Source: Planctomycetota bacterium | GTDB lineage: Bacteria; Planctomycetota; SZUA-567; JAKLDR01 | DNA: 64,000 nucleotides | NCBI GenBank assembly: GCA_022703445.1 | Contig: JAKLDR010000010.1 | Location: 1-64,000, forward strand | Direction: 5' to 3' | Shown: positions 1 through 64,000 of the stretch, in pieces | Layout of the letters: the number at the start of each line of letters is the position of its first letter | Position numbering within the stretch: position 1 is the first letter of the stretch | Translations under genes and position numbers: made by a program | Notes under the pieces: generated by a model | The model's input: only the letters and a program-made list of their open reading frames with translations | Database searches by the model: none | Told to the model about the DNA's origin: nothing

Positions 1-621
1 TGACCGGCCGACCCTGTGGCCCCTGCCGAACGTCTCGGTGACCCGCTTGCCGTCCGGCGTGAGTACGTGCTTTGAACCATCGCTGAGGAAGCGCACCCGC
101 CGCACGGGTTTCCCGTCGCGCCTGTAGAGCGCATCGTAGCCGTAGGGGGGCTTGCCGTTAGGGACGCTGCCGCGGCGCGCGCTTTCCCGCTGGCCGCGGA
201 GAACGTCGCGGCTCTTCCTGATGCTCTCTTCCCCGGCCTGGCCGAATTCCAGTGCCTCCAGTATGGTGTCGACCATCGGGTTGCCGGTCTGCTTGGTGCC
301 GTGTATGGGGATGATGGTTTTCCCCTGGCGCTCGATGTCATAAGTTACGGCGATGGCTTCGCGGGGATCCTCGGGCCGGCCGAGCCGGGACCTGTCCCAG
401 ACCAGCACAAACTGCCAACCCGCCCCGTTGTGGGCGGCTTCGATGAGCTTGGAGAGGCCGGGCCTGTTCAGGGACGTCCCCGAAATGCCATCGTCCTCGA
501 AACGCTCCACAATCTGGTAGCCGTTCCGCGCGGCGTACTCCGCCAGCTGGGCCCACTGTGCCGGGAGGCTTCCGTCCTGGTCATCGGTGGAGCGCCGAGC
601 ATAACCACAAGCGAGTTTCAT
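1..621 (-). CDS. Serine site-specific recombinase (resolvase/invertase family), partial at window edge
   Basis: The reading frame begins with ATG at 621 and stays open to base 1, so the C-terminal part is missing (207 codons visible). The N-terminal resolvase fold is clear: YARRSTDDQ supplies the catalytic serine (Ser11), followed by DDGISGTSLNRPGL and the arginine-bearing VWDRSRLGR. After about residue 125 comes the long helix (DTILEALEFGQAGEESIRKS), then the start of a recombinase domain (NGKPPYGYDALYRRDGK). Members of this family cut and rejoin DNA through a serine-DNA intermediate and mobilise phages, plasmids and cassettes. The start overlaps the stop of the upstream Xre gene (ATGA), so the two are translationally coupled. 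Which DNA it moves is not visible. Confidence 0.9.
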   Translation of the reverse strand, partial: MKLACGYARRSTDDQDGSLPAQWAQLAEYAARNGYQIVERFEDDGISGTSLNRPGLSKLIEAAHNGAGWQFVLVWDRSRLGRPEDPREAIAVTYDIERQGKTIIPIHGTKQTGNPMVDTILEALEFGQAGEESIRKSRDVLRGQRESARRGSVPNGKPPYGYDALYRRDGKPVRRVRFLSDGSKHVLTPDGKRVTETFGRGHRVGRS

Positions 622-830
622 CGCTTCATCCTCCTGCCAGCGCGGGCAGGTAGTTTCGCAACCGCCGCGAGCACGGCTTCGGCTTTGAAGGTGTCGACGG
701 CTGTCCGGTCAGACTCCCAGTCCTGCACGCTCCGCCAGTGGACGCCCAGCACCTCTGCCAGGCCGGCCTGGGTGAGCCCGGCCCGCTTCCTCATTTGTTT
801 CAAGCGGTGCCCTATGTGGATTCTAGCCAC
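618..830 (-). CDS. Small Xre-family HTH regulator
   Basis: A 70-residue protein that is almost entirely an Xre/Cro helix-turn-helix: RLKQMRKRAGLTQAGLAEVLG followed by the recognition helix HWRSVQDWESDRT. I place the start at the GTG at 830 because GAGGAG lies seven bases upstream. An ATG at 881 is also in frame, but it would add about 17 residues unlike the family and would run through an inverted repeat. The gene is coupled by ATGA to the serine recombinase, so it most likely controls that recombinase. The family is known for repressors; direct autoregulation is inferred. Confidence 0.75.
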   Translation of the reverse strand: MARIHIGHRLKQMRKRAGLTQAGLAEVLGVHWRSVQDWESDRTAVDTFKAEAVLAAVAKLPARAGRRMKR

Positions 831-860
831 GCGCTTCTCCTCAACAGGACGCGCGGGATG

Positions 861-877
861 ATACACAGAGTATGTGT
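861..877. promoter_or_regulatory. Inverted repeat upstream of the Xre/recombinase pair (candidate operator)
   Basis: ACACA-gagta-TGTGT forms a 5-5-5 inverted repeat about 33 bases before the proposed GTG start of the Xre gene. A TATA-like GTATCATC overlaps it in the minus direction. Position and symmetry suit an autoregulatory operator, but binding is not shown. Confidence 0.35.
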
Positions 878-882
878 GCATG

Positions 883-1164
883 TCAACAAGAATCCGGCTT
901 GATTTCTGACCGGAGCGCTGCGAGGAATGCTTTCCCTTCAGGAGCCTGTGAGGCTGCTATCAGTTCATCGAGAGCTTTCACTAATACGGTGCTGGCGGCC
1001 ATTCGCCTGAACGTCGTCTGTTGCGCTGCCACAAGAGCGGGAACGTCCTCAGGCCGCAGGACACGCTCGGCGTGCTCCCAGCAGGCGCTGGTGCACGGCA
1101 CAGCGTCGGCCTTGCCCGGCCGGGCAGGTCTGGAACCGCTGGGAGACGATGCCTTCATCAGCAT
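883..1164 (-). CDS. Small hypothetical protein
   Basis: A 93-codon minus-strand frame in the gap between the ribonucleotide reductase and the Xre gene, in the same direction as both. The C-terminal half (ALDELIAASQAPEGKAFLAAL) looks like ordinary helical protein; the N-terminus (KASSPSGSRPARPGKAD) is basic and disordered. I recognise no domain. The SD is weak, and ATG at 1158 is an alternative start. It fits the operon spacing but could be spurious in this GC-rich sequence. Confidence 0.45.
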   Translation of the reverse strand: MLMKASSPSGSRPARPGKADAVPCTSACWEHAERVLRPEDVPALVAAQQTTFRRMAASTVLVKALDELIAASQAPEGKAFLAALRSEIKPDSC

Positions 1165-1240
1165 GACGCACCGGCAAGGGGAGCCTCATCCTACTCGCCC
1201 GGAATCCCACTCGCGTGATTGCCGCACTGCGCTTTCCTCC

Positions 1241-3430
1241 TCACCCGCACCTGGAGAACCCGCAGCACCTGCAGGAATCACAATGTCCCTGCCTGGACAG
1301 GGCGGCTCCGCATTCCGGGCAGGTCGCGTTGGCGGAGTGCATTTCCTCCGGGCCGGCCGGATCACCAGCCTCGCGCTCCATACGCAGCACCTTGGCCACG
1401 GCGTCGGGGCACGACAGAACCTTGTGCGGCCCGATGCCCGCAGGCAGGTGGCAGGTGATGCCGGCCAACTGATGCTCGATGTCCTTGGAGTCGACCCCGG
1501 ACCGCAAAGCAAGCGAGGCCAGCCGCCCCAACGCTTCGTTTTCGGTGTGGCTGCATACCCCCGCCTTCCCGTGAAGCACGTAGACCTCCTGGGGACGGCC
1601 GGAGGCGTCCCTGGTCACGGTGACGAAGATGTTGCCGCAGCCGGTCTTCAGCTTGTGCGTGTTCCCGGCGAGGCACGGCGGCCTGGTGCCGGGCTTGCGC
1701 GCGGCAGGCGCGCCCGCACCCGCAGACAACGGTTGGCCGTCCCGGCTCCCGTCCCGGTAGACGGTCACGCCCTTGCAGCCGAGCTCGTGCGCGAGGAGAA
1801 GCACTTTCTTCACGTCTTCGGCCGTCGCCTCGCGCGGGAGGTTGACGGTCTTGGAAACGGAGTTGTCCGTGTGCTCTTGAAAGGCCGCCTGCATCCTGAC
1901 GTGCCATTCCGGGGCCACGTCGTGGGCAGTGCGGAAGAGCCGCCGGACGCGGTCGGGGATGCCGGGAACGTCCCTAATGGACGGAACGGACGACACTCTG
2001 CGGACGAGTTCGTCGCCGTAGAAGCCCTCTCGCCGTGCGGTCTCCTCGAACAGCGGGTGAATGTCGAAGAATTCGGCGCCGTCGAGGATGTTCCTCCGCC
2101 GCAGGCCGATGGAGAAGATGGGCTCGATGCCCCCGGTCACCCCGGCGATCATCGAGATACTGCCGGTCGGTGCGATGGCGGTGCGGGTGGCGTTCCTCAG
2201 CCGCGGCCCGGCCTTGGCGTAGACGCTCCGGCCGAAGTTGGGAAAGGCGCCGCGCGTTTCAGCCAGGCGGCACGACTCCGCGTCGGCCTCCTGCCTGACG
2301 TGCCGCATCACAGCAGATGCGCTCTCAAGGGCCCTCCGGTCATCGTAAGGAATGCCGAGGCCGATGAGCATCTCAGCGAAGCCCATGACGCCCAGGCCGA
2401 TCTTCCTGTTGCCCCGGGACGCCTCGGCGATGGCCGGCAGCGGCGGTTCGCTGAGATCGACGGCGTTGTCCAGCAGGCGGACGCCCAGGTGTACGGTGCT
2501 GGCCAGCTTCTCCCAGTCAACCTGCCTGTCCCGGACCATGCGCGCCAAATTGACCGAGGCAAGGATGCAACTCTCGTATGGCAGGAGCTCGGTTTCGCCG
2601 CAAGGGTTCGTCGTCTCGAAGCTGCCCAGTTCCGGCGTCGGGTTGGCGACGCTCATGTGCTCTTCGATGAGGATCCCTGGCTCTCCGGTCGCCCACGCGC
2701 ATTTGCATATCCGGTCGAACACATCGGCTGCGGCCAGCTCGCCGGCCGGTTTCCCGGTGCGCGGGTTGACCAGGGCGTAGTTGTTGCCTGCGGCCAGGGC
2801 AGCCATGAATGACGGGGACAGGAGGACCGAGATGTTGAACGCCTCCAGGACGCCCGGCTTCTCCTTGCAGGCGACGAACTCCATGATGTCGGGGTGGTCT
2901 ACGCGCAACGCCCCCATGAGAGCGCCGCGGCGGCGGCCGCCTTGCTTGACGGTCTTGCCGACGGCGTCGAATACCTGCATGAAGGACACGGGCCCGGAGG
3001 CGACGCCCTTCGCTGCGGAGACGTTGTCGCCCCTGGGGCGCAGGCGCGAGAAGGCGATACCTACCCCGCCGCCGTCCTTGAAGACCAGGCCGGTCTGCTT
3101 GGCTGCCTCGAGAATGTCGGCCATGGAGTCGCCGAGCGGCAGCACGTAACACGCGGCCAGCGCACCCACGCCGGTGCCTGCGTTCATCAGGATGGGGCTG
3201 CTCGGTAGGAGATCGAGGCCGGACATTGCCCGGTAGGCCTCTTCCTCGAACGTGGCCGCATCCTGCCCGAAGCGCTGCTCGGCAGCCGCCAGGTGTTTCG
3301 CGACGCGGCGGAACATTCCGTCCAGCGTCTCGGTGACCTGGCCTGCCGCGTCCCTGCGCAGGTAGCGGGCGCGGAGAACTTCGAGTCCCGTGCGCGGAAT
3401 GGGCGTTGGTTTGCTGGCCGGGTTGCTCAT
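1241..3430 (-). CDS. nrdJ: Class II (adenosylcobalamin-dependent) ribonucleotide reductase with C-terminal zinc cluster
   Basis: A 729-residue enzyme that reduces ribonucleotides to deoxyribonucleotides using a B12-derived radical. The ten-stranded barrel core is complete: redox-pair cysteines near 94 and 288 (AACYVLPLG, YESCILASVNLARM), the thiyl-radical loop NPCGETE at 275-281 and the phosphate loop APTGSISMIAG. A glycine-rich TSCPD-type domain (GCGNIFVTV, GITCHLPAGIG, VLSCPD) follows, then a terminal cysteine cluster (CPECGAAL, CDSCRCCGFSRCG) typical of the NrdJ-Z form, which shuttles electrons. The start at 3430 overlaps the stop of the HerA-like gene (ATGA); a longer in-frame start would run antisense-like sequence. 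An element-borne reductase would raise dNTP supply independently of the host. Confidence 0.93.
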   Translation of the reverse strand: MSNPASKPTPIPRTGLEVLRARYLRRDAAGQVTETLDGMFRRVAKHLAAAEQRFGQDAATFEEEAYRAMSGLDLLPSSPILMNAGTGVGALAACYVLPLGDSMADILEAAKQTGLVFKDGGGVGIAFSRLRPRGDNVSAAKGVASGPVSFMQVFDAVGKTVKQGGRRRGALMGALRVDHPDIMEFVACKEKPGVLEAFNISVLLSPSFMAALAAGNNYALVNPRTGKPAGELAAADVFDRICKCAWATGEPGILIEEHMSVANPTPELGSFETTNPCGETELLPYESCILASVNLARMVRDRQVDWEKLASTVHLGVRLLDNAVDLSEPPLPAIAEASRGNRKIGLGVMGFAEMLIGLGIPYDDRRALESASAVMRHVRQEADAESCRLAETRGAFPNFGRSVYAKAGPRLRNATRTAIAPTGSISMIAGVTGGIEPIFSIGLRRRNILDGAEFFDIHPLFEETARREGFYGDELVRRVSSVPSIRDVPGIPDRVRRLFRTAHDVAPEWHVRMQAAFQEHTDNSVSKTVNLPREATAEDVKKVLLLAHELGCKGVTVYRDGSRDGQPLSAGAGAPAARKPGTRPPCLAGNTHKLKTGCGNIFVTVTRDASGRPQEVYVLHGKAGVCSHTENEALGRLASLALRSGVDSKDIEHQLAGITCHLPAGIGPHKVLSCPDAVAKVLRMEREAGDPAGPEEMHSANATCPECGAALSRQGHCDSCRCCGFSRCG

Positions 3431-5676
3431 GGCTTCTCCTCGAAGAGCTTGGCAAGGTCGGCTTGCATGAACTCCTTGAAGTCGATCAAGATAGCCCTTG
3501 CCGGAATCGAGCCAACCAGCTTCGTGACGGCTTTGGTGAACTTGCGCACGTTCTTCTGCGTAGTGCTGACCAGCAGGGCGCGTCCGCCCGCCAAGTCCGG
3601 CGAGGCCAGGACCTCCATCAGGTTCTGGACTTCGTATTGGACATTGCAGGCGTGGTTGGCCTGGAAGGCCACCAGGCCGGAGCCCTTCAGCAGCGCGTCC
3701 ACGAAGACGTTGGAAACCTGCTTTTCGAAACCGACGCATTCCCAGCCGAGGACGCTGCATATCCGCTCCACAACGGAGTGGACGACATAGGCATGGACCG
3801 GGCCGCCGCGGTGCTTTGCCACCCGGATCTTATGCTCGCGGCAAATGGCTGTGCCCGTGCCTTCGCGAACGGTGTAGAAGCGGATCCCCTTGCCGAGTTT
3901 CTCGGGGCATTCTTCGATCGCGTCCATGTCCAGGAGTTCTTTCCTGGCCGCGGCTTCCTGCGCGGGAGCCATGCTGAGGTCGCGGGCGCGGCCTGAAACG
4001 TCGGCCGGCTTGCCGGCGATGTGCTCAAGGACCTTGAGCGCATCCGGCGACGTCCTGGGGGCCGCGTTCTTGGCGGCCGCTCCGGACGCCCCCGCGACCT
4101 GGTCCGCAGGCGCCGCCTGCTTGGCAGGATCGTCCTGGAGGACCTTCTCGCTTACGGCGATTGCCGGAGGTCTCGCATAGTGGGCGTAGACCTTTGCGGA
4201 GTCGATTCCGAGTTCCGACAGCGTGGCCGACACGTGGTGAAGTATCTGTTTGTTGTCGGGGTAAGCCCCATGGCGGAATTCGCCGATCCTCACCAGGGCG
4301 GGTTCCGCGCCCCAGTCCACGGTCGAGAGAACCGCCTGGCGTTTCTCCAGGCTCGTCAGGCTCTTGTCCTTCTCGGCGTCAAGATTAAGGATGCCTGCGA
4401 TTTCGGCTCTTTCGCGGGCCCCTGGCAGCGCGAAGAACAACCGTATGCCGGCATTGTGCAACACGGTCCGCGACACGTCGAGCCCCTGCGTCACCGAGAC
4501 CACGAGGTACTTGCGCTTGCGTGCCGTGGAGTAGTGGGAGTCGAGGACGGTCCCGGCCGAGGGGTCGGCCGCCTGGAGCAGGGGGCCGGCTTCCTCGACG
4601 ACCACCGCCAGGCGCGGCCGCTCCTCTGCGTCGTGCTCGTGGTAGTCCTGTTCCAGCGCGTAAGCGATCCTCGTCAGCATCAGGTCGGTCGCGGCGGTCC
4701 ACACGTCCGCGCTGACCGAGCCGGTATTGACGATGAGGCACTTCTTTCGCTCCAGGAGATACGAGACGACATCGGCTCCAGTGTAGTGCAACCCCGGAAG
4801 CGCCTCGTACAATCCGCCGACGCGGCTCCTGAGGGCGTCGAGGTATCCTGTCACCCTGGGGTTCTTCTTGCTGGCGGCAAGCGCCCCGTCGATGGAGTAG
4901 AGGAATTGTCCCCATGTGGGCCATTTCCCCGACCCATGGAATACTCCGTTGGAATGCATGAGCGACACGAGCAGCCGCAGCCCTTCAAGGTATCCGCCCA
5001 TGTTGATGAAGAGCCTTCTGAAGCACATCCCGAGCCGCAGCAGATACTCCCCGACGATCCTCTGGAGTTCGGGCTGTGGTGTCGCGCCGCTAACGAGTGG
5101 CAGCCTGAAGACGTCCAGGGGCACGTGAGTACAGGGGAGCAGGCCGACATTCTCCCACCCCAGATGCTCCATGAGCCAGGCACCCTGGCCTTCCTTGTCC
5201 ATGAAGAGAAAGGGCACGCCGTTCCTGGCCAGGCCCACCATCATGAGCAGCACGGCATAGGTCTTCCCCCGGCCGCTGGTTCCCCCGACGAGCATGCCGC
5301 CGGTCTGGGAAAGCTGCTTCAACGACAACCCGATGGGCGTTGGTTCCGCCCCCGGTCTCGCGTCCGTGCCGATGATGACTTCTCCTGGCGGAATGGTTCC
5401 GGGACCAGGCCAGGGCTGCGGATCGAGCACTCCTCCGACTGCGAACACGCTTGCGACCCTCCTCATCCTGTTTACAAGGCGCGGCCGTCTTGTCATGGCA
5501 GCCAGCCATGCCAAGTTCTTCCAGAGGGGATCGCCGGCCAGGGCGGTGTGCTTGACTGAACGGAGCAGCTCCTCGGCGATGCCGGGGTCTGCGGTGCGGC
5601 GGTCCTGTGCCGGGCCTCCCGGCTGGGGCGGCCGCGGCCTGAAGAACGTCCGTTGCTTCTGGTCCGGCGGTCTCAT
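3427..5676 (-). CDS. HerA/VirB4-type ATPase with degenerate nuclease-like C-terminus
   Basis: A 749-residue member of the FtsK-HerA translocase group. The Walker A loop GGTSGRGKTYA is at 131-141 and the Walker B AVVVEEAGPLL at 357-367. The text between them resembles archaeal HerA and conjugation-type ATPases (FLFMDKEGQGAWLMEHLG). Residues about 560-749 form a winged-helix-like stretch and a domain matching the C-terminus of the second HerA-like protein at 22563-24782 (here VHAYVVHSVVERI, there VHAFWVRRAADTL). In that relative the domain carries VDIVAGKEGEELAVEVE; here the same place reads VDALLKGSGLVAFQ, with the acidic pair lost. It may move DNA for conjugation, packaging or repair; which is unknown. 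It is coupled to the reductase and to the upstream gene by ATGA overlaps. Confidence 0.82.
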   Translation of the reverse strand: MRPPDQKQRTFFRPRPPQPGGPAQDRRTADPGIAEELLRSVKHTALAGDPLWKNLAWLAAMTRRPRLVNRMRRVASVFAVGGVLDPQPWPGPGTIPPGEVIIGTDARPGAEPTPIGLSLKQLSQTGGMLVGGTSGRGKTYAVLLMMVGLARNGVPFLFMDKEGQGAWLMEHLGWENVGLLPCTHVPLDVFRLPLVSGATPQPELQRIVGEYLLRLGMCFRRLFINMGGYLEGLRLLVSLMHSNGVFHGSGKWPTWGQFLYSIDGALAASKKNPRVTGYLDALRSRVGGLYEALPGLHYTGADVVSYLLERKKCLIVNTGSVSADVWTAATDLMLTRIAYALEQDYHEHDAEERPRLAVVVEEAGPLLQAADPSAGTVLDSHYSTARKRKYLVVSVTQGLDVSRTVLHNAGIRLFFALPGARERAEIAGILNLDAEKDKSLTSLEKRQAVLSTVDWGAEPALVRIGEFRHGAYPDNKQILHHVSATLSELGIDSAKVYAHYARPPAIAVSEKVLQDDPAKQAAPADQVAGASGAAAKNAAPRTSPDALKVLEHIAGKPADVSGRARDLSMAPAQEAAARKELLDMDAIEECPEKLGKGIRFYTVREGTGTAICREHKIRVAKHRGGPVHAYVVHSVVERICSVLGWECVGFEKQVSNVFVDALLKGSGLVAFQANHACNVQYEVQNLMEVLASPDLAGGRALLVSTTQKNVRKFTKAVTKLVGSIPARAILIDFKEFMQADLAKLFEEKP

Positions 5677-6623
5677 TGCTCATCCCCCGGCGGCATATCG
5701 AACATGGTGCACCTTGACTCTTCGCTGTTGTAGCTCTGGCAGGAGCGGCAGTCATTCCGTTCAGCGCACTGCCTCTTGAGCCGAGCCAACTCCATGCGGT
5801 AGCGGCGCAGACGTGACCGCGACGCGTCAGGGGACGGCGCCGGCTTGGCCTGGCCCCCGGCAGGCCTGGGTGGGGGGCCAAGCTCCCAGGTGTTGTAGTG
5901 CCCGCCGGAAGATGCACGGGTCAGCTCGGGGGGAAGCTTGAACACGGTCCGCGTTCCACAGTCGCCGGGCTTCAGGAGGCGCTCCTTTGGCGGGCGGAAC
6001 TCCTCCACGTGCGGCGGCTTCTCCTGCTGCGGCTTTTCGGGGACCGCCGCCGGCGGTCTGACCCGCTGGCGCTCGATCAACCGCTCCAGTTGGTCCTGGA
6101 TGCGTTCTAACTGCTCATCCTCGCTGGGCACGTTGCCTGAGATTGTCTGGCGTTCGGTGGCCTCCTCGACCATCGACATGAGCCGGCTGAGCGACGGGAC
6201 GGTATGTTCCTCTATGTGGTCCTCCAACCGGTCCATCATGAAGTCCTGCATCTCCTGCTTCTGGCTGAGTTCATCCGGGCCGGGCTCGGCGAAGAGTTCC
6301 TCGTTCAGGCGGCGCAGCGCCTGCGGGGCAGCAGGGCCAGCTGGTGCCAGCGCGCCACGTTCAAACGTCCCCTCCGGAAAGCCCTGGATCCCTTCGGGTA
6401 CGCCAGCCATGCTGTGGGGCAGCAGGTGCTCTGCCTCGACCTCGGCTGCGTAAGTCCGCATCTCCATGTCCGGCGTGAGGCCTATGGGGAAGAATTGGTC
6501 CTCGGGAGGCAGCGGGAAAGGGCCGGTTCCCGGAGGGCCGAGCTGATCGCCGGGCCAGCCCTGCTGCCCAGGATCGCCCAAGACGTCCTGCGGAACGAAG
6601 GCGCCATCGGGACCATACATCAT
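5673..6623 (-). CDS. Hypothetical protein with helical middle and C-terminal cysteine cluster
   Basis: A 316-residue protein coupled to the HerA-like ATPase by a 4-base overlap. The N-terminus is proline/glycine-rich and probably disordered. The middle (about 105-190) is acidic and helical (DELSQKQEMQDFMMDRLEDH, SEDEQLERIQDQLERLIERQ) and may form a coiled coil. The C-terminus carries CAERNDCRSCQSYNSEESRC, four cysteines that could bind a metal. I know no family for it. Its place directly before the ATPase suggests an accessory or adaptor subunit, which is inference. Confidence 0.7.
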   Translation of the reverse strand: MMYGPDGAFVPQDVLGDPGQQGWPGDQLGPPGTGPFPLPPEDQFFPIGLTPDMEMRTYAAEVEAEHLLPHSMAGVPEGIQGFPEGTFERGALAPAGPAAPQALRRLNEELFAEPGPDELSQKQEMQDFMMDRLEDHIEEHTVPSLSRLMSMVEEATERQTISGNVPSEDEQLERIQDQLERLIERQRVRPPAAVPEKPQQEKPPHVEEFRPPKERLLKPGDCGTRTVFKLPPELTRASSGGHYNTWELGPPPRPAGGQAKPAPSPDASRSRLRRYRMELARLKRQCAERNDCRSCQSYNSEESRCTMFDMPPGDEQ

Positions 6624-7126
6624 GCACCCCCTTCGTGATGTCGGGCACCCGGAGGCATGGGATCCCCCGGCCGGAAGCCGAACCTGGCCATGTCGAATAG
6701 CTCCGCATAGACCATGTTCTCGAGTTGCTGGCCGCCTGCCAGGTTGCGGTGCGTCAGCGAAACGGCGCCGGCCAACCGCTCAAGCGTCTCGGCGGTTTCC
6801 TGGTCTGCGACCCTTCTGGCCTCGTCCGACGACATCTTCGGGAAAAGCCAGGAACCTTTCGCCCTGCGATACGCCCTGTCCCATATCTCTTCAGAAGCCT
6901 GAAGGAGCAGGGGGGCGAGCGTACCATCGACAAATCCAGCCGTCCTGTTCCGCTGGATCGCAAGCTGCGTGACCTGCTGGACGGCGGTGTCCTGCAGGTC
7001 CCTAGACCTGTTGCGGTCGGTGACGCCGGTGTTCGCTTCATGGATCCTGGTATCGTCTCTGGTCGCGTGGGTATCGTCCTGCGGGCCGGCGACAGCATTG
7101 AGCAGATCATGTGGGTCGAGTGCCAT
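6620..7126 (-). CDS. Hypothetical helical protein
   Basis: A 168-residue, mostly helical, charged protein with no signal peptide or membrane segment (TAVQQVTQLAIQRNRTAGFV, DQETAETLERLAGAVSLTHR). It overlaps the next gene downstream by four bases and the upstream membrane-protein gene by 20, so it belongs to the same transcript. No domain is recognised. It probably works with the HerA-like ATPase set, judged only by position. Confidence 0.65.
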   Translation of the reverse strand: MALDPHDLLNAVAGPQDDTHATRDDTRIHEANTGVTDRNRSRDLQDTAVQQVTQLAIQRNRTAGFVDGTLAPLLLQASEEIWDRAYRRAKGSWLFPKMSSDEARRVADQETAETLERLAGAVSLTHRNLAGGQQLENMVYAELFDMARFGFRPGDPMPPGARHHEGGA

Positions 7127-7694
7127 GGTCAGGCTCCTTTCGTCGGAAGATGTGCGCTATCGCGAACGCGAGCGCCAAGGCGACGAGAACGCCCGTGAAC
7201 GTCAGGCCGACATCACCGAAGAACAGCGCCACAGTTATTGACCATAGCGCTGTTCCGGCCGGAGCCCCAAGCAGACAGCCGTCCAGCCAGGGGGCTCCCG
7301 AGAAATCCCTTCTCAAGGCGGCCAGGAGGCGCATGGCGGCCGCCCATCCGATTGGCAGCGCCGCGCACAAGCCCAGCAACGTCCACTTCGGCGCCAGCCC
7401 GGTCGCGAGCGCCGCGAAGCCCTTGCCTACCAAATAGAGGCAGGCGACGCAGCCGAGCGCGGCCCAGAAGCCGGGAGTGAACGAGATTGTCCTGGGCGAC
7501 CGATGTTGCGGGCCGGGCTGGACGGAGAATGCGGCTGCGGCTGCCCAGAGCAGGCAGATGAGACAGACCAGCCCCACCATGGCCAGCAGCGGCGGCAATC
7601 CTGCCCGGACATGATTCAGCCTCTCCATGCACCAGTCCAGCGTACCGATGTGGTGAGCGGTCGTGGCTGCTATGGCGCAAAGGGCGGTGAGCAT
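7107..7694 (-). CDS. Multi-spanning membrane protein
   Basis: A 195-residue protein with about five hydrophobic segments: near 1-15, 33-55 (PPLLAMVGLVCLICLLWAAA), 74-95, 101-122 and 140-182 (ALWSITVALFFGDVGLTFTG and onward). It ends in a basic cytoplasmic tail (FRRKEPDHGTRPT). It may anchor the neighbouring ATPase at the membrane, as small membrane proteins do in conjugation-type machines, but no motif proves that. No family is recognised. Confidence 0.65.
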   Translation of the reverse strand: MLTALCAIAATTAHHIGTLDWCMERLNHVRAGLPPLLAMVGLVCLICLLWAAAAAFSVQPGPQHRSPRTISFTPGFWAALGCVACLYLVGKGFAALATGLAPKWTLLGLCAALPIGWAAAMRLLAALRRDFSGAPWLDGCLLGAPAGTALWSITVALFFGDVGLTFTGVLVALALAFAIAHIFRRKEPDHGTRPT

Positions 7695-7697
7695 GAG

Positions 7698-8084
7698 TCA
7701 CCTGTTGAGCCGCAGCGCGCGAACGGCTTCCTCAACCAGCGCCTTGAGCAGAGTGCGGTGGCACCTGGAGGCGTCAGCGCAGTAGCACAGGAGCGTCAGC
7801 GTCTCGCCGGCCACGATCCGCCCGGCCAGCGCCGCAACCAGCTCCTCCTGCGCCCGCATCTCCTCCAGGTAGCGCCGGGTGAACTCATCGAAGCTAATCG
7901 GCGCCGTGCCCTTGCCGTACCAGGCGGCGTGCAACTCCCGGCTGGGCGCCAGTTCCTTGAGCCACTCCGCCCAGTGCTCGGCTCCCCGGCGGAGGAAGCG
8001 CGGCCGGTAGCGGGCCACGAATATCCGGGTGCCGTCCTCCGGCTGCGGGGGGTCGTTCCACTTCTTCGTCCGGATGCTTGCCAC
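7698..8084 (-). CDS. DUF488 family protein
   Basis: A 128-residue DUF488 protein. The family signature is clear: a tryptophan-rich front (WAEWLKELAPS), AWYGKGTAPISFDEFTRRYL in the middle and LTLLCYCADASRCHRTLLKA near the end, where the Cys and His residues are the conserved ones. DUF488 proteins are small, cytoplasmic and of unknown biochemical role. The start is a GTG at 8084 with GGGAGGT five bases upstream. It sits next to two SPL-like radical-SAM genes, which suggests a shared repair or modification job but does not prove it. Confidence 0.85.
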   Translation of the reverse strand: MASIRTKKWNDPPQPEDGTRIFVARYRPRFLRRGAEHWAEWLKELAPSRELHAAWYGKGTAPISFDEFTRRYLEEMRAQEELVAALAGRIVAGETLTLLCYCADASRCHRTLLKALVEEAVRALRLNR

Positions 8085-8096
8085 GGATACCTCCCT

Positions 8097-9185
8097 TCAG
8101 CCGCAGTTGCAGCGGTCGTGGTCCAGGCCCACGGCCTGCTTGACTTCCCGGGGCTCCTTGCAGAGGGCGATGACCGGGACGTGGCCGGTGCCGGCCCAGG
8201 CAGACATGATCAGGTCAACCACCTGCCGATAGACCATTACGCGCTCCTCCCGCGGCACGTGGTAATGCATCCCTTCCTTGATGAGCTTCTCAGGCAGCCA
8301 CTCCATGGGCGGCAGGCCCCACTTGGCCGCCATGGTCCGCAGCGACGGCGAGGTTTCGCGGTAGGTGCCGAGTGTGATTCTGGTTGGGCGCAGGCCGTCC
8401 TTGGCGGCGTCGCGGAAGAACGGCCAGTAGGCTTCCTCCCAGTCCGGCGGCGTCAGGATCGGGTCGATGCGCCAGCGGGTCTCGAAACCCACTTCCTGCG
8501 CCCGGCGGGAGGCGGCGAGGCGTTTCCCGACCGGCGGAGTCACGCGGACGCCGTCGTCGAACTTGCCCTCCCAGAGATCCGCCATGCTCTCGGGGTTAAG
8601 ACTGAACGTCACTAAAACATTCCGCGTCGGGAGCCCCTCCAGGTAGTGCACGTTGGCGGTCTTGGTTAGCAGGATGAGCTTGCAGCCGTGGGGGTTCGTG
8701 ACCGGCGACGCGAACAGAGGAATGAGTCGCGCGGCAAGATGGGTCACGCCTTCGTACAGCAGGCTGTCGGAGGCGTCGATCCCCAGGCCAAGGACGGCCC
8801 TGGTGGGGTTCATGAGCCAGAGTCTGACCTCCTCGACGCACTCGTCCACGTTCTCGTAGAGGACGTGGCGACAAGGATTCACCAGCACGCGGTGGGTCCC
8901 GATCAGGAAACACGGCCGGCACCGCAGCCCGCAGGCGCCCTGGCCGAACTTGATGTCGGCCCAGTGCATTGGGCAGTATCCCTCCATGTCCTCACGGGAC
9001 CACGGCGCTATGAACTTCCCCTTGCGGATGGCCCGGTACACTTGCAGCGGCCGGGCCAGGCCCAGGACTTCGGCGGGGACTACTTCAAGCCGCCACTTGC
9101 CGCTACGGACCATCTCCTGTTCGTGGAAGTCGAAGGACTTGCCGCCGATGGTGCGACCAGGCTTTCGGTGACTCTGTGCAAACAT
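8097..9185 (-). CDS. Radical-SAM protein, spore-photoproduct-lyase-like
   Basis: A 362-residue radical-SAM protein of the SPL-like group. The cluster ligands lie in CGLRCRPC (C-x3-C-x2-C, residues about 85-92). Later segments resemble SPL relatives: KLILLTKTANVHYLEG, VLVTFSLNPESMADLWEG and TRWRIDPILTPPDWEEAY. SPL-type enzymes use SAM radical chemistry to repair a thymine dimer, but many relatives, probably including this one, have unknown substrates. ATG at 9185 is preceded by GGAGGACTGCA, a good SD. It lies head to tail with a second such gene. Confidence 0.8.
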   Translation of the reverse strand: MFAQSHRKPGRTIGGKSFDFHEQEMVRSGKWRLEVVPAEVLGLARPLQVYRAIRKGKFIAPWSREDMEGYCPMHWADIKFGQGACGLRCRPCFLIGTHRVLVNPCRHVLYENVDECVEEVRLWLMNPTRAVLGLGIDASDSLLYEGVTHLAARLIPLFASPVTNPHGCKLILLTKTANVHYLEGLPTRNVLVTFSLNPESMADLWEGKFDDGVRVTPPVGKRLAASRRAQEVGFETRWRIDPILTPPDWEEAYWPFFRDAAKDGLRPTRITLGTYRETSPSLRTMAAKWGLPPMEWLPEKLIKEGMHYHVPREERVMVYRQVVDLIMSAWAGTGHVPVIALCKEPREVKQAVGLDHDRCNCG

Positions 9186-9222
9186 TGCAGTCCTCCTCGT
9201 CTGCCGGTTCTCGTGGGTTGCC

Positions 9223-10362
9223 TTACGGCGTCTCGATCAAGTTGTGCATGCAGAACTTGGCCTGGACACCATGCTGCCCGCAGATGCCCAGGAACGGCTC
9301 GACGACGTGCGCCCTGGCCACCGTCTCGGGCAGGCGCCAGCTTCCGCCGCGCCAGACAGGCTGCCCGGAGGGCGACAGCGCCCGGTAGAGGCGGAGCAGC
9401 GCCTCCATCGCCTCGGGCGCATGGCCGCGCCGCCGCTTGACAATCTTGACAAGGGAGAAGACCACGTGCCGGACCCCCACTTCACCGGCAAAGGCGACCA
9501 GGCGGTCAAGGTCGTCCAATGTCTGTGCCTCACACAGGCCGAAGTCGGCCATGCCCTTGGCAGGTACCGTCGGCAGTGGGGAACGGGGGAAGAGCGGGTC
9601 AATGCGCAACACAACAGCGATCCCGGCCGCCCGCAATGCCCGGATGCCCTCGATCCTTTCCTGCACGGACGGCGCCCCCGGCGCGTAGAACGCCCGCGCC
9701 TCGTCGCGCCAGAACTCCAGCGTCACCTCCACCTGGAACGCAGGCCATCCCTTCGCCTGAAACTCCGCGGCCCTCGGATGGCCGGGCGGCAGAACGGACA
9801 GTTCCTTGAAGAGCCCGATGTAACCCAGCTTGGCGGCCAGGAGAGGGTTCTTGGTCAGGAGCGTGATTGTGGAGAAACGACGCCGGTGTGCGCGTATCCT
9901 CTCAAGAGCGTACCGGCAATGTCCCAGTCTCTCCTCCATGGGCTGCAAGGCGTCGGTGCTGTTGGACATGTGGCCTGGGGCAGGCGGCACGTCGAAGCGT
10001 TCGAGGTCCGCCATGTCCTTGTCGATGAGTCGCTCGAAGTCGCTCTTTGAATTCGCCGCCTCCGGTTCGTAAGCGGCGGCGTAACAGTACGCACAGCCGT
10101 GAGCACATCCAGTGTATACGTTGATACAGTAGCGATGGCCGCTTGGGAAGGAATGCTGATGCCCGAATGGGCAATACCACTTCACCACCCGCGGCCGCGT
10201 CGGGCCGATCATGGGCTTCGCCGAACGGTGCGGCAGGAAGTAGTTGGCGAGCGCAGCCTGCTCCGCCGCGGGCCGTCCTTCCCAGACAGCATGGTACTTC
10301 GGGTCGATCCGCGGGACCAAGGCCAAGGCTTCTTGTACGGTCAGGGCATCCAGGGTGCTCAC
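9223..10362 (-). CDS. Radical-SAM protein, SPL/Rv2578c-like
   Basis: A 379-residue radical-SAM protein. The [4Fe-4S] motif is YTGCAHGCAYCYAAAYEPE (C-x3-C-x2-C, about residues 85-92). It is followed by barrel segments ITLLTKNPLLAAKL, VEVTLEFWRDEARAF, VVLRIDPLFPRSPLP and HVVFSLVKIVKRRRG. The layout matches the Rv2578c/SPL-like family. It starts at GTG 10362 (AAGGAGG five bases before) and overlaps the NrdG-like gene by four bases. Two divergent SPL-like enzymes in one operon suggest separate substrates or a heterodimer. The substrate cannot be read from sequence. Confidence 0.8.
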   Translation of the reverse strand: MSTLDALTVQEALALVPRIDPKYHAVWEGRPAAEQAALANYFLPHRSAKPMIGPTRPRVVKWYCPFGHQHSFPSGHRYCINVYTGCAHGCAYCYAAAYEPEAANSKSDFERLIDKDMADLERFDVPPAPGHMSNSTDALQPMEERLGHCRYALERIRAHRRRFSTITLLTKNPLLAAKLGYIGLFKELSVLPPGHPRAAEFQAKGWPAFQVEVTLEFWRDEARAFYAPGAPSVQERIEGIRALRAAGIAVVLRIDPLFPRSPLPTVPAKGMADFGLCEAQTLDDLDRLVAFAGEVGVRHVVFSLVKIVKRRRGHAPEAMEALLRLYRALSPSGQPVWRGGSWRLPETVARAHVVEPFLGICGQHGVQAKFCMHNLIETP

Positions 10363-11081
10363 GTTGTCCTCCTTCGTTCGTCGTTGCCTTTTCCGGTCTC
10401 CTCCTGGTCGTGGCCTGGCGAACGCAAGCTGCGTGCCACGGCCACGGAGTCGTCTGGTTTCGGTTCAGCCTGTTGAAGCAGCCTGCGCCTCAGGACACCC
10501 TCCACCTGAAGCGCACCAGAGCCGGTCAGCACAAGGCCGTCAGGAGTCACCCGCACATGGCAGCTCACTTTCGCCGGGCTGTTCCCGGCGCGGGCCTCCA
10601 GGGCCGGATTGAAGAAGAGCAGCCGCTGGTTGGACGAGCCCCGGTAGTGGCCCGGAGGAAGCGCCAGGCCTTGCACGAACGGCCCGTCGATGAGCAAGTC
10701 CAGCTCCGCAAGCAGGCCCGCCGCTCCGGGCACCACGTCGCTCCGGATCTCCTCAACGGTATACCCGGAATAGGCCGCGACGTAGAGCCCGGCCTCCTTG
10801 ACCATGCGGGCAACGCTGCGCACCAGGCGGGCCTGCAGCATAGGCTCCCCGCCGCTGAAACAGACCCCAGCGATTCCCCGGAGCCCGCGCACCCAACGGG
10901 CAAGGCTTTCCGGCCGGGCCAGCATCCCGATGCGCCGGGTGCTCTGAAATCCCGGATTGGCGCACCCCTCGCAGTGCAGCCGGCAACCCTGGAGCCAGCA
11001 CCCGGCCCAAAGCCCCCCAGGCGCCATGGCCATGCTGCCCGGATCGAGCGCGGCGATGTTCAGGAGACCTTCGGGGACCAT
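10359..11081 (-). CDS. NrdG-like radical-SAM activating enzyme
   Basis: A 240-residue protein resembling the activases of anaerobic ribonucleotide reductase and pyruvate formate-lyase. The signature QGCRLHCEGCANPGF gives C-x3-C-x2-C; GVCFSGGEPMLQA is the SAM-binding GGEP motif; and LDLLIDGPFVQGLAL is typical of NrdG relatives. A longer in-frame start would enter the AAA+ gene, so I use ATG 11081, six bases past that gene's stop. No class III reductase (nrdD) is in the window and the local reductase is class II, so the target is probably a different glycyl-radical protein or something new. Confidence 0.82.
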   Translation of the reverse strand: MVPEGLLNIAALDPGSMAMAPGGLWAGCWLQGCRLHCEGCANPGFQSTRRIGMLARPESLARWVRGLRGIAGVCFSGGEPMLQARLVRSVARMVKEAGLYVAAYSGYTVEEIRSDVVPGAAGLLAELDLLIDGPFVQGLALPPGHYRGSSNQRLLFFNPALEARAGNSPAKVSCHVRVTPDGLVLTGSGALQVEGVLRRRLLQQAEPKPDDSVAVARSLRSPGHDQEETGKGNDERRRTT

Positions 11082-11086
11082 GGTCT

Positions 11087-12790
11087 TCAGCCCCTGCCCA
11101 CAGTGACCGTGCCCTGGGCATCGGCGTCGACCACCAGGGGGCTCCCGCGCCCGGGCTGCTCGCGCACCGAGAACCGCGCCACTTTGTGGAGCAGCTCGCA
11201 GGTGACCGCGTGGTTGGCGGTGTGTCCCGCTTGGCCGCGCCTCTCCGCAGCGCGGACCAGTGCGTCCATCGCCGCCGGAGTGATGCGCAGGCGGTTGCCC
11301 GTTCCTGCCTCGACCCTCCGTACCCCGTCCTGCACCGCCTGCTCCACCACCCTGCGGTGGCCATCGGCCGAAAGGGCGTCGAGGCTCATCACGGCCTGCA
11401 TGCGGTTGAGGAATGGCCGGCCGAACCCAGCCTCCAGCACATCCATGTAGGCCGCCCGGCGCCCGGGGGCGTCCTGGATGCGTTCCGCCAGATCGCAGCC
11501 GAGGTTCGTAGTGAAGACGACGATGAGGTTGCGGAGGTTGACCTCGGTGCCGTCCCCGAGGCGCGCCAGCCCGCTCTCGAGGGCAGTCAACAGCGACTCC
11601 AGTATCTCCCGCACGCACTTCTCTGCCTCGTCCAGGATCAGCACCTGCAGGGTTCCGTCGACCTGGCCCAGCAGCCCTCGTGTCTCCCCGAAGCCCCGGA
11701 AGCCAGGCGGCGGCCCGAAAAGCTCCGTGATGTTGGCCTCGTTCCGGCACTTCTCCAAGCTGAACTGGAGGACCCCCTTCGGTCCTCTGAGCAGTTCCAT
11801 GAGGACCCTGGGGACCATGGACTTGCCGCAGCCTGACGGCCCGGCCAGCAGCATGCATCCTAATACGCCCCGGCGGGGCCTCATACCGGTTGCCGCCATC
11901 GCCGCGCAGCCAACCAGGAAGTCGATGGCCGGTTCGGCACCGACGATCTCCCGGCGCGCGGCCGCCTCCGCCTTCAGTATCCTGCCGGTGTCAGGGACGC
12001 CGTCACAGCCGTCCAACACAGCAGCCATGGCCGCCGGGGTGACGCGCACGCCGTCCTTCCGGATACGCCTGAGCGCGTAGTCGAGGTCGGCCAGAGGGCG
12101 GGAGCCGAACCGCTCGGCCAGGATGTCCACGCCGCCCGCCTCGAACAGCGAAGGTTCCGCGGCCCGGGCCAGCTCGAGGCAACTGCGCACGTCTTCCTGC
12201 GACGGCTGCGTTATCTCGATGGCCAGGCAGGCCATCCCGAACTTGCCGACCTGCCGCTGGAACCTGTCCATATCCCGGATAATGACCACCAGCAGGTTGC
12301 CCTGGGCGATGCCCGTCCCCGACGCAACCCAGCTGCGCAGGTAGTCCGCGAGCAGAGGGTTGCCGCCGGTGTCCGGGTCGTCCAGCACCGCCGCCACCCG
12401 GCCGGGGCTGGCCAGGACGCCTGCCAGGACCTGGTAACTGGTCAGGGCGTCGAACTGCATTTCCTGGCGGAGCCGGCCCTCCAGGCGCTCCCGCATCTGG
12501 GCCACCCGGTCCTCCGCAGTCCCCGCCTCAGGGCCGCTCCTCGTCTGCTGGATCCGCTGGCGCAGGCCGGCATCCTCGGTGCGCAGCCCCTCGCAGGCGC
12601 GGAACGTCAGCACCGTCCTGTTGCGGGCGGCGGCCGCAATCACCACTTCCCCCAAGGGGGCGAAGCCCTTGCCGAAGGGGAGAAGGTCCTGCACGAGCCC
12701 GCTGACCGTAACCGACGTGAACGCCGACCCGTCGGACATCGGCTCCCGCAGGGCTTCCACCACACCCCGGCCGCTCAGTTGCCGCTGCAT
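11087..12790 (-). CDS. ClpA/ClpB-like AAA+ ATPase
   Basis: A 567-residue protein with two AAA-like modules. The second (about 310-500) is complete and of the AAA_2/Clp type: Walker A GPSGCGKS, Walker B QVLILDEAEK, sensor VVFTTNLGCD and an arginine-finger-like GFGRPFLNRM. It ends in a Clp C-domain-like tail. The first (about 60-260) lacks a P-loop but keeps a Walker B-like LLVVIIRDMDRF, so it seems a degenerate ring. Clp-like unfoldases remodel protein complexes with ATP. There is no N-terminal Clp repeat, so its targets likely come from the adjacent propeller/coiled-coil proteins. SD AAGGAG precedes ATG 12790. Confidence 0.8.
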   Translation of the reverse strand: MQRQLSGRGVVEALREPMSDGSAFTSVTVSGLVQDLLPFGKGFAPLGEVVIAAAARNRTVLTFRACEGLRTEDAGLRQRIQQTRSGPEAGTAEDRVAQMRERLEGRLRQEMQFDALTSYQVLAGVLASPGRVAAVLDDPDTGGNPLLADYLRSWVASGTGIAQGNLLVVIIRDMDRFQRQVGKFGMACLAIEITQPSQEDVRSCLELARAAEPSLFEAGGVDILAERFGSRPLADLDYALRRIRKDGVRVTPAAMAAVLDGCDGVPDTGRILKAEAAARREIVGAEPAIDFLVGCAAMAATGMRPRRGVLGCMLLAGPSGCGKSMVPRVLMELLRGPKGVLQFSLEKCRNEANITELFGPPPGFRGFGETRGLLGQVDGTLQVLILDEAEKCVREILESLLTALESGLARLGDGTEVNLRNLIVVFTTNLGCDLAERIQDAPGRRAAYMDVLEAGFGRPFLNRMQAVMSLDALSADGHRRVVEQAVQDGVRRVEAGTGNRLRITPAAMDALVRAAERRGQAGHTANHAVTCELLHKVARFSVREQPGRGSPLVVDADAQGTVTVGRG

Positions 12791-13299
12791 GTTCTGCTCC
12801 TTGCTTCAAGGTGCCCCTCGTCGTCCGACGCCATGGCCTCGGGCTTCAGTTGCGTGACCTCGTCGCTCACCGCGAACCCCGCTTCGCCGAGCCGCTCGTC
12901 CAGCTTCCGCGACAGGTCCAGGCAACCGCGGCCCGCGAAGCCCTCCATGTCGAAGAAAGCGTTCCCACCGCGGTCAACGGTCAGGTACACCCTCTCCCCC
13001 GTTGGCCGGAAGGCCGCCTGGACCGGCCGGCCGTCGATCAGTTCCGTCTGCACGTCGAACCCGTGGCTTCTCAGGGCGCCGGCCAGCTCCCTGGTAATGG
13101 CTTGGTCCAGTTCCTGTTGCAGGCGCTCTTCCTCTGCCCGGCGATGCTCGGCCTCGGCGCGCTGCCGCTCTTCCTCAGCCTTCCTGACAGCCTCGCCGGT
13201 GGCGGCTGCCACGGCCGGCGCGGGCACGTAGTGTGCGGCATCGTCGCTTCTGCCACCTGCCCACCGGCGCCTGACCCTGATCGTTCTGCGCGAAGACAT
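12775..13299 (-). CDS. Hypothetical coiled-coil protein
   Basis: A protein of 174 residues. Residues about 35-75 form a strongly charged helix (AVRKAEEERQRAEAEHRRAE), probably coiled coil. A compact C-terminal domain follows (FDVQTELIDGRPVQAAFRPT, VYLTVDRGGNAFFDMEGFAG) of unknown fold. I chose ATG 13299 because AAGGAG lies 12 bases upstream; a GTG at 13311 would leave no room for that SD. It overlaps the start of the AAA+ gene by 16 bases, which suggests a partner or substrate adaptor for that ATPase. Confidence 0.68.
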   Translation of the reverse strand: MSSRRTIRVRRRWAGGRSDDAAHYVPAPAVAAATGEAVRKAEEERQRAEAEHRRAEEERLQQELDQAITRELAGALRSHGFDVQTELIDGRPVQAAFRPTGERVYLTVDRGGNAFFDMEGFAGRGCLDLSRKLDERLGEAGFAVSDEVTQLKPEAMASDDEGHLEARSRTCSGN

Positions 13300-13303
13300 G
13301 GCC

Positions 13304-15196
13304 TCAAGCACTCCTTTCGTCCTGTTGGCCCTGGAGCCTGGCGGCCTGCCTGGCCGCCTGGTCCCGGTTCAACCTTGCCCGTTCCTCCTCCTCCTGCATG
13401 GCCTGCTCCAGCCGCCTGACCAACGCCTCCTGCTTGAGCAGATCGTCCCGGCGCGCGCTGAGCACCGTGGCCAGCTCGGCGGCCTTCGCCTCCTCGTCCG
13501 TGGTGTCCTTCGCAACCCTCTCCAGCCGCTCGGCGGCGGCGCTGACAGCCTCCCGCGTCTCCTCGAGCTGCGCCTTCGCCGCCTGCAGATCCCCGTCCTT
13601 CCTGGCCAGCTCCTGCTGGTGCTCGCGGATCCGCGCGCGGGCATCCTCGATAGCCCCGGCGACGGCCTCGTTCTCGTCCACGACCTTGGCCTCCTTGCGC
13701 TCCAGGCAGGCCAGCTCCCGTTGGCCCTTGGAAAGCGACCCGTCCAACAGCGCCCCCCGCCCGTCGCCGCACGTCGGCCTCGCTGCCAGTAGCAGAACCT
13801 CGTTGGTGGCCCGCTTCGCCATGCCCACGATGATCTTGCCGAACTCGCCGGGAATATGGGTTTGCGGACGGCCCAGCAGCTTCTTCCTGGCCTCCACGGC
13901 AGGATGATGGTCCCGTACAACCTCCAGATGCACGCCCATCAACCGCGTGGAATCCATGAACCACCCTAGCTTAAGCTGGTCCACCTCGTCCGACTCCAGG
14001 ACCGTGCGGTCGGCGGCGCGCCACATCTCCAGCACCTCAATGTGCTTGTCATACAGGTCTATGCTTTCCCTCGCGCGGCGCCGCTCCCGCGGGTCCGGAG
14101 ACTCCGTCGCCAGCCGGCTCAACTCTCGCCGCTCCGCGCGCACCTGCTCGAGTGCCTTGGCCGTGGACTCCGCGGCGCGGCGGTCCTCTTCCTCAAGGGC
14201 TTTCATCTCGCGCGCGTGGTTCTCCATGGACCTGATGCCCGCCTGCAGTACCTGCACCCCGGCCTCCGCCGTGTAAGCGAGGTTCTTCGCCCGCCAGTCC
14301 AGCGTCTGGAGCAGCCGGCTGTCCCCGCCCCCGAGGTGGAACCGGAAGACCTTCGCCTTCACCCGGACCTGCAGTTCCGCCCGGCGGCAGGCGATGACCG
14401 CCTCGTCGGCAGGGCCGGGAAGCGCCAGCGGCTCGAAAGCCCCGAGGTCGTTGCGCACGAGGCACCGGCCGCCGGCAAGCACCGCTGCCTCCCAAGCACC
14501 GTCAGGCGTGCAGGCCAGGGCCCGGACCTGCCCCGGCACAGGCACCTGGCGAAGCAGGTTGCCCTTCTCCCCGAAGCGGGCCACCACTCCGCCGCAGTCG
14601 CAGCCGAAGAAGAACGCGCCGTCCGCAAGCCCGCCGCACAGGCAGCGGCCAGGCAAAGGCACCCTGCTGGCCGCCCCTCCGCGCACGATGACCGCCTGCG
14701 CGGACCCGTCGGTGACCACGTAGGTCCCGGGTTCCTCGGTCAGGTGGATCCGCACGGCCCCCAGCCGGAACCTGCCGAAGAGCCCTCCGGGCGCCGGCAG
14801 CTCCGCAAACATCCGGACGTTCCCGGTCGCGGCTTCCAGTACCCCGAGGGATCTCCCGCTGACAAAAACCACGCCGTCGGCGGCCTCGTCCCACACCAGG
14901 CCGCGGACCTTCGCCGGCAGGGTTTCCCGGAACACCTTGGCGGCCTGGACATTGAGGCAGCGGACCGTCCGGCCGTCAGCGCCAGCCAGTACCTTTGCGT
15001 CAGGACTGGCGGTTATCAGCCCGGACGGCTCCAGCTCGGCAATGGGCAGGGCACCCGCCGCCAAGTCCGGGTCGCACCTGAACACGCTGCCATCGGCCCG
15101 CAAGACCGCCGCGGTCTTCAGGTGGGGCAGCGGCACCGTCTGAACCGCCTCCGCGTCGCCCAGGTCGAAACTGCTCAGTGGTTGTGGCTGTGACAT
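13304..15196 (-). CDS. Beta-propeller-like and coiled-coil protein
   Basis: A 630-residue protein. The first half (about 20-290) is built of repeating beta-rich units (TAAVLRADGSVFRCDP, LITASPDAKVLAGADGRTVR, VRGLVWDEAADGVVFVSGRS), like WD/PQQ-type propeller blades. The second half is long coiled coil (ARIREHQQELARKDGDLQAA, REAVSAAAERLERVAKDTTD). ATG 15196 has AGGAGG eight bases upstream, stronger than the in-frame start 57 bases earlier. Such proteins act as scaffolds. With the adjoining Clp-like ATPase and SprT-like peptidase it may form a substrate-recognition platform, which is inference. Confidence 0.75.
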   Translation of the reverse strand: MSQPQPLSSFDLGDAEAVQTVPLPHLKTAAVLRADGSVFRCDPDLAAGALPIAELEPSGLITASPDAKVLAGADGRTVRCLNVQAAKVFRETLPAKVRGLVWDEAADGVVFVSGRSLGVLEAATGNVRMFAELPAPGGLFGRFRLGAVRIHLTEEPGTYVVTDGSAQAVIVRGGAASRVPLPGRCLCGGLADGAFFFGCDCGGVVARFGEKGNLLRQVPVPGQVRALACTPDGAWEAAVLAGGRCLVRNDLGAFEPLALPGPADEAVIACRRAELQVRVKAKVFRFHLGGGDSRLLQTLDWRAKNLAYTAEAGVQVLQAGIRSMENHAREMKALEEEDRRAAESTAKALEQVRAERRELSRLATESPDPRERRRARESIDLYDKHIEVLEMWRAADRTVLESDEVDQLKLGWFMDSTRLMGVHLEVVRDHHPAVEARKKLLGRPQTHIPGEFGKIIVGMAKRATNEVLLLAARPTCGDGRGALLDGSLSKGQRELACLERKEAKVVDENEAVAGAIEDARARIREHQQELARKDGDLQAAKAQLEETREAVSAAAERLERVAKDTTDEEAKAAELATVLSARRDDLLKQEALVRRLEQAMQEEEERARLNRDQAARQAARLQGQQDERSA

Positions 15197-15230
15197 GCTT
15201 GGATCCTCCTTCATCTCCACGGGCCCAAAG

Positions 15231-16028
15231 CTACAGCTCTCGGTGGAACTCATTGCCGCAACGCAAACAGCGTGCCCGGACCTCGACAGCGGCGCGGATG
15301 GTCGTGCAGCCCTTGCTGCACACCCACTTCAGCATCTTGCACGACGTTCTCACGGGCTCTGCTTCGGGAAGCAGGTACTTGAGTTCAGGCAAGCCGTGAC
15401 TGACGATCAGCTTGTTAAAGAGCCCGTCCGCCGCGATTGAGAGGGTATGCCCCCGATTGTCCACCTCGATGCCGAAGTGATGGCTCATCAGCCGGTATTC
15501 GCGGTTGTGGTAATTATGCTTGCCCGGCTTCCCCCGAAGTTCCTGCCATAGATGGAGCAACTCATGGAACCAGACCTTTAGTAGGAAACCAGGGCCACCT
15601 TCTTCGAGGCAATCGTCAAGATCTAGCGTAATCTCAAAACGGAACCCAGCTTCACCGTGATTGTTGATGTACGTGCCATAAGCACGGGGGAGGGACCGGA
15701 ACCTGAGATGTGGACGCGGCAGCGGACCGCCAAGGATTAGCGAGAACTTCTCGTTGAAGATATCGAACCAACGCCACAGGAAGGCTGCAACTTCACGGTA
15801 TACCCATGTGGACTGGCCCACATACTCCTTCACTTGGTCGTTCATGGCGATATCTGCATCACTGCACTTGTTTCGGGAACTGGTGACCCCTGTGAGATCC
15901 ACCGTAACTGTGCGGCAAGGATCTGCCGTTTCGTTTTCCGGTTTATACTCCAAGGCCCCTCCCTCCTGTGGGGGAGCGGCGTCAGCAACGGCGGTGCCGG
16001 GCGCAAGCTGGCCGGATGTCGGTGTCAT
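15231..16028 (-). CDS. SprT-like zinc metallopeptidase
   Basis: A 265-residue protein with the metallopeptidase motif FHELLHLWQELRG (HExxH) and a later NREYRLMSHHFGIEVD that supplies further ligands. A C-terminal zinc ribbon follows (CSKGCTTI, RCLRCGNEF). This matches SprT/Spartan-type peptidases, some of which clear DNA-protein crosslinks. Here a long insert separates the motif and ribbon, so the class may be divergent. I place the start at ATG 16028, with AGGAG about nine bases upstream; the next gene's stop overlaps just before. The DNA is somewhat AT-richer than its neighbours. Lying first in the ATPase operon, it could act on protein-DNA adducts. Confidence 0.72.
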   Translation of the reverse strand: MTPTSGQLAPGTAVADAAPPQEGGALEYKPENETADPCRTVTVDLTGVTSSRNKCSDADIAMNDQVKEYVGQSTWVYREVAAFLWRWFDIFNEKFSLILGGPLPRPHLRFRSLPRAYGTYINNHGEAGFRFEITLDLDDCLEEGGPGFLLKVWFHELLHLWQELRGKPGKHNYHNREYRLMSHHFGIEVDNRGHTLSIAADGLFNKLIVSHGLPELKYLLPEAEPVRTSCKMLKWVCSKGCTTIRAAVEVRARCLRCGNEFHREL

Positions 16029-16040
16029 CGGCCCCACTCC

Positions 16041-16436
16041 TCACGCCGACCGGCGGTGTGTCAGGACCTGGGCGCGGTTCACCTTCGCGCGCCGCACGGC
16101 CGCGTCCACCAGGTGCCTCGGCAGGGGGAAGCCCTTATGCGTCGGGTCAACGGCCAAGCCCTGGCCGCAGCAGGACCGGACGGCCTTGCGGCGGCCCGCC
16201 ATGACGTGGCCCGCAGGCCATGTGGCCCCGCACGGACACGGCTGCCGGCGACCGATCACGGGGAACCGGGCCGGTGTGCTCCTGGCGGGCTGCTCGATGG
16301 GCGGGGTTGCCGGTGCCGCAGGCGCCGGCTCCACCAGCGGCGCCCGCCCGCCCGTCTTCCGGAAGGTCTTGATGGCGGCGACGGCCAGGAGCAGCGCTGC
16401 GGCGGTTACTACCAGGACAGTGATCAGGCTTGTCAT
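16041..16436 (-). CDS. Small membrane-anchored hypothetical protein
   Basis: A 131-residue protein with one N-terminal membrane segment (SLITVLVVTAAALLLAVAAI, residues 3-22), a proline/alanine-rich linker and a C-terminal domain with CPCGATWPAGH and RSCCGQGL, whose cysteines may bind zinc. It is the first gene of the long minus-strand run that continues to base 1. AGGGAG lies upstream of ATG 16436. No known family. Confidence 0.6.
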   Translation of the reverse strand: MTSLITVLVVTAAALLLAVAAIKTFRKTGGRAPLVEPAPAAPATPPIEQPARSTPARFPVIGRRQPCPCGATWPAGHVMAGRRKAVRSCCGQGLAVDPTHKGFPLPRHLVDAAVRRAKVNRAQVLTHRRSA

Positions 16437-16609
16437 CTCGATTCTCCCTTCATCCAGTTGCGGGGGACGGCCCGCAGACGGCGGGGCACATAGGCAAGTT
16501 CTGGGCCAATGGATCCGGCGCGCTTCTGAATCCCGTTGCGCCGTGGCAACAGGGCTTTCAGCGGGGACTTACGATATCGTGCGCATCGAGACCGGTTGGG
16601 GCGCCTGGT

Positions 16610-16666
16610 TTCTCAGGCACCGTGAGAAATGAGGATTCTCACGCCGTTCTCAGATTCTCATGAGAA
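16610..16666. promoter_or_regulatory. Cluster of six TTCTCA/TGAGAA half-sites (operator-like)
   Basis: Half-sites lie at 16610-16615, 16623-16628, 16636-16641, 16647-16652, 16655-16660 and 16661-16666. The last two form the perfect palindrome TTCTCATGAGAA; the first three alternate orientation with 7-base spacers. The cluster lies 125-180 bases before the bEBP-like gene and between divergent transcripts, like an enhancer or operator array for an oligomeric regulator. The encoded AAA+/HTH protein itself is the natural candidate ligand. Confidence 0.6.
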
Positions 16667-16789
16667 TGCCGTTGGCCGAGAGCGGCCCCTGCATGGCAGG
16701 GGTGTTTGACGCCGAGAGCCTTTGCCCTAGAATCCTCCGGCAGCAGTGGGGACGTGCCTTCAGGCCACCACGGAGGAGGAGTCACCACC

Positions 16790-18688
16790 ATGATCACGGT
16801 ATTGGAGAGTGAAGCTGCGGGCAAGACCGCGGCACCGGGGGAATGGGCTCTGTTCACGTTTCTGATCCGCAACCTTGGCGATGTCCCCAACAGATACAGC
16901 TATCGCGCAAGCATCCATGAGGTCAAGGGCGAGAGCAGCAAGGGTCGCGACATTACGCAGGAATGGTTTGCCGCCGGCGGTGAGATCCTCGTTCCTGTGC
17001 CCCTTGGCGGGGGGCAGGAAATCCAGAACGCGTCAGCGACTGGCATTCTCCATCCAACCGGCGGCGCCCCTTTCCTTGAGGTACATGTCCGCGTCCATGT
17101 TCCCGTTTCCACCTTACCCACAACTGCTGACCGGTATGCTATTGTCCTTCGTTCTTCGTCGGCCGCCGATGAAACTGAATGGTCAGAGGGGCTCTACATA
17201 CTGACGCTACGAAGTCAACGAAGAGAGCGGCTGGCCTCAGAGGGTGCATTGCCTGGTCACACAAACACAGCCAAGAAGGACGCGCAGACCGATTCACTGG
17301 GCAAGCCGGATGCCGGCGGACATGTACGCTTCTCCCACCTCAAACGGCAGCCGTTTGACCCGATTGAAGCAGGGAACGGCCTCACAGCTCTGCCAAGCCA
17401 TTCAAGAAGCGGCCCCGACTGGCAACAAGCACTCGCTCAACACCTCAGCAACCATCCTGCCACGGGCAAGGAATCAACGCCTATTCACCAGTACGTCTGT
17501 GCCTGTCTCCGGACGCGAGCGGCGGTATCGGGGGCCTCCCAAGAACAACGCACGTCCTTATTGGCTGAAGCCAGGCAGGTCTACGAAGCGCTTCTTGCCC
17601 GCTATGACTGGGAGTGGTCGGCAAGATGCACCATACTTGAGGAGCTAGGACGTTGTCGGCGTGCACAATTCACCGGGAACTACGACGAGATACTCGGCAT
17701 ATCGCCGCACCTATTGGATGTGCTTGAAGTGATTGACGCCGTTGCTGATAAGACTTGTAGCGTGCTGATCCTAGGCGCAACAGGCACCGGGAAGGAACTG
17801 ATAGCGCAAGCGTTGCATCGCAATAGCCCACGGTGCAAAGGCCCCTTCGTAGCCGTCAATTGTTCCGTTTCCAAGACTATCGAGAATGACATGTTCGGCA
17901 CATGCGCCAAGAGCTTCACTCAAGTTGAGGAAAGGCCGGGGCAGTTCGAGAACGCTCATACGGGGACGCTATTCCTCGATGAGATTGGTGACATGTCCAT
18001 GGATCTCCAGCCAACCATCCTCCGGGTTCTTGATAGCAGTGTTGTTGGAAGACTAGGAGGACGTCAGCACACGCCCTCGGATAAGTGTGGACAAGGCAGC
18101 GCGAACCATTTCGCGATTCCTATCGATGTCAGGTACGTTTGCGCCACCAACCATGATCTGGAGAAAGCTGAACGAGAGGGGACGTTTCGGGGTGAGTTGC
18201 TGGGCCGCATTTCAAGCATTCGCGTCTCCCTTCCATCGCTAGCTCAACGCCCAGAGGACATTCCAGCCTTGGCCGATTTCTTCTTGGCCAGGACAAAGCG
18301 TCACAACAATCTGCAATATGACGTCACGTTTGCCCATGATCTAATGGCGGCTCTTCGGCAATACAGTTGGCCGCGCAACGTTCGGCAACTGGAAAAGACC
18401 ATTGACGCAATGGTCGCCTGTACTAGGAATACGACGGTGCTATCCTTCGCGCATTTGCCAAGTGACATCAAGAAAGCGCTAATAGATTGTAGCGGTTCCG
18501 CAAACGCGACCCAAGTGCCTGTGACCGACGCTCAGTATCTTGAGGAATTGAAGCTGTTCGCGGATGCCTTTCGGTCAACAGGAATGAATCGCTACCGCAC
18601 AATGGAGATCCTTCACTTCAGCCAAGCGACTTTCTACCGTAGGCGCGACGATGCGATCGCTGCCGGCCTACTGCCTCAGATGGACTAG
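16790..18688 (+). CDS. Ig-like domain plus bEBP-type AAA+ ATPase plus HTH (lacks GAFTGA)
   Basis: A 632-residue protein in three parts. Residues about 8-150 are a beta-sandwich (PGEWALFTFLIRNLGDVPNR, ATGILHPTGGAPFLEVHVRV) shared with the NACHT protein at 19243. About 300-545 is an AAA+ domain of the sigma-54-activator type: Walker A GATGTGKE at about 329, Walker B LFLDEIGD near 394, and WPRNVRQLEKTI. About 590-630 is a Fis-like HTH (MEILHFSQATFYRRRDDA). The loop that is GAFTGA in true activators reads AKSFTQV (about 373), so sigma-54 contact is not expected, and archaea lack sigma-54. ATG 16790 has GGAGGAG upstream. The Ig-like part probably senses or pairs with the NACHT protein. It is clearly AT-richer than the flanks. 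Confidence 0.85.
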   Translation: MITVLESEAAGKTAAPGEWALFTFLIRNLGDVPNRYSYRASIHEVKGESSKGRDITQEWFAAGGEILVPVPLGGGQEIQNASATGILHPTGGAPFLEVHVRVHVPVSTLPTTADRYAIVLRSSSAADETEWSEGLYILTLRSQRRERLASEGALPGHTNTAKKDAQTDSLGKPDAGGHVRFSHLKRQPFDPIEAGNGLTALPSHSRSGPDWQQALAQHLSNHPATGKESTPIHQYVCACLRTRAAVSGASQEQRTSLLAEARQVYEALLARYDWEWSARCTILEELGRCRRAQFTGNYDEILGISPHLLDVLEVIDAVADKTCSVLILGATGTGKELIAQALHRNSPRCKGPFVAVNCSVSKTIENDMFGTCAKSFTQVEERPGQFENAHTGTLFLDEIGDMSMDLQPTILRVLDSSVVGRLGGRQHTPSDKCGQGSANHFAIPIDVRYVCATNHDLEKAEREGTFRGELLGRISSIRVSLPSLAQRPEDIPALADFFLARTKRHNNLQYDVTFAHDLMAALRQYSWPRNVRQLEKTIDAMVACTRNTTVLSFAHLPSDIKKALIDCSGSANATQVPVTDAQYLEELKLFADAFRSTGMNRYRTMEILHFSQATFYRRRDDAIAAGLLPQMD

Positions 18689-19177
18689 CCGCATGTTGAT
18701 TCTCTTTATATCTTCTCCGCCAAGGCCGGCAAGACATCGTCCTTTGTACTCCCAGTCAAGAGCCTCGGCCTTGTACCCGGTGGCGATGAGATCTTCGACA
18801 AGTTGTGCTCTCTCAGTATCCTCCGCAGATCTCTTCTCGTATTTCTTCTCCACAGTCAACCCCAGAGGATCTATCTCGCAGGGGAGCATCGATTCTAAGT
18901 TCACGGCAGAAGCCAGCCAATATCCATCCCATTCAAGCGTGTGCGCAAGCTTGTCTGTGTCCACTATTAAGAGGGCTGGATGATCATGGTATTGTCGGGC
19001 CCGCTCTATTGCGAGACCCCGCGGACCAGTGGGCTCTCCATAGAAACACACAGGTTTGCCGTCGTGTCTGAACTCCCCATACTGCGCAATCTGTCCATAC
19101 ATGTAGTTCAGACAGGTTCCGGTATACAGCAGTCTGGGAGGAGCCCTTGCCTGGTTGGCGTCGATATCATGCGTCAT
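18668..19177 (-). CDS. Putative ADP-ribosyltransferase-fold protein
   Basis: A 169-residue protein between the two Ig-domain genes, on the opposite strand. RLLYTGTCLNYMYGQI, then GLAIERARQYHDHPALLIVD and LESMLPCEI follow the pattern of ART-fold enzymes (a start like LYHGT, a strand with VVLEVD, a late glutamate region). The match is weak and the usual His is absent. It could be the effector of the flanking system, modifying protein or nucleic acid. I start at ATG 19177 because a TATA box lies 26 bases upstream, making it leaderless; ATG 19183 is an alternative. The 3' end overlaps the bEBP-like gene by 21 bases. Confidence 0.5.
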   Translation of the reverse strand: MTHDIDANQARAPPRLLYTGTCLNYMYGQIAQYGEFRHDGKPVCFYGEPTGPRGLAIERARQYHDHPALLIVDTDKLAHTLEWDGYWLASAVNLESMLPCEIDPLGLTVEKKYEKRSAEDTERAQLVEDLIATGYKAEALDWEYKGRCLAGLGGEDIKRINMRLVHLRQ

Positions 19178-19198
19178 GCCCATATAGTAACAACGCGA

Positions 19199-19207
19199 CT
19201 TATAAAG
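19199..19207. promoter_or_regulatory. Divergent TATA box (CTTATAAAG / CTTTATAAG)
   Basis: One near-symmetric TATA box sits between the ART-like gene (minus) and the NACHT gene (plus). In the minus direction it is 26 bases from ATG 19177. In the plus direction it would start a transcript near 19228, leaving a 15-base leader with GGGAGG before ATG 19243. Confidence 0.6.
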
Positions 19208-19242
19208 CTTGCTGAGAGTCGCGAAGCGGGGAGGGCAGCATA

Positions 19243-21417
19243 ATGGCTCAGCCCGCTGTCATCCGCCATCCGGACCAACCCACGCTTGTCACTGCCGGGC
19301 CAGGGGAGTGGGCAACCGTAACGTTTGCCATCCGCAATCTCGGCCTGGAACCAGATAGCTACAGTTACGAACCATACGTGTATTCCATTCGCGGCGGGGA
19401 AAGCAAAGGGCAAGACCTGACAGCGCAGTGGCAGGCGTTCGAAACGATCCAAGTCAACCAGTCGCTTGGTTTGGGGCAAGTGGTGCAAGCAAGCAGTGGA
19501 ACCGGCGTCATTCATCCTGCGGGTGGGAACCCGTATCTCCCTCTTGTGTTCCGGGTGCGAGTTCCTGCGGATGCTGGTCTAGTTGGAACGAAGTTTCTGC
19601 TTGGACTACGGGCAGTATCCCGCTTGGACTCTACAGAGGTGTGCGAGGCATACATCGTATTGATGGTGACCGAAGGAGCAGCGGCCAGCATTCGCCTCTA
19701 CGCCGGGAGGCTCAAGACCGAGATGGAAGACACTTGGCAGCGTTTGCCAGTGTCCATTCAGTTGCCGGAGCCAGTCCCGCTTAAGGTAGCGCTTGCTTGT
19801 CACAAAGCGGCACTTGTGCCTGTCGCTGCTGACATCCATACCGGATTGTCTCTTGGGAAAGCCATAGAGCAAGCGTTGGCAGCATCTAGTGTCGTCGTCG
19901 TCCTTGGTAACGCCGGAGCTGGCAAGACCGCCTCACTGAAATGGGTTGTAAGGGAGCAGGCTATTCGACTCCTGCGATGCGATGCAGACACGACCGCTAA
20001 GGTCCCAGTCTATGTTGACCTGGGGAACTTCAGAGACTGTGCCTCGCTGGAAACCATATTGACTAAGGCCCGACCTGAAGGGGTGACGACAAAGCACTCT
20101 GTATGCTGGTTTCTCGATAGTCTGGATTTGCTCTCTGACAAGTGCACCCCCACCACTGTTCTGCGAGATGTCAAAGAAAGAGCTGCAACAGAAGATCAAT
20201 TCGTGTTGTCCGCAAGGCCCACCAGTGAAATCGAAGGCTCTTTGGACAAATGGGGGCGTTCCTGGCGTATTTCCCTGTTGCCCATGGATGGTTCGGCGCG
20301 CAGACTGTGGATCGACAAACACGCAAAAGGCGCATGGCCTAGTCTGGCCAAGTGGGAGGCCACGAACCCAGCTGCTCGCCAGTTCCTTGACACACCTCTA
20401 TTCTTCGCCATGGTTCTCTCCTCTTGTCTCAACCCAAGCCATAGCCTTCCCATGAACTGCGACGTCTACCCTGGTCGTACCGGGATCATCCGCGCTTTCG
20501 TGCACTGTGCCATGGAGTGTGCGGTCAGAGATGGGCGGATTGCGAACCTCGAACGGCAGAATCTTGATCACGCCACAATCGCGGGTTTCTGGTGGTCCGT
20601 CGTAACTTCTGGTGACGTAGACCGTTTCTTTCAAGAGCAAGAGGCGTATCATGGCTCGCGCGCCTTTGTCGACTGGACTGCGCGGAGATGGCCTGAATCC
20701 AGAGATATCCTAGTGAGGACAGGACTGCTATTCTATATGCCTTCCGAAGACGTCTATTGTGTGCCCCATCAGCTCATAGCAGAGTACTGGGCCGCCCGCC
20801 ATGTCGAATCCAAGTTGTTGGAGGCCGAAGCCACGAATCGATTTGAAGACGAGGTGCTAGCACAAACAGATGATCTGCGTCCTAACATGATGATCCCGTG
20901 CGCGTTCGCGATCTTGTCATCAAGACCTAATGGCGCGACGCTTCTTCGCAGAGCACTGGACGCAATGGCCAACGTCGACGCCCTTAGCGCCTTCTGGATT
21001 ACGGGGAAGGTCGGTGGACCAGACGCTAGGGATTTTCTTGTTGGGAAACTCAAAGACGCAAACGACAAGACGCGAGTGGCCGCTATGTGCGCTATGCTCG
21101 CGCTCGCTGATCCTGAGGTCCTTCCCGATATCGTTCGCGGGTTAGCAGATGCAGATCGCGGAGTCAGAACTGGTGCCGTGCTGGCTCTTATGAAATTGCG
21201 CGACCCACGCGGTTTCGAGCCATTATGCCATGCATTAGCGAGCGATGATTGTCTTGTTAGAGCGAATGCAGCAGAAGCACTGGGAGAATTTGGGGACATT
21301 CGCGCAGTTGCCTTGCTTCAGCCACTGGTCGCGGACGACAACTTCCTTGTAGCCAAGGAAGCCGCAGAAGCGATAAGCAAGCTGCAAGAGCACATGGATG
21401 GCACTAAGTCCTCTTAG
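19243..21417 (+). CDS. Ig-like domain plus NACHT/STAND NTPase plus HEAT repeats
   Basis: A 724-residue protein. Residues about 15-145 are the same beta-sandwich as in the bEBP-like protein (PGEWATVTFAIRNLGLEPDS, TGVIHPAGGNPYLPLVFRVR). A NACHT-type NTPase follows: Walker A LGNAGAGKTAS at about 221 and Walker B VCWFLDSLDLLSD near 287. About 590-720 are HEAT-like repeats (VRTGAVLALMKLRDPRGFEP, VRANAAEALGEFGDIRAVAL). STAND NTPases are switch proteins that oligomerise on sensing a trigger, often in antiphage immunity. The HEAT end probably senses and the Ig-like end recruits a partner. ATG 19243 has GGGAGG eight bases before. Confidence 0.88.
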   Translation: MAQPAVIRHPDQPTLVTAGPGEWATVTFAIRNLGLEPDSYSYEPYVYSIRGGESKGQDLTAQWQAFETIQVNQSLGLGQVVQASSGTGVIHPAGGNPYLPLVFRVRVPADAGLVGTKFLLGLRAVSRLDSTEVCEAYIVLMVTEGAAASIRLYAGRLKTEMEDTWQRLPVSIQLPEPVPLKVALACHKAALVPVAADIHTGLSLGKAIEQALAASSVVVVLGNAGAGKTASLKWVVREQAIRLLRCDADTTAKVPVYVDLGNFRDCASLETILTKARPEGVTTKHSVCWFLDSLDLLSDKCTPTTVLRDVKERAATEDQFVLSARPTSEIEGSLDKWGRSWRISLLPMDGSARRLWIDKHAKGAWPSLAKWEATNPAARQFLDTPLFFAMVLSSCLNPSHSLPMNCDVYPGRTGIIRAFVHCAMECAVRDGRIANLERQNLDHATIAGFWWSVVTSGDVDRFFQEQEAYHGSRAFVDWTARRWPESRDILVRTGLLFYMPSEDVYCVPHQLIAEYWAARHVESKLLEAEATNRFEDEVLAQTDDLRPNMMIPCAFAILSSRPNGATLLRRALDAMANVDALSAFWITGKVGGPDARDFLVGKLKDANDKTRVAAMCAMLALADPEVLPDIVRGLADADRGVRTGAVLALMKLRDPRGFEPLCHALASDDCLVRANAAEALGEFGDIRAVALLQPLVADDNFLVAKEAAEAISKLQEHMDGTKSS

Positions 21418-21489
21418 CGCCACCGTGGTTCACAATACTTGCCTGCGACGCGGCAGCCTGATCGTGCAACAGAACCCTGCCCGAAGCGA

Positions 21490-21690
21490 TCATCTTCCGG
21501 CGGCCGGCACCATCTCTGATACGAGACGCACATCCACGGCCCCGCCGGCGAACACCGCCGCAAGCTCCTGGCTGAGCTGCCCTGTCACCTTCTCGTCCGT
21601 CCCCATCACCACCACCCTGTCGAACCCCGCGGCCAGCGCCCTCCTGACATTGTGCGCCGCCTCCAGCTTGCCCGGCCCGGTATTGCCCAT
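21490..21690 (-). pseudogene. Remnant of a HerA-associated nuclease-like domain
   Basis: The minus-strand frame keeps EAAHNVRRALAAGFDRVVVM and TDEKVTGQLSQELAAVFAGG. This parallels EAGHNVKRALAAGFGQVIVL and TDKKAAAELVREIAGSP in the C-terminus of the HerA-like protein at 22563-24782. Nothing upstream in this frame corresponds to the ATPase, and a promoter for the opposite strand replaces it. It is best read as the stump of a second HerA-type gene left after a rearrangement. Confidence 0.6.
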
Positions 21691-21721
21691 CCCGCCACTT
21701 GCCCGCGGCCGTCTTTATAAG
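21684..21721 (+). promoter_or_regulatory. Backbone-type promoter: upstream element plus TATA
   Basis: The element TGCCCATCCCGCCACTTG (21684-21701) is followed 30 bases on by TTTATAAG (21714-21721). It precedes the gene at 21765. This is one of seven copies of a shared promoter layout in the window. Confidence 0.6.
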
Positions 21722-21764
21722 CTTCCGCGCCCCAGCGTCAGCGGCCGGAGCGGGGTTGCTGGTT

Positions 21765-22271
21765 ATGGCTGTGGACGATTGCGTGACGGGCAGGCAGGAG
21801 AGGCACGCAGGCGCGCCCCTGCCGGGCTGCACGCGCACCGCCGACGTTCTCAGCGCCCGCCGGGAGTTCCTTTCCCGCAGCGTGGAGGAGATACGGGCCG
21901 ACCTGGACTCGCGGCACCGGCTGCACGAAGACACGTTCTCGTCAATCGAAGCAGACCTCCGGCGGCTGCGGCTGGATCGGGGCTACCTGGACAACTGGGC
22001 GGCCGGCTACGAACCGTCGGTGGAAAGCAGGAAGTCGGCGCTGGACAAGGGGATTGCCGACCTCCGCGAGGCCCTCGTCGGGGAAGACCTGGCCTTCTGG
22101 CGCGATTCCATCGGCCTGCACAGGGAATTGCGCGAGGCAATCGGGGCCGGCCACCTGGCCGAAGCTGCCGGGGGCCTCGCCCCCGCGGGTTTATCTCTTC
22201 CCCCCTTGGAGCACGGCCGCGCCGCCTCCCCCCTCCGCCCCGCCTGTAAGGAGGCCCCGGGCCATGGGTAG
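21765..22271 (+). CDS. Hypothetical helical protein upstream of HerA-like gene
   Basis: A 168-residue protein with a helical, charged core (LSARREFLSRSVEEIRADLD, SIEADLRRLRLDRGYLDNWA, VGEDLAFWRDSIGLHRELRE) that looks genuinely coding and probably forms a coiled coil. The last 35 residues are proline/alanine-rich and less convincing. I recognise no family. It has its own promoter (element at 21684, TATA at 21714) and lies before the repeat region and the HerA-like gene, so it may be that ATPase's partner or a replication accessory. Confidence 0.6.
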   Translation: MAVDDCVTGRQERHAGAPLPGCTRTADVLSARREFLSRSVEEIRADLDSRHRLHEDTFSSIEADLRRLRLDRGYLDNWAAGYEPSVESRKSALDKGIADLREALVGEDLAFWRDSIGLHRELREAIGAGHLAEAAGGLAPAGLSLPPLEHGRAASPLRPACKEAPGHG

Positions 22272-22319
22272 GGCGATGGCTATCCCCGGCCGCCCCCCCG
22301 CCGGCCGCGGCGGCGGGAA

Positions 22320-22468
22320 GGTTTCTCGGCACGTTTCTGGGGCGCGGGAAAGGTTTCTCAGGCCCCGGCGGCCGGGCCGGGAGGTTCCTCACGTTTCTCG
22401 GCCGGGAGAGAAAGTAGGCAGGGGAAGCGTCGGTGCGGGTTTGAACAACCCAGGGGGAGGTTTCTCGG
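22320..22468 (+). repeat. Six direct copies of a GTTTCTCGG motif (candidate iterons/origin)
   Basis: Near-copies lie at 22320-22329 (GGTTTCTCGG), 22332-22340, 22352-22362, 22383-22391, 22392-22401 and 22459-22468. Spacing is irregular and all point the same way. The 290-base gap (22272-22562) holds no convincing gene and has GC-rich palindromes. It lies 2.4 kb before orc1/cdc6. Initiator-binding repeats of this sort mark archaeal and plasmid origins, but the sequence is not the classic ORB. Confidence 0.5.
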
Positions 22469-22562
22469 AGATGGCTCGTGCGACAGACCATTGGCCGCGT
22501 TGTTGCAGGAGCTGCCCGTGGTCTAGCGGTTCCGGCCGGCCGGGCAAGGAGGTGCCTTGCCG

Positions 22563-24782
22563 ATGACCCAGGAGATAGATGAGCTGTGCCGCCGGCTGCT
22601 CCCTGTGGCAGGGGACCGGGTGCACGAGCTGTGGGCGCTCTACCAGGGCGAGAACGCCGATGGCCGCCGCTGGGTGGAGCTGGAGCTGAGGCGTCTGGCC
22701 GCGGAGCAGCTGGGCGTCACGTTCCAGGAGACGGGGCCCATGCTGGAGCCGCCGCCAGAGGAAATCTGCGCCGGCGATTACGTCCTGGGCACCGCCACCT
22801 ACAACGGCCAGGACCGCTGGCCCTTCGGCCTCCGCGAGGAGGAATGGATCCAGCACGTGGGCGTGTTCGGCCGCTCCGGCAGCGGCAAGACCAACCTCTG
22901 CTTCGGGGTGCTCAAGGCGCTGGCCGGGCATGGCAAGCCCTTCGTGATATTCGACTGGAAGCGCAACTACAGGGACGCGGTCTCCTTCCTGCCGGGGATG
23001 GTGGTCTTTTCTGTCGGGAGGGACGTCTCGCCGTTCAGGTTCAACCCGCTCATCGTCCCGGAAGGGACGCCGCCCGGCGCGTGGCTCAAGAAGCTCATCG
23101 AGATCGTCGCGTCGGTCTACTTCCTTGGAGAGGGAGTGAAGTTCCTGCTCCAGAACGCCATCGACGCCGTCTACAGGGAGTACGGCGTCTACGACGGCAC
23201 GGTTACTTCCTGGCCGACGCTGGCCGACGTGGCGGCCAGGCTGGACAAGGAGGACCCCACCGGCCGCCGCGCGGAGTGGCAGGCGTCCACCATGCGCGCG
23301 CTCGGCGCCATCAACTTCGGCGAGTTCGGGAAGGTGGTCAACGTGCGGGAGCCGTTCCCGCTGGCCGGACTGCTGCAAAGGCAGGTGGTGCTGGAGCTGG
23401 ACGCGCTCACGTCCACGGACAAGACGTTCCTGACCGAGGCGTTCCTGCTCTGGCTCCATCACCACCAGATGGCCCAGCCCGGCCGGGAGACCTTCAAGTG
23501 CGCCGTCGTGATCGAAGAGGCGCACCACCTGCTGCTGCGGAAACGGCAGGAGATGACCGGTGAGGAAACGGCCCCGGACATTCTCCTGAGAGAGATACGG
23601 GAGCTCGGCGTCGGCATCACTCTTTTGGACCAGCACCCCTCTCTCATTTCCAAGCCCGCCCTGGGAAACTCAGGGACCACGGTCTGCATGAATTTGAAGC
23701 ATGCGGATGACGTGCGGTCAGCAGGAGACGCTATGGGGCTTTTCGGGGATGACCGGAAGGCCCTCGGTGAGATACCGGTCGGCTCGGCGGTGGTGCGGTT
23801 GCAGGGACGCTGGCCGCGGCCGTTCACCGTGCGGTTCCCGCGCGTGGAGGTGAAGAAGGGCAGCGTGGACGACGCGAAGCTGCGGGAGCTGATGGACAAC
23901 GCCATCCTGCGGGGCTTCCCTGGCCGGCTGGAATGCCGGATGCTCCACGAGCGGATGGCGCTGTTCCTGGAGGAGGCATGGGGCTTCTTCGGGCCTCTGC
24001 TGGAGGACGCGGGGGTGCCCGGGAACGGGCCAGGCGAAAGCCCCGGCGGCCCTGGGAAGGGCGGCGAAGAAGTGCGCAAGTGCGAGGGCGAAGACGGTGC
24101 CGCAACTGGCCGGAAGAAGGCAGGAGAAGAAGCGGAGCGGGACGGAGGCGCAGGCGGAGAAGATGCCGGGGACGGCCTGCCGCAGGCCGACTGGGAACTG
24201 CTCCGGGACGTGGCGCTGAGGCCGGCCGAGGCGACCCATGAGCGCTACGGCCGGCTGGGGCTGACGTTCTACCTGGGGAACAAGGCCCGGGATGCGCTCG
24301 TGGAGAGGGGGCTGGTGGCCGTGGTGAAGGTGAAGACCGGCAAGGGCCGGGTGAAGCTTTTCGAGCCCACTGCCGCCGGCCGGGAACTGCTGAAGATGCG
24401 CGGGGTGACCGCGAGCTGGCGCCGCGGCGGAGTGGTGCACGCTTTCTGGGTCCGCCGCGCGGCGGACACCCTGCGCCAGCAGGGCTGGACCGTTGAAGTG
24501 GAGAAAACGATCGGAGGCGGGGCGGCCGTGGACATCGTGGCCGGGAAGGAAGGCGAGGAGCTGGCCGTGGAGGTGGAAACCGGCAAGTCCGAAGCCGGCC
24601 ACAACGTGAAGAGGGCGCTGGCGGCCGGCTTTGGACAGGTGATCGTGCTGGCCACTGACAAGAAGGCTGCCGCGGAACTGGTGCGGGAGATTGCCGGGAG
24701 TCCGGCCGGCCGGGTGAAGGTATGCCTGGCGGCGGCCTGGGCAGGCATCGAAGGTGCCGGCCAGGAGGCCGGTGCGGGGTGA
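22563..24782 (+). CDS. HerA-like ATPase fused to a nuclease-like C-terminal domain
   Basis: A protein of 739 residues. The HerA/DUF87 core has Walker A FGRSGSGKTN at about 102-111, FVIFDWKRNYRDAV after it, and Walker B CAVVIEEAHHLLL near 313. A Gly/Glu-rich linker (about 480-540) leads to a winged-helix region, then about 620-735 a restriction-nuclease-like fold: VVHAFWVRRAADTL, VDIVAGKEGEELAVEVETGK (Asp and paired Glu), and AAGFGQVIVLATDK. HerA-type ATPases pump DNA for end resection or transfer. ATG 22563 has GGAGGTG upstream; a TTG six bases earlier is less likely. A degenerate relative lies at 3427-5676 and a fragment at 21490-21690. Confidence 0.88.
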   Translation: MTQEIDELCRRLLPVAGDRVHELWALYQGENADGRRWVELELRRLAAEQLGVTFQETGPMLEPPPEEICAGDYVLGTATYNGQDRWPFGLREEEWIQHVGVFGRSGSGKTNLCFGVLKALAGHGKPFVIFDWKRNYRDAVSFLPGMVVFSVGRDVSPFRFNPLIVPEGTPPGAWLKKLIEIVASVYFLGEGVKFLLQNAIDAVYREYGVYDGTVTSWPTLADVAARLDKEDPTGRRAEWQASTMRALGAINFGEFGKVVNVREPFPLAGLLQRQVVLELDALTSTDKTFLTEAFLLWLHHHQMAQPGRETFKCAVVIEEAHHLLLRKRQEMTGEETAPDILLREIRELGVGITLLDQHPSLISKPALGNSGTTVCMNLKHADDVRSAGDAMGLFGDDRKALGEIPVGSAVVRLQGRWPRPFTVRFPRVEVKKGSVDDAKLRELMDNAILRGFPGRLECRMLHERMALFLEEAWGFFGPLLEDAGVPGNGPGESPGGPGKGGEEVRKCEGEDGAATGRKKAGEEAERDGGAGGEDAGDGLPQADWELLRDVALRPAEATHERYGRLGLTFYLGNKARDALVERGLVAVVKVKTGKGRVKLFEPTAAGRELLKMRGVTASWRRGGVVHAFWVRRAADTLRQQGWTVEVEKTIGGGAAVDIVAGKEGEELAVEVETGKSEAGHNVKRALAAGFGQVIVLATDKKAAAELVREIAGSPAGRVKVCLAAAWAGIEGAGQEAGAG

Positions 24783-24784
24783 AT

Positions 24785-24793
24785 TGTGGAAAC
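24785..24793 (+). other. ORB-like half-site (TGTGGAAAC)
   Basis: TGTGGAAAC includes the TGGAAAC core of archaeal origin recognition boxes. It sits just after the HerA-like gene and 130 bases before orc1/cdc6, where origins usually lie. The other half of the usual dyad is missing, so this is weak by itself. Confidence 0.3.
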
Positions 24794-24802
24794 ATTCTTT
24801 AG

Positions 24803-24844
24803 CCGGCAGTTCACATTAGCACACAAAGTATGAACTCAGGCCGG
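24803..24844. terminator. Imperfect inverted repeat between HerA-like gene and orc1
   Basis: CCGGC-n-AGTTCA (24803-24813) pairs with TGAACT-nnn-GCCGG (24831-24844) across a 17-base AT-rich loop. It could end the HerA-like transcript or be an operator near orc1/cdc6; I cannot tell which. Confidence 0.3.
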
Positions 24845-24859
24845 GGGAAGTATATACGC

Positions 24860-24895
24860 CGCCCACCGTGCCAGCTCCGCTGGGCTCCTTAATAG
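24860..24895 (+). promoter_or_regulatory. orc1/cdc6 promoter: upstream element plus TATA
   Basis: CGCCCACCGTGCCAGCTC (24860-24877) lies 28 bases before CTTAATAG (24888-24895), which lies 28 bases before the orc1 ATG. AGGTAGTG gives a short-leader SD. A TATATA run at 24851 is an alternative TATA but does not share the spacing. Confidence 0.6.
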
Positions 24896-24922
24896 CCATA
24901 CGCGTCGCACAAAGGTAGTGCT

Positions 24923-25957
24923 ATGACTCGAGGGATTATCGTCGCGGAACCGGAACTCTTTGACCCCGCCCACCTGCCCCACAGGCTCAAGGGTCGCGAG
25001 AGCCAGGTGGAGGAACTGCTGCGGTGCCTTGCGCCGTCTGCCTGCGGGCAGCGGCCCATGCACGTGTGGGTCCACGGGAGGACAGGGACAGGCAAGACTT
25101 CGGCCGTCCGGTCTGCCCTGGCGAAGCACTCAGCCTGTTGCAGGGTGCCCTGCGTCTATGTGAACTGCCTGCGGGCCCGGACGGCCTATGCAGTGCTGGA
25201 CAGCATCCTGACCGACCTGCGGATCCTCCTGGCAGAGACGCCGCAGGTGCTCTACAAAGCTAGGCGGCTGGCAGAGGCGCTGGCCGGGAGGCCGCTGGTG
25301 GTAGCCCTCGACGAGATAGACCGGCAGGAGGAGGGCGAGCGGCACAGCATCCTGCACATCCTCACCGAGATGGCCGGCGTCGGGCTGGTGTGCGTGAGCG
25401 AGAGCCAGGAAACCATGCTGGCGCTCCAGCCCAGCATCCTCAACCGGCTGTCCCCTGTGATTGTGGAGATGCATCCCTACGACACAGGCCTGCTGAGCGA
25501 GATCCTGGCTGACCGTTGCGAGTCGGGGTTGGTGTCCGGGACGTGGTGCGCGCAGTTGGTCCAGCGGGTTGCTGCCATGGCCAGCGGCGATGCCCGCGTA
25601 GCCATCCAGACCCTGCGTTCGGCCGCGTACACGGCCGACTGCGAAGCCACCGGATTCATCAGGGACGAGCACATCCGGGCCGGTTTCGAGAAGGCGCAGG
25701 CCATCCGGAGGGGCTACCTACTGAGGAAACTCACCGCCCACCACCGCATCCTTTATGAAATCGTCCTGGCCAAGAAGAAGGTCACGCTGGGGCACCTGTC
25801 GCAGGCCTACCGGGAACGTTGCGCCGCCGAGATCCTCCAGCCTGTTTCCCAACGGTCGCTTCTCCGCTACACGGACGCCCTGAAGCGCCTGCGGCTGGTG
25901 AGGGGCGAGAAGGCTCGCGTGTTCGGGAACGTGACCACACTGGAGGCGGTGGAGTGA
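24923..25957 (+). CDS. orc1/cdc6: Orc1/Cdc6 replication initiator
   Basis: A 344-residue archaeal initiator. The AAA+ core has a LPHRLKGRESQVEELL entry, Walker A VHGRTGTGKTSAVRSAL (about 50-60), Walker B LVVALDEIDR (about 128) and sensor motifs with SEILADRCESGL and ASGDARVAIQTLRSA. The C-terminal winged helix (about 265-344: RILYEIVLAKKKVTLGHLSQ, LLRYTDALKRLRLVRGEKAR) binds origin repeats. Orc1/Cdc6 recognises origins and loads MCM. It is somewhat shorter than most chromosomal copies, as in plasmid forms. Its presence is the strongest single sign of an archaeal replicon, and the repeats at 22320-22468 are its likely target. Confidence 0.93.
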   Translation: MTRGIIVAEPELFDPAHLPHRLKGRESQVEELLRCLAPSACGQRPMHVWVHGRTGTGKTSAVRSALAKHSACCRVPCVYVNCLRARTAYAVLDSILTDLRILLAETPQVLYKARRLAEALAGRPLVVALDEIDRQEEGERHSILHILTEMAGVGLVCVSESQETMLALQPSILNRLSPVIVEMHPYDTGLLSEILADRCESGLVSGTWCAQLVQRVAAMASGDARVAIQTLRSAAYTADCEATGFIRDEHIRAGFEKAQAIRRGYLLRKLTAHHRILYEIVLAKKKVTLGHLSQAYRERCAAEILQPVSQRSLLRYTDALKRLRLVRGEKARVFGNVTTLEAVE

Positions 25958-26146
25958 ATGGCCGGTACGCAGCCGAAGGACCGGAAGCCGGAGCCAGGGC
26001 TCCCCGAGTGGGTGATGATAGTGCGTCAGCTTGAGGCCGAGGCCAGGATGGAGATGCAGGGCGGCGGGGTCACGGGGCAAGCTGCGCAGGGGCCGTCCGT
26101 CCGTCCGAAGGCGCGGCGGACAACTTCTTCTTCATGCGCTCCTTGA
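25958..26146 (+). CDS. Small hypothetical protein after orc1
   Basis: A 62-codon frame starting with ATG directly after the orc1 stop. The first 35 residues (DRKPEPGLPEWVMIVRQLEA) look protein-like. The end runs antisense into the 3' end of the integrase gene by 77 bases and turns low-complexity. It may be a short orc1-operon gene cut by the integrase side, or chance. Confidence 0.35.
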   Translation: MAGTQPKDRKPEPGLPEWVMIVRQLEAEARMEMQGGGVTGQAAQGPSVRPKARRTTSSSCAP

Positions 26147-27311
26147 GCATGGCCTGGAGCGCCGGGTCGTCCCTGAGAAGCTCGGCGATCATCCGGCCGG
26201 CTTCGACGGTATCCTGTTCGGACTTGTAGACCTCGGCCGAGTCCAGGGGCGCCGCGCAACGGCAGCAGAACTTGGACGTGCCAGGGTTCGTCTCGGCACA
26301 ACGGATGCATGTGCGTGGCGTGAGGGCGCTTTCCCGCGGCTGCGCGTGGGCCGGCGCCACGCCAGCTATCTGCAACAAGGCACCGTCCACGTCGCGGCCG
26401 GATAGGTGCACGTAGGTGCGCGGCATGGAAGAGCCTTGCGTCCAGCCGAACACCGCGTTCATTTGCGCTTCCGTGAGCCGGGAAGCCAGGAAGGTGGCGC
26501 GGCTGTGGCGGAAGATGTAGGGGTATATCCTCTTGTTGATGCCGACGCGGCGGGCGGCCAGCTTGACCACGCGGTTGAGCATGCTGTTGCTGGGAGGGAC
26601 GCGACAGTTGCAGTCGGTGCGGCTCGCCCAGAGGACCGCGTCCGGGTCGTTGCGGCGAGGATGCTGCTCCAGCCAGGTTGCAAGGATGTGCGCGAAGAGG
26701 CAGACCCTGGTGCGCCTCATCCCGGTCTTGCCGTTGACCAGCAGCACGAAACCGTACTGGTCCGGGTGCACGTGCTTGATGCGCAGGCTCCCCAGTTCGT
26801 CCGGCCGGCAGCCGGTCTCGTATAGGCACGCGAGGAAAGCGGCGTCACGGAAACTCTGACAGGCTGACACCATCCTGCCGACTTCCTCCTCGGTAAGCAT
26901 CTCCTCGGGAAGCTTCCTGGTCATGCACCTTGCGCCGATCCTCAAGGCCCGCACTTCGGGCGGGTAATCCTCCGTCCCTCGGAGCCACCTGAAGAACCGC
27001 TTCAGGACCACCCGGTAGTCGTGCTTGGTCCAGGACGAATAGTCTGCGGCCTCTATGCGGTTTACGAAATCCTCCACGTCACGCTTGGTCCATTTCGCGG
27101 CCGGCTTGCGGCAGCCGGCGAAAACATGCCGGAGCATGCAGACGTACTTTGACTGCCTGGCGAAGCCGAGGCCCTCGGCCGCGATGTGCCTCTGGAAGTT
27201 CAGTATCTCCTTCCTGTTGGCCGGAAGGACGCTGTCGTCGTTCTCCAGGTTCGTGACCGCGTTGGCGGCCAGCTTCCTGAAGTCGTAGGTTGTAGTTCTA
27301 GTGATGTTCAT
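26070..27311 (-). CDS. Archaeal-type tyrosine recombinase (integrase)
   Basis: A 413-residue phage-integrase-family protein. It has an N-terminal SAM-like core-binding domain (EILNFQRHIAAEGLGFARQS) and the catalytic residues in order: Arg in ETGCRPDELGSLRIKHV, Lys in VNGKTGMRRTRV, HSRA in IFRHSRATFLASRLTEAQM, and Tyr in TYVHLSGRD. A C-terminal zinc ribbon (CIRCAETN, FCCRCAAP) and a helical tail follow. This layout is common in integrases of archaeal elements. The TATA box at 27335-27342 is 28 bases before ATG 27311, so the message is leaderless. It probably integrates, resolves or dimer-splits the element. Confidence 0.9.
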   Translation of the reverse strand: MNITRTTTYDFRKLAANAVTNLENDDSVLPANRKEILNFQRHIAAEGLGFARQSKYVCMLRHVFAGCRKPAAKWTKRDVEDFVNRIEAADYSSWTKHDYRVVLKRFFRWLRGTEDYPPEVRALRIGARCMTRKLPEEMLTEEEVGRMVSACQSFRDAAFLACLYETGCRPDELGSLRIKHVHPDQYGFVLLVNGKTGMRRTRVCLFAHILATWLEQHPRRNDPDAVLWASRTDCNCRVPPSNSMLNRVVKLAARRVGINKRIYPYIFRHSRATFLASRLTEAQMNAVFGWTQGSSMPRTYVHLSGRDVDGALLQIAGVAPAHAQPRESALTPRTCIRCAETNPGTSKFCCRCAAPLDSAEVYKSEQDTVEAGRMIAELLRDDPALQAMLKERMKKKLSAAPSDGRTAPAQLAP

Positions 27312-27334
27312 GTTGCATGGGTGGCCCGGCGCAG

Positions 27335-27370
27335 TTTATATGGATGGGCTTCGGACTTGGCGCAATGGTC
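27335..27370 (-). promoter_or_regulatory. Integrase promoter: upstream element plus TATA
   Basis: On the minus strand, GACCATTGCGCCAAGTCC (27370 to 27353) precedes CATATAAA (27342 to 27335) by 28 bases. It is the weakest of the seven copies (11 of 15 positions) but keeps the GCGCCA core and the spacing. Confidence 0.5.
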
Positions 27371-27490
27371 CCTCTTGGGGCTTAGAGTGGGAAGTTCAGA
27401 GCCCATCCCATACCGGGCTCCTTCTCACCTCTGCTTCTGTCTTGGGGCCGCGCCCTTATATGCCTTGCGCCTGCCGGTTCCCTGCAATGA

Positions 27491-27527
27491 CGCCAATCGT
27501 GCCAGCCGCTCGCGGATCGCTTATTCA
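27491..27527 (+). promoter_or_regulatory. Promoter of the gene at 27551: upstream element plus TATA
   Basis: CGCCAATCGTGCCAGCCG (27491-27508) is followed 29 bases on by CTTATTCA (27520-27527). The ATG at 27551 is 30 bases beyond, so the message is leaderless. The rest of the 240-base gap 27312-27550 holds no gene I can see. Confidence 0.55.
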
Positions 27528-27550
27528 CCGCGCCAACCCCAGTTCTGCGC

Positions 27551-27766
27551 ATGAAAGTGAGAGAACCCCGGAAGAAGGCGCGCGGCCCGGTCGGCAACGG
27601 CAAGTGCTTCGACTGCGCGTGCTGCATGACCACGCCGGAAGGCAAGTGGTGTCTGCGGCACAAGCGCATCCCAACGAAGGCACAGACGAAGCGCTGCAAA
27701 CAGCGGCTGCCGCTGGCGGCGCTCCACGAGCCGGGGTGTGAAGAGGACGAGGAGGTGATTGCATGA
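27551..27766 (+). CDS. Small cysteine-rich protein
   Basis: A 71-residue basic protein with CFDCACCM, WCLRHKR, RCKQR and a late Cys, probably a zinc-binding module. It is leaderless from the TATA at 27520. It overlaps the next gene by four bases (ATGA), so the pair is one transcript. The role is unknown; DNA or RNA binding is likely from its charge. Confidence 0.7.
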   Translation: MKVREPRKKARGPVGNGKCFDCACCMTTPEGKWCLRHKRIPTKAQTKRCKQRLPLAALHEPGCEEDEEVIA

Positions 27767-28113
27767 GAGGAACGATAGAGAAGGTCTACGAGAACACGTC
27801 GCGCAGCAAAGGCCAGCGCTACCTCACGGCCGAGATCGGCGGCGAGCGCTACAACGTCTGGGACGAGGCGCTTTTTGACACCGTCAAACCTGGTGTCGCC
27901 ATCGACTTCCAGGTAAGGCGGAACGGAAAGTACGCGTCCATCACGTCGCTGACGCTCCTGGATAACGGCGCGCTGCCAACACCAGGCGAGCAGGACTTCC
28001 TTCGCGACGCCGAGTACCGCCACAGGGAGATCCGGCGGATGAGCTGCCTCGGGGCGGCCAGCAGGCTGGTCAACGGCCACGACATGAGCAGCGTGGACGA
28101 CCCCGTGGGGTAG
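27763..28113 (+). CDS. OB-like, possibly single-strand DNA-binding protein, ended by an early TAG
   Basis: A 116-residue product if TAG at 28111-28113 is a stop. The N-terminus is beta-rich (EIGGERYNVWDEALFDTVKP, IDFQVRRNGKYASITSLTLL), like OB-fold DNA-binding proteins of mobile elements. After it comes a helix (EIRRMSCLGAASRLVNGHDM) that usually leads to an amphipathic helix and an acidic tail. Here that tail is still encoded in the same frame after the TAG (28114-28278). So the gene is either freshly broken or read through. The link to single-strand binding is by pattern only. Confidence 0.65.
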   Translation: MRGTIEKVYENTSRSKGQRYLTAEIGGERYNVWDEALFDTVKPGVAIDFQVRRNGKYASITSLTLLDNGALPTPGEQDFLRDAEYRHREIRRMSCLGAASRLVNGHDMSSVDDPVG

Positions 28114-28278
28114 GTGGTCGGCCTGGCGCGGCGCTTCGAGGAGTACGTCAGCGAAAGGGAGCGGACGGCGGACGAGCAGGAAGCAACCGCACCTGAAGCC
28201 ACTCCGCCTGCACAGGGAACCGCACCGGCGGACGGCAAGAAGAAGGAAGGGCAGCCGTTCGAGGGGCTGATTGAGTGA
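28114..28278 (+). other. In-frame continuation after TAG
   Basis: The same frame runs 54 more codons to TGA at 28276-28278: VVGLARRFEEYVSERERTAD, then an acidic, proline/alanine-rich tail ending KKKEGQPFEGLIE. It reads as the natural C-terminus, not random sequence. The joined protein would be 171 residues. Confidence 0.55.
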
Positions 28279-28377
28279 GAGTTTGTTCTCCTCTATGACG
28301 GCGGTGGGGGCCAGAGAGGAATTGTTCTTCCCGTAGGAAATCGCGGTTCGTCGAATGCTGGAATCGGATGAGTACTA

Positions 28378-28800
28378 CTACGACTCCGGATCTGAGCTGT
28401 AACCGATCACAGCGCCGAGGGCCGCCCCCCAGCCCGCGCCGGTCCTGCCGGCCACGACAGCCCCAGCGGCGCCCAACAGAGCAGCCCAACGTAGAGTGTT
28501 CTTGCAGCGTGCTGACTGCTGCGCAGCACGGGAAAGCGGTGCTCGCGTCCACCCGCAGGCGGTACGTGCGCTTCTGCTGCTTCGCGTACACTTACTTGAA
28601 TTGCAGCTGATGCAGGCAGCGAACAGGTTATTGAGATGGTGGGAACCACCGATAGCCTGAGCCACGGAGTGGTCGACCGACCAAGCCCCTCGTGTTCCAG
28701 GCCGGCCGTAGTTGCCGAACGAGAGCCGCTTCCGACAGATGTGACAGCGTCCATCGGTGCGGTCGTAGATCCAAGTGAGCGTTTCATCCGAGAATCTCAT
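28378..28800 (-). CDS. HNH endonuclease with C-terminal membrane-like tail
   Basis: A 140-residue protein. The HNH fold is clear: CHICRKRLSF (first Cys pair), WSVDHSVAQAIGGSHHLNNL and AACISCNSSKCTRSSRS (second pair, Asn, Lys). After about residue 98 comes a small-residue-rich hydrophobic stretch (WAALLGAAGAVVAGRTGAGW) like a glycine zipper, ending in an acidic tail. HNH nucleases cut DNA; the tail might insert in membranes or be a late fusion. It overlaps the upstream HTH gene by four bases. Two TAG codons in a row end the gene. Confidence 0.78.
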   Translation of the reverse strand: MRFSDETLTWIYDRTDGRCHICRKRLSFGNYGRPGTRGAWSVDHSVAQAIGGSHHLNNLFAACISCNSSKCTRSSRSARTACGWTRAPLSRAAQQSARCKNTLRWAALLGAAGAVVAGRTGAGWGAALGAVIGYSSDPES

Positions 28801-29150
28801 CGCTTCTTCCCTTTCTGGCCTGTGTTTGGGTCGCTCATCAGCCAGCCAAGGCCGGCCGCTATCAGTATCCCGCCAGTCCCTAGCCCCAGGAGACCCGCCC
28901 CGGCGGCTCCGAGCAGGGAGCCCAATATCCGCCCCGCGTCCTCGTTGCCCTGGTCGGCGTTCACGATAGTCCGGAAGAGCAAGTCCAGCTTCTCCTGCTG
29001 TGACCTGTTGGGGACTGTGTCATTGGCTATCCAGCGGGTGACAGTCGAAGGCGACACCCCAAGCAATCGCGCGATCTGGGCGAGCGACCCCGCCTGCCCC
29101 CTGCGTTGAAGGGCCTTGGCGACGTATGCAATCTTCTCCGCCGTGCTCAT
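28797..29150 (-). CDS. HTH protein with C-terminal glycine-rich membrane segment
   Basis: A 117-residue protein. Residues 5-55 form a helix-turn-helix (SLAQIARLLGVSPSTVTRWI). About 70-105 is glycine-rich and hydrophobic (ILGSLLGAAGAGLLGLGTGG), resembling the tail of the next gene's HNH protein. A TATA-like CTTATGCA is about 26 bases upstream. The shared tail suggests both proteins meet at a membrane or as a complex, and the HTH probably controls the pair. Confidence 0.7.
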   Translation of the reverse strand: MSTAEKIAYVAKALQRRGQAGSLAQIARLLGVSPSTVTRWIANDTVPNRSQQEKLDLLFRTIVNADQGNEDAGRILGSLLGAAGAGLLGLGTGGILIAAGLGWLMSDPNTGQKGKKR

Positions 29151-29221
29151 CGTTGCTTATTGTCGTGCATAAGAGCCTATAATGCAAGCTCCAAATCACT
29201 AGACATGCACGCATAGGCCGG

Positions 29222-31624
29222 CTACTGCACCCAGTTCGCGACGCTGGCCCGGTCCCCGTCCTCCGTCACCTTGAGCAGGAAGGGCACCCGGTCGTGGATG
29301 TCCTCAATGTGGCTGATGAGGAGGATCTGCCGGAAGCTCCCGGCCAGGTCATTTAGCGCGCGCAAGACGGTTTCCCGCCGCTCCTCATCCTGTGACCCGA
29401 ATATCTCATCCAGGACGATGAATGTGGGGTCACTGCCGGCCCGCAGGGCAATGGTCTGTGAAATTGCCACGCGCAGGCAGAGGTTGGCCAGATCCTCCTC
29501 CCCGCCGGAGAAACGGCCTATAGAGTGGAACGCGCTGCCGTCCAGTATCCGGATGTTGTAGTCCTCGTCCAGGTCGACGCGGGTGTACCGCCCCTTGGTG
29601 ACTTGGTCCATGAGCACCGACGCCTGCTCCGCGATCATCGGCCTGACCCTGGCCGCCAGGTCATCCCTGAACGCGCCGAGCAGCGACACCAGTCGCGTGA
29701 GATACCGGGCACACTCCTCGTCGCTAGCTATCTGGTTCTTCAGGCTCTGTAGCTGCCCGATTTCCTCACCCAGACGGCGCAGGCTTTCCTGCTGCACTGC
29801 GAGCTTCTGGCGCACCTCTGCGAGTGCCGTGCGGGACTCGTCATAGACGGAGCACGCGGAGTCATAGGTCGTCTTGGCCCGCTGGTATGCCGGGGGCTTG
29901 AAACGCAACTGGCGAAGGGCCGCCAGATGGGCCTTTGTCTCCGCGCGCAACGCGCGCAGACTGCTGCTAGTCCGCTTGATGTCGTCTTCGATGGTGGGGA
30001 TGCGGGCCAGTTCCTGTTCGATTCTCACTGCTTCGGAAGCGACCTTGTGCAGGCGTTTGGTCTCGGTGTTGATGGCCTGGTGCTTGGCTGCGTCATAGCC
30101 CAGCCGGCTAAGCGTCGTGATCCTGCGTCCCTTGGCCGCCACGGTCTTGTGCAGCCGGGCCACATCCTTCTTGGTGGCCATGAATTCGGCCTGCTTGCGT
30201 TCGCGCTTGGAATGCTGAGCCGCCAGCCGGGCCTTGTCGGCCTCAAGCCGCTTGAGTTCGGCCGCGGCCGCAGCTTCCTGCAAGCCCAGTGCCTTGACCT
30301 TCTTGCCGTGCTCCGCGAGCGAGGATGCGATGGGCTCAAGTTCGGCATTAAGGTGCTGGAGCACGCCTTCGTAATCGCCGGCGAGATCGCGCAGGCATGT
30401 CGGGCACTGGCCGCTGGCCCCCAGCCTCCTTACCTGCGCGGCCTTGCCGCGGAGATCACCTACTTGCGCCTTGGCGCGCTCATGTGCGGCCCGCGCCAAG
30501 CGGAGATTCTTCTGGACAGCTGCCAGGGACCTGTTCGCTGCCGCGAGAGCGCGGGCATTCTCGCGCCTGTCCTTGGACAGCGAACCATACTCGCCAAGCC
30601 CTTCTCCCTGGCGCTTGAGTTGCTCCTGTGCTTGGGCCAGTTCTGTATTGAGGCCGCGCACTTCCTCTTCGAGCCCGAGCCTCTCATCGTGGGCGCCCTG
30701 GGCCCGGTCCATGCGTTCCTTTTGCTGCCTGACCTGTTCGTACTTGCGCGCCTGCGGCCGGATCCGCCGCAGGTCCTGCTTCCTTTTGGATAGCCCGGCT
30801 AATTCTGCACGCAGTTCGCTGAACCGCGTCTCGGCATTCCCGGCCTTCACTCCCGTGGCGGCCCTGGTCCGCTCGAGTTTCTCATGCTGCGTCCTGAGCG
30901 CATCCAGTGCGTCGAACTTCTCTTTCGCCAAGCGGCGTTTGCTGTTGGCCTTCTCTTCCAGCTTCTGGACACGGGCAACTGCGCCGGTGCAATCCCTAAC
31001 CGCCACTGTGAGCGTTTCCTGCTCCTGGAGCTTGCCGGGGAGGTTCTCCAGCGCCCGCTGGGCTGTCTCAATGCTGACCTGCTTCTCGCGGCAGTCGCGG
31101 CGCGCGTTCTGTATGGCCTGGTCGATCTTGTCGATGCCGATCATCCGGCGTATGGTCCGCCGCCGCTCCTCGGGCTGGGCGTCGGAAAGCGCCTGGATTT
31201 CCTTCTGGCGCGCGAAGACAGACCTGATGAAAGTTGCATAGTCCATCCCGACCAACTGAGACACGAGTTGCTCCACCCCGGTGGCGCGGCTGGCAACAGG
31301 CTCGGGATTGCTTCCATGATAGGCCACCGCGGAGTGCACCTCCCGTTCGCCGCGGATCCGGCGTTCAATACGGTAGGGCTCACCGCCAACCGAGAACTCC
31401 AAGGTGACTACGCAGTCGTCTTCGGCGGAGGTGCCCTCGCGCCGGATGCTCTTCGCCCCTGTCCGCGAGGCGTTGGCTCCATAGAGGCCAAAGGCTATCG
31501 CCTCAACAATGGTGGTCTTGCCCATGCCGTTGCGGCCCACCACGCCCATCAGGCCCTCCGGGAACTCCAGGTCGAGGCTCTTGAACTTCCGGTAATTGGA
31601 GAGAGACAGCCGCCTGATAATCAT
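29222..31624 (-). CDS. rad50: Rad50/SbcC-type SMC-like ATPase
   Basis: An 800-residue partner of Mre11 in double-strand-break repair. Walker A is GRNGMGKTT (30-38). Long coiled-coil arms flank a zinc hook, GQCPTCLRD (Cys407, Cys410). The ABC signature RFSGGEEDLANLCLRVAIS and Walker B FIVLDEIFGSQDEER close the second half. Length and order fit archaeal and some bacterial copies. It overlaps mre11 by four bases (ATGA). In a mobile element it may repair or protect its own DNA, or degrade foreign ends. Confidence 0.92.
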   Translation of the reverse strand: MIIRRLSLSNYRKFKSLDLEFPEGLMGVVGRNGMGKTTIVEAIAFGLYGANASRTGAKSIRREGTSAEDDCVVTLEFSVGGEPYRIERRIRGEREVHSAVAYHGSNPEPVASRATGVEQLVSQLVGMDYATFIRSVFARQKEIQALSDAQPEERRRTIRRMIGIDKIDQAIQNARRDCREKQVSIETAQRALENLPGKLQEQETLTVAVRDCTGAVARVQKLEEKANSKRRLAKEKFDALDALRTQHEKLERTRAATGVKAGNAETRFSELRAELAGLSKRKQDLRRIRPQARKYEQVRQQKERMDRAQGAHDERLGLEEEVRGLNTELAQAQEQLKRQGEGLGEYGSLSKDRRENARALAAANRSLAAVQKNLRLARAAHERAKAQVGDLRGKAAQVRRLGASGQCPTCLRDLAGDYEGVLQHLNAELEPIASSLAEHGKKVKALGLQEAAAAAELKRLEADKARLAAQHSKRERKQAEFMATKKDVARLHKTVAAKGRRITTLSRLGYDAAKHQAINTETKRLHKVASEAVRIEQELARIPTIEDDIKRTSSSLRALRAETKAHLAALRQLRFKPPAYQRAKTTYDSACSVYDESRTALAEVRQKLAVQQESLRRLGEEIGQLQSLKNQIASDEECARYLTRLVSLLGAFRDDLAARVRPMIAEQASVLMDQVTKGRYTRVDLDEDYNIRILDGSAFHSIGRFSGGEEDLANLCLRVAISQTIALRAGSDPTFIVLDEIFGSQDEERRETVLRALNDLAGSFRQILLISHIEDIHDRVPFLLKVTEDGDRASVANWVQ

Positions 31625-32754
31625 GCCTCTGACACCTCCACTGCCGCGCTCAGATATGACTCCCCGAGGGAGCGCAATCTCGTGCTGCTCAGCCCGCCCA
31701 GGTCTGCGTTGCGCAGAAAGGACGCGAACTCTGCGGAAAGGGGACCGATGGCCGCGGAGGCCGTGCGGCGGCCGGTTGACTGCGCAAGGCAGCGGTCAAC
31801 GCCGACATGGAGCGCAGCGCCGGCCATCTCCCGGATGCGGCGCTGGTCAAGTTCCACCCAGCTCTCCGGGGTTATTCTGTCCAGCGTGATATGGACGATC
31901 TTGCCGTCCAGCGGGGCAGCCGACGACAGCGCGGCTGAGATGGCCTCCATTATCTGGGGAGGATGCAGCCCCGTGCAATTGATGGGAGCAAGCTGCACAA
32001 TCTCGCGGCAGGATACGGGGCAGAAAGTGATCTCGCGGCTGGCCAAGTCCACCTCAACAAAGCCCTTTTCGTAGCCCGCCTCCTTTGTGTGGAAACGCTC
32101 CGTCGAGCCGCAGTAGCAGGCGTTGGCGCCGACCTTGAGGTGCTTGTGGTAATGCCCGAGCGCTATGTAGTCGAAACCGGACAGGGAGGCCAGAGCTTCC
32201 CTGCCAACGACAATCTCATTGAACTCTCCCAGCGAGTACCTCTCGCCTGCATTGCGCACACCACCATGCATGACAAGGACGTTGAACCGGGCGGCCGGAT
32301 CAGGCCGCACATCGCCCAACACAGCCCGCAGATGGTCCTCGGTGGGGAGGTGGGGAATGCAATGAACGGCCGTGTCACCGAAACGGAAGACGACGGCTTC
32401 GGACCGATAGGCTGACTTCACCCCAATCAGCTCCAGGGCCTCGAATATCGAACCGGAGGAGGCAAGACGTGGAGTGGAATGGTTGCCAGAGATCACTACT
32501 GTCGGGATCCCGGCGTCAACCAACTGCTTGAAGCCGGTGAGAGCCTTGACTATCGCCCGGTTGGATGGCCTTACAGTGTGGAAGAGATCGCCGGCATGTA
32601 TGACTAGACCCGGACGGCGGGACAGAATCTGGGCGATGACCGCGTCGAAAGAGTCATATACATCCTTCTCCCTCTGGTTCAGGCCTGTGGTCGCTTCAAC
32701 ACGGCCCAATTCGGCAAATCCAAGGTGGGTATCTGACAGGTGCACGACCTTCAT
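31621..32754 (-). CDS. mre11: Mre11/SbcD-type nuclease
   Basis: A 377-residue calcineurin-like phosphoesterase. Metal-binding motifs run in order: LSDTHLGF, HAGDLFHTVRP, ISGNHSTPRLAS, VLVMHGGV and ALGHYHKH. The enzyme trims DNA ends and works with Rad50, whose gene follows with a 4-base overlap. I start at ATG 32754 because GGGAGGA is seven bases upstream; a GTG 21 bases earlier lies inside that SD region. A minus-strand TATA-like GATAATCC lies about 50 bases before. Confidence 0.92.
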   Translation of the reverse strand: MKVVHLSDTHLGFAELGRVEATTGLNQREKDVYDSFDAVIAQILSRRPGLVIHAGDLFHTVRPSNRAIVKALTGFKQLVDAGIPTVVISGNHSTPRLASSGSIFEALELIGVKSAYRSEAVVFRFGDTAVHCIPHLPTEDHLRAVLGDVRPDPAARFNVLVMHGGVRNAGERYSLGEFNEIVVGREALASLSGFDYIALGHYHKHLKVGANACYCGSTERFHTKEAGYEKGFVEVDLASREITFCPVSCREIVQLAPINCTGLHPPQIMEAISAALSSAAPLDGKIVHITLDRITPESWVELDQRRIREMAGAALHVGVDRCLAQSTGRRTASAAIGPLSAEFASFLRNADLGGLSSTRLRSLGESYLSAAVEVSEA

Positions 32755-32938
32755 GCGCGTTCCTCCCTGTGGCACAGCATTCTTCTATCAGGAGTGGATT
32801 ATCGTCCCGGCAAATAGTGTGTCAACGCTTACCGGCAGGCGCGAAGAGCGGCCACGAACCTATGTATCTGATACAGGGGCGCGCCTTATAAGCGGTGATG
32901 AAGACGGCGATGCCCACTCCGCCTCCCCCGTCCGCTAA

Positions 32939-33150
32939 GCATATTACCCTGTTTCTCCACGCCACTCAAACCTGATAGCAGCTTCCGCTTCCCCCCGCGC
33001 GGACAGTTCCGCCACCTCCGACCGTCACGCATATTACCGTCGTTCTCCATGCCATAGAAGCCCGACGGGAGCTGCCGCTTCCACTCGCGCGGCCATTTCC
33101 GTCGAACTCCGTCCGAATCAACCGTAGCAGGCGCTGTCGCTTCCTCTCCC
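32939..33150. repeat. Degenerate 90-base tandem repeat in a 700-base intergenic region
   Basis: Two units start with GCATATTACC at 32939 and 33029, exactly 90 bases apart, and keep GCTTCCGCTTCC / GCTGCCGCTTCC and CTCCACGCC / CTCCATGCC blocks. A damaged third partial unit lies near 33133. The gap 32776-33487 has no gene I trust. It also holds CTTATAAG at 32885-32892 and GC-rich inverted repeats at 33312-33373. The 90-base period keeps a minus-strand frame open, so a decayed coding repeat is possible. Confidence 0.55.
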
Positions 33151-33487
33151 TGCCGGGGCAACAATCCACAACGCCTTTGTGTGCCCACAGGCCGGGCCCT
33201 TGAGGTGGGCACCAAACGCGTTTCGCCCTGGCGGGCGATTGGTGCGACATGCAGGCCCTCCGGCCGTGCGCGGCTCCCTCCCGCGGCGGCCTCGGGTAGC
33301 GATCCCATCGGTTAGCGGCGCAGCGCCGCACCCGCAAGGGGATGCGGCGACGGCGTGCGCTGCGCGCACGCACGAGGGCATACAAGAGTATAGGGCGTCG
33401 GCAACCGGAGGCGGGGATTAGAGCGCCAAAGGAACCGGGGCGGTCAAGCCACCGCCTGCCGGGCCGTCGCTTCAAGGGAGGGATTGT

Positions 33488-33733
33488 ATGTCGGGAAACG
33501 GAGAGGGCGCGGGAAGGCCGCGCGAGGAAGCATCGAAGAACAGTACGGCCATGAAGACGTGGCTCGTGAGCGGCAGGGACACGCAGGTGTTCACGTGCAC
33601 CGTGAGGGCCGCGACCAGGGAAGAAGCCATGAAGAAAGCCAATATGGGGGAGCGGGAGGAGGAATGCTGGGACAGCGATGGCCCCGGCCTCACGGACATC
33701 ACGGCAACCGACGCCGAGGAGGTGGACGAATGA
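33488..33733 (+). CDS. Small hypothetical protein
   Basis: An 81-residue protein. GGGAGG lies six bases before ATG 33488. The core is MKTWLVSGRDTQVFTCTVRA (from about residue 22), a beta-hairpin style seen in small element proteins, then an acidic tail. It overlaps the DUF2958 gene by four bases. It opens a run of small GC-rich genes to 35778. No known family. Confidence 0.65.
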   Translation: MSGNGEGAGRPREEASKNSTAMKTWLVSGRDTQVFTCTVRAATREEAMKKANMGEREEECWDSDGPGLTDITATDAEEVDE

Positions 33734-34272
33734 TTCTGCTGACCGAGGAACTGGAAAAGAGGTTCGCCGAGGTCGGCGACCAGGATGGCAAGGGCGGCGA
33801 CGCGCTGGTAATCGCCCGGTTCTTCACGCCGGATAGCGGCTGGACGTGGTACGCGACCGAGTACGTGCCAGCGGACCGGGTGTTCTTCGGCTACGTGTGC
33901 GGCATCGAGGACGAATGGGGCTACTTCAGCCTCGACGAAATGGAAAGCGTCCGCGGGCCGCTGGGGCTCGGCATCGAGCGCGACCTGCACTTCACCGAGA
34001 AGCCGCTCAGGGCCGCGCTCAAGGCGGACGGCAAGAGTTATCCGCGCACGCTGGACGAGATACACCAGCAGCGGCTGGCCGCGGACGAAGCGCCCAAGCC
34101 GGCGCCCGGGCCGGGCAGAACAAGCGGGCCGCCCGAGCCGGCGCCCTACGACGACATCAGCCCGAGCGGCACGGTCCTGCCCTGCGGCTGCGAGGCGGAG
34201 GAAGACGGCGAGGGCCGCCTGGTCATAACGTGCCTGTGCGACATGCACTTCGAGCAGCGGGCGGTCGAGTAG
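33730..34272 (+). CDS. DUF2958 protein with C-terminal cysteine extension
   Basis: A 180-residue protein. Residues 1-100 match DUF2958 (LEKRFAEVGDQDGKG, DSGWTWYATEYVPADRVFFG, GIEDEWGYFSLDEMESV, LGIERDLHFTEKPL). A proline-rich linker follows, then a tail with LPCGCEAEED and VITCLCDMHFEQ that may bind metal. DUF2958 occurs in plasmids and integrative elements; its function is unknown. A shorter paralogue without the tail is at 51286-51609. ATGA overlap with the preceding gene. Confidence 0.82.
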   Translation: MILLTEELEKRFAEVGDQDGKGGDALVIARFFTPDSGWTWYATEYVPADRVFFGYVCGIEDEWGYFSLDEMESVRGPLGLGIERDLHFTEKPLRAALKADGKSYPRTLDEIHQQRLAADEAPKPAPGPGRTSGPPEPAPYDDISPSGTVLPCGCEAEEDGEGRLVITCLCDMHFEQRAVE

Positions 34273-34322
34273 GCCGCCCCATCATGCTCTCTCATAGAGG
34301 GAGAAGGAAGGAGGTAATAGGT

Positions 34323-34613
34323 ATGGAAAAGACAGAACAGAACGGAAGTTCCGGCCAGAAGCCGGAAAAGGAGTTCAGAGCGGGGGCCGTGAGGGCCTCG
34401 GTCTGGAAGAACACCAGGAAGGACAAGGCAGGCCAGCCCTTCGAGGCCCTGAGCGTGCGCGTCGAGCGCCGCTACCAGGACAAGGAGGGCAACTGGTTGA
34501 GCACCAGTTCCTTCCGGCCCAACGACCTGCCCAGGCTCGCCCTGGTAGCCCAGAAGGCGTTCGAGCACGTCGCCATGGCCGCCGGGGAAGCCGGGGAGGG
34601 GGCCGAAGAGTAA
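34323..34613 (+). CDS. Conserved small element protein of unknown function
   Basis: A 96-residue protein preceded by AGGAGG at about 11 bases. The body (FRAGAVRASVWKNTRKDKAG, LSVRVERRYQDKEGNWLSTS, FRPNDLPRLALVAQKAFEHV) resembles a small family met in many mobile elements, built of strands then a helix. A possible role in single-strand DNA binding is a guess from the beta-rich, aromatic-containing pattern. Confidence 0.72.
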   Translation: MEKTEQNGSSGQKPEKEFRAGAVRASVWKNTRKDKAGQPFEALSVRVERRYQDKEGNWLSTSSFRPNDLPRLALVAQKAFEHVAMAAGEAGEGAEE

Positions 34614-34698
34614 GGCCCCGGTCCGGGGCGGCCGCGTTTTTCGCCCGCGTGGGCGGCGGCCGCTATCCCGGTCCAGACAGGACATCAAGGAGGAAACT

Positions 34699-35202
34699 AT
34701 GTTGAACGAAAGACAGCGAACGGAGCAGGCCGTGAGGCGGCTTGACTCGTTCGTTGGGACGGCCCCGAGGCAAGCGGGGCACGATACCGCCATACCCGTG
34801 GAGGAAGGCCCCGCGCCGACTGCACCGAAGGACGGGCCGCCCACCGGAGAGGCCGCGGTGCCCGGCCCGGCCGCAGACTTCGTCCCGGCCAGCGATATAG
34901 CGGCTGGCGGTGACAGGCAACCCCGCGTCCTGACGCTCTACACCCACACGGGGGCGCGCAGGGTGCCGGTGGCCAGCATCCGCCGGGTGTTCCCGGGCGG
35001 CCTGCCCGGCGACGTGTACACCTACTGCGTGGAGGTGCGGCCGGGCGTCGAACGCATGGGCAACGGCCAGTTCCACCCGCACAGCATCTACGGTATCCGG
35101 CAGTCCACGGCCAGGTGGCTTTGCGGCGAGCTGGGCGTGCTGTTCGTGCCGGGGGAAGAGATGGTGGTGCCGGCGGCGCATATAAGCCCCCTTCCCAAGT
35201 AG
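34699..35202 (+). CDS. Hypothetical protein
   Basis: A 167-residue protein with AAGGAGG before ATG 34699. The first 70 residues are proline/alanine-rich and likely disordered. The folded part follows (VLTLYTHTGARRVPVASIRR, GDVYTYCVEVRPGVERMGNG, STARWLCGELGVLFVPGEEM). No known domain. It belongs to the small-gene run 33488-35778. Confidence 0.62.
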   Translation: MLNERQRTEQAVRRLDSFVGTAPRQAGHDTAIPVEEGPAPTAPKDGPPTGEAAVPGPAADFVPASDIAAGGDRQPRVLTLYTHTGARRVPVASIRRVFPGGLPGDVYTYCVEVRPGVERMGNGQFHPHSIYGIRQSTARWLCGELGVLFVPGEEMVVPAAHISPLPK

Positions 35203-35286
35203 AACCATGGCCGCCCCGCAGCGGCCGGGAAGTCCTTGCAGCGCCCCGGCCGCCGGAGAAGATACCGCCGGAGGCGACGGTGATTC

Positions 35287-35778
35287 ATGATTGAGGTCCA
35301 CCCACGGCTGTTCATCGGGACCGAGCATGATTACGAGGCCGTGGTCAGGAACCAGCCCGGCTGGTGGGTCGTTCACGCCTGCAAGGAACCGTACCACCGG
35401 CAGCTCCTGGGCTACAGGAGCCGGGGCGCGCCCAAAGGCCATCCTGAGTACTTCCTGGCGGTGAGGGGCACCCGGCTGTTCCTGAACTTGGTGGATGCTG
35501 ATGACCCGGCCTACATACCCAAGCAGATCATCGATACGGCGCTGGCCTTCGTTGACAAGGGACTGAGCGGCGGCGGCCGCGTCCTCGTGCACTGCAACCA
35601 GGGTGAGTCGCGGGCCCCGAGCATCGGCCTGCTGTACATGGCCGCGCGGGCCGGCGCGCTCCCGCGGTCGACGCTGGACGAGGCGGAGGCCAGGTTCAGG
35701 CAGCTGTATCCCGGCTACAACCCCAAGGGAGGCATCCGCGGGTTCCTCCGGGCCAACTGGGGGGAGTACGTCAAGTAG
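35287..35778 (+). CDS. Dual-specificity phosphatase-like protein
   Basis: A 163-residue PTP/DSP-fold protein. The active-site loop VLVHCNQGESRAPS gives H-C-x5-R, and a general-acid aspartate may lie in LVDADDP. An amphipathic helix follows (SIGLLYMAARAGAL). Such enzymes remove phosphate from Tyr/Ser/Thr, and some act on RNA 5' ends or nucleotides. The substrate here is unknown. GGTGATTC before ATG 35287 is a weak SD. Seeing one among replication-type genes is unusual. Confidence 0.85.
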   Translation: MIEVHPRLFIGTEHDYEAVVRNQPGWWVVHACKEPYHRQLLGYRSRGAPKGHPEYFLAVRGTRLFLNLVDADDPAYIPKQIIDTALAFVDKGLSGGGRVLVHCNQGESRAPSIGLLYMAARAGALPRSTLDEAEARFRQLYPGYNPKGGIRGFLRANWGEYVK

Positions 35779-35791
35779 CAGGAGGTCCGAC

Positions 35792-35899
35792 ATGGACGCG
35801 CCGGTGGCTGCGGCTGAAAGGGGAGAGGCCGGTCCCCAAGGTATTTACGCTCCCGCGTCCAAAGTGACGATATATAGACAAGTTCCAGAAGGGTACTGA
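35792..35899 (+). CDS. Possible 35-residue peptide
   Basis: ATG 35792 has a strong AGGAGG five bases upstream and opens a 35-codon frame (DAPVAAAERGEAGPQGIYAP) that ends one base before the HNH/ABC-3C gene. Its 3' half contains the TATA box of that operon. It may be a real small protein or a leader peptide; the SD is the only solid sign. Confidence 0.4.
   Translation: MDAPVAAAERGEAGPQGIYAPASKVTIYRQVPEGY
35870..35878 (+). promoter_or_regulatory. TATA box of the ABC three-component operon
   Basis: ATATATAGA is centred 27 bases before ATG 35901, the archaeal TATA distance for a leaderless message. The backbone upstream element is absent here. Confidence 0.6.
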
Positions 35900-35900
35900 C

Positions 35901-36656
35901 ATGAGCGTGAAAGACTCAACGCGGCTCGCCCTTGCGTTCCGGAGCGGGGACCGGTGCGCCCGGCCGGAGTGCGGGAAGCAGTTGTGCGTGGACGCTGCCG
36001 CAGCTTCCGGGCCGGCGCTGGTGGGCGAAGCGGCACACATAGCCGGAGAGAAGCCGAAGGCGGCCCGGTACGACCCGAACATGACGGATGAGGAACGCGA
36101 CCACTATAACAACCTGATCTACCTGTGCTGCAACTGCCACACGCTGATTGACAAGCCGGGGCAGGACCGGGAGTTCACGGTAGCCAAGCTCCATCAGATG
36201 AAGGACGGGCACGAGACGAAGGTGCGCGAGGCCCTGAACGAGGCCTTCGCGGAGGTCGGGTTCGACGAGCTGGCGTACGCCACCGAGTGGCTCGCCAGAG
36301 TGAAGCCGTCAGTTGCGGCCGGCGACTTCTGCGTAATCCCGCCGGAAGAGAAGATAAAGAAGAACGAGCTGTCTGAGCAGTCGCGGCTCACCATCGCCAT
36401 GGGCCTCGGCGTTGCGAAGGAGGTGCGCTCCTTCGTTGAGTCCGAGGCGCAGCTCGACCCGGACTTCCCCGAGAGGCTGAGGGCAGGGTTCCTGGAGGAG
36501 TACTACCGCCTGCGGAAGGAAAGCACCAGGGGCGACGCCCTGTTTGACCTCATGTGCAGGTTTGCCCAGAGAGGGTTCAAGGAGCAAAGCCGCCGTTCCG
36601 CTGGCCTGGCTGTACTGATATATCTCTTCGAGACGTGCGAGGTGTTTGAGAAATGA
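35901..36656 (+). CDS. HNH-containing component of an ABC-3C defence system
   Basis: A 251-residue protein. The HNH part (15-110) has CARPECGKQLCVD, VGEAAHIAGEKPKAARYD, NNLIYLCCNCHTLIDK and an end KLHQMKDGHE. A second helical domain follows (about 140-251). HNH proteins of this kind accompany ABC-3C systems (three-component conflict systems with an ABC/SMC-like ATPase), as the probable nuclease effector. It is leaderless from TATA at 35870 and overlaps the next gene by four bases. Confidence 0.83.
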   Translation: MSVKDSTRLALAFRSGDRCARPECGKQLCVDAAAASGPALVGEAAHIAGEKPKAARYDPNMTDEERDHYNNLIYLCCNCHTLIDKPGQDREFTVAKLHQMKDGHETKVREALNEAFAEVGFDELAYATEWLARVKPSVAAGDFCVIPPEEKIKKNELSEQSRLTIAMGLGVAKEVRSFVESEAQLDPDFPERLRAGFLEEYYRLRKESTRGDALFDLMCRFAQRGFKEQSRRSAGLAVLIYLFETCEVFEK

Positions 36657-36880
36657 TACTGCCGACCAAGCACATACCTGCCGAGCGCGCTTTGGTAGGT
36701 GTCGGGGCGGTTCTGCTGCAGCATCTGGAAAGGCCGCGCACGGTGTCGGACCTGTGGGAGAAGGTGAAGGATCATGAGGCTGTGGGTAACTTTGAGCGGT
36801 TTGTCCTCGGCCTGGACCTCCTGCACATGCTCGGGGCCGTCAACCTCTCAAGGGGGTTGCTTGTGAAGGTGAGCGGATGA
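36653..36880 (+). CDS. ABC-3C middle component
   Basis: A 75-residue protein starting MILPTKHIPAERALVGVGAV and LLQHLERPRTVSDLWEKVKD. This matches the small middle component (type 6) of ABC three-component systems and resembles a winged-helix fold. It lies between the HNH gene and the ATPase with 4-base overlaps on both sides, so the three are co-translated. Confidence 0.82.
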   Translation: MILPTKHIPAERALVGVGAVLLQHLERPRTVSDLWEKVKDHEAVGNFERFVLGLDLLHMLGAVNLSRGLLVKVSG

Positions 36881-38622
36881 TACACGGACTCAGCGCCAAC
36901 AAACGAACGTTCAAGGAGGTGTCGTTTTCGCCCGGCATGAACGTGGTTCTCGCAGACCGGACGGAAGCGGCCACAATGAAGGATACGCGGAACGGCCTGG
37001 GCAAGTCGACCCTCCTGGAAATCATCGACTTCTGCCTTGGCGCGGAGATTGATGAAGGGCAGGGGCTCGGAGTCAAGGCCCTCGAGGAGTGGGCGTTCAC
37101 GCTGGACATCACCATCGGCCCCAACAGGGTACGGGTCACGCGGAGCACGAAGAACCACAAGAAGGTGTCCATCGAGGGGCCCGCAGACGGATGGCCCGTG
37201 AAGCCGGAATGGGACAAGCATCTCGGGGCCAGCTGCCTTGCACTGAAGGACTGGAAGGATGTGCTGGCCTCTTCCATGTTCGGGTTGCCGCTCGTCTTTG
37301 AGGAGAAATACCGGCCAACCTTCCGCAGCCTGATTTCATACTTCGTCCGCCGCAGCAACGATGCCTACAACGATCCCTTCCACCATTTCCGGAACCAGAA
37401 GGAAGCGGATATCCAGGTCAACAACTGTTTCCTGCTGGACTTAGCCTGGCAGAAAGCCAACGAGTGGCAGCTGCTGAAGGACCAGCTCGACGGCATCAAC
37501 GCCGTGCAGAAGGCGATGAAAAGCGGGGCGCTCCAGGGCGTTGCCGGCACCATCGGCCAACTGGAAGCAGAGAAGGTCAGAATCGAGGGCCGGGCCAAGG
37601 AAGAGCGGCAAGCCCTGGATGAGTTCCGGGTGCACCCGCAGTACAGACAGATACAGGATGAGGCCAACGACCTGACCAAGCGCATGCAGGAGCTTGTGAA
37701 CGCCAACGTGGCCGACCGTGGCCGGCTGCGGATGTACGAGACGGCCGTCGCGGACGAGCAATCCCCTTCTGACGACCGGATCGAGGCGCTCTTCCGGGAA
37801 GCCGGGGTCGTGTTCAAGGATGGGGTGAAGGCAACCCTGGCCGCCGCCCGCGATTTCCACAAGCGGATCATAGGGAACCGCCGGACCTTCCTTGGCGCCG
37901 AGATGGAGCGCCTGAGAAGGCGTATCGATGGCCGGGAGGAAGCCATCAAGGCCTTGTCGGATCAGAGGTCAGGGCTCATGTCGATTCTCAAGACGCACGG
38001 GGCGCTTGATGAGTTCGCGAGGCTCCAGGAGCAGCACGTCAAGACGCGTGAACGGCTGGAGCAGTTGAGCACACGCATATCGGAGATGAAGGATGTCGGC
38101 AAGAAGAAGAGAGACCTAAAGGTTGCGCAGGCCGAGCTGCAAAGATCCGCCGAAGCGGACTATGAGGAGCGCCGGGAACGCTGGGAGCAAGCGCTTCACG
38201 TGTTCAACGAGAACTCGCAGGCCCTGTACAAGTCACCGGGCAACCTGATTATCAACGTGGCGGAGACGGGCTATAAGTTCGGCGTGGAGATACAGGGTAG
38301 CGGCAGCGAGGGCATCGGCAAGATGAAGATCTTCTGCTATGATATGATGCTCGCGGAGGTTCTGGACAAGAAGCGCCCATGGCCTGGCTTTGTCATCCAC
38401 GACAGCCTCATTTACGACGGCGTGGATTCGCGGCAAAGGGCGCTGGCACTGGAGCTGGCTGCCAAGAAGGCACAAGAGCACTCGTTCCAGTACATCTGCA
38501 CCCTCAACTCTGACATGATTCCTGAGGCGGACTTCTCCCCGGGGTTCAAGCTTGATTCTTACGTTCGGTTGAGGCTGACCGACAAGGACGCCGGCGGCAG
38601 CCTGCTGGGCATCAGGTTCTGA
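36877..38622 (+). CDS. ABC-3C ATPase, DUF2326 family
   Basis: A 581-residue SMC/Rad50-like ATPase. Walker A is DTRNGLGKSTLLEIIDFCLG (36-55). Coiled-coil arms follow, then a DUF2326-type C-terminus with a Walker B-like FVIHDSLIYDGVDSRQ (about 508). The family works in ABC-3C defence, presumably sensing invading DNA and licensing the HNH nuclease. DNA-damage sensing is inferred from the Rad50-like shape. It is the last gene of the three-gene operon. Confidence 0.88.
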   Translation: MIHGLSANKRTFKEVSFSPGMNVVLADRTEAATMKDTRNGLGKSTLLEIIDFCLGAEIDEGQGLGVKALEEWAFTLDITIGPNRVRVTRSTKNHKKVSIEGPADGWPVKPEWDKHLGASCLALKDWKDVLASSMFGLPLVFEEKYRPTFRSLISYFVRRSNDAYNDPFHHFRNQKEADIQVNNCFLLDLAWQKANEWQLLKDQLDGINAVQKAMKSGALQGVAGTIGQLEAEKVRIEGRAKEERQALDEFRVHPQYRQIQDEANDLTKRMQELVNANVADRGRLRMYETAVADEQSPSDDRIEALFREAGVVFKDGVKATLAAARDFHKRIIGNRRTFLGAEMERLRRRIDGREEAIKALSDQRSGLMSILKTHGALDEFARLQEQHVKTRERLEQLSTRISEMKDVGKKKRDLKVAQAELQRSAEADYEERRERWEQALHVFNENSQALYKSPGNLIINVAETGYKFGVEIQGSGSEGIGKMKIFCYDMMLAEVLDKKRPWPGFVIHDSLIYDGVDSRQRALALELAAKKAQEHSFQYICTLNSDMIPEADFSPGFKLDSYVRLRLTDKDAGGSLLGIRF

Positions 38623-38650
38623 GTAGGGAGGCAACTCCCGAGGTTCTTCC

Positions 38651-39523
38651 ATGACCCGCAAAGCCGCCGTCGGCTGGACCATCGCCTTTGTCCTGCTCCT
38701 GCTGCTCCTCGGCGGCGCCGGCTACTATTACTACGCCACTCAGCAACAGCAGCCCTCCGGCGGCACGGCTGGGCCGCAGGCAACGACGACGCCCCCGGCG
38801 ACCACCAGCAGCTCGCCCACCGTCACCTTCATGACCTGGAACGTACGCGGCTACCCGGAGAAGGACGCCGCCAGCCGGGCGTGGTTCAGCGGCCAACTCC
38901 TCCGCCTGAAGCCCGACTTGCTCTGCGTCCAGGAGATCGCCAACCAAGCCAAGGCCGACCAGTTCCTGGCCGCCGAGCGCGGCTTCTCCTGGGCGGCCTT
39001 CCTGGATTCCTCCGACGGCCAGGACAACGCCATCTTCGGCGCCGGCGGCGTCGGCCACGAGGACATGCCGGACCCGCAGGGATTCCAGCACCCGGCGCAG
39101 GCGGCCTACGTCTGGTCAGGCGGCTTCGACGCCGTCGTCGTTACCGTGCACCTTTCGTGGACGAACGCCACCCTTCGGGAGAAGGAGAAGACGCTGCTGC
39201 GCGGCGTCGTGGCGAACATGCTCAAGAAGGACCCGGACGTAATGGTGGTGGGCGACTTCAACACCGAGGGCGCCGACATCCGCGAGCTGGCCAGTTCCAT
39301 CGGCCTGCGGGTGATGGAGCCGACGAACCAGGCCGGCACCACCCACGCCGGCCACCACTATGACTGGTTCCTGGTCTCGCCCGACCTGGCCGACGAGGAA
39401 GCCATCGACTGCCACGTCGAAACGTTCAGCGGGGCCGACATGGCGACTGCCACGGCTGTGTCGGACCACCTGCCGGTCATGGCGAGGTTCAGGACGGACG
39501 AGAAGTATGGGGACCGGCGATGA
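38651..39523 (+). CDS. Membrane-anchored endonuclease/exonuclease/phosphatase (EEP) family protein
   Basis: A 290-residue protein. One N-terminal membrane segment (AFVLLLLLLGGAGYYYYA) and a Thr/Pro-rich linker put the catalytic domain outside the cell. That domain has FMTWNVRGYPE (Asn), LLCVQEIANQ (Glu), VVGDFNTEGAD and AVSDHLPVMARF (Asp-His). EEP enzymes cut phosphodiesters in DNA, RNA, lipids or inositol. The substrate here is unclear. It follows the ABC-3C operon but has no coupling to it, and may be an extracellular nuclease. Confidence 0.85.
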   Translation: MTRKAAVGWTIAFVLLLLLLGGAGYYYYATQQQQPSGGTAGPQATTTPPATTSSSPTVTFMTWNVRGYPEKDAASRAWFSGQLLRLKPDLLCVQEIANQAKADQFLAAERGFSWAAFLDSSDGQDNAIFGAGGVGHEDMPDPQGFQHPAQAAYVWSGGFDAVVVTVHLSWTNATLREKEKTLLRGVVANMLKKDPDVMVVGDFNTEGADIRELASSIGLRVMEPTNQAGTTHAGHHYDWFLVSPDLADEEAIDCHVETFSGADMATATAVSDHLPVMARFRTDEKYGDRR

Positions 39524-39532
39524 TGAAAGCCG

Positions 39533-40687
39533 TCAAGCTCCGGGATGTGCTGGCCCCGGATCGATAGCTTCCCTTCGTTGCCTTTCTTTCTCCTTGATGG
39601 TGCGGTCAATCCCATCCGCCTTCTTCCTGAACACGTCGCGTAACTCACGGTCCCGGATAGCTCCGAACTTGAGCGGCTCATGATTATCGTAAGGCTCCAT
39701 AAAGGAAAGCCGCATGGGGAATGATGGGTGCGGCTCAAAGGAATGGATGATCTCCCCGATGTACTCACCGGTCTCGGCATCGTACCCCGGGGCTTTGTGG
39801 TCAATCATCTGCGGCCGCTCAAGCTTTGGCGCCCACTCCTGCCATAGAGAGCGCACATACTTCTCGTGACCAGGATGCGCAAAGAAAGCGGCATCCTGTG
39901 ACGTGTTCATCTGGAGGACGTTGAGCATGTCAACGTCGGCCTTCGTCTCAACGTTAACCCAGTGGCCAATCACTGAAGGAACCCGATACTTCGCCGAGTC
40001 AAAGAACATCAAACCGAGCCGCGGCCCTAAGGGCAGGTAGACCTGAAGCCCCGGCGTCTGCAAGCCCGTCAACGACTTGTACCGGACTTTCTGATACGCC
40101 ATATTGACAAGGGCCACCACGCCATCGCCGAACAGGAAAGGCCACCGCGTGCAGTTCCTGAGCAGCACGGCGTCCAAGTCAAGCAGCAAACCGCCCGATA
40201 TGAACGAGTACAGAATCTCGACTGCGTGAGCCTGCTTTGGGTCCACTCCAATGTTGTCCAGGTTCTTCTCGATCCACGCCTTAAGCTCGGGGTCCGGGGG
40301 AAACTTGTCCAGGTTATGCCTGATGTACTCCCGGGCCAAGTTGTTAGTGGAGCCCAACATCTTGTCGCGTTCAAGCTTCGTCCGGGCGCGTTGAAAGACT
40401 ATGAACGTGCAAAGGATGTTGTATTCCTTGGGCGTCATGCCGATCAGACGTTCGGAGTCGCGGATTCTCTGTATGATGCGAAGAGCATCGGATTCCAGCT
40501 CGCCATAGGACTTCTCTATTTCAGGGGAGCCGTAGAAGTAGTTCTCGGCGCACTGATTGCGGATGCTGGCCCCCAGCACGACCTGGCCGGTATCCCGGAG
40601 AACGAGGTTGATGGTCTTCCCGTCTTCAGAGAAGAACCGGCAATAGCCCTGCGGCACATAGTGTTGCTTCCTGTAATCGGCCGACAT
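39533..40687 (-). CDS. DUF4238 protein
   Basis: A 384-residue protein. The N-terminus, YRKQHYVPQGYCRFFSEDGK, is the DUF4238 signature, followed by ENYFYGSPEIEKSYGELESD. The rest is mixed helix with no membrane segment. DUF4238 proteins have unknown function and turn up in defence islands. It is head-to-tail with the Xre-like gene at 40703. Confidence 0.82.
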   Translation of the reverse strand: MSADYRKQHYVPQGYCRFFSEDGKTINLVLRDTGQVVLGASIRNQCAENYFYGSPEIEKSYGELESDALRIIQRIRDSERLIGMTPKEYNILCTFIVFQRARTKLERDKMLGSTNNLAREYIRHNLDKFPPDPELKAWIEKNLDNIGVDPKQAHAVEILYSFISGGLLLDLDAVLLRNCTRWPFLFGDGVVALVNMAYQKVRYKSLTGLQTPGLQVYLPLGPRLGLMFFDSAKYRVPSVIGHWVNVETKADVDMLNVLQMNTSQDAAFFAHPGHEKYVRSLWQEWAPKLERPQMIDHKAPGYDAETGEYIGEIIHSFEPHPSFPMRLSFMEPYDNHEPLKFGAIRDRELRDVFRKKADGIDRTIKEKERQRREAIDPGPAHPGA

Positions 40688-40702
40688 TCTCTAGGTGCCC
40701 CT

Positions 40703-40963
40703 TCACTTCCTCCTGAGACACTCCGAAGTCCCGTACTCGTCCGGGTCCCCGGGCATGTTCTCTGCCTCGAAGAAATACAGCGGCTTCACCTTGAGCGCGT
40801 CGGCCAACCGGAGCAGCTCCAGCGAGCGCACGTTGGCGTAACCGTTTTCGACGGCCCAGATGCGTCCGGGGGCGATCATCGCCAGGTGGCCAAGCCAAGC
40901 GGTTGACATGCGGCGTTCCTTCCGCAGCCTGCGGATGGTCTGCCCGAGTTCCTGTATCTGCAT
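40703..40963 (-). CDS. Xre-family HTH regulator
   Basis: An 86-residue protein with an Xre helix-turn-helix (LGQTIRRLRKERRMSTAWLG, RIWAVENGYANVRSLELLRL) and a short acidic tail. ATG 40963 is the best start; an earlier in-frame codon would add antisense-like sequence. It lies divergent to the HTH/GIY-YIG gene at 41153 and 15 bases before the DUF4238 gene, which it may control. Confidence 0.8.
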   Translation of the reverse strand: MQIQELGQTIRRLRKERRMSTAWLGHLAMIAPGRIWAVENGYANVRSLELLRLADALKVKPLYFFEAENMPGDPDEYGTSECLRRK

Positions 40964-41152
40964 CGGCCCGGCGCTCCCCCTGCGCGGGATTGTCTGCCTC
41001 CCGGGGCGGCCGTCAACTGCCACGAACGAACGCCGGCCGGGGCAGATGCCCGGAGTCGCACATACCGATGATACCCATGGCCGATGTGCGCTGCCGCTTG
41101 CAGCGGCCGTGACGCCATGGAAGATCCCCACGGGCTCTTGGAGGACTGACCC

Positions 41153-41938
41153 ATGGCGCAGGTTGAGTGCTCGCTCCACGATGTGCGGCGCGTCGTCCGC
41201 GAGGAGCTGGAGAAGCTGCTCTGGCCTCGCTCTGTTCCCCTGGAGGTCACAGTGAAGCAGGCTGCGATGTACCTGGGCGTCGCCCAGTGCACCATACGCA
41301 AGTGGGTGGTAAGCGGGGAGCTTGAAGTGGGCAGGCGCATCGGGGGCAGGTTCTGGATACGTCTGCCGCTGTCAACCTACAGCGCCACGCTCGGGGAAAG
41401 CGTGATGCAGCATTTCTCCCGGCACAGGGCGTTGCGCTACCTGCTCCTGGCCCCCGATCCGCAGGAAACAGCCCAGGCGCAGGCCGAGCGGAACGAACAG
41501 TTCCTGGCGGAAGTTACAGACGGCCTCAGCGACCGCGTTGGGCCGGGAGAGGAACTGCCCCCTCTGCCAGACCTAAAGTCCTTCCAGACCGGGCGCCGCA
41601 GGGGGCTGAGAGGCGTGGCCGGGAGGTGGGCCACATACTCGGCCGCGGACTGGGAGCAGATACCCGAGCAAGCGGGCCTGTACGCACTGTATCTCGATGG
41701 GAAGCTCATGTACATCGGCCGGCACGAGAACGTGCGTGCCCGGCTGACGTTTCAGCGGAACGAGCCAGTCTTCGGCCGGTTGCCGCGCATGAGGCCCAAA
41801 GACCAGGCCAAGCGTGTCGTAATCAAGTTCTCACCGAGCCGGCGCAGCGGGGAAGAACTCATGCGGGCCCACCGCCTGCTCAAGCGCCTGAAACCGCCGT
41901 TGAACGAGCCCAGGCGCAGCCGGCGCGGATGGCTGTGA
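41153..41938 (+). CDS. Excisionase-type HTH fused to GIY-YIG-like domain
   Basis: A 261-residue protein. Residues about 30-70 are a helix-turn-helix of the excisionase/DNA-binding-domain kind (VKQAAMYLGVAQCTIRKWVV). About 165-240 is a GIY-YIG-like domain (QAGLYALYLDGKLMYIGRHE: the GLY...YIG pair with Arg and then LRRLKPPLNE-type end). GIY-YIG nucleases nick or cut DNA. The fusion suggests sequence-directed cutting or an integration helper. GGAGGA precedes ATG 41153. It overlaps the long promoter region before 42022. Confidence 0.75.
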   Translation: MAQVECSLHDVRRVVREELEKLLWPRSVPLEVTVKQAAMYLGVAQCTIRKWVVSGELEVGRRIGGRFWIRLPLSTYSATLGESVMQHFSRHRALRYLLLAPDPQETAQAQAERNEQFLAEVTDGLSDRVGPGEELPPLPDLKSFQTGRRRGLRGVAGRWATYSAADWEQIPEQAGLYALYLDGKLMYIGRHENVRARLTFQRNEPVFGRLPRMRPKDQAKRVVIKFSPSRRSGEELMRAHRLLKRLKPPLNEPRRSRRGWL

Positions 41939-41960
41939 AGAGCGGCATCTGCTGGGGGAG

Positions 41961-41995
41961 TGCCCGCGGCGCCACCCGCCCGCTCCGCCTATATG
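41961..41995 (+). promoter_or_regulatory. Promoter of the gene at 42022: upstream element plus TATA
   Basis: TGCCCGCGGCGCCACCCG (41961-41978) lies 27 bases before CCTATATG (41988-41995). GTG 42022 is 30 bases beyond the TATA core, so a leaderless start there is favoured over ATG 41929. Confidence 0.6.
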
Positions 41996-42021
41996 TACCC
42001 CCGCCGCCCAAGTCCGTCGCG

Positions 42022-42867
42022 GTGAGACCCACGAAATCCCAGCGCAAGCTCATCGAGCAGTTCGAAGCAGGGGCCTACGAGGGCCGCGCGTCCCACATGT
42101 TCGTGGAAGGGGACGTGTTATATTCATGCGGCCAGGAGCGGCCCATGGCCTTCCGCTACAGGCGGGACCGCGCGTACAAGTTCCTCATCAACGCCGACCG
42201 CTACAGCGTCACCACCACCTGCCACCAGTCCCAGTGCTTCCGCCTGGGGCCGCAGGTGTCATTCTCCGCGCTGGCCGCGGCCAGCGTCAAGCTGGACCGG
42301 GTCCGCGTGGTGGACGCCCGGCCGGACACCTGGCGCGAAACCCCGGCCCCGGTGCCATGGGACCCGGCCCGCGCCTGGCGCGAGCACCTGCCGGGCGCCG
42401 TCCTGCTGGAGACCGACGGCCGCTACCTGCTGTCGTCCATCGACGAGGACGAGCACTGGTCCCGCCGGTCATACTTCCTGTCACAGCTCCCCCGCAAGGC
42501 CAGCACGGTCGCCGAGGCGTTCGACTGCCTGGTGCCGGACGAGGTCAGGAGTCGCAGGGAAAAGCCGGGCGCGCGGCCGTACAAGAGGCAGGGCGACTGG
42601 TTCTTCCTGCCCACCGGGTACGAAACCAGGGAACTGCCGCGGCCCAGCTACAAGGGCGTGCAATTGGTGGACCGCGTCGGAGAGCCCACCGACCACTACG
42701 TCAGCGAGCTGCGGCTCAACTCCGGCCAGTGCTGCCGCGGGACTGTCCGGCACCGGCCCAAGAAAAGGGGTTCGCAGCATGCCATGCTGACGCTCGGCGA
42801 CATTTGGCACGAAGTTTTCCAGAACACGGCCGTTGGGTCGTGGAATGCGGACGGGCGGGTGGGCTGA
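42022..42867 (+). CDS. Hypothetical protein of element type
   Basis: A 281-residue protein starting at GTG 42022 (leaderless). A front part (SQRKLIEQFEAGAYEGRASH, YKFLINADRYSVTTTCHQSQ) and a C-terminal part (LNSGQCCRGTVRHRPKKRGS, LTLGDIWHEVFQNTAVGSWN) look conserved, with the last resembling a recurrent archaeal element domain. No function known. The gene bears the backbone promoter element, like orc1 and the integrase. Confidence 0.65.
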   Translation: MRPTKSQRKLIEQFEAGAYEGRASHMFVEGDVLYSCGQERPMAFRYRRDRAYKFLINADRYSVTTTCHQSQCFRLGPQVSFSALAAASVKLDRVRVVDARPDTWRETPAPVPWDPARAWREHLPGAVLLETDGRYLLSSIDEDEHWSRRSYFLSQLPRKASTVAEAFDCLVPDEVRSRREKPGARPYKRQGDWFFLPTGYETRELPRPSYKGVQLVDRVGEPTDHYVSELRLNSGQCCRGTVRHRPKKRGSQHAMLTLGDIWHEVFQNTAVGSWNADGRVG

Positions 42868-44052
42868 CTACTCGCGGTAGAAGATAGCGTCGAGCATGGC
42901 CGCGCGGCCGTCCCAAATCGCCGCGTCCGTGGCATCCTGCGGGCGCGGAGCGTTCCACCACGGCGAGTCCGCGATGCGCTCCACGATTTCCTCCCAGTAG
43001 CGGTCGTAGTCCATGCCCGTCTGCCTGATGCCGAAATCAGCGCACAGTTCCTTGCAGTTCTTGGAGTCGAAGCAGACGAACTGGTCCGGCCGCTTGAGCG
43101 CCAGCAGGCGGCTCGCGACGCCTACGCCATGCCGGCCTTTCGGGAACGCCTTCTTGAATTCCTCGAGGTACGCGTCGTATTGGGAGCGGGTAACGTAGCC
43201 ACGTAGCGGGATTGCGTCCAGGGCGCGTGACAGGTGCGGGCTATTGTCATTGACCGCCTGGTGGAAGTAACCCGCGCCCTTCATGCTGCCGAACCATGCC
43301 CACCGGTCGTTGAAGTCGTTGGGAAGACCGGCGATGGTCTTCCTGAGCCCGGTGTCCATCGAGGCAAAGTCCTTGTTCCGGGTGAAGGCCTCTTGGACGG
43401 CGGCAAGGAGTTCGCAGCGCTCCTTGAAACCATGGTACTGGTCTCCCTTGACCTTGGCGGCGAATTGTCCCCAGGACATGGACATGACGCTTGAATCCGT
43501 AAGCGGCTTCCTGGGCTTGGCCTTGCCGTACTGCCCAGCAAGCTTCCGGACGGCCGGCTCCTTCCTCTTCCACACCTCGCGGTACGCGGCCACCATGCTC
43601 TTCGTGGCCGGGGCGGCGTCCTCCCAGTAGCCGTCAATGAGGGAGACGACCTGGTCTCGGAGATGCCCAGACGAATCGTCAGCACCGGTCAGCAGGACCA
43701 TGGCCTCGGCGTTGGTGGTCAGCGCGCCCGAGGTCAGGTTGGCGCTCCCGATCAACACTTCCCACTGTTGCGAGTTCCAGAACACGTACAGCTTCGGGTG
43801 AAAGACGCCGGTCGGCTGGAGCATGAAGCGGACGCTCTTCGAGCCGATGAACACATCGAGAACGTCGGGGTGCGTCTGGTAGAAGTGGGTCCCGATGACA
43901 CCCTTCGCGATGCGGGTGGAATGCTTGACGAGGGACTGGAAGACTGCGGTGTTGGCCGACGCCCACGCCACGGCGAAGGAGACGTGATCATAGGTGCGGA
44001 TGAGCCTCGATAGATTGCTGGCCAACTCTTGGTTCGTGGCTATCAATTCCAT
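42868..44052 (-). CDS. Phospholipase D-like nuclease
   Basis: A 394-residue protein. The single HKD motif is GVFHPKLYVFWNSQQWEVLI followed by GSANLTSGAL, with the N-terminal half (DHVSFAVAWASANTAVFQSL) of PLD fold. A helical C-terminal half (about 210-394) is unknown (FGIRQTGMDYDRYWEEIVER). PLD-type nucleases act as restriction or defence nucleases, usually as dimers. ATG 44052 has GAGGA upstream. It follows the NucS-like gene by 32 bases, so the two are probably one system. Confidence 0.8.
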   Translation of the reverse strand: MELIATNQELASNLSRLIRTYDHVSFAVAWASANTAVFQSLVKHSTRIAKGVIGTHFYQTHPDVLDVFIGSKSVRFMLQPTGVFHPKLYVFWNSQQWEVLIGSANLTSGALTTNAEAMVLLTGADDSSGHLRDQVVSLIDGYWEDAAPATKSMVAAYREVWKRKEPAVRKLAGQYGKAKPRKPLTDSSVMSMSWGQFAAKVKGDQYHGFKERCELLAAVQEAFTRNKDFASMDTGLRKTIAGLPNDFNDRWAWFGSMKGAGYFHQAVNDNSPHLSRALDAIPLRGYVTRSQYDAYLEEFKKAFPKGRHGVGVASRLLALKRPDQFVCFDSKNCKELCADFGIRQTGMDYDRYWEEIVERIADSPWWNAPRPQDATDAAIWDGRAAMLDAIFYRE

Positions 44053-44084
44053 GGTGCGTCCTCTGCGGGCCGATGGCCCTGCGA

Positions 44085-45179
44085 TCAGTTCTGCTTGAGC
44101 TTGTCCAGCTCCGGCTGCAGGACCGTGATCATGGCCTGCATCTTCTCCACGGCCCAGTCCATGAGATCGTCGGTGATCTTGCCTTCCTGTTTCTCCATGT
44201 AGATACGCGCCCAGTTCTTGCCCCAGGCGTCCTGAATGACAACTTTCCCACCGAGCGCTTCCTCCAGGACGCGCTTCTGCTTGGCACACGCCGCGAAGAA
44301 TGGCTGATTGGCTTCTTTGCTTCCCTTCTCGAAGTGCAGTTCCACCCCGAAGCTGGCGCGTGGACGGCCGTGAAACCCCCACTCGAAATGCACCGAGCCG
44401 ATCCCGGTCGGGATCTGATAATACGCCCTCGGCGTAGGCGTGGCGTAATCCCCCGGCAGCTTCTTCTTTAGCGCTTCAGCGCACCGCGTGAAGAACTGGA
44501 CGTATTCCGTCTTCGTCACCGACTGGGTGTGCTCGGCCATCTCCTTCCGCTCGGCCTTGACCAGGTATTCCTCGGCCTCGGGAAGCGGGATGAGCACGGA
44601 TGAGTTGACGGCCACGGCGTCGTCGGAAAGCTGGTAGAGGTCCAGCTTGACGCACCGGATGTCCATGCCGAACTTGCGCAGCCACAGGACCGAAGCCGTG
44701 ACCTCCGGCCTGAATTCCTTGGACACGAGTATGATGCGCGGCCGGTCGCTCAGTTCCTCGAAATCGTCGCTCTCTATGAAATCGAGTATCTTAGCCCTCG
44801 CCTGCTCGGGCGTGGCCGCGCGGCCTTTCTGCTTCAGGTACTTGGCGTGCATGGCCGCCAGGTCATCCAGTCGGTGCGTGGAGCAGTAAGCCGCGTACTT
44901 GATGGCCTGGAGGTCCACGTTCTTGCCGCTGTCGTCGCGCTTCAACTCGATGACGACGAGGTTGCCTTCCTTGTCGATGGCGAGCAGGTCAAGGCGTTCG
45001 CTGGTCTTGTCGAACTGGTCGTACTCCGTGGTGATGATCAGCAGCTCCTCGCCGAGGATGTCGGGGTTCTGCTCCACCCATTTCTCTATGTCCTGGCGCT
45101 CCAGCAGGCCGTGCGCCTTGAACTCCGTTTCCTTGCACGGGGCGAGCGTCTTCTTCCGCTTATCATAGGTGTAGAGCAT
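44085..45179 (-). CDS. NucS-like PD-(D/E)xK nuclease with DUF4268
   Basis: A 364-residue protein. Residues about 25-150 match the NucS C-terminal nuclease: DIEKWVEQNPDILGEELLII, ERLDLLAIDKEGNLVVIELK (Asp and Glu-x-Lys) and DLQAIKYAAYCS. The C-terminal half (about 215-364) is DUF4268-like (PTGIGSVHFEWGFHGRPRAS). Such nucleases often join defence loci. AGGAGG is six bases before ATG 45179 and AGATATTT lies about 50 bases before. It starts a two-gene run with the PLD gene. Confidence 0.83.
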   Translation of the reverse strand: MLYTYDKRKKTLAPCKETEFKAHGLLERQDIEKWVEQNPDILGEELLIITTEYDQFDKTSERLDLLAIDKEGNLVVIELKRDDSGKNVDLQAIKYAAYCSTHRLDDLAAMHAKYLKQKGRAATPEQARAKILDFIESDDFEELSDRPRIILVSKEFRPEVTASVLWLRKFGMDIRCVKLDLYQLSDDAVAVNSSVLIPLPEAEEYLVKAERKEMAEHTQSVTKTEYVQFFTRCAEALKKKLPGDYATPTPRAYYQIPTGIGSVHFEWGFHGRPRASFGVELHFEKGSKEANQPFFAACAKQKRVLEEALGGKVVIQDAWGKNWARIYMEKQEGKITDDLMDWAVEKMQAMITVLQPELDKLKQN

Positions 45180-45282
45180 GTCCGGCCTCCTCTATCCACT
45201 ACTACTTGAGCAGCGGACTTGAAATATCTTAGCCGCGGGGACCGTGCCCGCAATCAGATTAAGGATGGACTGCTTGCCGCTG

Positions 45283-46005
45283 TCAGCCGTGGAGGGACTT
45301 CAGCGGATGAGTGCTACAGGCGTGGTAATGGCCGAGGATGCGGAACGTTTCATCATGAAGTGATTGCCGCCTGGACGCGAACAGGAACGCCAAGTCATCC
45401 TCGCGGTAAGCGCAGGCAAGGACCGGCGCGGCGTTGACGCCCCGCACCTGCGCCAGCTTCTTCTCGACATCGTGGACGTGTTTGCGCTTATCGTTCTGGA
45501 GGTGCTGGTAGACCATGAGAACGGAGGACGGATCAATCACTTCCATCAGAAGCTGTAGCTCGGCATTGAGGATGTACTTCTCCCTGCCCATCTCCTCCAG
45601 ATAACGCGGGCCGCCTGTTTGAAGCCCGGTGTCCGGATCGACAAACACCAGCGCGTTCTCCTTCTGAATGAGCGGCCGGAACTGTTGCCAATACGCGTCC
45701 CGGCCGGTATCGGAGAAGAACGTCCGGTCGACTGGTGTGATGGTGGAGTATGACTGAACGTAGGGGGCTAGCCAGCGCTCCCAATGTGCCAGGCTCTTGG
45801 AGCCGCACCCCTTGATGAAGGCAAGGAGTTCCTGGGACTTGTCGCCGCGGTTGGCCGGTGGCTTCCTGCCCTCCTTATCTTCCCTGTGTTCCGTCAGCAT
45901 CGGGATGAACACGTAGTGGCGAAGGGATAACCGCTCGAACACGGTCCGGATGAGGTCGTACTTGAAGTAGTCGCGGCTGTCGCCGAAGTACTTGAGCTGG
46001 ACCAT
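45283..46005 (-). CDS. Hypothetical defence-island protein (YFGDSRDYFKYDLI family)
   Basis: A 240-residue protein beginning MVQLKYFGDSRDYFKYDLIR. Later segments include YWQQFRPLIQKENALVFVDP and DTGLQTGGPRYLEEMGREKY, and SSVLMVYQHLQNDKRKHVHD. These look conserved and enzyme-like (Asp-rich FVDPDTG), but I know only that such proteins occur near restriction systems. It is six bases downstream of the GIY-YIG gene, so the two are co-transcribed. Confidence 0.62.
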   Translation of the reverse strand: MVQLKYFGDSRDYFKYDLIRTVFERLSLRHYVFIPMLTEHREDKEGRKPPANRGDKSQELLAFIKGCGSKSLAHWERWLAPYVQSYSTITPVDRTFFSDTGRDAYWQQFRPLIQKENALVFVDPDTGLQTGGPRYLEEMGREKYILNAELQLLMEVIDPSSVLMVYQHLQNDKRKHVHDVEKKLAQVRGVNAAPVLACAYREDDLAFLFASRRQSLHDETFRILGHYHACSTHPLKSLHG

Positions 46006-46011
46006 CGCCGG

Positions 46012-46830
46012 TCAGTTCGCGTTGTAGCCGTGCGGAACGCGCGTGAGCAGCAGGTCTTTCCAATGCGACTCCCTGCGCAGAATGTCATCCGTGCTGGCGT
46101 GCGTATCAGCAATCTCCAGGACTCCGAACTGGAAGTTGTCGGCGTAGGTGTCGCCTTCTTTCCTGAGAAGCTCTCTAAGTTCAGAGTTGCCGCCGTGGCC
46201 GGTTGCGGAGTACGCGCACCATCGGCTCCAGATTCCCTCCTTGCCCGTGGCGCTTCCCACATAGAGCTTCCCTGTCCGCCTGTCGGCAATCACGTAGACT
46301 CCGGCGACATTAGCCAGGGCTGCCCGCCAAGATTCGATGTTCTGTTTGACCACGATGTCAAGGTGCTGCTTGGTTAGCATTGTTGATGAGTAGCCTGGGA
46401 ATTCCGCGACACGAAGCCTCTCCGGCCGTATTTCGGCGACCTCGATGGCGTGGCTCCAATTCTCGCCCAGAAGATACGACTGCCGGCCTGTTCGCTCAAA
46501 GTGAACAATGAGCCGGCCGTCGAGGGCGTTTGGCCCATCGCGACGGCTCAAACGGTACTTGTACAGCTTCTGCTCTTTCATCCACTCGCAACCCTTGGAG
46601 TTGTGGACGCCGGCAAACAGCCAGTGGTTGGTTGCGGGAAGGGCTATGAGCGAAACGACAAGTAGTCTCCCGAAGTTCCTCTTGGTTTGCCACGATTGCC
46701 ATTCGTCGAACCGCCCGGCGAGGTATACGTCCAGAGGGTTCTCTTCGCCATTCCAGCATGCGAGGTGGATCTTGCATTGGTCTGGAAGGACCTCGGCGTC
46801 AAGAAGTTGAAGAATCTGGAAAAGCTGCAT
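46012..46830 (-). CDS. GIY-YIG nuclease-family protein
   Basis: A 272-residue protein. The GIY-YIG domain (about 178-272) has AGVYVIADRRTGKLYVGSAT, IWSRWCAYSATGHGGNSELR and FGVLEIADTHASTDDILRRE (Arg and Glu). The N-terminal 170 residues are probably a target-recognition domain. Related proteins act as restriction nucleases. ATG 46830 has AGGAGG upstream. No methyltransferase lies with it, so a different protection must exist or it targets modified DNA. Confidence 0.8.
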   Translation of the reverse strand: MQLFQILQLLDAEVLPDQCKIHLACWNGEENPLDVYLAGRFDEWQSWQTKRNFGRLLVVSLIALPATNHWLFAGVHNSKGCEWMKEQKLYKYRLSRRDGPNALDGRLIVHFERTGRQSYLLGENWSHAIEVAEIRPERLRVAEFPGYSSTMLTKQHLDIVVKQNIESWRAALANVAGVYVIADRRTGKLYVGSATGKEGIWSRWCAYSATGHGGNSELRELLRKEGDTYADNFQFGVLEIADTHASTDDILRRESHWKDLLLTRVPHGYNAN

Positions 46831-46923
46831 CGGCGCTCCTCCTGGCTGGCACCAGTCTGTTCAACGGGCGGCCGTTGTCAATGCCGTTGGGATAACGGAT
46901 GTGGATTGGTTGTGTTGGGCATG

Positions 46924-46959
46924 TGCCCACCGCGCCACCCGCCTCCCTTCCCTTTATGA
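46924..46959 (+). promoter_or_regulatory. Promoter of the 46985 operon: upstream element plus TATA
   Basis: TGCCCACCGCGCCACCCG (46924-46941) is 28 bases before CTTTATGA (46952-46959). ATG 46985 is about 30 bases past the TATA core and so leaderless. Confidence 0.65.
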
Positions 46960-46984
46960 CCTTTCCTCTACCAGCCCCTGCTGT

Positions 46985-47377
46985 ATGCCCCCCAGCCAAT
47001 TCTCCCGCGTCGACGGCCGCTGCAGCCGCGGCCAGCCCGCGTCTGTGAGCCGCGGCGACTTCCGGAAGGAGATCCTGCCGGACGAGTTCCCGGACTGGAG
47101 CTACCTGGAGCAGGACGGCTTCGCCGATAGGCTGGCCGCCTACCGCCGGGGCGACTTCGGCTACGTAGGCGTGCGCGCAGCCATGACCGTGCCCATCCCC
47201 ATGGACGGCCACTACATTCTGCACGAGATTCGCAGCCCCGGCCTCTGGGGGATCGAATCGGACTCCGGCGACGATTACTTGGCCGAGGTCTTCGGCGAGG
47301 AGTCGCACGTCTTGGAGGAGATGCTGTCGGCGCTCGGCGTGCGTGTTCATTGCGTGGGCAAGGAGGCTGGCCGATGA
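46985..47377 (+). CDS. Hypothetical protein
   Basis: A 130-residue protein, leaderless at ATG 46985. The core (RGDFRKEILPDEFPDWSYLE, RRGDFGYVGVRAAMTVPIPM, DYLAEVFGEESHVLEEMLSA) is acidic and beta-rich, like small element proteins near DUF2958. It overlaps the next gene by four bases. No function known. Confidence 0.65.
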   Translation: MPPSQFSRVDGRCSRGQPASVSRGDFRKEILPDEFPDWSYLEQDGFADRLAAYRRGDFGYVGVRAAMTVPIPMDGHYILHEIRSPGLWGIESDSGDDYLAEVFGEESHVLEEMLSALGVRVHCVGKEAGR

Positions 47378-47613
47378 AATCCATCGCCAAGCTCTTGGAG
47401 CTGGATGGCGAGGCCCTGTTCACGGAGGTTGGCCGCGGCATCGGCCGCGAGTTGACGCTGGAAGAACAGCGGCGTCTGGAGCTGCTGGCCACGGCCTACC
47501 GCGACGGCGCGCGCGTCAGCTACTGCCCGGCGCCGGGAACCAAGCCGGTGGAAGTCAGTTTCCCCGGCTACCTGCGGGAGATCGGCTATGTCACGAAGGA
47601 GGCCGGCGCATGA
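47374..47613 (+). CDS. Small protein, tandem paralogue 1
   Basis: A 79-residue protein, with MKSIAKLLELDGEALFTEVG, RGIGRELTLEEQRRLELLAT and VSFPGYLREIGYVTKE. About half of its positions match the next gene. AGGAGG before ATG 47374 gives a strong SD, and the start overlaps the upstream stop by four bases. The helical front and conserved FPGYLREIGY end are the shared parts. Unknown function. Confidence 0.65.
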   Translation: MKSIAKLLELDGEALFTEVGRGIGRELTLEEQRRLELLATAYRDGARVSYCPAPGTKPVEVSFPGYLREIGYVTKEAGA

Positions 47614-47831
47614 AGGACATCGCCGCGCTCCTTGAGCTGGACTGCGCCGGTATGCTCCGCGAGGTCAGCCGGGGCATCGGCCGCGAGCTGACCCTGTCCG
47701 AGGAGCTGCAACTGGCGATGCTGTCCGGCGCCTACAAGGCCGGCGGGGGCGTGGGCTATTGCGACCTGGAGCGGCCGGTGCGGGAGGTCAGGTTTCCGGA
47801 GTATCTGAGGGCGCTGGGGTATTCGATATAG
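47610..47831 (+). CDS. Small protein, tandem paralogue 2
   Basis: A 73-residue protein, MKDIAALLELDCAGMLREVS, RGIGRELTLSEELQLAMLSG and VRFPEYLRALGYSI. It is a duplicate of the preceding gene, with which it overlaps by four bases. A pair like this may form a heterodimer. The operon ends here at TAG. Confidence 0.65.
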   Translation: MKDIAALLELDCAGMLREVSRGIGRELTLSEELQLAMLSGAYKAGGGVGYCDLERPVREVRFPEYLRALGYSI

Positions 47832-47869
47832 ATGATTGTGGATCGCCGCCTTGATTGACTGCACCGGTG

Positions 47870-48316
47870 TTATTGGGTTTGGGTTGCCTCGGGTACGAGC
47901 TTCGCGAATCGGGCCATGAGTTCGGCCGATTCCTTCACGAACTCACGCAGTTCTTTCTTGCTCAGTTCCTCAGAAGCCGCAGGCCCTTTGGGTTTATGCC
48001 GCACTATCAGAACGGACTCGGTTCCCCTGTCGTTCGGATCATCGCAAACAATCGGGTTGTGTGCCACTAGGTTCCGACGATTGCCAATGCGGTGGAGATC
48101 GTCGCACAAGGACTTCACTTCAGCAGGACTGAGGCGTGATCGTTCGGAAAGCAACGCACGGAGGACATCAATGCGTCTGGCAAGTGGCGATTTGAGCACG
48201 TTGGCAGATAGAAGCTTGTCGGTTGCGAGCGCGCGAATTGCGTTGTTTGTGAGCAACTCCAGGGCACCACAGTGGTGAATGAAGAAACCGATGAGGGTGG
48301 GGAAATCGGTCACCAT
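47870..48316 (-). CDS. HEPN-like protein
   Basis: A 148-residue helical protein. HRIGNRRNLVAHNPIV carries the R-x4-H pattern of HEPN ribonucleases and relatives. LRALLSERSRLSPAEVKSLC and KKELREFVKESAELMARFAK are its other helices. HEPN proteins cut RNA in toxin-antitoxin and defence systems, or act as scaffolds. It starts 46 bases past the stop of the MBL-B gene and may be the last gene of that operon. Confidence 0.62.
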   Translation of the reverse strand: MVTDFPTLIGFFIHHCGALELLTNNAIRALATDKLLSANVLKSPLARRIDVLRALLSERSRLSPAEVKSLCDDLHRIGNRRNLVAHNPIVCDDPNDRGTESVLIVRHKPKGPAASEELSKKELREFVKESAELMARFAKLVPEATQTQ

Positions 48317-48362
48317 GGCAAAGACCTATCAACTATTGGCACAAGCCCGTCTCTGACCCGAT

Positions 48363-49187
48363 TCATTGGTCCACCGCAAGATTCCACCCGCCATCGTCCT
48401 TGAGCGTAATCTTCATGTTGTGCTTGTCTTCGGTTGTGAAGACCTTGTTCCCCGCGGACGAGCCTGTGGAGTACTTGGTGTATAGATCAATGGCCTTCGC
48501 ATCTGGAAGGCCGTGTTGGTTCGGTCCGACTGAAACCAGCGTCATGGCTGGGTTGATCTTCTTGATGTGGTCAACGTAGTAGTTCTTGGTGTCCGCCGGG
48601 TCGTCGAAGAACGTGACGGACCCGTGATGCGCCCCGACCAAGAGCGCGGACTGCAGGTCATTGCCATTGTAGTTGGTCAGTATCTTCTCCTTCCACGGCC
48701 GGTAGTTGGTGTCCGCAGCAAACATCACTGAACAACCCACCGTCCTGTACTCGACTTTGATGACGGCACTTTGCTCGTTGGGGTCAGTGTAGTCACTCCA
48801 CTTGGCACTCATGCACCGGTATTTCGCGTCCCCGAACGTGTAGAAGTTGCGGGCTTCTATTGTTCTCCCCGGGAGCATCCGTTTCAGGGTCATGTACGCC
48901 AGGTACTCAGGGGAGTCAGTCGTCGTGCCCGGGACATCGGTGTCCCAGATGGCCTTGATGGGGTTCTGGGCATGCAGGTCTGTGATTCCCCGCATGTGGT
49001 CGGCGTCGCGGTGACTGTTGATGAAAACGTCGATGGATGTCCCGTAGCCAAGAATTCGCCGGACGTAGCCCAGGACATCGTTGCTGTTGTCCGATGTGAT
49101 GTTGCAGTCGATTACGACCCTCGTCCCGTCGGGGTTGAAGAGTATGGCCATGTTGCCACAGCCGACATCAAGTATGTGTATGTCCAT
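48363..49187 (-). CDS. MBL-fold hydrolase B (ComEC-like)
   Basis: A 274-residue metallo-beta-lactamase-fold protein. FINSHRDADHMRGITDL has HxDxDH, LDVGCGNMAILF begins it, and LLVGAHHGSVTFF supplies a later His. This set resembles the soluble MBL domain of ComEC, which is thought to digest the DNA strand left outside. I start at ATG 49187; a TTG six bases before is possible. It lies 9 bases downstream of the membrane gene. Confidence 0.82.
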   Translation of the reverse strand: MDIHILDVGCGNMAILFNPDGTRVVIDCNITSDNSNDVLGYVRRILGYGTSIDVFINSHRDADHMRGITDLHAQNPIKAIWDTDVPGTTTDSPEYLAYMTLKRMLPGRTIEARNFYTFGDAKYRCMSAKWSDYTDPNEQSAVIKVEYRTVGCSVMFAADTNYRPWKEKILTNYNGNDLQSALLVGAHHGSVTFFDDPADTKNYYVDHIKKINPAMTLVSVGPNQHGLPDAKAIDLYTKYSTGSSAGNKVFTTEDKHNMKITLKDDGGWNLAVDQ

Positions 49188-49196
49188 GTGCAACCC

Positions 49197-49895
49197 TCAC
49201 TTGGCCTGGGTTTCGATGTCAGCATTCACACCGACGCGGCCTTGTTGACTAGGCTGCGACTCCTCCGTTAGCACGTTGGTCACAAATCTGACTCCGTAAT
49301 TGCGCGCAGCCATCGCAAGCGCCACGTATTGCAGGACGAGAAAACCACCGTAGCCAGCGACAGTCTTCCAACTAGCCGGGGAGAAGAGTGCTCCGGCCAG
49401 GAACGCCACCGCGAATATGGCGGACAGGCCAGCCATGTCGCGGGTCAAAAGGTACATCCGGTGCGCATGCAAGACGGTCAACTTGTCGGCGTGCGCCCGG
49501 TACATCTGATACCACAGCGCGTTTTGCTCTTTCGCGGCCCTGGGCAGCTTGCCATGCTTCGCAGTCAGCGCGTCGCAATCAATCCGGGGATCGTTATGCA
49601 TGTGCCGGGAAAAGGCGCGACACCCCGGTAGTGGACACCGCCAACGCCAAAACACGAGCCGCGCCTTGGCCGTGTCGCCGAGGAGCCCGTTCAGGACTAT
49701 CGTTGCCAGCGGGACGCACAATGCGATAAGCCCGTCTTTGGCAGACACCTTCTGCCAGAAGTGCTCAATGGCAGAGCCACTCAGTTCTGCGCTGATGTAC
49801 ACGCCCAGGAAGGCTGCCAAGTTGACGCCGATGAACAGCCACAGATAGTGAGCATTGGCCTTCTTCAGGTTGGTGACTTGTTTGTCTTCAGGCAT
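49197..49895 (-). CDS. Four-segment membrane protein
   Basis: A 232-residue protein with segments near 16-38 (HYLWLFIGVNLAAFLGVYIS), 52-72 (DGLIALCVPLATIVLNGLLG), 153-172 (MAGLSAIFAVAFLAGALFSP) and 176-198. The loop between the second and third carries CPLPGCRAFS and HNDPRIDCDALTAKHG, which could bind metal or an MBL partner. It sits between two ComEC-like MBL genes, as if supplying the membrane part that ComEC has in one chain. No family known. Confidence 0.65.
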   Translation of the reverse strand: MPEDKQVTNLKKANAHYLWLFIGVNLAAFLGVYISAELSGSAIEHFWQKVSAKDGLIALCVPLATIVLNGLLGDTAKARLVFWRWRCPLPGCRAFSRHMHNDPRIDCDALTAKHGKLPRAAKEQNALWYQMYRAHADKLTVLHAHRMYLLTRDMAGLSAIFAVAFLAGALFSPASWKTVAGYGGFLVLQYVALAMAARNYGVRFVTNVLTEESQPSQQGRVGVNADIETQAK

Positions 49896-49906
49896 GGATA
49901 GTCTCC

Positions 49907-51004
49907 CTATTCCTCTACCTCGTCAAAGAGAGGGAAGGCATTTGACGGCACCCATCCGGCCCGGGCAGGAGCGTTGTGTGAGTGACACACGGTCTTCCCG
50001 GAAGTGGCGTGGACCGGGGCGCCGCGGCGGAGGAAAGCATTCATGACCTTCTTGGCGGGATGTTTCGGGGCTCCTTCTGGTGATACGGAGACGAAGGCGG
50101 TCTTCTTCTTTTCCTGCCCCTGCAGCTTGGGACCGACCAGTGTATTCAGCAAGGTCGGGCCGATGTTCCGCCGACTACCATGATGGGGAACCTGGATGGA
50201 CTTGAGCGTCGCAAAATCGAAGCCCTCTTGTTGCAGACGCGAGATAGCTTCGGTCAGGGCGGGGATCCCGGCATCCGCAGTGAACAACATGGATTGACCG
50301 TCAACAGTGAGGAGAAGGACCGCGCTCGAATTGTTTTCTGCCGTCGTTTCACCGAAGTCGTCCAGGGTCTCAATCCCGAACGTCTCCGCGACCTTCTTGA
50401 CGACCTCCTTTGCCTCTGCTGCGAATCTTGCCAGAGCGGCCAGCTTCTGCTCGGGCTCGGGCGTTCCTCTATAGCCGGGCAAGAGGCTCTTGTAGTAAGC
50501 TTCGGTGGGTCCGATGACGCGCAAGGCGCCGTTGAAGCCGTTGAGCCCAGAGAACGGTTCCACGATGCGGATGCCCTTCCGTGTAGCGAGCTTCTCCAGG
50601 TCGCGGGCCTGATCGAGCGACTCAATGAGTGCCTGTCTGACACCCGCAGCGGTAACCCGGCTGTCCTCGAAAAGATGAGAGATGTCGTTCGTATGGTTCC
50701 ATGGCTGGTGCATGAGGAGACAACCAACCTCCAATTGCTCCAGAACAACGCTCAGGCCCGAGACGTGGTCAGCGTCAGGGTGCGTACATACTACGCAATC
50801 GACACGGCCGGTCTGGTAGAACTCCTTGATATGCTTGACCAGTTCCTCTCCGTTGCTCTTGAAGCCGCCGTCAATCACGACAACGGTTTGTTCACGCGGG
50901 TTCCGGAACAGGGAGCCGAACCGCATGGTGATAGCGTCTCCGCTCTTCTCGCCGTCGCCTACCGGCAGGAAATCGACTTCATAACCGACTTGATTGGCAT
51001 CCAT
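49907..51004 (-). CDS. MBL-fold hydrolase A (ComEC-like)
   Basis: A 365-residue MBL-fold protein. VCTHPDADHVSGLSVV has HxDxDH; SSAVLLLTVDGQSMLFTADA and IQVPHHGSRRNIGP are the later strand and second His motif. The long middle (about 115-215) is helical. ATG 51004 has GGGAGAG upstream. First gene of the MBL / membrane / MBL / HEPN run. The two MBL proteins differ enough to have separate roles. Confidence 0.82.
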   Translation of the reverse strand: MDANQVGYEVDFLPVGDGEKSGDAITMRFGSLFRNPREQTVVVIDGGFKSNGEELVKHIKEFYQTGRVDCVVCTHPDADHVSGLSVVLEQLEVGCLLMHQPWNHTNDISHLFEDSRVTAAGVRQALIESLDQARDLEKLATRKGIRIVEPFSGLNGFNGALRVIGPTEAYYKSLLPGYRGTPEPEQKLAALARFAAEAKEVVKKVAETFGIETLDDFGETTAENNSSAVLLLTVDGQSMLFTADAGIPALTEAISRLQQEGFDFATLKSIQVPHHGSRRNIGPTLLNTLVGPKLQGQEKKKTAFVSVSPEGAPKHPAKKVMNAFLRRGAPVHATSGKTVCHSHNAPARAGWVPSNAFPLFDEVEE

Positions 51005-51215
51005 GACTGTCTCTCCCCCGAATCGCGCAAACGGGCAGTGCTCAGTGATTCTAGCTGATCCTGTGCATGCCCGCAAGGGTTACACAAGTAATGGATTCGC
51101 GGGTATTAAAGCCCCGTGTGCCTTTCGTGCGCGCGTCAAGTGTCTTTGCTGGAAGTCATTCCCTATTCCTGGATGTGGCGACGGTGAACGCCAAGAGCGA
51201 CACCAGGCAACCTTA

Positions 51216-51252
51216 TGCCCACCGCGCCACCTGTCCCCCTCCCGCTTATGAA
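51216..51252 (+). promoter_or_regulatory. Promoter of the DUF2958 operon: upstream element plus TATA
   Basis: TGCCCACCGCGCCACCTG (51216-51233) is 29 bases before CTTATGAA (51245-51252). The start would be near 51274, giving a 10-base leader with GGTGA before ATG 51286. Confidence 0.65.
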
Positions 51253-51285
51253 CCGCGCCACGAAACCCTCTTCGGTGACGGCCGC

Positions 51286-51609
51286 ATGAAGCTCATGACC
51301 AGGGAGCTGGAGAAACGCTTCGCCGAAGTCGGCGACCAGTACGACAAGGGCCTCGACGCTGTGGTTGTGGCCAGGTACTTCCACCCGCGCTCCGTCTTCA
51401 CCTGGTACGCCACCGAGTTCAACCCGGGCGACCGCTGCTTTTACGGCTACGTCTGCGGCCTGGAGGACGAGTGGGGCCACTTCAGCCTGGACGAGATGGA
51501 AGGCGTCGAGGACCAGCTCGGCATCGGCGTCGAGCGCGACCTTTACTTCGACGAGATGCCCCTGCGCGCGGCGCTCAAGAAGGACCGCAAGGTGGTGCCG
51601 GATGGCTAG
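51286..51609 (+). CDS. DUF2958 protein, short form
   Basis: A 107-residue DUF2958 protein (RELEKRFAEVGDQYDKGLDA, VFTWYATEFNPGDRCFYGYV, LEDEWGHFSLDEMEGVEDQL, GVERDLYFDEMPLRAAL). It matches the N-terminal 100 residues of the gene at 33730 closely and lacks that gene's cysteine tail. It leads the five-gene run to 53729 and overlaps the next gene by eight bases. Confidence 0.83.
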   Translation: MKLMTRELEKRFAEVGDQYDKGLDAVVVARYFHPRSVFTWYATEFNPGDRCFYGYVCGLEDEWGHFSLDEMEGVEDQLGIGVERDLYFDEMPLRAALKKDRKVVPDG

Positions 51610-51943
51610 AGGGCTCACGTACACCAGGGACGGCCTCATCAGGGCCGCGCTCAAGGCGTATCCGCACAACGAGCACCTCGGCCCCGAGTACTACTCCATG
51701 GGCGTCGAGGAGCTGGTGGCTGCGGCCAGGGATAACAAGCTGGGCGACAAGCTCGCTTCGTTCATGGTGCGGGAGCTGGCGGACGGCCTGGACGCGGACG
51801 GCAACGGCTACGTCGAGCCGGCGGACGCGGGCTTCCTCATGGAGAGGGGCGCGGCCGACCTGCAAATCGTGGCCGACGCGCTCTTCCAGATGGACCCGGC
51901 CACGGCGACCTACCACACGCCGCAGCCGAAGGAGGCCGGCTGA
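51602..51943 (+). CDS. Small protein with an EF-hand-like loop
   Basis: A 113-residue protein. The N-terminal part (LTYTRDGLIRAALKAYPHNE) is helical. About residues 70-82, DGLDADGNGYVEPADAG fits the D-x-D-x-N-G loop of an EF-hand calcium site. The match is short and only one hand is visible. It overlaps both neighbours, so it is part of the DUF2958 operon. Confidence 0.62.
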   Translation: MARGLTYTRDGLIRAALKAYPHNEHLGPEYYSMGVEELVAAARDNKLGDKLASFMVRELADGLDADGNGYVEPADAGFLMERGAADLQIVADALFQMDPATATYHTPQPKEAG

Positions 51944-52587
51944 TGGGCGACCGCTGCGACCTCTGGATGACCTACCGGAAGAAGGACGAGCGGCGGTTCG
52001 CGCGGGAGCTGGGCCCCAAGTGGTACAACGTGCAGGAGGAAGAAGGCCCGGCCTGGCGCAGCGTTTACGTGGAGCAGGCCAACTACGGCTGGCTGGACCA
52101 CCGGCAGAACCTGGCAAAGCGCAACGTGCCCTTCTTCGGCCGCCACGGCGAGGGCGGCGACTACGCGGCCGCCAGGTTCGCCGCGTGCGGCGGCGAGCAC
52201 ATCGACGTGCCCATCTACGACGGCGAACTGGTATGCTTCATGGACGGGGAAGGCAACGTCAAGGCCGGCGGCGTAGTGGCTGCGGCCGATTTCCTCGAGC
52301 TGGAGCGCCAAGCCCGCAAAGCCATCGGCCTGCGGCCGGCTGCGGCGCCGGACGAATTCTATCAACTGGTGCGGGTTCACGGTGACGTTGAGCCGGAGCT
52401 GCACGCCGAGCCCATCCGGCCGCTCCGCAGGGAGCTGCGCAAGGCGGTCATCGCCCACCTGAAGGCCGAGCCCTACAAGGACGAGGACGGCCTATTCTAT
52501 ATACATAGCAGGGGCGGCAGGCCCGTCGGCATCCACGCCTTCAGCAGCACTGAGATGGACAGCATCCGGAGGAGGGCCGGTTGCTGA
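51943..52587 (+). CDS. Hypothetical protein
   Basis: A 214-residue protein starting with a one-base TGATG overlap. It is acidic and aromatic-rich (LWMTYRKKDERRFARELGPK, ARFAACGGEHIDVPIYDGEL), with a C-terminal part containing FYIHSRGGRPVGIHAF. No domain recognised. Middle gene of the five-gene operon 51286-53729. Confidence 0.65.
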   Translation: MGDRCDLWMTYRKKDERRFARELGPKWYNVQEEEGPAWRSVYVEQANYGWLDHRQNLAKRNVPFFGRHGEGGDYAAARFAACGGEHIDVPIYDGELVCFMDGEGNVKAGGVVAAADFLELERQARKAIGLRPAAAPDEFYQLVRVHGDVEPELHAEPIRPLRRELRKAVIAHLKAEPYKDEDGLFYIHSRGGRPVGIHAFSSTEMDSIRRRAGC

Positions 52588-53135
52588 TGCACGTCCACCC
52601 CCTGATAGTCGTCGGCGGGTGCCCCGGCCCCGAGGAAGCCTGGAAGGCCGCGGACGGCTACGCCGACGAGCTGGTCGAAGCCGCGCACGTCTACGATTAC
52701 GGCGGCCCCCTGAAGGACGATGGGGATTCACCGCTGGCCGGGGCGGCCCTGCTGGCCGGCACCGGCGCGTACCGCGAGTCCGTGCTGCACGCGCTGGCCG
52801 CCGAGAAGGCCAGGGCGCGGGAGGAATGGGACGTGGTGCGCCAGGCGCTGAAGGTGTTCGCCGATCATGAGGATCCGCCCGGCGCGGAAGATATCTTCAG
52901 GCCGCGCTACAAGGTCGGCGTCGGCTTGGCCGGCATCATCAGGCCCGGCATGGATGTCTGCCACGACGAGACCTTCGGCCGGGCGCTCTGGCGCGCGGGC
53001 CGCCTGGGCGAGATCCTCGACGGGAGCCCGTGCGCGGACAGGTTCCTTTACGACCGGAGGGAGAACAGGCAGGTGCCCGTGGCCGACGAGAAGCGGCCGG
53101 ACGTTTACGCCGTCCTGTGCGACTTCCACTTGTGA
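52587..53135 (+). CDS. Hypothetical protein
   Basis: A 182-residue protein from ATG 52587, which overlaps the upstream stop by one base; GGAGGAGGG is about 10 bases before. It has strands at the front (MHVHPLIVVGGCPGPEEAWK) and a long helical middle (YRESVLHALAAEKARAREEW). A TTG six bases earlier is less likely as a start. No family known. Confidence 0.65.
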   Translation: MHVHPLIVVGGCPGPEEAWKAADGYADELVEAAHVYDYGGPLKDDGDSPLAGAALLAGTGAYRESVLHALAAEKARAREEWDVVRQALKVFADHEDPPGAEDIFRPRYKVGVGLAGIIRPGMDVCHDETFGRALWRAGRLGEILDGSPCADRFLYDRRENRQVPVADEKRPDVYAVLCDFHL

Positions 53136-53156
53136 GCGTCATCATGGTGACACCCT

Positions 53157-53729
53157 ATGGACAAGAGCGACTGCCTGAAGAAGCTGAAGACCTGCCACAC
53201 CCGCCTGCCGGAGTCGCGGGTGGAAAGCGTCCTGCGGCTGGCCGGCCTGGACGACGGCGGCCACCTGGGCGAGTGCGAGCAGTTCGTCCGGGACGCGCGG
53301 GTGTACCCGGCCATGGAGGCCGCGGCGCTGGGCTTCTCCTACCTGCCGCCGGAGCAGGCTAGGCAGCTCGCTGACTACATGGCCGAGACCATGGGCCTGG
53401 CGGATGGCCCCACTTACTGCCACGTCTGCGGCACGCGGGACAAGTCCCTCTTCGACGCGAAGAAGTCCGTGGACGCCTGCTCGGCCTGCTTCGACGAGTA
53501 CGGCCCCCCGGACGAATGCTCGAAGTGCGGAAAGAAGAGCTACGAGGGCGACTGGTACGGCCCGCTGGTGTGGACGGAGCTTGCGGCCCGGCGAGGCCTG
53601 TGCCAGGCCGGCCAGGTGGGCCAGGGGATCGGGCCGGACTATGAAAGCTCGGAGGACCGGCTGAAGCGGGACGGGCTCATCGTGTGGAACAAGGAGCGCT
53701 ACGTTTGCGACGGGTGCATGGGGTGGTGA
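53157..53729 (+). CDS. Zinc-ribbon hypothetical protein
   Basis: A 190-residue protein. Four Cys pairs (TYCHVCGTRD, DACSACFDEYG, ECSKCGKKSYE, YVCDGCMGW) suggest two or more zinc ribbons in the C-terminal half. The N-terminal half is helical (LPPEQARQLADYMAETMGLA). It is the last gene of the DUF2958 operon. Protein or nucleic-acid contact is likely; its role is unknown. Confidence 0.68.
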   Translation: MDKSDCLKKLKTCHTRLPESRVESVLRLAGLDDGGHLGECEQFVRDARVYPAMEAAALGFSYLPPEQARQLADYMAETMGLADGPTYCHVCGTRDKSLFDAKKSVDACSACFDEYGPPDECSKCGKKSYEGDWYGPLVWTELAARRGLCQAGQVGQGIGPDYESSEDRLKRDGLIVWNKERYVCDGCMGW

Positions 53730-53790
53730 AGGTTCGGGAACCATGTTGAGAGACAACACGGTAAGCGTGACAATGTGGACCGAACACCTC

Positions 53791-55260
53791 CTACGAACAG
53801 CACCTCTTGCCATCAATGGAAAGCGCTTCTGCTGCTTCCAGAGCGGCCACTCGCTCAGCCAACTCCGGATGCCAGAAGCCGACCCGATCTCTTCCGGTGT
53901 ACTGCATGTACAATGCCTTCCATCGGGCAGCGAAACCAGCCAGAATCCTTCGCCCGCCTCTGTTCGGACTTGACTGCAATGGCATCGCCGCGAAGCTCAC
54001 ACCATCATCATTCATGGAAAAGCGCGCAATCGCCGTTTCCATGGCAGTTATGTTCCTGATCTTCCATAGAGCCGTCTTCATGGCAGTATGACTCACGCCC
54101 AGTTGCCGTATCGCATATGCGTCGGCCGTCAACTCAAAGGCATATACGTCTTCAACGCCGCGCATAACCGCATCACCGACAAACGCGACCCTACCGCAAA
54201 TACATAGCAGAAGATCGATCACGCAATGTTTGCTAGCAATATGTCCAACTTCATGTGCCATGATGGAACGGAGCTCATCCGCAGAGAGGAGGGCAAGGCA
54301 CCGAGAGGAGACTTCAACATGATACCGCCTGGTGAATAGCCCACACATGTGTGCTCTGGCGTATGGGAATCGGCTCTCGGTAATAATCACACTTGGGCGG
54401 AAAGCCAGAGTCTCTTCACACAGAGAGTTACACATGGATTGGAGGCGTAACACGTCCTCTGGAGTGGCACCTTGCTCTCGTGTGCGTATGTTCTTTGCTT
54501 TGGCCGCTCGCGCATAGAACAGCTCGCCCAGCGACAAGAGGAGTAGCACTGCCAGCACTATGAAGTACAGTGTCACGACAGCCCGCAGAACGATGTCTAC
54601 GGTGCCAACATGACGGGGATATCCCAGAGCCAATGTGGCAAGCATGATCGATGCTGGACTACCTGGCTGGTCACCGGATTCCTCACCAACGTGTATTACC
54701 GCCGCGGCACTCGAGTGCCCGGCCACAACAATCCCATAGAGGATGAGGCCCCCAACGGCGATGATATACGAAGCGAGCACGAATCGGTATCTACGCAGGA
54801 ACCCCTGACCCGAGACTGCGCTCTTGGTCGATGGATGAGCGCTGCAAGATAGCAGCCGCTCCAGGGCGGGCCTCATTCTGACCGCCAGTCCTGAAGCATA
54901 GAAGAGGAATGCGCACGCTGCCAATTGCGCGAGCAGAAAGAACACCCACGGGACTCCCGCAACAAGGCGCACAGCATGCTGTAGTTGCGCTATCTCCTGC
55001 GGTGCCCATGTGCGACCAACTGAGTCAACGTGTGCTGTTCCGCCGTCGAGTTCTAGAATCTGCGTGGCCTTGTCGATCAGCACTTGGCTGCCAACGGCGC
55101 TGTGAGCATCACAGATCAGAAGTGTGACCTGCGCACCAACCATGTAGAGCATGGCTAGGCTGACAAACATGCCGGTTGTCGCGGTGCCCAATCTTGCGGA
55201 GAATCCCTGGCATCGAAACGCGAACATGAGTGCGATTAAGAGGCCTGCAATGAACACCAC
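53791..55260 (-). CDS. M48-type membrane metallopeptidase (3' part of a gene split by TAG)
   Basis: A 489-residue frame from GTG 55260. About residues 325-345 have the M48 site IMAHEVGHIASKHCVIDLLL (HExxH) with the third ligand in FELTADAYAIRQLG. Several membrane segments lie before (FIAGLLIALMFAF, VSLAMLYMVGAQVTLLICD). The family degrades misfolded membrane proteins. This frame has no good start and lies in phase with the preceding frame after its TAG at 55279, so I read it as the main body of one gene. AT-richer than the flanks. Confidence 0.75.
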   Translation of the reverse strand: MVFIAGLLIALMFAFRCQGFSARLGTATTGMFVSLAMLYMVGAQVTLLICDAHSAVGSQVLIDKATQILELDGGTAHVDSVGRTWAPQEIAQLQHAVRLVAGVPWVFFLLAQLAACAFLFYASGLAVRMRPALERLLSCSAHPSTKSAVSGQGFLRRYRFVLASYIIAVGGLILYGIVVAGHSSAAAVIHVGEESGDQPGSPASIMLATLALGYPRHVGTVDIVLRAVVTLYFIVLAVLLLLSLGELFYARAAKAKNIRTREQGATPEDVLRLQSMCNSLCEETLAFRPSVIITESRFPYARAHMCGLFTRRYHVEVSSRCLALLSADELRSIMAHEVGHIASKHCVIDLLLCICGRVAFVGDAVMRGVEDVYAFELTADAYAIRQLGVSHTAMKTALWKIRNITAMETAIARFSMNDDGVSFAAMPLQSSPNRGGRRILAGFAARWKALYMQYTGRDRVGFWHPELAERVAALEAAEALSIDGKRCCS

Positions 55261-55278
55261 AATGGCAACCAGCGTTGG

Positions 55279-55926
55279 CTATCCAATAAAGGTTCCGAAG
55301 CCTAGAGCATCCCGAGCCTTCATTGCCGGAGTAGCAGCTATTCCCACTATGGCCACAACCAAGAAGTAGAGCAGAAACATATATTGCCTGGCGTCAGTCC
55401 GTGATAGTCTGTGATCGAGTGGCTCAAGATGAGCGTGGAGACTTCTGGCGCGGGCCCTCACGTTCTCCCAGAGATGAGCAGTATTGACTGCAAGCAGGTA
55501 GAGCGCCAGAAATGATGTGAGCGGGAACGCTAGGAGGAGGCATACGAATGGCCATACGATAGAACCCGCAACTGCACTGGGAGAGACGGGGGCATCGGGC
55601 GCAAGGCCGCGGAACGCCCATACCCCAAGAAGGGGAGCAATTGCGGCTACACCCGCAGCAACTAGCGCATACCACAGGTATAGGCGGGACTCCACGGAAA
55701 CGTGAACACAGTTTCCAACTTGGCGCAGGTTGTATCTGACATCCTGTGGCCTCGCTTGGACAAGTATGGAGTACCAGCGAGCTTCTTGCTTTGCGAGAAT
55801 GGCAATGCTGCCGTCCGCAAGCCACTTGGTCTTAGGAGCAAGGCCTTCCCGGATAGTCTCCTGTTGTATCAGAGACGCAAGGGTGCTCAGAGGCAGAGAT
55901 GTTACATACGTCGTATCCCAGCGCAT
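55279..55926 (-). CDS. Membrane protein, 5' part of the TAG-split M48 gene
   Basis: A 215-residue frame. The soluble front (LASLIQQETIREGLAPKTKW, ADGSIAILAKQEARWYSILV) precedes four membrane segments (YLWYALVAAGVAAIAPLLGV, SIVWPFVCLLLAFPLTSFLA, QYMFLLYFLVVAIVGIAATP). The sequence then reads LGFGTFIG, TAG, PTLVAI and continues without shift into the M48 frame. A single 711-residue membrane peptidase is the natural whole. It starts nine bases past the stop of the 129-residue gene upstream. Confidence 0.65.
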   Translation of the reverse strand: MRWDTTYVTSLPLSTLASLIQQETIREGLAPKTKWLADGSIAILAKQEARWYSILVQARPQDVRYNLRQVGNCVHVSVESRLYLWYALVAAGVAAIAPLLGVWAFRGLAPDAPVSPSAVAGSIVWPFVCLLLAFPLTSFLALYLLAVNTAHLWENVRARARSLHAHLEPLDHRLSRTDARQYMFLLYFLVVAIVGIAATPAMKARDALGFGTFIG

Positions 55927-55934
55927 GCCACCCC

Positions 55935-56324
55935 TCAGTGGCCATTACACTGGTCAAGAATACCCTCTATGCGGTCTCGGAGCTTGCGAACTAGGTCTGG
56001 CGGAAGTCCCGACTTCAAAGCTTTAAGCTCGAGAGCATCCAAGACCCGAGGCGCATCGCGCTTAAGCGAGTCCTTGAGCGCGGCCCTTAGAAAGACCAAG
56101 CCGACCCAACATGATAGTGAGATCAGCGTGCATTCCGCCACCCCGGCGTCAAATGAGAGCGAGTCATCTTGCCCAGGTCCGCCTTCTTCGTCTGTTTTCG
56201 GTAGTTCTCGTTCCAGCGTAGTGAAGACCCCATCGAATGATACGTCAAACTCTGCAAGTAGCTCAGGGTTCGTTTCCGCAAGACAGGAACGCACGGCTGC
56301 GCGGAGAGCGTCTCTTGTATCCAT
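55935..56324 (-). CDS. Hypothetical acidic protein upstream of the M48 gene
   Basis: A 129-residue, mostly helical protein (LLAEFDVSFDGVFTTLEREL, LLSCWVGLVFLRAAL-like middle, KLRDRIEGILDQCNGH end). AGGAG lies before ATG 56324. It is probably cotranscribed with the M48 gene (eight-base gap). It may be the peptidase's partner or control subunit; nothing in it shows how. Confidence 0.6.
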   Translation of the reverse strand: MDTRDALRAAVRSCLAETNPELLAEFDVSFDGVFTTLERELPKTDEEGGPGQDDSLSFDAGVAECTLISLSCWVGLVFLRAALKDSLKRDAPRVLDALELKALKSGLPPDLVRKLRDRIEGILDQCNGH

Positions 56325-56341
56325 TGCGTCTCCTTTTGGTT

Positions 56342-59300
56342 CTAAGGGCCGGAACGCTCTTTTCCGGACTTCTCCGAAGTCCCAAACATCCTCCCCACGT
56401 ACCCCTCATCCTCGAAGAACAGAATGTGCGCCTCCGCGAACCTCTCCCGCGACCAGTCGCCGGTCCCGTAGTAGTCACGCAGTGTGTCGTAGGGTGTGGC
56501 CGAAACGATGACGGAGTCCAGCTCCACGTCCCTGAGCCCGGCCCTTGCGCCCCAGGCCTTCGACAGCTCCCTGAGCCGCAGGTGGAGCTTCACCTTGTCG
56601 TCGGTCCAATAGGTCTTCTCGCGCAGCATCCCGTGGGGCTCCACGAAAACGACGCGCTGGGCACGGCCTTCCTTGATCCAGAGGATGAAGTCGGGGAAGA
56701 ACCCCTCGTTCTCGAAGAAGCCCACGCCCCGGCCGCGGCTGAGGTTCCTGAGCAGGAAGACCTCCTTGCCGGCCAGCGACTTCCCGGCCTCGCGCCGGCA
56801 GAAGTCCCGCAGCCCTTCCACAAACCGCCGCTCGCTTTCGTTCAGGCCCGGCGGGTCGCTCTTTACCTTCTCACCGCGCTCCACCAGCAGCGGCTGGTAC
56901 AGGTGCCGGTCGAAGTGGACGTTGGGCAGCTCGCGGACTTCGGAGCAGTAGAGCTGCTCGCCCTCGGCTATCAGCTTCTGGACGGCCTCGATGAGCTCCC
57001 GCTCCGCGCGGTCGATGCAGACCGTGTAGTCGCGGAAGTTGGCGTCGCTCTTGTCGAGGGCGGCGTAGACCATGTTCTTGGAGTCCCACCGCTCCTTGGA
57101 AACGTAGTAGAACTTCTCCACGTACTTGCGGAGGATGGTCAGCACGGCCTCGGTCAGGAGCGCGGTGTCGGCAAAGGACTGCGGCCTGGCGACGCCCTCC
57201 TCGGCCACCAGCCGGTAGAGCCTCGGCTCCTCCGCGGCGAGGATCTCCCGCAGCACCTGCGGCCGTATCACCAGGTTGGAGAAGCCCTTCTGTTCCTTGT
57301 AGTCCATCACCACCAGGTAGGCGCGGTTCCAGTCCACCAGGTCCAGACTCTCGGCCGGTATCTGCAGCTCCGTGCCGGCGTGCATGGACTGGGCCTTGAG
57401 CCCGCCCGCCCCGCTCCGCATGGATTCCACCTTGAGCGACATGTCCACCGAGACCTTCGCGGCAGGGTCAGGGGTCAGGACGATGTCGCACTCCAGGGCG
57501 AAGTCGCGCTCCGGCGGGACTCGGGGGACCAGCAGATTCTTGCCGAGGAACTCCGCGTTCGCCCTGATGGGCAGGGGCAGCTCCACCTGGCCGAGCGTCT
57601 CCACGCCCTCGCGCTCCAGGTACTCCCGGAACTGCGCCATGTAGTTGGCGCGCACGGCGAAGATGTTCAGGATTTCCAGCAGGCGGATGTGCGCCGGGTG
57701 CTCACCGTCGAGCGCGGTGCTGCGCTTGAGACCGAAGCCAAGGCCGCGCAGCCGCACGCCGCGGCCGAAGAGTTGGATGATCTCAGAACCCTCGGTGCGG
57801 CCAATGTTCAGCAGGCCCATGTTGGACACGCGCCAGCTGTTCCAGCCCTCCATGAACTTCTTGGCGCCGATCAGGACATTGATGGTGGCGTCAGGCCTGT
57901 TGATGCCCGCGAACAGGGAAGAGGATATGGCGTCATCCTCCATCTGTATCCCGGCGTCGTCCTCCTCCACCAGTTTCTTGAAGCTGGCCGTGTCGCCGAT
58001 GTAGATGAGCCCGAAATAGTTCTCGGCGCCGCCTACCTTGAGGCCGAGCTCGCCGGGCCCGCTCTTCACGTCGCACATGTGGAGCCCGCCGCCGGCCGGC
58101 GCGTGGAAGACGGTCGCCAGTATGTCCCGGTAGATGGCGTCCGGGTCCTGGCCCCCGCCGCGGAGGTACTCGAACCGCTCGGCGAAGACATCGCCGCCGG
58201 CATCGTCACGCAGGCCGCTCTTGCCCTGGATGAGCCTCTCGATGGCGCGCACGGACCAAGCGCGCTTGTTCTCCAGGAAGCGGTGGAGGAAGCGGGCCAC
58301 GGTCAGCACGTCGCTCCGCGCCTTCCCGCTCTCCTTGTAGACCGCGTTCACGCTGCTGCCCACGAACACCCACAGGGGCATCTCGATGTTGTAGGGCCGC
58401 AGTACCGCCGACTGCTCGGCGTAGCAGCGCTGCTGCTCGTAGAAACTGAGGAGGTTGCCGAGAAGCAGGGTGTCGGTGTCATCCTCCTTCGTCTCGTCGC
58501 GAAGGTTCAGGATATGGAAATCCTTGCCGAAACCGTTGCCGTGGAAATACTTGTAGGAATAGTCGAACGCTATGGCCTTGCCGTACTCGACAGTCAGATC
58601 GTCGTTCTTGGTGGCGGTCAGCGCCTGGCCGAAGGTGGCGCTGTACTCGAACGTGAACCCCGTTTCCCCCAGCCGGTCGCGGAACTTGCGCCAGGCCTCG
58701 CCGCCGGAACCCTTGTGCCCCTCATCGACGAATATCAGGTTGTTGCCCTGGAAACTCTCCACGTCCACGCTGACACCGCCGCCGCGCTTCTCCTCGACCA
58801 GCTTGGTTATCTCTATGACGCGGACGACGTTCTTGTCTCCCGACCAGAGCCCGCTCTCATCGATGCTGAAACGTGCGCACGGCACGCCCGAGGCCTCCAT
58901 CTCGGCTATGTGCTGGTCTGTGAGGCCTTCGTTGGGCGTGATGAGCAGGATGTTATCCAGGGGCTGTTTGTTGTAGTGAAGGAACTGTCGGTAGTTGATG
59001 TGCATGACTAGCGTCTTGCCGCTGCCGGTGGCCATCCAGAAGGCCAGCTTGGTCAGGTCGGCCTCGGCAAAGAGCAGATCCTGCGCGTCGCCCGGTTCCT
59101 TCCCGGCGTTGCGCTGCCGGACGAAGTCGTTCAGGCAGGCCAGCAGATCGGACGGCCGGCTGAAGTACCAGTCCAGGTATATCTCCGTGTAAAGGACGGC
59201 CAGGTACTGGAAGTAGCGTAGCTTGATCGGCTCCGGCCGCCGGGTATTGATGGCGTTCAAGTGCGCCCGGATGTTGTCGTCGTAGCGGCCCAGTACCTCG

Positions 59301-59527
59301 GCGGGTATGCGCACCTTGTCGCCGCGGCCCACAAGCCGCTCGTGGACGAAGCTGCGGCCGTAGGAATCAAACCCCTCGCCGGCGTCTTTCATGTCTGCCA
59401 GGAGGTCCCGGTTGCTCTTGTAGCCGAACAGGCTGTTCAGCCAGGCCAGCAGGACAAGGCGGTTCTCCAGCTTGACGTAGGTGCTGGTGCCGCCGTTTAC
59501 CGCCGGGCTGGCCGCGCGCCGCGCCAT
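56342..59527 (-). CDS. Type III restriction enzyme, Res subunit
   Basis: A 1061-residue helicase-nuclease. FWMATGSGKTLVMHINY (Walker A, about residue 165) and NLIFVDEGHKGSGG (DEGH-type Walker B) mark the helicase; EGWNSWRVSNMGLLNIGRTE and GRGVRLRGLG are later helicase motifs. The C-terminal nuclease (about 925-960) has FFPDFILWIKEGRAQ and VVFVEPHG (D...E). Res cuts DNA after ATP-driven travel from sites left unmethylated by Mod. It lies three bases after the mod stop and in phase with it. Confidence 0.92.
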   Translation of the reverse strand: MARRAASPAVNGGTSTYVKLENRLVLLAWLNSLFGYKSNRDLLADMKDAGEGFDSYGRSFVHERLVGRGDKVRIPAEVLGRYDDNIRAHLNAINTRRPEPIKLRYFQYLAVLYTEIYLDWYFSRPSDLLACLNDFVRQRNAGKEPGDAQDLLFAEADLTKLAFWMATGSGKTLVMHINYRQFLHYNKQPLDNILLITPNEGLTDQHIAEMEASGVPCARFSIDESGLWSGDKNVVRVIEITKLVEEKRGGGVSVDVESFQGNNLIFVDEGHKGSGGEAWRKFRDRLGETGFTFEYSATFGQALTATKNDDLTVEYGKAIAFDYSYKYFHGNGFGKDFHILNLRDETKEDDTDTLLLGNLLSFYEQQRCYAEQSAVLRPYNIEMPLWVFVGSSVNAVYKESGKARSDVLTVARFLHRFLENKRAWSVRAIERLIQGKSGLRDDAGGDVFAERFEYLRGGGQDPDAIYRDILATVFHAPAGGGLHMCDVKSGPGELGLKVGGAENYFGLIYIGDTASFKKLVEEDDAGIQMEDDAISSSLFAGINRPDATINVLIGAKKFMEGWNSWRVSNMGLLNIGRTEGSEIIQLFGRGVRLRGLGFGLKRSTALDGEHPAHIRLLEILNIFAVRANYMAQFREYLEREGVETLGQVELPLPIRANAEFLGKNLLVPRVPPERDFALECDIVLTPDPAAKVSVDMSLKVESMRSGAGGLKAQSMHAGTELQIPAESLDLVDWNRAYLVVMDYKEQKGFSNLVIRPQVLREILAAEEPRLYRLVAEEGVARPQSFADTALLTEAVLTILRKYVEKFYYVSKERWDSKNMVYAALDKSDANFRDYTVCIDRAERELIEAVQKLIAEGEQLYCSEVRELPNVHFDRHLYQPLLVERGEKVKSDPPGLNESERRFVEGLRDFCRREAGKSLAGKEVFLLRNLSRGRGVGFFENEGFFPDFILWIKEGRAQRVVFVEPHGMLREKTYWTDDKVKLHLRLRELSKAWGARAGLRDVELDSVIVSATPYDTLRDYYGTGDWSRERFAEAHILFFEDEGYVGRMFGTSEKSGKERSGP

Positions 59528-59530
59528 GTG

Positions 59531-62500
59531 CTAGTTCCCCCCGTTGCCCGCGGCTATGGGCGCGAACATCCTGGCCTTGAAGACAGGGTCGAGGCTCTTT
59601 GCCCCGGGTATGGTGCTGTCGCTGTTGACGAAGACATCGTCGGCGCCCGCCGCCAGCTTCTGCTCGGCGACGAACTTCTTGTCGCGCTCGAAATCGGCCG
59701 CCTTCCAGCCCTTGGTCTCGCGCCAGATGACCGCGACCGTGCGGCTGTCCACGGTGCCGCGGTACACAAGATAGGCGCGGTCCTTGTCGCTGACGGCCTT
59801 GCGGGACTGGACCCGCAGCCCGAGCAGGTAGTTGAACGTCTCGGGCAGGTCCACCGGCTTGTCCCTGGTCTGCCCGTCCTCGGCGATCAGGAGTTTGTAC
59901 GCGAAGGGAGTCGCCAGCTTCTCGACGTTGAGGAGTGTGTCGCTCTCCTTGGTCTCCCACTCCAACATGTAGTTCAGCAGGTAGTCGTCAAAGCCGGTCA
60001 GCAGCTTCTGGCCTCCCTTGCCGTTGAAGGCAATGTTGTTCAGGGCGTCCTCATACGACTCGATGCGCAAGTACCTGATGATCCGCGGAGACCGGGTGAC
60101 TTCATTCTTTGCGGCTGCCCTGCTAGGTTTGCCATCCTTCCACTCGGGCGAGAAGATGGCCTTCTTAAGGCGCGGCAGAAGAATCGTGTCGAAGTAGGAA
60201 TCCACTTCAACGAGGATGAACCGGCGCCGGCCTCCATCGGAGCGATTGAGGTTCATCACCGCGTGACCTGTGGTTCCGGAGCCGGCGAAGTAATCGCCGA
60301 CCCAAGCGGCAGTGTCATTGGCAAACTTGCAGACGTACTCAATGAGCCCGATCGGCTTGGGGTAGGAGAAGGTGAAGCCCATATCCGCCAGCTGGCCAGC
60401 CATGCGCTTCACGGTTCCGACGTTCCTGATCACGGAAAGAACGTGGCTCTGTTTTGCGCGGGTCTTGTAGCAGTATATGGCACCGGTGTGGGTTATCTTG
60501 AACCAGGTCTCTAATCCTTTAGAGTCGCGAATGGGCTGGCATTTGTTTGCAGTGAACTCATCCAACAGGAAGAGGGAACTCCAGCCGCTGAAGGCGCGCG
60601 CCTCTCGCGTCAACTTCCCGCCCTTGACCACGACCTTATCCCGCAGGTGGGGCCATTCGGAATCGCGCGCCGGGATTTCGCCCTCGTCGAACGACGCCGG
60701 GAATCCTTTGGGGAGCAGCACTTCGCTGGGAGGATTGGCTGGCCCGTTCTTTGTGATTGAGTTCTCTATCGTATCATTGTAGAGCTTGCTCTCGCCTTCA
60801 ATGTCAGGCGCGATCACTTGCGCATGAGGATAGGATCCCTCGTCTTTGCAGAAGGCAAGGAGGTACTCATGGTTGCACTTGACCTTGCTTTGATTGTCGA
60901 TATTCCCCTCGTTGTTCCAGACAAAGTTCGCGAGAAGGTTGTCGCGTCCAAAGATGTCGGCAAGGGCCAGTCTCAAGCGGTCAACTTCGTGGTCGGCTAT
61001 TGAGCACGTGAGCAATCCGTCCGTCGCCATCAGCGCGCGACCAAGAATGCCGCGATCCTGCATCATCGCCAACCACGAGGAATGCTGGTAACCATCCTTG
61101 TACAGGAAGTCATCATTCCCGGTGTTGTAGGGAGGGTCAAGGTACGTGCACTTAACCTGTCCGCGGTATCTCTCCATGAGCAGGTTCAGCGCCTGGAAGT
61201 TCTCGCCCTTCACTAGGAGGCCGTCGGTCTTCTCATCCAGGTCCGGGATGGCGGCCAGCAGGCGGTCGGTGAACTCGCGGCTAAAGTGCCTGGTGTCCAG
61301 CACCAGGGTTGGGTGGGCCTTGAGGAAGACGACGCGGCGGTCCTTCTTGGTCTTGGCGGCCGCGCTGAAGATGTTCTTCTCTTCCTCGTCGATGTGGAAG
61401 AGCTCCTTCCATTCCTCCCACTGCGCGTCGCAGGCAGCGATGTCACCGTGGAACTCCGCCGGGACCGTGGACATGGTAATGCAGTAGTGGGTCTCGGTGA
61501 TGAACTTACGCTTCTCGAACAGCTTCTTCTGGAAGTTCTCGACCTGGGCCAGGAAGGCGATGACCTTGAGGCCGATGGCCTTCATGACGCGCATGACCTG
61601 GAACCAGGCCTCCGCCCGGCCCTCTCCCGCGGCCTCCAGGTCGTCGATGTTCAGGACTTCGTTCTTGAGGTAGAAGTCCAGCTCCCGCTCCAAGAAGCCC
61701 TTGAGATCCTTGTGGACGAAGAAGTCCGAGGTGTTCCGCCGCGTGTACTGGCGGAGGTGATGCTCCAGGCAGGTGACCGGGTTGCCGTCGCCGTCCTTGC
61801 GCCGCTCGGCCGAGAGGGCCGCCACGGCCTTGTCTTCCTTCGCGAAGTGCTTCGGGACGGCTTCCAGCGCCTCGGCGATGATGGCATCCTGCTGGTTCTT
61901 CTTGCCGTACCTGATTTCCTCCTGCGCGGTCAGCGGGCGGTACTCGAAGGGGATCACGACCTGCTTGGCCTTTTCGTCGAAGGCGGCCCCCTTGACCACC
62001 GGGACGAAGAAGCGCTTGTCGCCCTTGACGTTGTCCTTCTCCACGTCGGCCGCCTGGAGCTTGAAGTGGACCGTCAGGCCGCGCGAAACAAAGGTGTAGT
62101 CGGTGAAGTACTCCCCGGTCTTGACGTAGTACTGGTCCTTGTTGGCCCAGTGGAGGCAAACCTCCTCGCCGTTGTAGGGGACGGCGTACTTCTCCTTTCG
62201 GGAGTAGCGGCGCTTGGACATGAAATCGCCGGCGTCGTAGTAGCGGCTGAAGAACGTGTACAGGTGGTTGAAGATGGCCGCCTCCACAGCCGGGCGCGGC
62301 TTGGCGCCGTGCGCGGTGCTCCGGAGAGCGACGTACTTCTTGGCGATGTCGGCCAGCTTGCCCTTTTGCTCCAGCAGCGGCCGGTGCTTTTCCGCGAGCT
62401 CACCCTTGCCGTCGAGGGCGTCCTCTCCCAGGAGCTCCTTCAACTGGCCGGCCAGCTCCTGCAGCTCCTTGGCGGCCCCGGCCTGCTCGGCCACGGCGCC

Positions 62501-62680
62501 GGACTCCAGTTCCTTTGCCACGGCGGCAGGCAGATCCTTCTCGATGAACTTGTCGAGGACGTCGCGCTTGTGGTTCAGTATCCGGTAGATGCCGAAGTCC
62601 AGGTCCGCGCTCTCGAACTGGAACAGCCGGCGCAGGAGCTCCTGGAACTTCTTGCGGTTCTCTGTCACGATTTCAGGCAT
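59531..62680 (-). CDS. Type III modification methyltransferase, Mod subunit
   Basis: A 1049-residue adenine methyltransferase of the beta class: the catalytic YLDPPYNTGNDDFLYKDG (motif IV, about residue 520) lies before the SAM-binding VGDYFAGSGTTGHAVMNLN (motif I). It is longer than most Mod proteins, with a large N-terminal domain (about 1-470) that begins NRKKFQELLRRLFQFESADL. Mod reads the target and methylates one strand; it works with Res. ATG 62680 has GAGAGGA upstream. A TATA-like CTTATATT is about 140 bases before. Confidence 0.92.
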   Translation of the reverse strand: MPEIVTENRKKFQELLRRLFQFESADLDFGIYRILNHKRDVLDKFIEKDLPAAVAKELESGAVAEQAGAAKELQELAGQLKELLGEDALDGKGELAEKHRPLLEQKGKLADIAKKYVALRSTAHGAKPRPAVEAAIFNHLYTFFSRYYDAGDFMSKRRYSRKEKYAVPYNGEEVCLHWANKDQYYVKTGEYFTDYTFVSRGLTVHFKLQAADVEKDNVKGDKRFFVPVVKGAAFDEKAKQVVIPFEYRPLTAQEEIRYGKKNQQDAIIAEALEAVPKHFAKEDKAVAALSAERRKDGDGNPVTCLEHHLRQYTRRNTSDFFVHKDLKGFLERELDFYLKNEVLNIDDLEAAGEGRAEAWFQVMRVMKAIGLKVIAFLAQVENFQKKLFEKRKFITETHYCITMSTVPAEFHGDIAACDAQWEEWKELFHIDEEEKNIFSAAAKTKKDRRVVFLKAHPTLVLDTRHFSREFTDRLLAAIPDLDEKTDGLLVKGENFQALNLLMERYRGQVKCTYLDPPYNTGNDDFLYKDGYQHSSWLAMMQDRGILGRALMATDGLLTCSIADHEVDRLRLALADIFGRDNLLANFVWNNEGNIDNQSKVKCNHEYLLAFCKDEGSYPHAQVIAPDIEGESKLYNDTIENSITKNGPANPPSEVLLPKGFPASFDEGEIPARDSEWPHLRDKVVVKGGKLTREARAFSGWSSLFLLDEFTANKCQPIRDSKGLETWFKITHTGAIYCYKTRAKQSHVLSVIRNVGTVKRMAGQLADMGFTFSYPKPIGLIEYVCKFANDTAAWVGDYFAGSGTTGHAVMNLNRSDGGRRRFILVEVDSYFDTILLPRLKKAIFSPEWKDGKPSRAAAKNEVTRSPRIIRYLRIESYEDALNNIAFNGKGGQKLLTGFDDYLLNYMLEWETKESDTLLNVEKLATPFAYKLLIAEDGQTRDKPVDLPETFNYLLGLRVQSRKAVSDKDRAYLVYRGTVDSRTVAVIWRETKGWKAADFERDKKFVAEQKLAAGADDVFVNSDSTIPGAKSLDPVFKARMFAPIAAGNGGN

Positions 62681-62850
62681 TGTCGCATCGTCCTCTCTGC
62701 CCCTGGCGGCCTCACGGGCCGCAAGTCTATCTGTCCGCGGGGCTTAATGCAAGGAATCACCCCGTGGCTGGGAAGCCGGGGGCGGTGATGCTTAAGTGTT
62801 GGTGGCCCCGGAATATAAGCGCGGGCGCCGAGCGGACATGGTCCGGCGCG

Positions 62851-63549
62851 TCAACCTTGTCGCGGATCGGCCCCGAGGGCCTTCCGCTCGAAAACGACCG
62901 CCAGCGCCTGCATGAGTTCGCCCGTCATCACCATGGTGTCCTGGTAGTGCACCTGCAACTCGGCCTGCTTGGTCAACCTGTACGCGTCAACGGATACGTA
63001 AACTGCCTCGAGGGCGGCGCGGCTTTTCGCCCTGTCTTCAAAGCCGAGAGCGACGGCCTCCATAAGCTCCCACTCAAGCTTCCCAAGCTCCCCGTCCGCC
63101 CAAGATATCCGGTGCACGATCTCGTTCCGTTTCTTGCGGAATTCGTCGTGACGGACCCGCGCCTTGTGTTTGCGCAGTATCGCGGGAACGGGCGATGTCT
63201 GCACGTGCGCGTTGCGCATGACGGCCGCGAAGGTCACGTCCTGGTCGGCCGTCCCCAGATCGAACACCGCGCTGATGAGGTTGGCCGTCACGTCGGAAAG
63301 CGTGCACCACGATATGATGTAGAACTTCAGCGCGATGGACACGTCAATGGTTGTCTGGTGGCGGCCGAACCGTTTGAGCAGCGTGAGGATCTCGTCGTCC
63401 AGCAGGTTCATGCGGCACAGCGTCCACCAAACCCGGCCTTCGTAGTAGTCTTCCCGGCGGGCACGGAAGCGGGCCGCGAAATCCTTGTCACCGAATCTCC
63501 GCTCGATGACGGGCATGAAGGGGGAATCCAGTGTGAAGCGGGTACTCAT
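62851..63549 (-). CDS. HEPN-domain protein
   Basis: A 232-residue protein. EFRKKRNEIVHRISWADGEL holds the R-x4-H of HEPN proteins (about residue 140-150); the rest is helical (DVSIALKFYIISWCTLSDVT). AGGAG is eight bases before ATG 63549, and the TATA at 63611 is about 65 bases before. A HEPN protein beside a type III system may be a back-up toxin that acts when restriction fails, but they have separate promoters. Confidence 0.7.
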   Translation of the reverse strand: MSTRFTLDSPFMPVIERRFGDKDFAARFRARREDYYEGRVWWTLCRMNLLDDEILTLLKRFGRHQTTIDVSIALKFYIISWCTLSDVTANLISAVFDLGTADQDVTFAAVMRNAHVQTSPVPAILRKHKARVRHDEFRKKRNEIVHRISWADGELGKLEWELMEAVALGFEDRAKSRAALEAVYVSVDAYRLTKQAELQVHYQDTMVMTGELMQALAVVFERKALGADPRQG

Positions 63550-63610
63550 CACGGTCTCCTAAGGAATGCCTTTGGCCGGGGACTGTAATGGCTTCGAGAT
63601 GTGGGTCAAG

Positions 63611-63620
63611 AACATATAAG
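63611..63620. promoter_or_regulatory. Divergent TATA box (ACATATAAGC)
   Basis: Between the HEPN gene (minus) and the last gene (plus). Read as CATATAAG it is about 40 bases before ATG 63655 with AGGTG near; read as GCTTATAT it serves the HEPN gene. The backbone element is not upstream. Confidence 0.5.
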
Positions 63621-63654
63621 CCCCCGCCCCCAATAGTTATCCAGGTGCCCTCTC

Positions 63655-64000
63655 ATGTACTGCGCGTCCTGTAGCCGCTGCGAAATCCAGGGTGAAACCG
63701 CCCTCGAAAGTTATCTTGGGGATCTGCTCGATACGAAAGGCTACGGGGAACTAGGCGAAGCCGAAAGGAAGGACGGCGTCTACAGGCGCGCGGTCGAACT
63801 CCACCCCGGCCTGGAGCTGGTCTACGAGAGGCGGCCGGTCAGCGCCACGGCCTGCGACTGGCAGACCGGCGAGGAGCTTCACGTTTACGAGGCCACCGAG
63901 GACAAGCCCCTGCCCTGCGACGGCGACTACTGCCGGGCGCGGGTGGAGTACCCGGAGACCGTCGAACTGGTCGGCTATGGCGACAACAAGGAAGAGGACA
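63655..64000 (+). CDS. Hypothetical protein, cut by window edge
   Basis: The frame from ATG 63655 is open to 64000 (115 codons). The N-terminus MYCASCSRCEIQGETALESY has three cysteines; a later ATACDWQTGEEL and DGDYCRARVEY hold more. The style (acidic, Cys-bearing) resembles the small backbone proteins at 46-53 kb. AGGTG is about nine bases before ATG. No family known. Confidence 0.65.
   Translation, partial: MYCASCSRCEIQGETALESYLGDLLDTKGYGELGEAERKDGVYRRAVELHPGLELVYERRPVSATACDWQTGEELHVYEATEDKPLPCDGDYCRARVEYPETVELVGYGDNKEED

Follow-up and report, generated by a model that had tools for sequence, protein, structure and literature searches.

A NACHT-like NTPase and a bEBP-family AAA+ protein, encoded close together in a 64,000-nt stretch of Planctomycetota DNA (hereafter the window), begin with homologous N-terminal domains for which an Ig-like beta-sandwich fold is predicted. 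The AAA+ gene (gene A), a small orphan gene on the opposite strand (gene B) and the NACHT gene (gene C) form an AT-rich block, and arrays of TTCTC-type repeats lie upstream of sigma54-type promoter cores on both sides of it (Table 1). We tentatively suggest that the NACHT receptor C and the AAA+ regulator A may be coupled through the shared Ig-like adaptor on an acquired conflict cassette, a reading that we consider possible though short of probable.

Table 1. Genes, domains and regulatory elements in and around the block (positions are those of the window)
Feature	Position	Strand	Description
Left sigma54-type core	16494-16508	-	exact TGGC-N7-TTGC; 58 nt upstream of divergent gene 16041-16436
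Left array	16610-16666		six TTCTCA/TGAGAA half-sites; dyads with gaps of 7, 8 and 0
Sigma70-like promoter of A	16706-16733	+	TTGACG-16-TAGAAT, 10/12; 57 nt above ATG
Gene A	16790-18688	+	632 aa; bEBP-family AAA+
Shared Ig-like domain of A	16817-17218	+	residues ~12-142; fold by homology to the copy in C
Gene B	18668-19183	-	171 aa; orphan
B/C divergent region	19184-19242		59 nt; inverted repeat CGCGACT-N16-AGTCGCG at 19194-19223
Gene C	19243-21417	+	724 aa; NACHT-HEAT
Shared Ig-like domain of C	19282-19671	+	residues ~16-142; modelled beta-sandwich, eight strands
Right array	22322-22466		five TTTCTC/GAGAAA copies; upstream of the core at 22492
Right sigma54-type core	22492-22506	+	exact; 51 nt upstream of gene 22557-24782

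Results

A and C share an N-terminal domain

An earlier sequence-only reading of this DNA had claimed that A and C start with the same beta-sandwich domain, marked by two motifs. These motifs are PGEWALFTFLIRNLG and GILHPTGGAPFL in A, and PGEWATVTFAIRNLG and GVIHPAGGNPYL in C, so that the segments PGEW..IRNLG and HPxGGxPxL are present in both copies. When the first ~155 residues of each protein were compared by BLASTP, 54 of 128 positions were identical (42%, E 7e-32), which bears out the claim that the two domains are homologous. A search of the bacterium's own genome (a 6-Mb assembly, 81% complete) with C as query matched the N-terminal domain of A at E 1.8e-25 and gave no third copy; 42 of the 44 matches to C in this genome fall in residues 551-721, which correspond to the HEAT region. 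Neither Pfam (whole A and whole C, up to E 1) nor NCBIfam gave a match to the domain, and the best matches among PHROGs and PDB sequences reached just E 0.15 and E 0.33, respectively.

As to the fold, the copy in C was modelled with that of A as the second row of the alignment. The model has eight strands, a mean pLDDT of 74.6 and a pTM of 0.70, its middle part being poor. The beta-sandwich part of the earlier claim is thus backed by a predicted structure for C, and for A by homology to it. In a fold comparison with VIA-align, the modelled domain matched FimC best (Z 8.9, rmsd 2.3-2.5 over 96-97 residues), followed by pilins, NgaAt and factor XIII (Z ~8). We did not take these matches, or those in the viral library, as a clue to function, as they reflect a common Ig-like arrangement; this fold is generic and uninformative on function.

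Gene C encodes a NACHT-like NTPase with HEAT repeats

Downstream of its Ig-like domain, C contains a NACHT-like NTPase followed by C-terminal HEAT repeats. The description of C as a NACHT-HEAT protein was supported, with the NACHT match (PF05729, E 7.7e-5, 23 bits) lying under the Pfam cut-off of 26.7 and the HEAT_2 match at E 1.6e-17 (best stretch 659-716). A P-loop, GNAGAGKT, and the segment WFLDSLDLL at the Walker B position can be read from the sequence, as can VPHQLIAEYWAA, which we take to resemble the winged-helix end of STAND proteins. PADLOC matched HEAT-ARM_XIII over the HEAT part only (E 1.9e-8), its P-loop matches being weak (E 0.035 or worse), and NCBIfam gave a 37-residue match to EruA (E 0.0055). 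The HEAT region would be the putative sensor of C.

Gene A encodes a bEBP-family AAA+ protein with a degenerate loop

The start of A was placed at ATG 16790, which is preceded by GGAGGAGG; the program-made open reading frame opens at TTG 16706. The protein consists of the Ig-like domain, a linker, the AAA+ domain, a lid and a tail resembling a Fis-type HTH. In Pfam, Sigma54_activat matched at E 7.8e-43 (146.5 bits against a cut-off of 20.2) and AAA_lid_14 at E 2e-17, while no HTH model matched the tail; the RtcR_PspF2 and PrdR models extend to residue 617/618 of the 632. Walker A (GATGTGKE), Walker B (TLFLDEIGDM) and the FRxxLxxRI region are retained. The L1 loop, in contrast, reads KSFTQV instead of GAFTGA and is followed by a one-residue deletion. 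We aligned A with 59 bEBP loci, 30 from its own genome (30 of the 34 matches, as listed) and 29 being the best relatives drawn from 319 genomes of the phylum (up to the best four candidates per genome). With L147, which is A itself, and L149, which failed to align, set aside, 57 others remained, and G[AS][FY]T[GD]A was present in 56 of these, L148 being the exception. Among the matches listed, the best relative of the AAA+ domain plus tail scored 196.6 bits, as compared to 1122 for A.

The top PADLOC match of A was RtcR_PspF2 (E 8.6e-64). We nevertheless rejected an assignment of A as RtcR: the RtcR models cover residues 282-617 only, that is the AAA+ domain and tail, general bEBP models in NCBIfam give similar scores, and the N-terminus is a homologue of the modelled Ig-like domain of C where an RtcR would carry a CARF domain.

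According to excerpts of PMC10274813, GAFTGA is required for contact with sigma54, and some bEBPs that lack it act on sigma70 promoters. Because its loop reads KSFTQV, classical sigma54 activation by A is doubtful, and A would more likely act as a modulator or repressor. The question is nonetheless in tension, for the loop is lost, yet sigma54-type promoters are present. A role of A in transcription is supported by the arrays and by the exact -24/-12 elements to either side of the cassette, whereas the loop argues against a classical sigma54 switch.

Gene B is an orphan with a possible KptA-like stretch

Gene B is probably a real gene. Its frame has a codon score of 0.151 when the score is trained on A and C, which themselves score 0.115 and 0.131, and the five alternative frames there score no higher than 0.026. 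No match was found in Pfam, PADLOC, NCBIfam or PHROGs. In 392 genomes of the phylum, B had one match besides itself (G200, E 3.5e-4); this is a 35-residue alignment (46%) to the C-terminal part of an ORF encoding a Ser/Thr kinase and was taken as chance. An AlphaFold model, made without an alignment, failed, with a pLDDT of 31.9.

For B, an ADP-ribosyltransferase (ART)-like pattern had been proposed. In hhalign, a profile built from eight KptA proteins that the phylum encodes (eight of the nine loci, the divergent L119 being left out) gave B a score of 26.7, with a probability of 17% and E 0.0014, whereas 200 shuffled versions of B reached at most 22.5. The alignment brings B into register with the segments PPxLLYxGT and PxxLxVD in the ART lobe of KptA; B differs from KptA in having Thr for the His of LYHGT and in lacking the N-terminal KptA domain, and the score is marginal. 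Although B ranks first among 113 segments of the window, a segment of the integrase at 26070-27311 comes close at 25.0. The resemblance lacks secure statistics: with a control segment nearly equal, membership of B in KptA was not secured, and the ART identity of B, as read from its sequence, is a lead, not an assignment.

Arrays and promoter-like elements flank the block

The left array, which had been described as belonging to the block, proved real by simulation: in 20 first-order Markov sequences of 64 kb, any hexamer reached at most four copies per 60 nt, as against its six half-sites. It cannot, on the other hand, be clearly assigned to the block, since a sister array (the right array) lies outside. 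The left array is situated 102-158 nt upstream of the left sigma54-type core and 40 nt above the -35 hexamer of the sigma70-like promoter of A, and the right array 26-170 nt upstream of the right core. The gene behind the latter encodes a HerA/CedD-like ATPase with weak HerA-type PADLOC matches. Upstream of 60 picked ORFs, TTCTC/GAGAA was counted seven times each for A and 16041-16436, which share the stretch, five times for 22557 and three times for the next. The region 22272-22491, picked after inspection, holds five copies, which none of 2000 simulated stretches of 220 nt equalled. In comparison, the remaining 16.5 kb of the contig has at most three copies per 150 nt, and only one (L149) of 36 other loci of this genome (118.5 kb) has four.

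The window contains six exact TGGC-N7-TTGC cores, and four of these lie within 80 nt upstream of a correctly oriented ORF, a cut-off chosen after the sites had been inspected and with ORF 10565-10903 being unsure; in 60 simulations the same placement occurred 0.07 times on average and once at most. Not one of the six precedes A, B or C. When up to one mismatch was allowed, 83 sites were found against 75.6 expected. Sigma70-like sites in the region number four against 2.1 expected, which by itself is weak evidence. The B/C intergenic region contains no array copy; its inverted repeat is a possible operator, chance also being possible. On each side, an array precedes an outward-reading sigma54-type promoter, and A would thus be well placed for control of both flanking operons. 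We infer that A binds the TTCTC arrays, which another bEBP may bind instead.

The block appears foreign by composition

Genes A and B are convergent and overlap by 21 nt at the end of A, while B and C are divergent and 59 nt apart; with these orders the three genes form no operon. The block had been said to be AT-richer than both sides, and 1-kb GC windows and GC3 agree on this. GC is 0.53-0.57 in windows wholly within the block. In the flanks it is mostly 0.65-0.71, falling to 0.59-0.64 at 15.0-16.5 kb and to 0.61-0.64 past 26.5 kb. GC3 is 0.57-0.60 for A, B and C as compared to mostly 0.7-0.9 elsewhere. By composition, the A-B-C cassette looks foreign. GC3 is also low at 53791-56324. The integrase lies on the same contig. 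A PADLOC screen of 13 proteins in total gave, from 36 kb on, PDC-M68B (E 1.4e-208), PDC-S11 (E 8.9e-100) and PDC-M48B (E 4.3e-90) as well as a predicted type III restriction system; leaving aside the weak HerA-type matches at 22557, the match nearest to the cassette is ~15 kb away. Given these predicted defence genes on the contig, a defence role for the cassette is a fair guess.

Searches for relatives in other genomes

The profile of the Ig-like domain was built on two rows and hence had a limited reach. It found no copy in 391 other genomes of the phylum (up to the best ten candidates per genome), in 28 other genomes of the class, or in the groups of a Rivularia genome (244 genomes) and an Acidobacteria genome (247 genomes), and scans of genome contigs, viral contigs and plasmids yielded no convincing relative. 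Weak matches in two of 12 assorted genomes (G394, E 0.03; G401, E 0.06) and one in Pseudomonas (E 3) were dropped. By eye, 96 stretches from a pattern scan of genome contigs were largely short-chain dehydrogenases, Ig-like or repeat proteins, and the alignment of the best tblastn match among them (L025, E 0.001) crosses stop codons. A plasmid match from Kovacikia (E 2) was a repeat protein by eye, and two pattern matches in viral contigs were judged to be chance. Searches with a two-row profile do not prove that the domain is absent elsewhere; from the sequences compared, the domain common to A and C appears newly seen and recognised in this genome only. The 390-aa NACHT part of C was likewise found in its own genome only, among 294 genomes of the phylum (E 1e-5), and matched no plasmid record at E 1. 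Among the papers listed in our literature searches, none described a NACHT and bEBP pair.

Discussion

The coupling that we propose could work as follows. The cassette would have been acquired horizontally and have come to lie between two outward-reading sigma54-type operons. C would be a bacterial NLR-like receptor in which the HEAT repeats sense and the NACHT-like NTPase switches and oligomerises, its Ig-like domain being an adaptor that replaces a built-in effector. A, with the same adaptor ahead of its AAA+ ATPase and DNA-binding tail, would occupy the TTCTC arrays as an ATP-gated repressor, a competitor or the partner of another bEBP, and its own sigma70-like promoter may be a further target. 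Given the degenerate state of the loop that contacts sigma54, A is most likely not a classical activator of the two flanking promoters. Upon activation of C, the clustered Ig-like domains would engage those of A, directly or via a common partner, and this would alter the assembly of A on the DNA and thereby the output of the flanking operons and the cassette. B would be small cargo, perhaps an effector. We infer the contact between A and C, the oligomerisation, the binding of arrays by A, the effector role of B, and defence, including phage resistance. The EAD principle of homotypic adaptors (PMC8195603, in excerpt) offers an analogy that makes a coupling of A and C plausible.

Several observations speak against coupling. 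Adjacent homologous domains can come from duplication, without interacting, and the searches outside this genome yielded no convincing relative of the shared domain, of the NACHT part or of B. The arrays and sigma54-type sites lie to either side of the AT-rich block, where they may be part of the older operons and serve another bEBP. Taken further, this would mean that A, B and C were inserted beside regulatory DNA that serves the flanking operons, that the domain was duplicated, and that the three genes are no one system. The single instance, the generic fold, the convergent and divergent gene orders without an operon, and the position of the right array and promoter outside the block all fit such a view. 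We nevertheless regard it as unlikely, since A, B and C are alike in codon and GC profile, both domain copies found in the 6-Mb assembly sit in one block, and A is itself of the bEBP family and adjoins an array. It is also conceivable that one and the same third molecule is bound by the Ig-like domains of A and C, with A setting expression and C acting on the same signal without direct contact. The retention of PGEW..IRNLG and HPxGGxPxL in two copies that are 42% identical overall agrees with this, but two sequences cannot tell structural from binding-site conservation and the ligand is a postulated one. We assign a low probability to this explanation too.

Two further explanations concern the action of A. 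Despite its loop, A could be a functional sigma54 activator, as the exact sites and arrays might indicate. In that case, which is close to the earlier reading, A would switch on the flanking operons or the cassette once C senses infection, and B would be an ART effector. The Sigma54_activat domain, the presence on either side of an array ahead of an exact -24/-12 core and the first rank of B against the KptA profile point in this direction. The substitution by KSFTQV with its one-residue deletion, the position of all six exact cores away from the upstream regions of A, B and C, and the near tie of the integrase segment with B point the other way, and we judge this scenario distinctly improbable. 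Alternatively, A could resemble VspR, a bEBP without GAFTGA that reportedly exerts negative control over a CBASS operon and whose loss changed nothing in the drug assay described (PMC10653837, in excerpt). As such a repressor, A would silence the cassette, and its Ig-like domain would keep C inactive or be titrated by activated C. The loss of GAFTGA, the array above the sigma70-like promoter of A and the VspR precedent (excerpts of PMC10274813 and PMC10653837) suit this idea, whereas the B/C intergenic region is devoid of array copies, and an array ending 40 nt above the -35 hexamer fits an activator as well; its probability is in our view very low.

The coupling of A and C can be compared with three kinds of known systems. 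As described in parts of PMC7159879 and PMC8195603, EAD-linked NTP-dependent conflict systems likewise have a small terminal adaptor that is common to an NTPase and its partner and is thought to join both, and here the same terminal domain is found on the NTPase C and its partner A in one locus. The present case differs in that nine of 12 EADs are alpha-helical in those parts, whereas an Ig-like beta-sandwich is predicted here, and in that the partner is an AAA+ DNA-binding protein; one instance of this arrangement is known. The bNACHT antiphage proteins, in the portion of PMC12169576 available, have the same order of N-terminal domain, central NACHT-like NTPase and C-terminal sensor-like region as C. 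They differ from C, whose Ig-like domain is without a recognised effector (as are some bNACHT clades, where none is discernible according to the same portion), whose NACHT score is under the Pfam cut-off and whose matches to antiphage models are weak or confined to HEAT. Finally, NtrC of Caulobacter and Rhodobacter and VspR of V. cholerae are, in excerpts of PMC10274813 and PMC10653837, bEBP-family AAA+ proteins without GAFTGA, like A. Set against these excerpts, the loop of A is substituted, not deleted, the Ig-like domain of A is common with a NACHT protein, and exact sigma54-type promoters are present on both sides.

The pairing of A and C is unusual, and we have one instance of it. Bacterial NLR-like STAND proteins are mostly thought to switch on a fused or recruited toxin. 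If the coupling is true, a NACHT protein and a DNA-binding AAA+ protein with a common adaptor would make transcription the output of the receptor, the adaptor would be a beta-sandwich instead of one of the usual helical ones, and a bEBP with a degenerate sigma54 loop would gain a testable role. The cassette would then be a case of bacterial NLR signalling by transcription, from a NACHT-HEAT receptor through an Ig-like adaptor to an AAA+ protein with a rewired loop on arrays above two operons, a prospect that we consider rather unlikely as it stands.

Surroundings of the cassette

The AT-rich cassette of genes A, B and C is flanked by two operon starts that read outward (16041-16508 and 22322-24782), each carrying an exact sigma54-type core (TGGC-N7-TTGC) together with a cluster of TTCTC/GAGAA repeats. 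Further exact cores lie at 10424, upstream of the radical SAM gene of the left flank, and at 10983. On the right, a HerA/CedD-like ATPase, a Cdc6-like AAA+ protein and an integrase are encoded consecutively at 22557-27311. A second low-GC3 block (GC3 0.54-0.59) was observed at 53791-56324; it encodes three proteins, one an M48 peptidase and the other two of no clear family.

Elsewhere in the same genome, the locus L148 (C304:23676-24173) encodes a further bEBP-like protein, in which the L1 loop is degenerate (AGPGGG) and the Walker B motif is poor.

Genes in the left flank and in the defence and restriction regions of the window
Feature	Position	Strand	Remark
Radical SAM protein	9223-10362	minus	
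AAA protein	within 9223-16037	minus	AAA_2
DUF2997	within 9223-16037	minus	weak match
649-aa protein	within 9223-16037	minus	
Weakly SprT-like protein	within 9223-16037	minus	phrog_6361, E 5e-6
HNH protein	within 35901-51076		predicted defence gene; part CTD10-like
PDC-M68B	within 35901-51076		predicted defence gene; match over full length
DUF4238	within 35901-51076		predicted defence gene
PDC-S11	within 35901-51076		predicted defence gene
PDC-M48B	within 35901-51076		predicted defence gene
Type III restriction gene	56342-59527		
Type III methylation gene	59531-62680		
HEPN-like gene	62851-63552

Follow-up and report, generated by a model that had tools for sequence, protein, structure and literature searches.

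Two ComEC-like MBL hydrolases around a four-TM protein in a planctomycetotal defense island: variant form of a recurrent candidate anti-phage module of bacteria

The question raised by this locus is what may be done by a cassette in which two ComEC-like MBL hydrolases flank a small membrane protein, with a HEPN-like gene behind them, and whether this arrangement corresponds to any system already described. The cassette lies in the stretch of 64,000 nucleotides analyzed here (the window), from contig JAKLDR010000010.1 of a Planctomycetota bacterium, and consists of four intact ORFs on the minus strand, in the following order:

49907..51004, minus strand, MBL1, a ComEC-like MBL hydrolase of 365 aa
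49197..49895, minus strand, TM, a four-TM protein of 232 aa from an uncatalogued family
48363..49187, minus strand, MBL2, a compact ComEC-like MBL hydrolase of 274 aa
47870..48316, minus strand, HEPN-like gene, encoding 148 aa with an RNLVAH motif

The first-pass annotation gave this order with gaps of about 10 and 46 bases, and the ORF coordinates agree, with 11 bases between MBL1 and TM, 9 between TM and MBL2, and 46 between MBL2 and the HEPN-like gene. The GC by codon position is gene-like in all four ORFs, and plus-strand genes lie on both flanks of the cassette, which therefore reads as one operon. The start listed for MBL2, a TTG at 49193, sits just upstream of a better ATG.

The MBL fold is recognized in both hydrolases by Pfam (PF00753/PF12706), and the nearest solved chains recovered for both by a search of the PDB are ComEC MBL domains (7e-9 for MBL1). 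The two enzymes are clearly distinct from one another (29% over 62 aa in BLASTP), which confirms the earlier description of two different ComEC-like MBLs, encoded by separate genes beside a membrane protein. The elements of the metal site, HxDxDH ... D ... HHGS, are complete in both. The distance between the HxDxDH and HHGS motifs is 199 residues in MBL1, versus approximately 126 in the ComEC MBL chain 9ic4, and this insertion of some 70 extra residues represents a candidate lid. The corresponding distance in MBL2 is 128 residues, with no insertion or lid, and the protein is collinear with 9ic4. In the PADLOC models, MBL1 matches PDC-M48B over its full length (3.4e-90; profile positions 5-356 of 357) and, more weakly, the MBLs of Lamassu (LmuA, 3.8e-26), DRT (RTasMBL, 4e-19), and Avs1 (Avs1a, 1.5e-13).

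The ComEC-like MBLs of Hachiman and Avs1 are latent DNases, which are released by proteases and abort infection (PMC12799240). Given the analogy with these MBLs and the insertion relative to ComEC, MBL1 is probably a latent DNase. It shares a ComEC-like MBL fold, an intact site, and the presence of extra sequence relative to ComEC with the gated pro-nucleases of the Avs1a, HamM, LmuA-type, and CanC kinds (PMC12799240), whereas the cassette differs from these systems in having a membrane protein and no trypsin or caspase partner. No match to a trypsin-like or caspase protease was found among the four genes and the tested neighbors, and an M48 protease found 2.8 kb from the cassette is in a separate gene. 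In ComEC/Rec2, which provides the closest solved MBL domains, an MBL is also combined with membrane parts, but the parts of the cassette are separate genes, its membrane protein has four TM segments where ComEC has a large competence channel, and the context is not one of competence. Neither MBL is fused to a membrane domain of the ComEC kind, and the cassette contains no Pfam competence domain.

The four-segment architecture originally described for the membrane protein stands, and takes the form of a 2+2 arrangement, in which two TM segments, a basic helical part (residues about 75-153), and two further TM segments follow one another. The AlphaFold (AF2) model, which used an alignment built without plasmid rows, is confident (pLDDT 88.8, pTM 0.82), and contains two long membrane helices, the helical middle, and then two further membrane helices. 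The middle part has 15 K/R versus 6 D/E residues, and is thus predicted to be cytosolic; the majority of the residues that are invariant in the 40-sequence alignment A4 (K77, D102, R104, W128, R152, and D153) also fall within it. The protein has no match in Pfam, PADLOC (E<=1), or PHROG, its sole NCBIfam match is weak and far under the cut-off, and a fold search of the PDB and BFVD returned no match at E<=0.001. By these comparisons, it is a member of an uncatalogued family of membrane proteins.

The searches recovered relatives of the TM protein from 21 plasmid records, 36 genome contigs, and 2 viral contigs, which range over the Pseudomonadota, Bacteroidota, Acidobacteriota, Verrucomicrobiota, Omnitrophota, Patescibacteria, Bacillota, and a nanohalarchaeal bin. 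The contig scan used a five-row alignment, whereas genomes were scanned with two short peptide patterns and are hence under-sampled. The family is rare in its own phylum (one of 392 genomes), and the G139 match (L003) from a search of the phylum was discarded as false, being a glycosyltransferase-like ORF. A ComEC-like MBL gene is present in 49 of the 51 scored TM loci, mostly in an adjacent position, with related loci being counted as if they were independent, and on this raw count the association appears to exceed chance. One of the two loci with no MBL, L018, sits at an E1/JAB fragment. On plasmids, the relatives of MBL1 are adjoined by a 2+2-TM protein in most of the inspected loci.

The TM gene is flanked by an MBL on either side in L017, L031, and L052, the last of which also has E1 genes, and four two-MBL loci, in three distinct versions, were seen outside the window; L031 is a tandem pair of identical copies, a unit that L032 seems to represent as well. 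The closest is L017, from an Omnitrophota genome (MBL1 67% and TM 60% identical), in which the third gene encodes a strongly diverged MBL, missing the first metal histidine and barely alignable with MBL2. MBL-TM is, then, a conserved unit, and the MBL-TM-MBL order recurs, but neither includes the HEPN-like gene; the four genes do not co-occur as a set in any other locus searched, although the MBL-TM-MBL core does. The defense role first suggested for the cassette is considered to be probable.

The duplication in L031 (7070-14675) involves a unit of approximately 5 kb, which contains the MBL-TM-MBL genes plus NUDIX-like and other genes, and lies directly after a serine recombinase. The first metal histidine has been lost from the short MBLs adjoining the TM gene in L012, L017, L019, L026, L031, L037-L043, and L054, which present the variant motifs NxDxDH, GFDDDH, and SWDADH, with DxDH and HHG being retained; these proteins may be pseudo-enzymes, or may have an altered metal site. 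On two different plasmids (L004 and L068), the MBL/TM or 6A operon is closely followed, on its downstream side, by DUF2235 genes.

The HEPN-like label is the weak point of the earlier description. The gene does encode the Rx4-6H motif of HEPN proteins, in the form RNLVAH, but the profile match is not significant (Pfam HEPN_RiboL-PSP, PF18735, E 0.1), and the single-sequence model (pLDDT 46) is not interpretable. No relatives were found on 72,556 plasmids, in the 392 genomes of the phylum, or in phages and viral contigs, and the gene is absent beside every other TM locus scored. It was thus rejected as a conserved fourth component, and its proposed cooperation with the MBL and TM genes finds no comparative support in these searches. 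A prophage protein of HEPN-like appearance (L053:4697-5260) has no similarity to it and was also rejected. The gene is probably a local addition, accessory to the module. Its motif and its location on the same strand, 46 bases downstream of MBL2, would fit a system in which toxicity comes from a HEPN-like RNase, with the MBL-TM-MBL genes serving as sensor or antitoxin, but with the fold unproven and the gene missing from every other MBL-TM locus, such a system is very improbable.

The arrangement had been thought to match no described system, and this claim has to be withdrawn on two counts. PADLOC lists an MBL plus a small TM protein as the candidate PDC-M48 (PDC-M48A being the TM protein and PDC-M48B the MBL; PADLOC candidates are predictions), and descriptions of MBL operons adjoining an E2-E1-JAB gene go back to 2006 (PMC1779556). 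In the literature collection searched, no paper was found under the names “6A-MBL” and “PDC-M48”. The cassette resembles PDC-M48 in that MBL1 is a full-length PDC-M48B (3e-90) with an adjoining small 2+2-TM protein, but differs in its second MBL, in its MBL-TM-MBL order, and in the absence of a PDC-M48A match to its TM protein. The PDC-M48A models do work, given the match in Citrobacter (L063, 4e-44); in the bacterium's own genome, PDC-M48A was not found, and the control gave no match there either. As the A subunit was looked for and not found, the cassette is not assigned to PDC-M48, although by analogy it may work in the same way, through an MBL plus a small membrane protein.

The second comparison is with the 6A-MBL operons (NCBIfam NF058523/NF058524), in which the window TM family and the MBL1 family occur as the third and fourth genes. 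About half of the TM loci contain the 6A-MBL genes, in the form of an MBL and an E2-E1-JAB fusion, which score above the NCBIfam cut-offs in the loci tested (1e-126 and 5e-166 in L005; 2e-207 in L012); in L026, E2, E1, and JAB are separate genes instead of a fusion. MBL2 is a distant 6A-type MBL, which matches the NCBIfam 6A-MBL enzyme at 1.2e-13, under the cut-off of that model (on NF058524, 50.9 bits for MBL2 and 29.1 for MBL1, neither of which reaches 220 bits), and PDC-M48B at 2e-9. In the tree, it groups with an MBL from Hymenobacter, the gene of which lies before an E1 gene (support 96/90, on long branches). The window, however, has no E2-E1-JAB gene, and a search of the genome, which is 81% complete, found no such gene (cap2_3) above the cut-off (positive control L005, 5e-166), so that the cassette is not assigned to 6A-MBL.

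The cassette may also be a decayed or reduced 6A-MBL locus (related to type II CBASS) from which the E2-E1-JAB gene was lost, with MBL2 as the old 6A MBL and MBL1-TM as the effector pair. This is suggested by the 6A-MBL-like character of MBL2 and its grouping with an E1-operon MBL, by the nearest TM relatives after L017 (L018, L019, and L026), all of which are in E1/JAB operons, and by the presence of conjugation genes, which changes about ten times on the TM tree under parsimony, at least four of these changes being forced by supported branches, in a tree that rests on a short protein, with several long branches. Such a loss is nevertheless improbable, given that all the ORFs of the cassette are intact and tightly spaced, that L017 keeps the MBL-TM-MBL order with no E1, that MBL2 is on a long branch, and that the E2-E1-JAB search of the genome was negative.

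Across further operons of this kind and MBL1 loci, the genes that accompany the MBLs vary considerably. Besides members of the window TM family, they belong to a second TM family in L056, L058-L060, L065, L067, L068, L070, and L072, several of which are beside MBL1 rather than E1, to a Csx27-like family in L062 and L069, and to the PDC-M48A kind in L063 and L064. In a Fibrella plasmid (L071, 2210-6964), a 6A-type MBL and an E2-E1-JAB gene are followed by a patatin-like phospholipase, and in Acinetobacter (L061), the slot is filled by a relative of MBL1, with no TM gene. Given the diversity of the proteins that it accepts, this slot is best interpreted as one for effectors, and the four-TM protein looks like an interchangeable effector module. 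The hhalign comparison of the window-type TM with the L065-type is collinear but weak (probability 10%), that of the L065-type with the Csx27-like pair is also weak (27%), and that of the window-type TM with the Csx27-like pair returned nothing; given these weak or absent matches, common descent of all the 2+2-TM partners in a single superfamily is not claimed.

The phospholipase also lends weight to the main alternative, in which the four-TM protein is itself the killer, oligomerizing and breaking the membrane like the TM effectors of CBASS, while the MBLs sense or regulate, perhaps through the degradation of a messenger or of a ligand that inhibits the TM protein. A relative of the TM protein (L005) weakly matches the CBASS 2TM effector model (E 1e-3), and the TM proteins of the related slot weakly match Csx27 (E 1e-4 to 8e-4). 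These matches are marginal, however, the Acinetobacter locus indicates that an MBL can act alone in the same slot, and both MBLs of the window retain complete DNase-type active sites, which leaves this alternative rather unlikely.

The setting of the cassette is a dense defense island, which includes a PLD nuclease gene and the following features:

56342-62680, minus strand, type III restriction enzyme and methyltransferase pair (PADLOC 1e-153 and 4e-173)
46012-46830, minus strand, UzuA (Uzume; C-terminal GIY-YIG; 2e-59), shortly downstream of the cassette on the same strand
44085-45179, minus strand, PDC-S11 protein (9e-100), shortly downstream of the cassette on the same strand
35901-38622, plus strand, PDC-M68A (HNH/SAVED_HNH-like) and PDC-M68B, a candidate defense pair (2e-92 and 1e-208)
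29222-32775, minus strand, SbcC/SbcD-like pair, the ATPase of which also matches Lamassu LmuB and mad3

Relatives are found behind an HsdS-like gene (L017), behind Shedu (L050), on plasmids, and on a contig that is prophage-like by inspection (L053). On the Vibrio plasmid pFP31 (L057, MPF_F), an MBL1-TM pair (4501-6203) lies between traD and traG, in the opposite orientation. The F plasmid carries traS/traT in the region between these two genes. The plasmid copies, including this one, and the ComEC kinship of the MBLs accord with the initial suggestion of an attack on incoming DNA at the membrane, in entry exclusion or plasmid competition. The module is, however, just as common in chromosomal islands, on prophage-like contigs, and in E1/JAB operons, and accessory genes often insert near tra genes; this role is unsupported and quite improbable. 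Together with the reduced 6A-MBL locus and the HEPN-centered system, it is less likely than either a DNase module or a membrane-breaking TM protein.

Several 6A-type loci also contain WYL or HTH + ImmA/IrrE genes, which resemble the regulators CapW (WYL) and CapH+CapP (HTH + ImmA/IrrE), known to control killing immune operons (PMC13373217).

The reading preferred here, at somewhat less than an even chance, is that of a membrane-tethered MBL DNase module, which would provide defense against phages by abortive infection. The four-TM protein would span the inner membrane and hold the MBL enzymes through its conserved basic helical part, which would face the cytoplasm; MBL1 would be a DNase of the ComEC/Avs1a/HamM type, kept latent by its insertion, and MBL2 its compact, lid-less partner. 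Upon infection, the membrane subunit would sense or relay a signal, and the MBL site would be opened, leading to the cutting of membrane-proximal DNA (that of the phage, and probably also that of the host), which would, in turn, abort the infection. This reading is favored by the MBL-TM association (49 of 51 loci, mostly adjacent), the matches of MBL1 to the MBLs of PDC-M48, Lamassu, DRT, and Avs1, the regulators of the CapW and CapH+CapP kinds at some loci, the defense setting (type III RM, UzuA, PDC-S11, and PDC-M68, and the HsdS-like and Shedu genes of the relatives), and the third slot of 6A-MBL, which holds a 2+2-TM protein, a patatin, or MBL1 alone. Against this reading, the gated-nuclease model needs a protease for activation, and none was found in the operon; the patatin in the slot fits a TM protein that itself attacks the membrane equally well; and MBL-fold enzymes have many substrates.

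The three-gene core of the cassette can thus be seen as one version of a candidate module against phages, which is found repeatedly across bacteria and is often linked to ubiquitin-like tagging. More tentatively than the DNase reading itself, it is conceivable that modules of an MBL and a 2+2-TM protein, with interchangeable membrane families, have been repeatedly coupled to and uncoupled from a ubiquitin-like operon, and that the four-TM family of the window is the uncatalogued third component of 6A-MBL, which, with two MBLs, works alone as a membrane-tethered DNase. The six invariant residues of the TM alignment provide ready mutants for testing. If the proposal is true, the missing membrane component would be named for two candidate systems that have so far been separate, PDC-M48 and 6A-MBL, ubiquitin-like tagging in these operons may control a membrane-bound effector, and membrane tethering would join protease-gated activation as a way of holding ComEC-like DNases.
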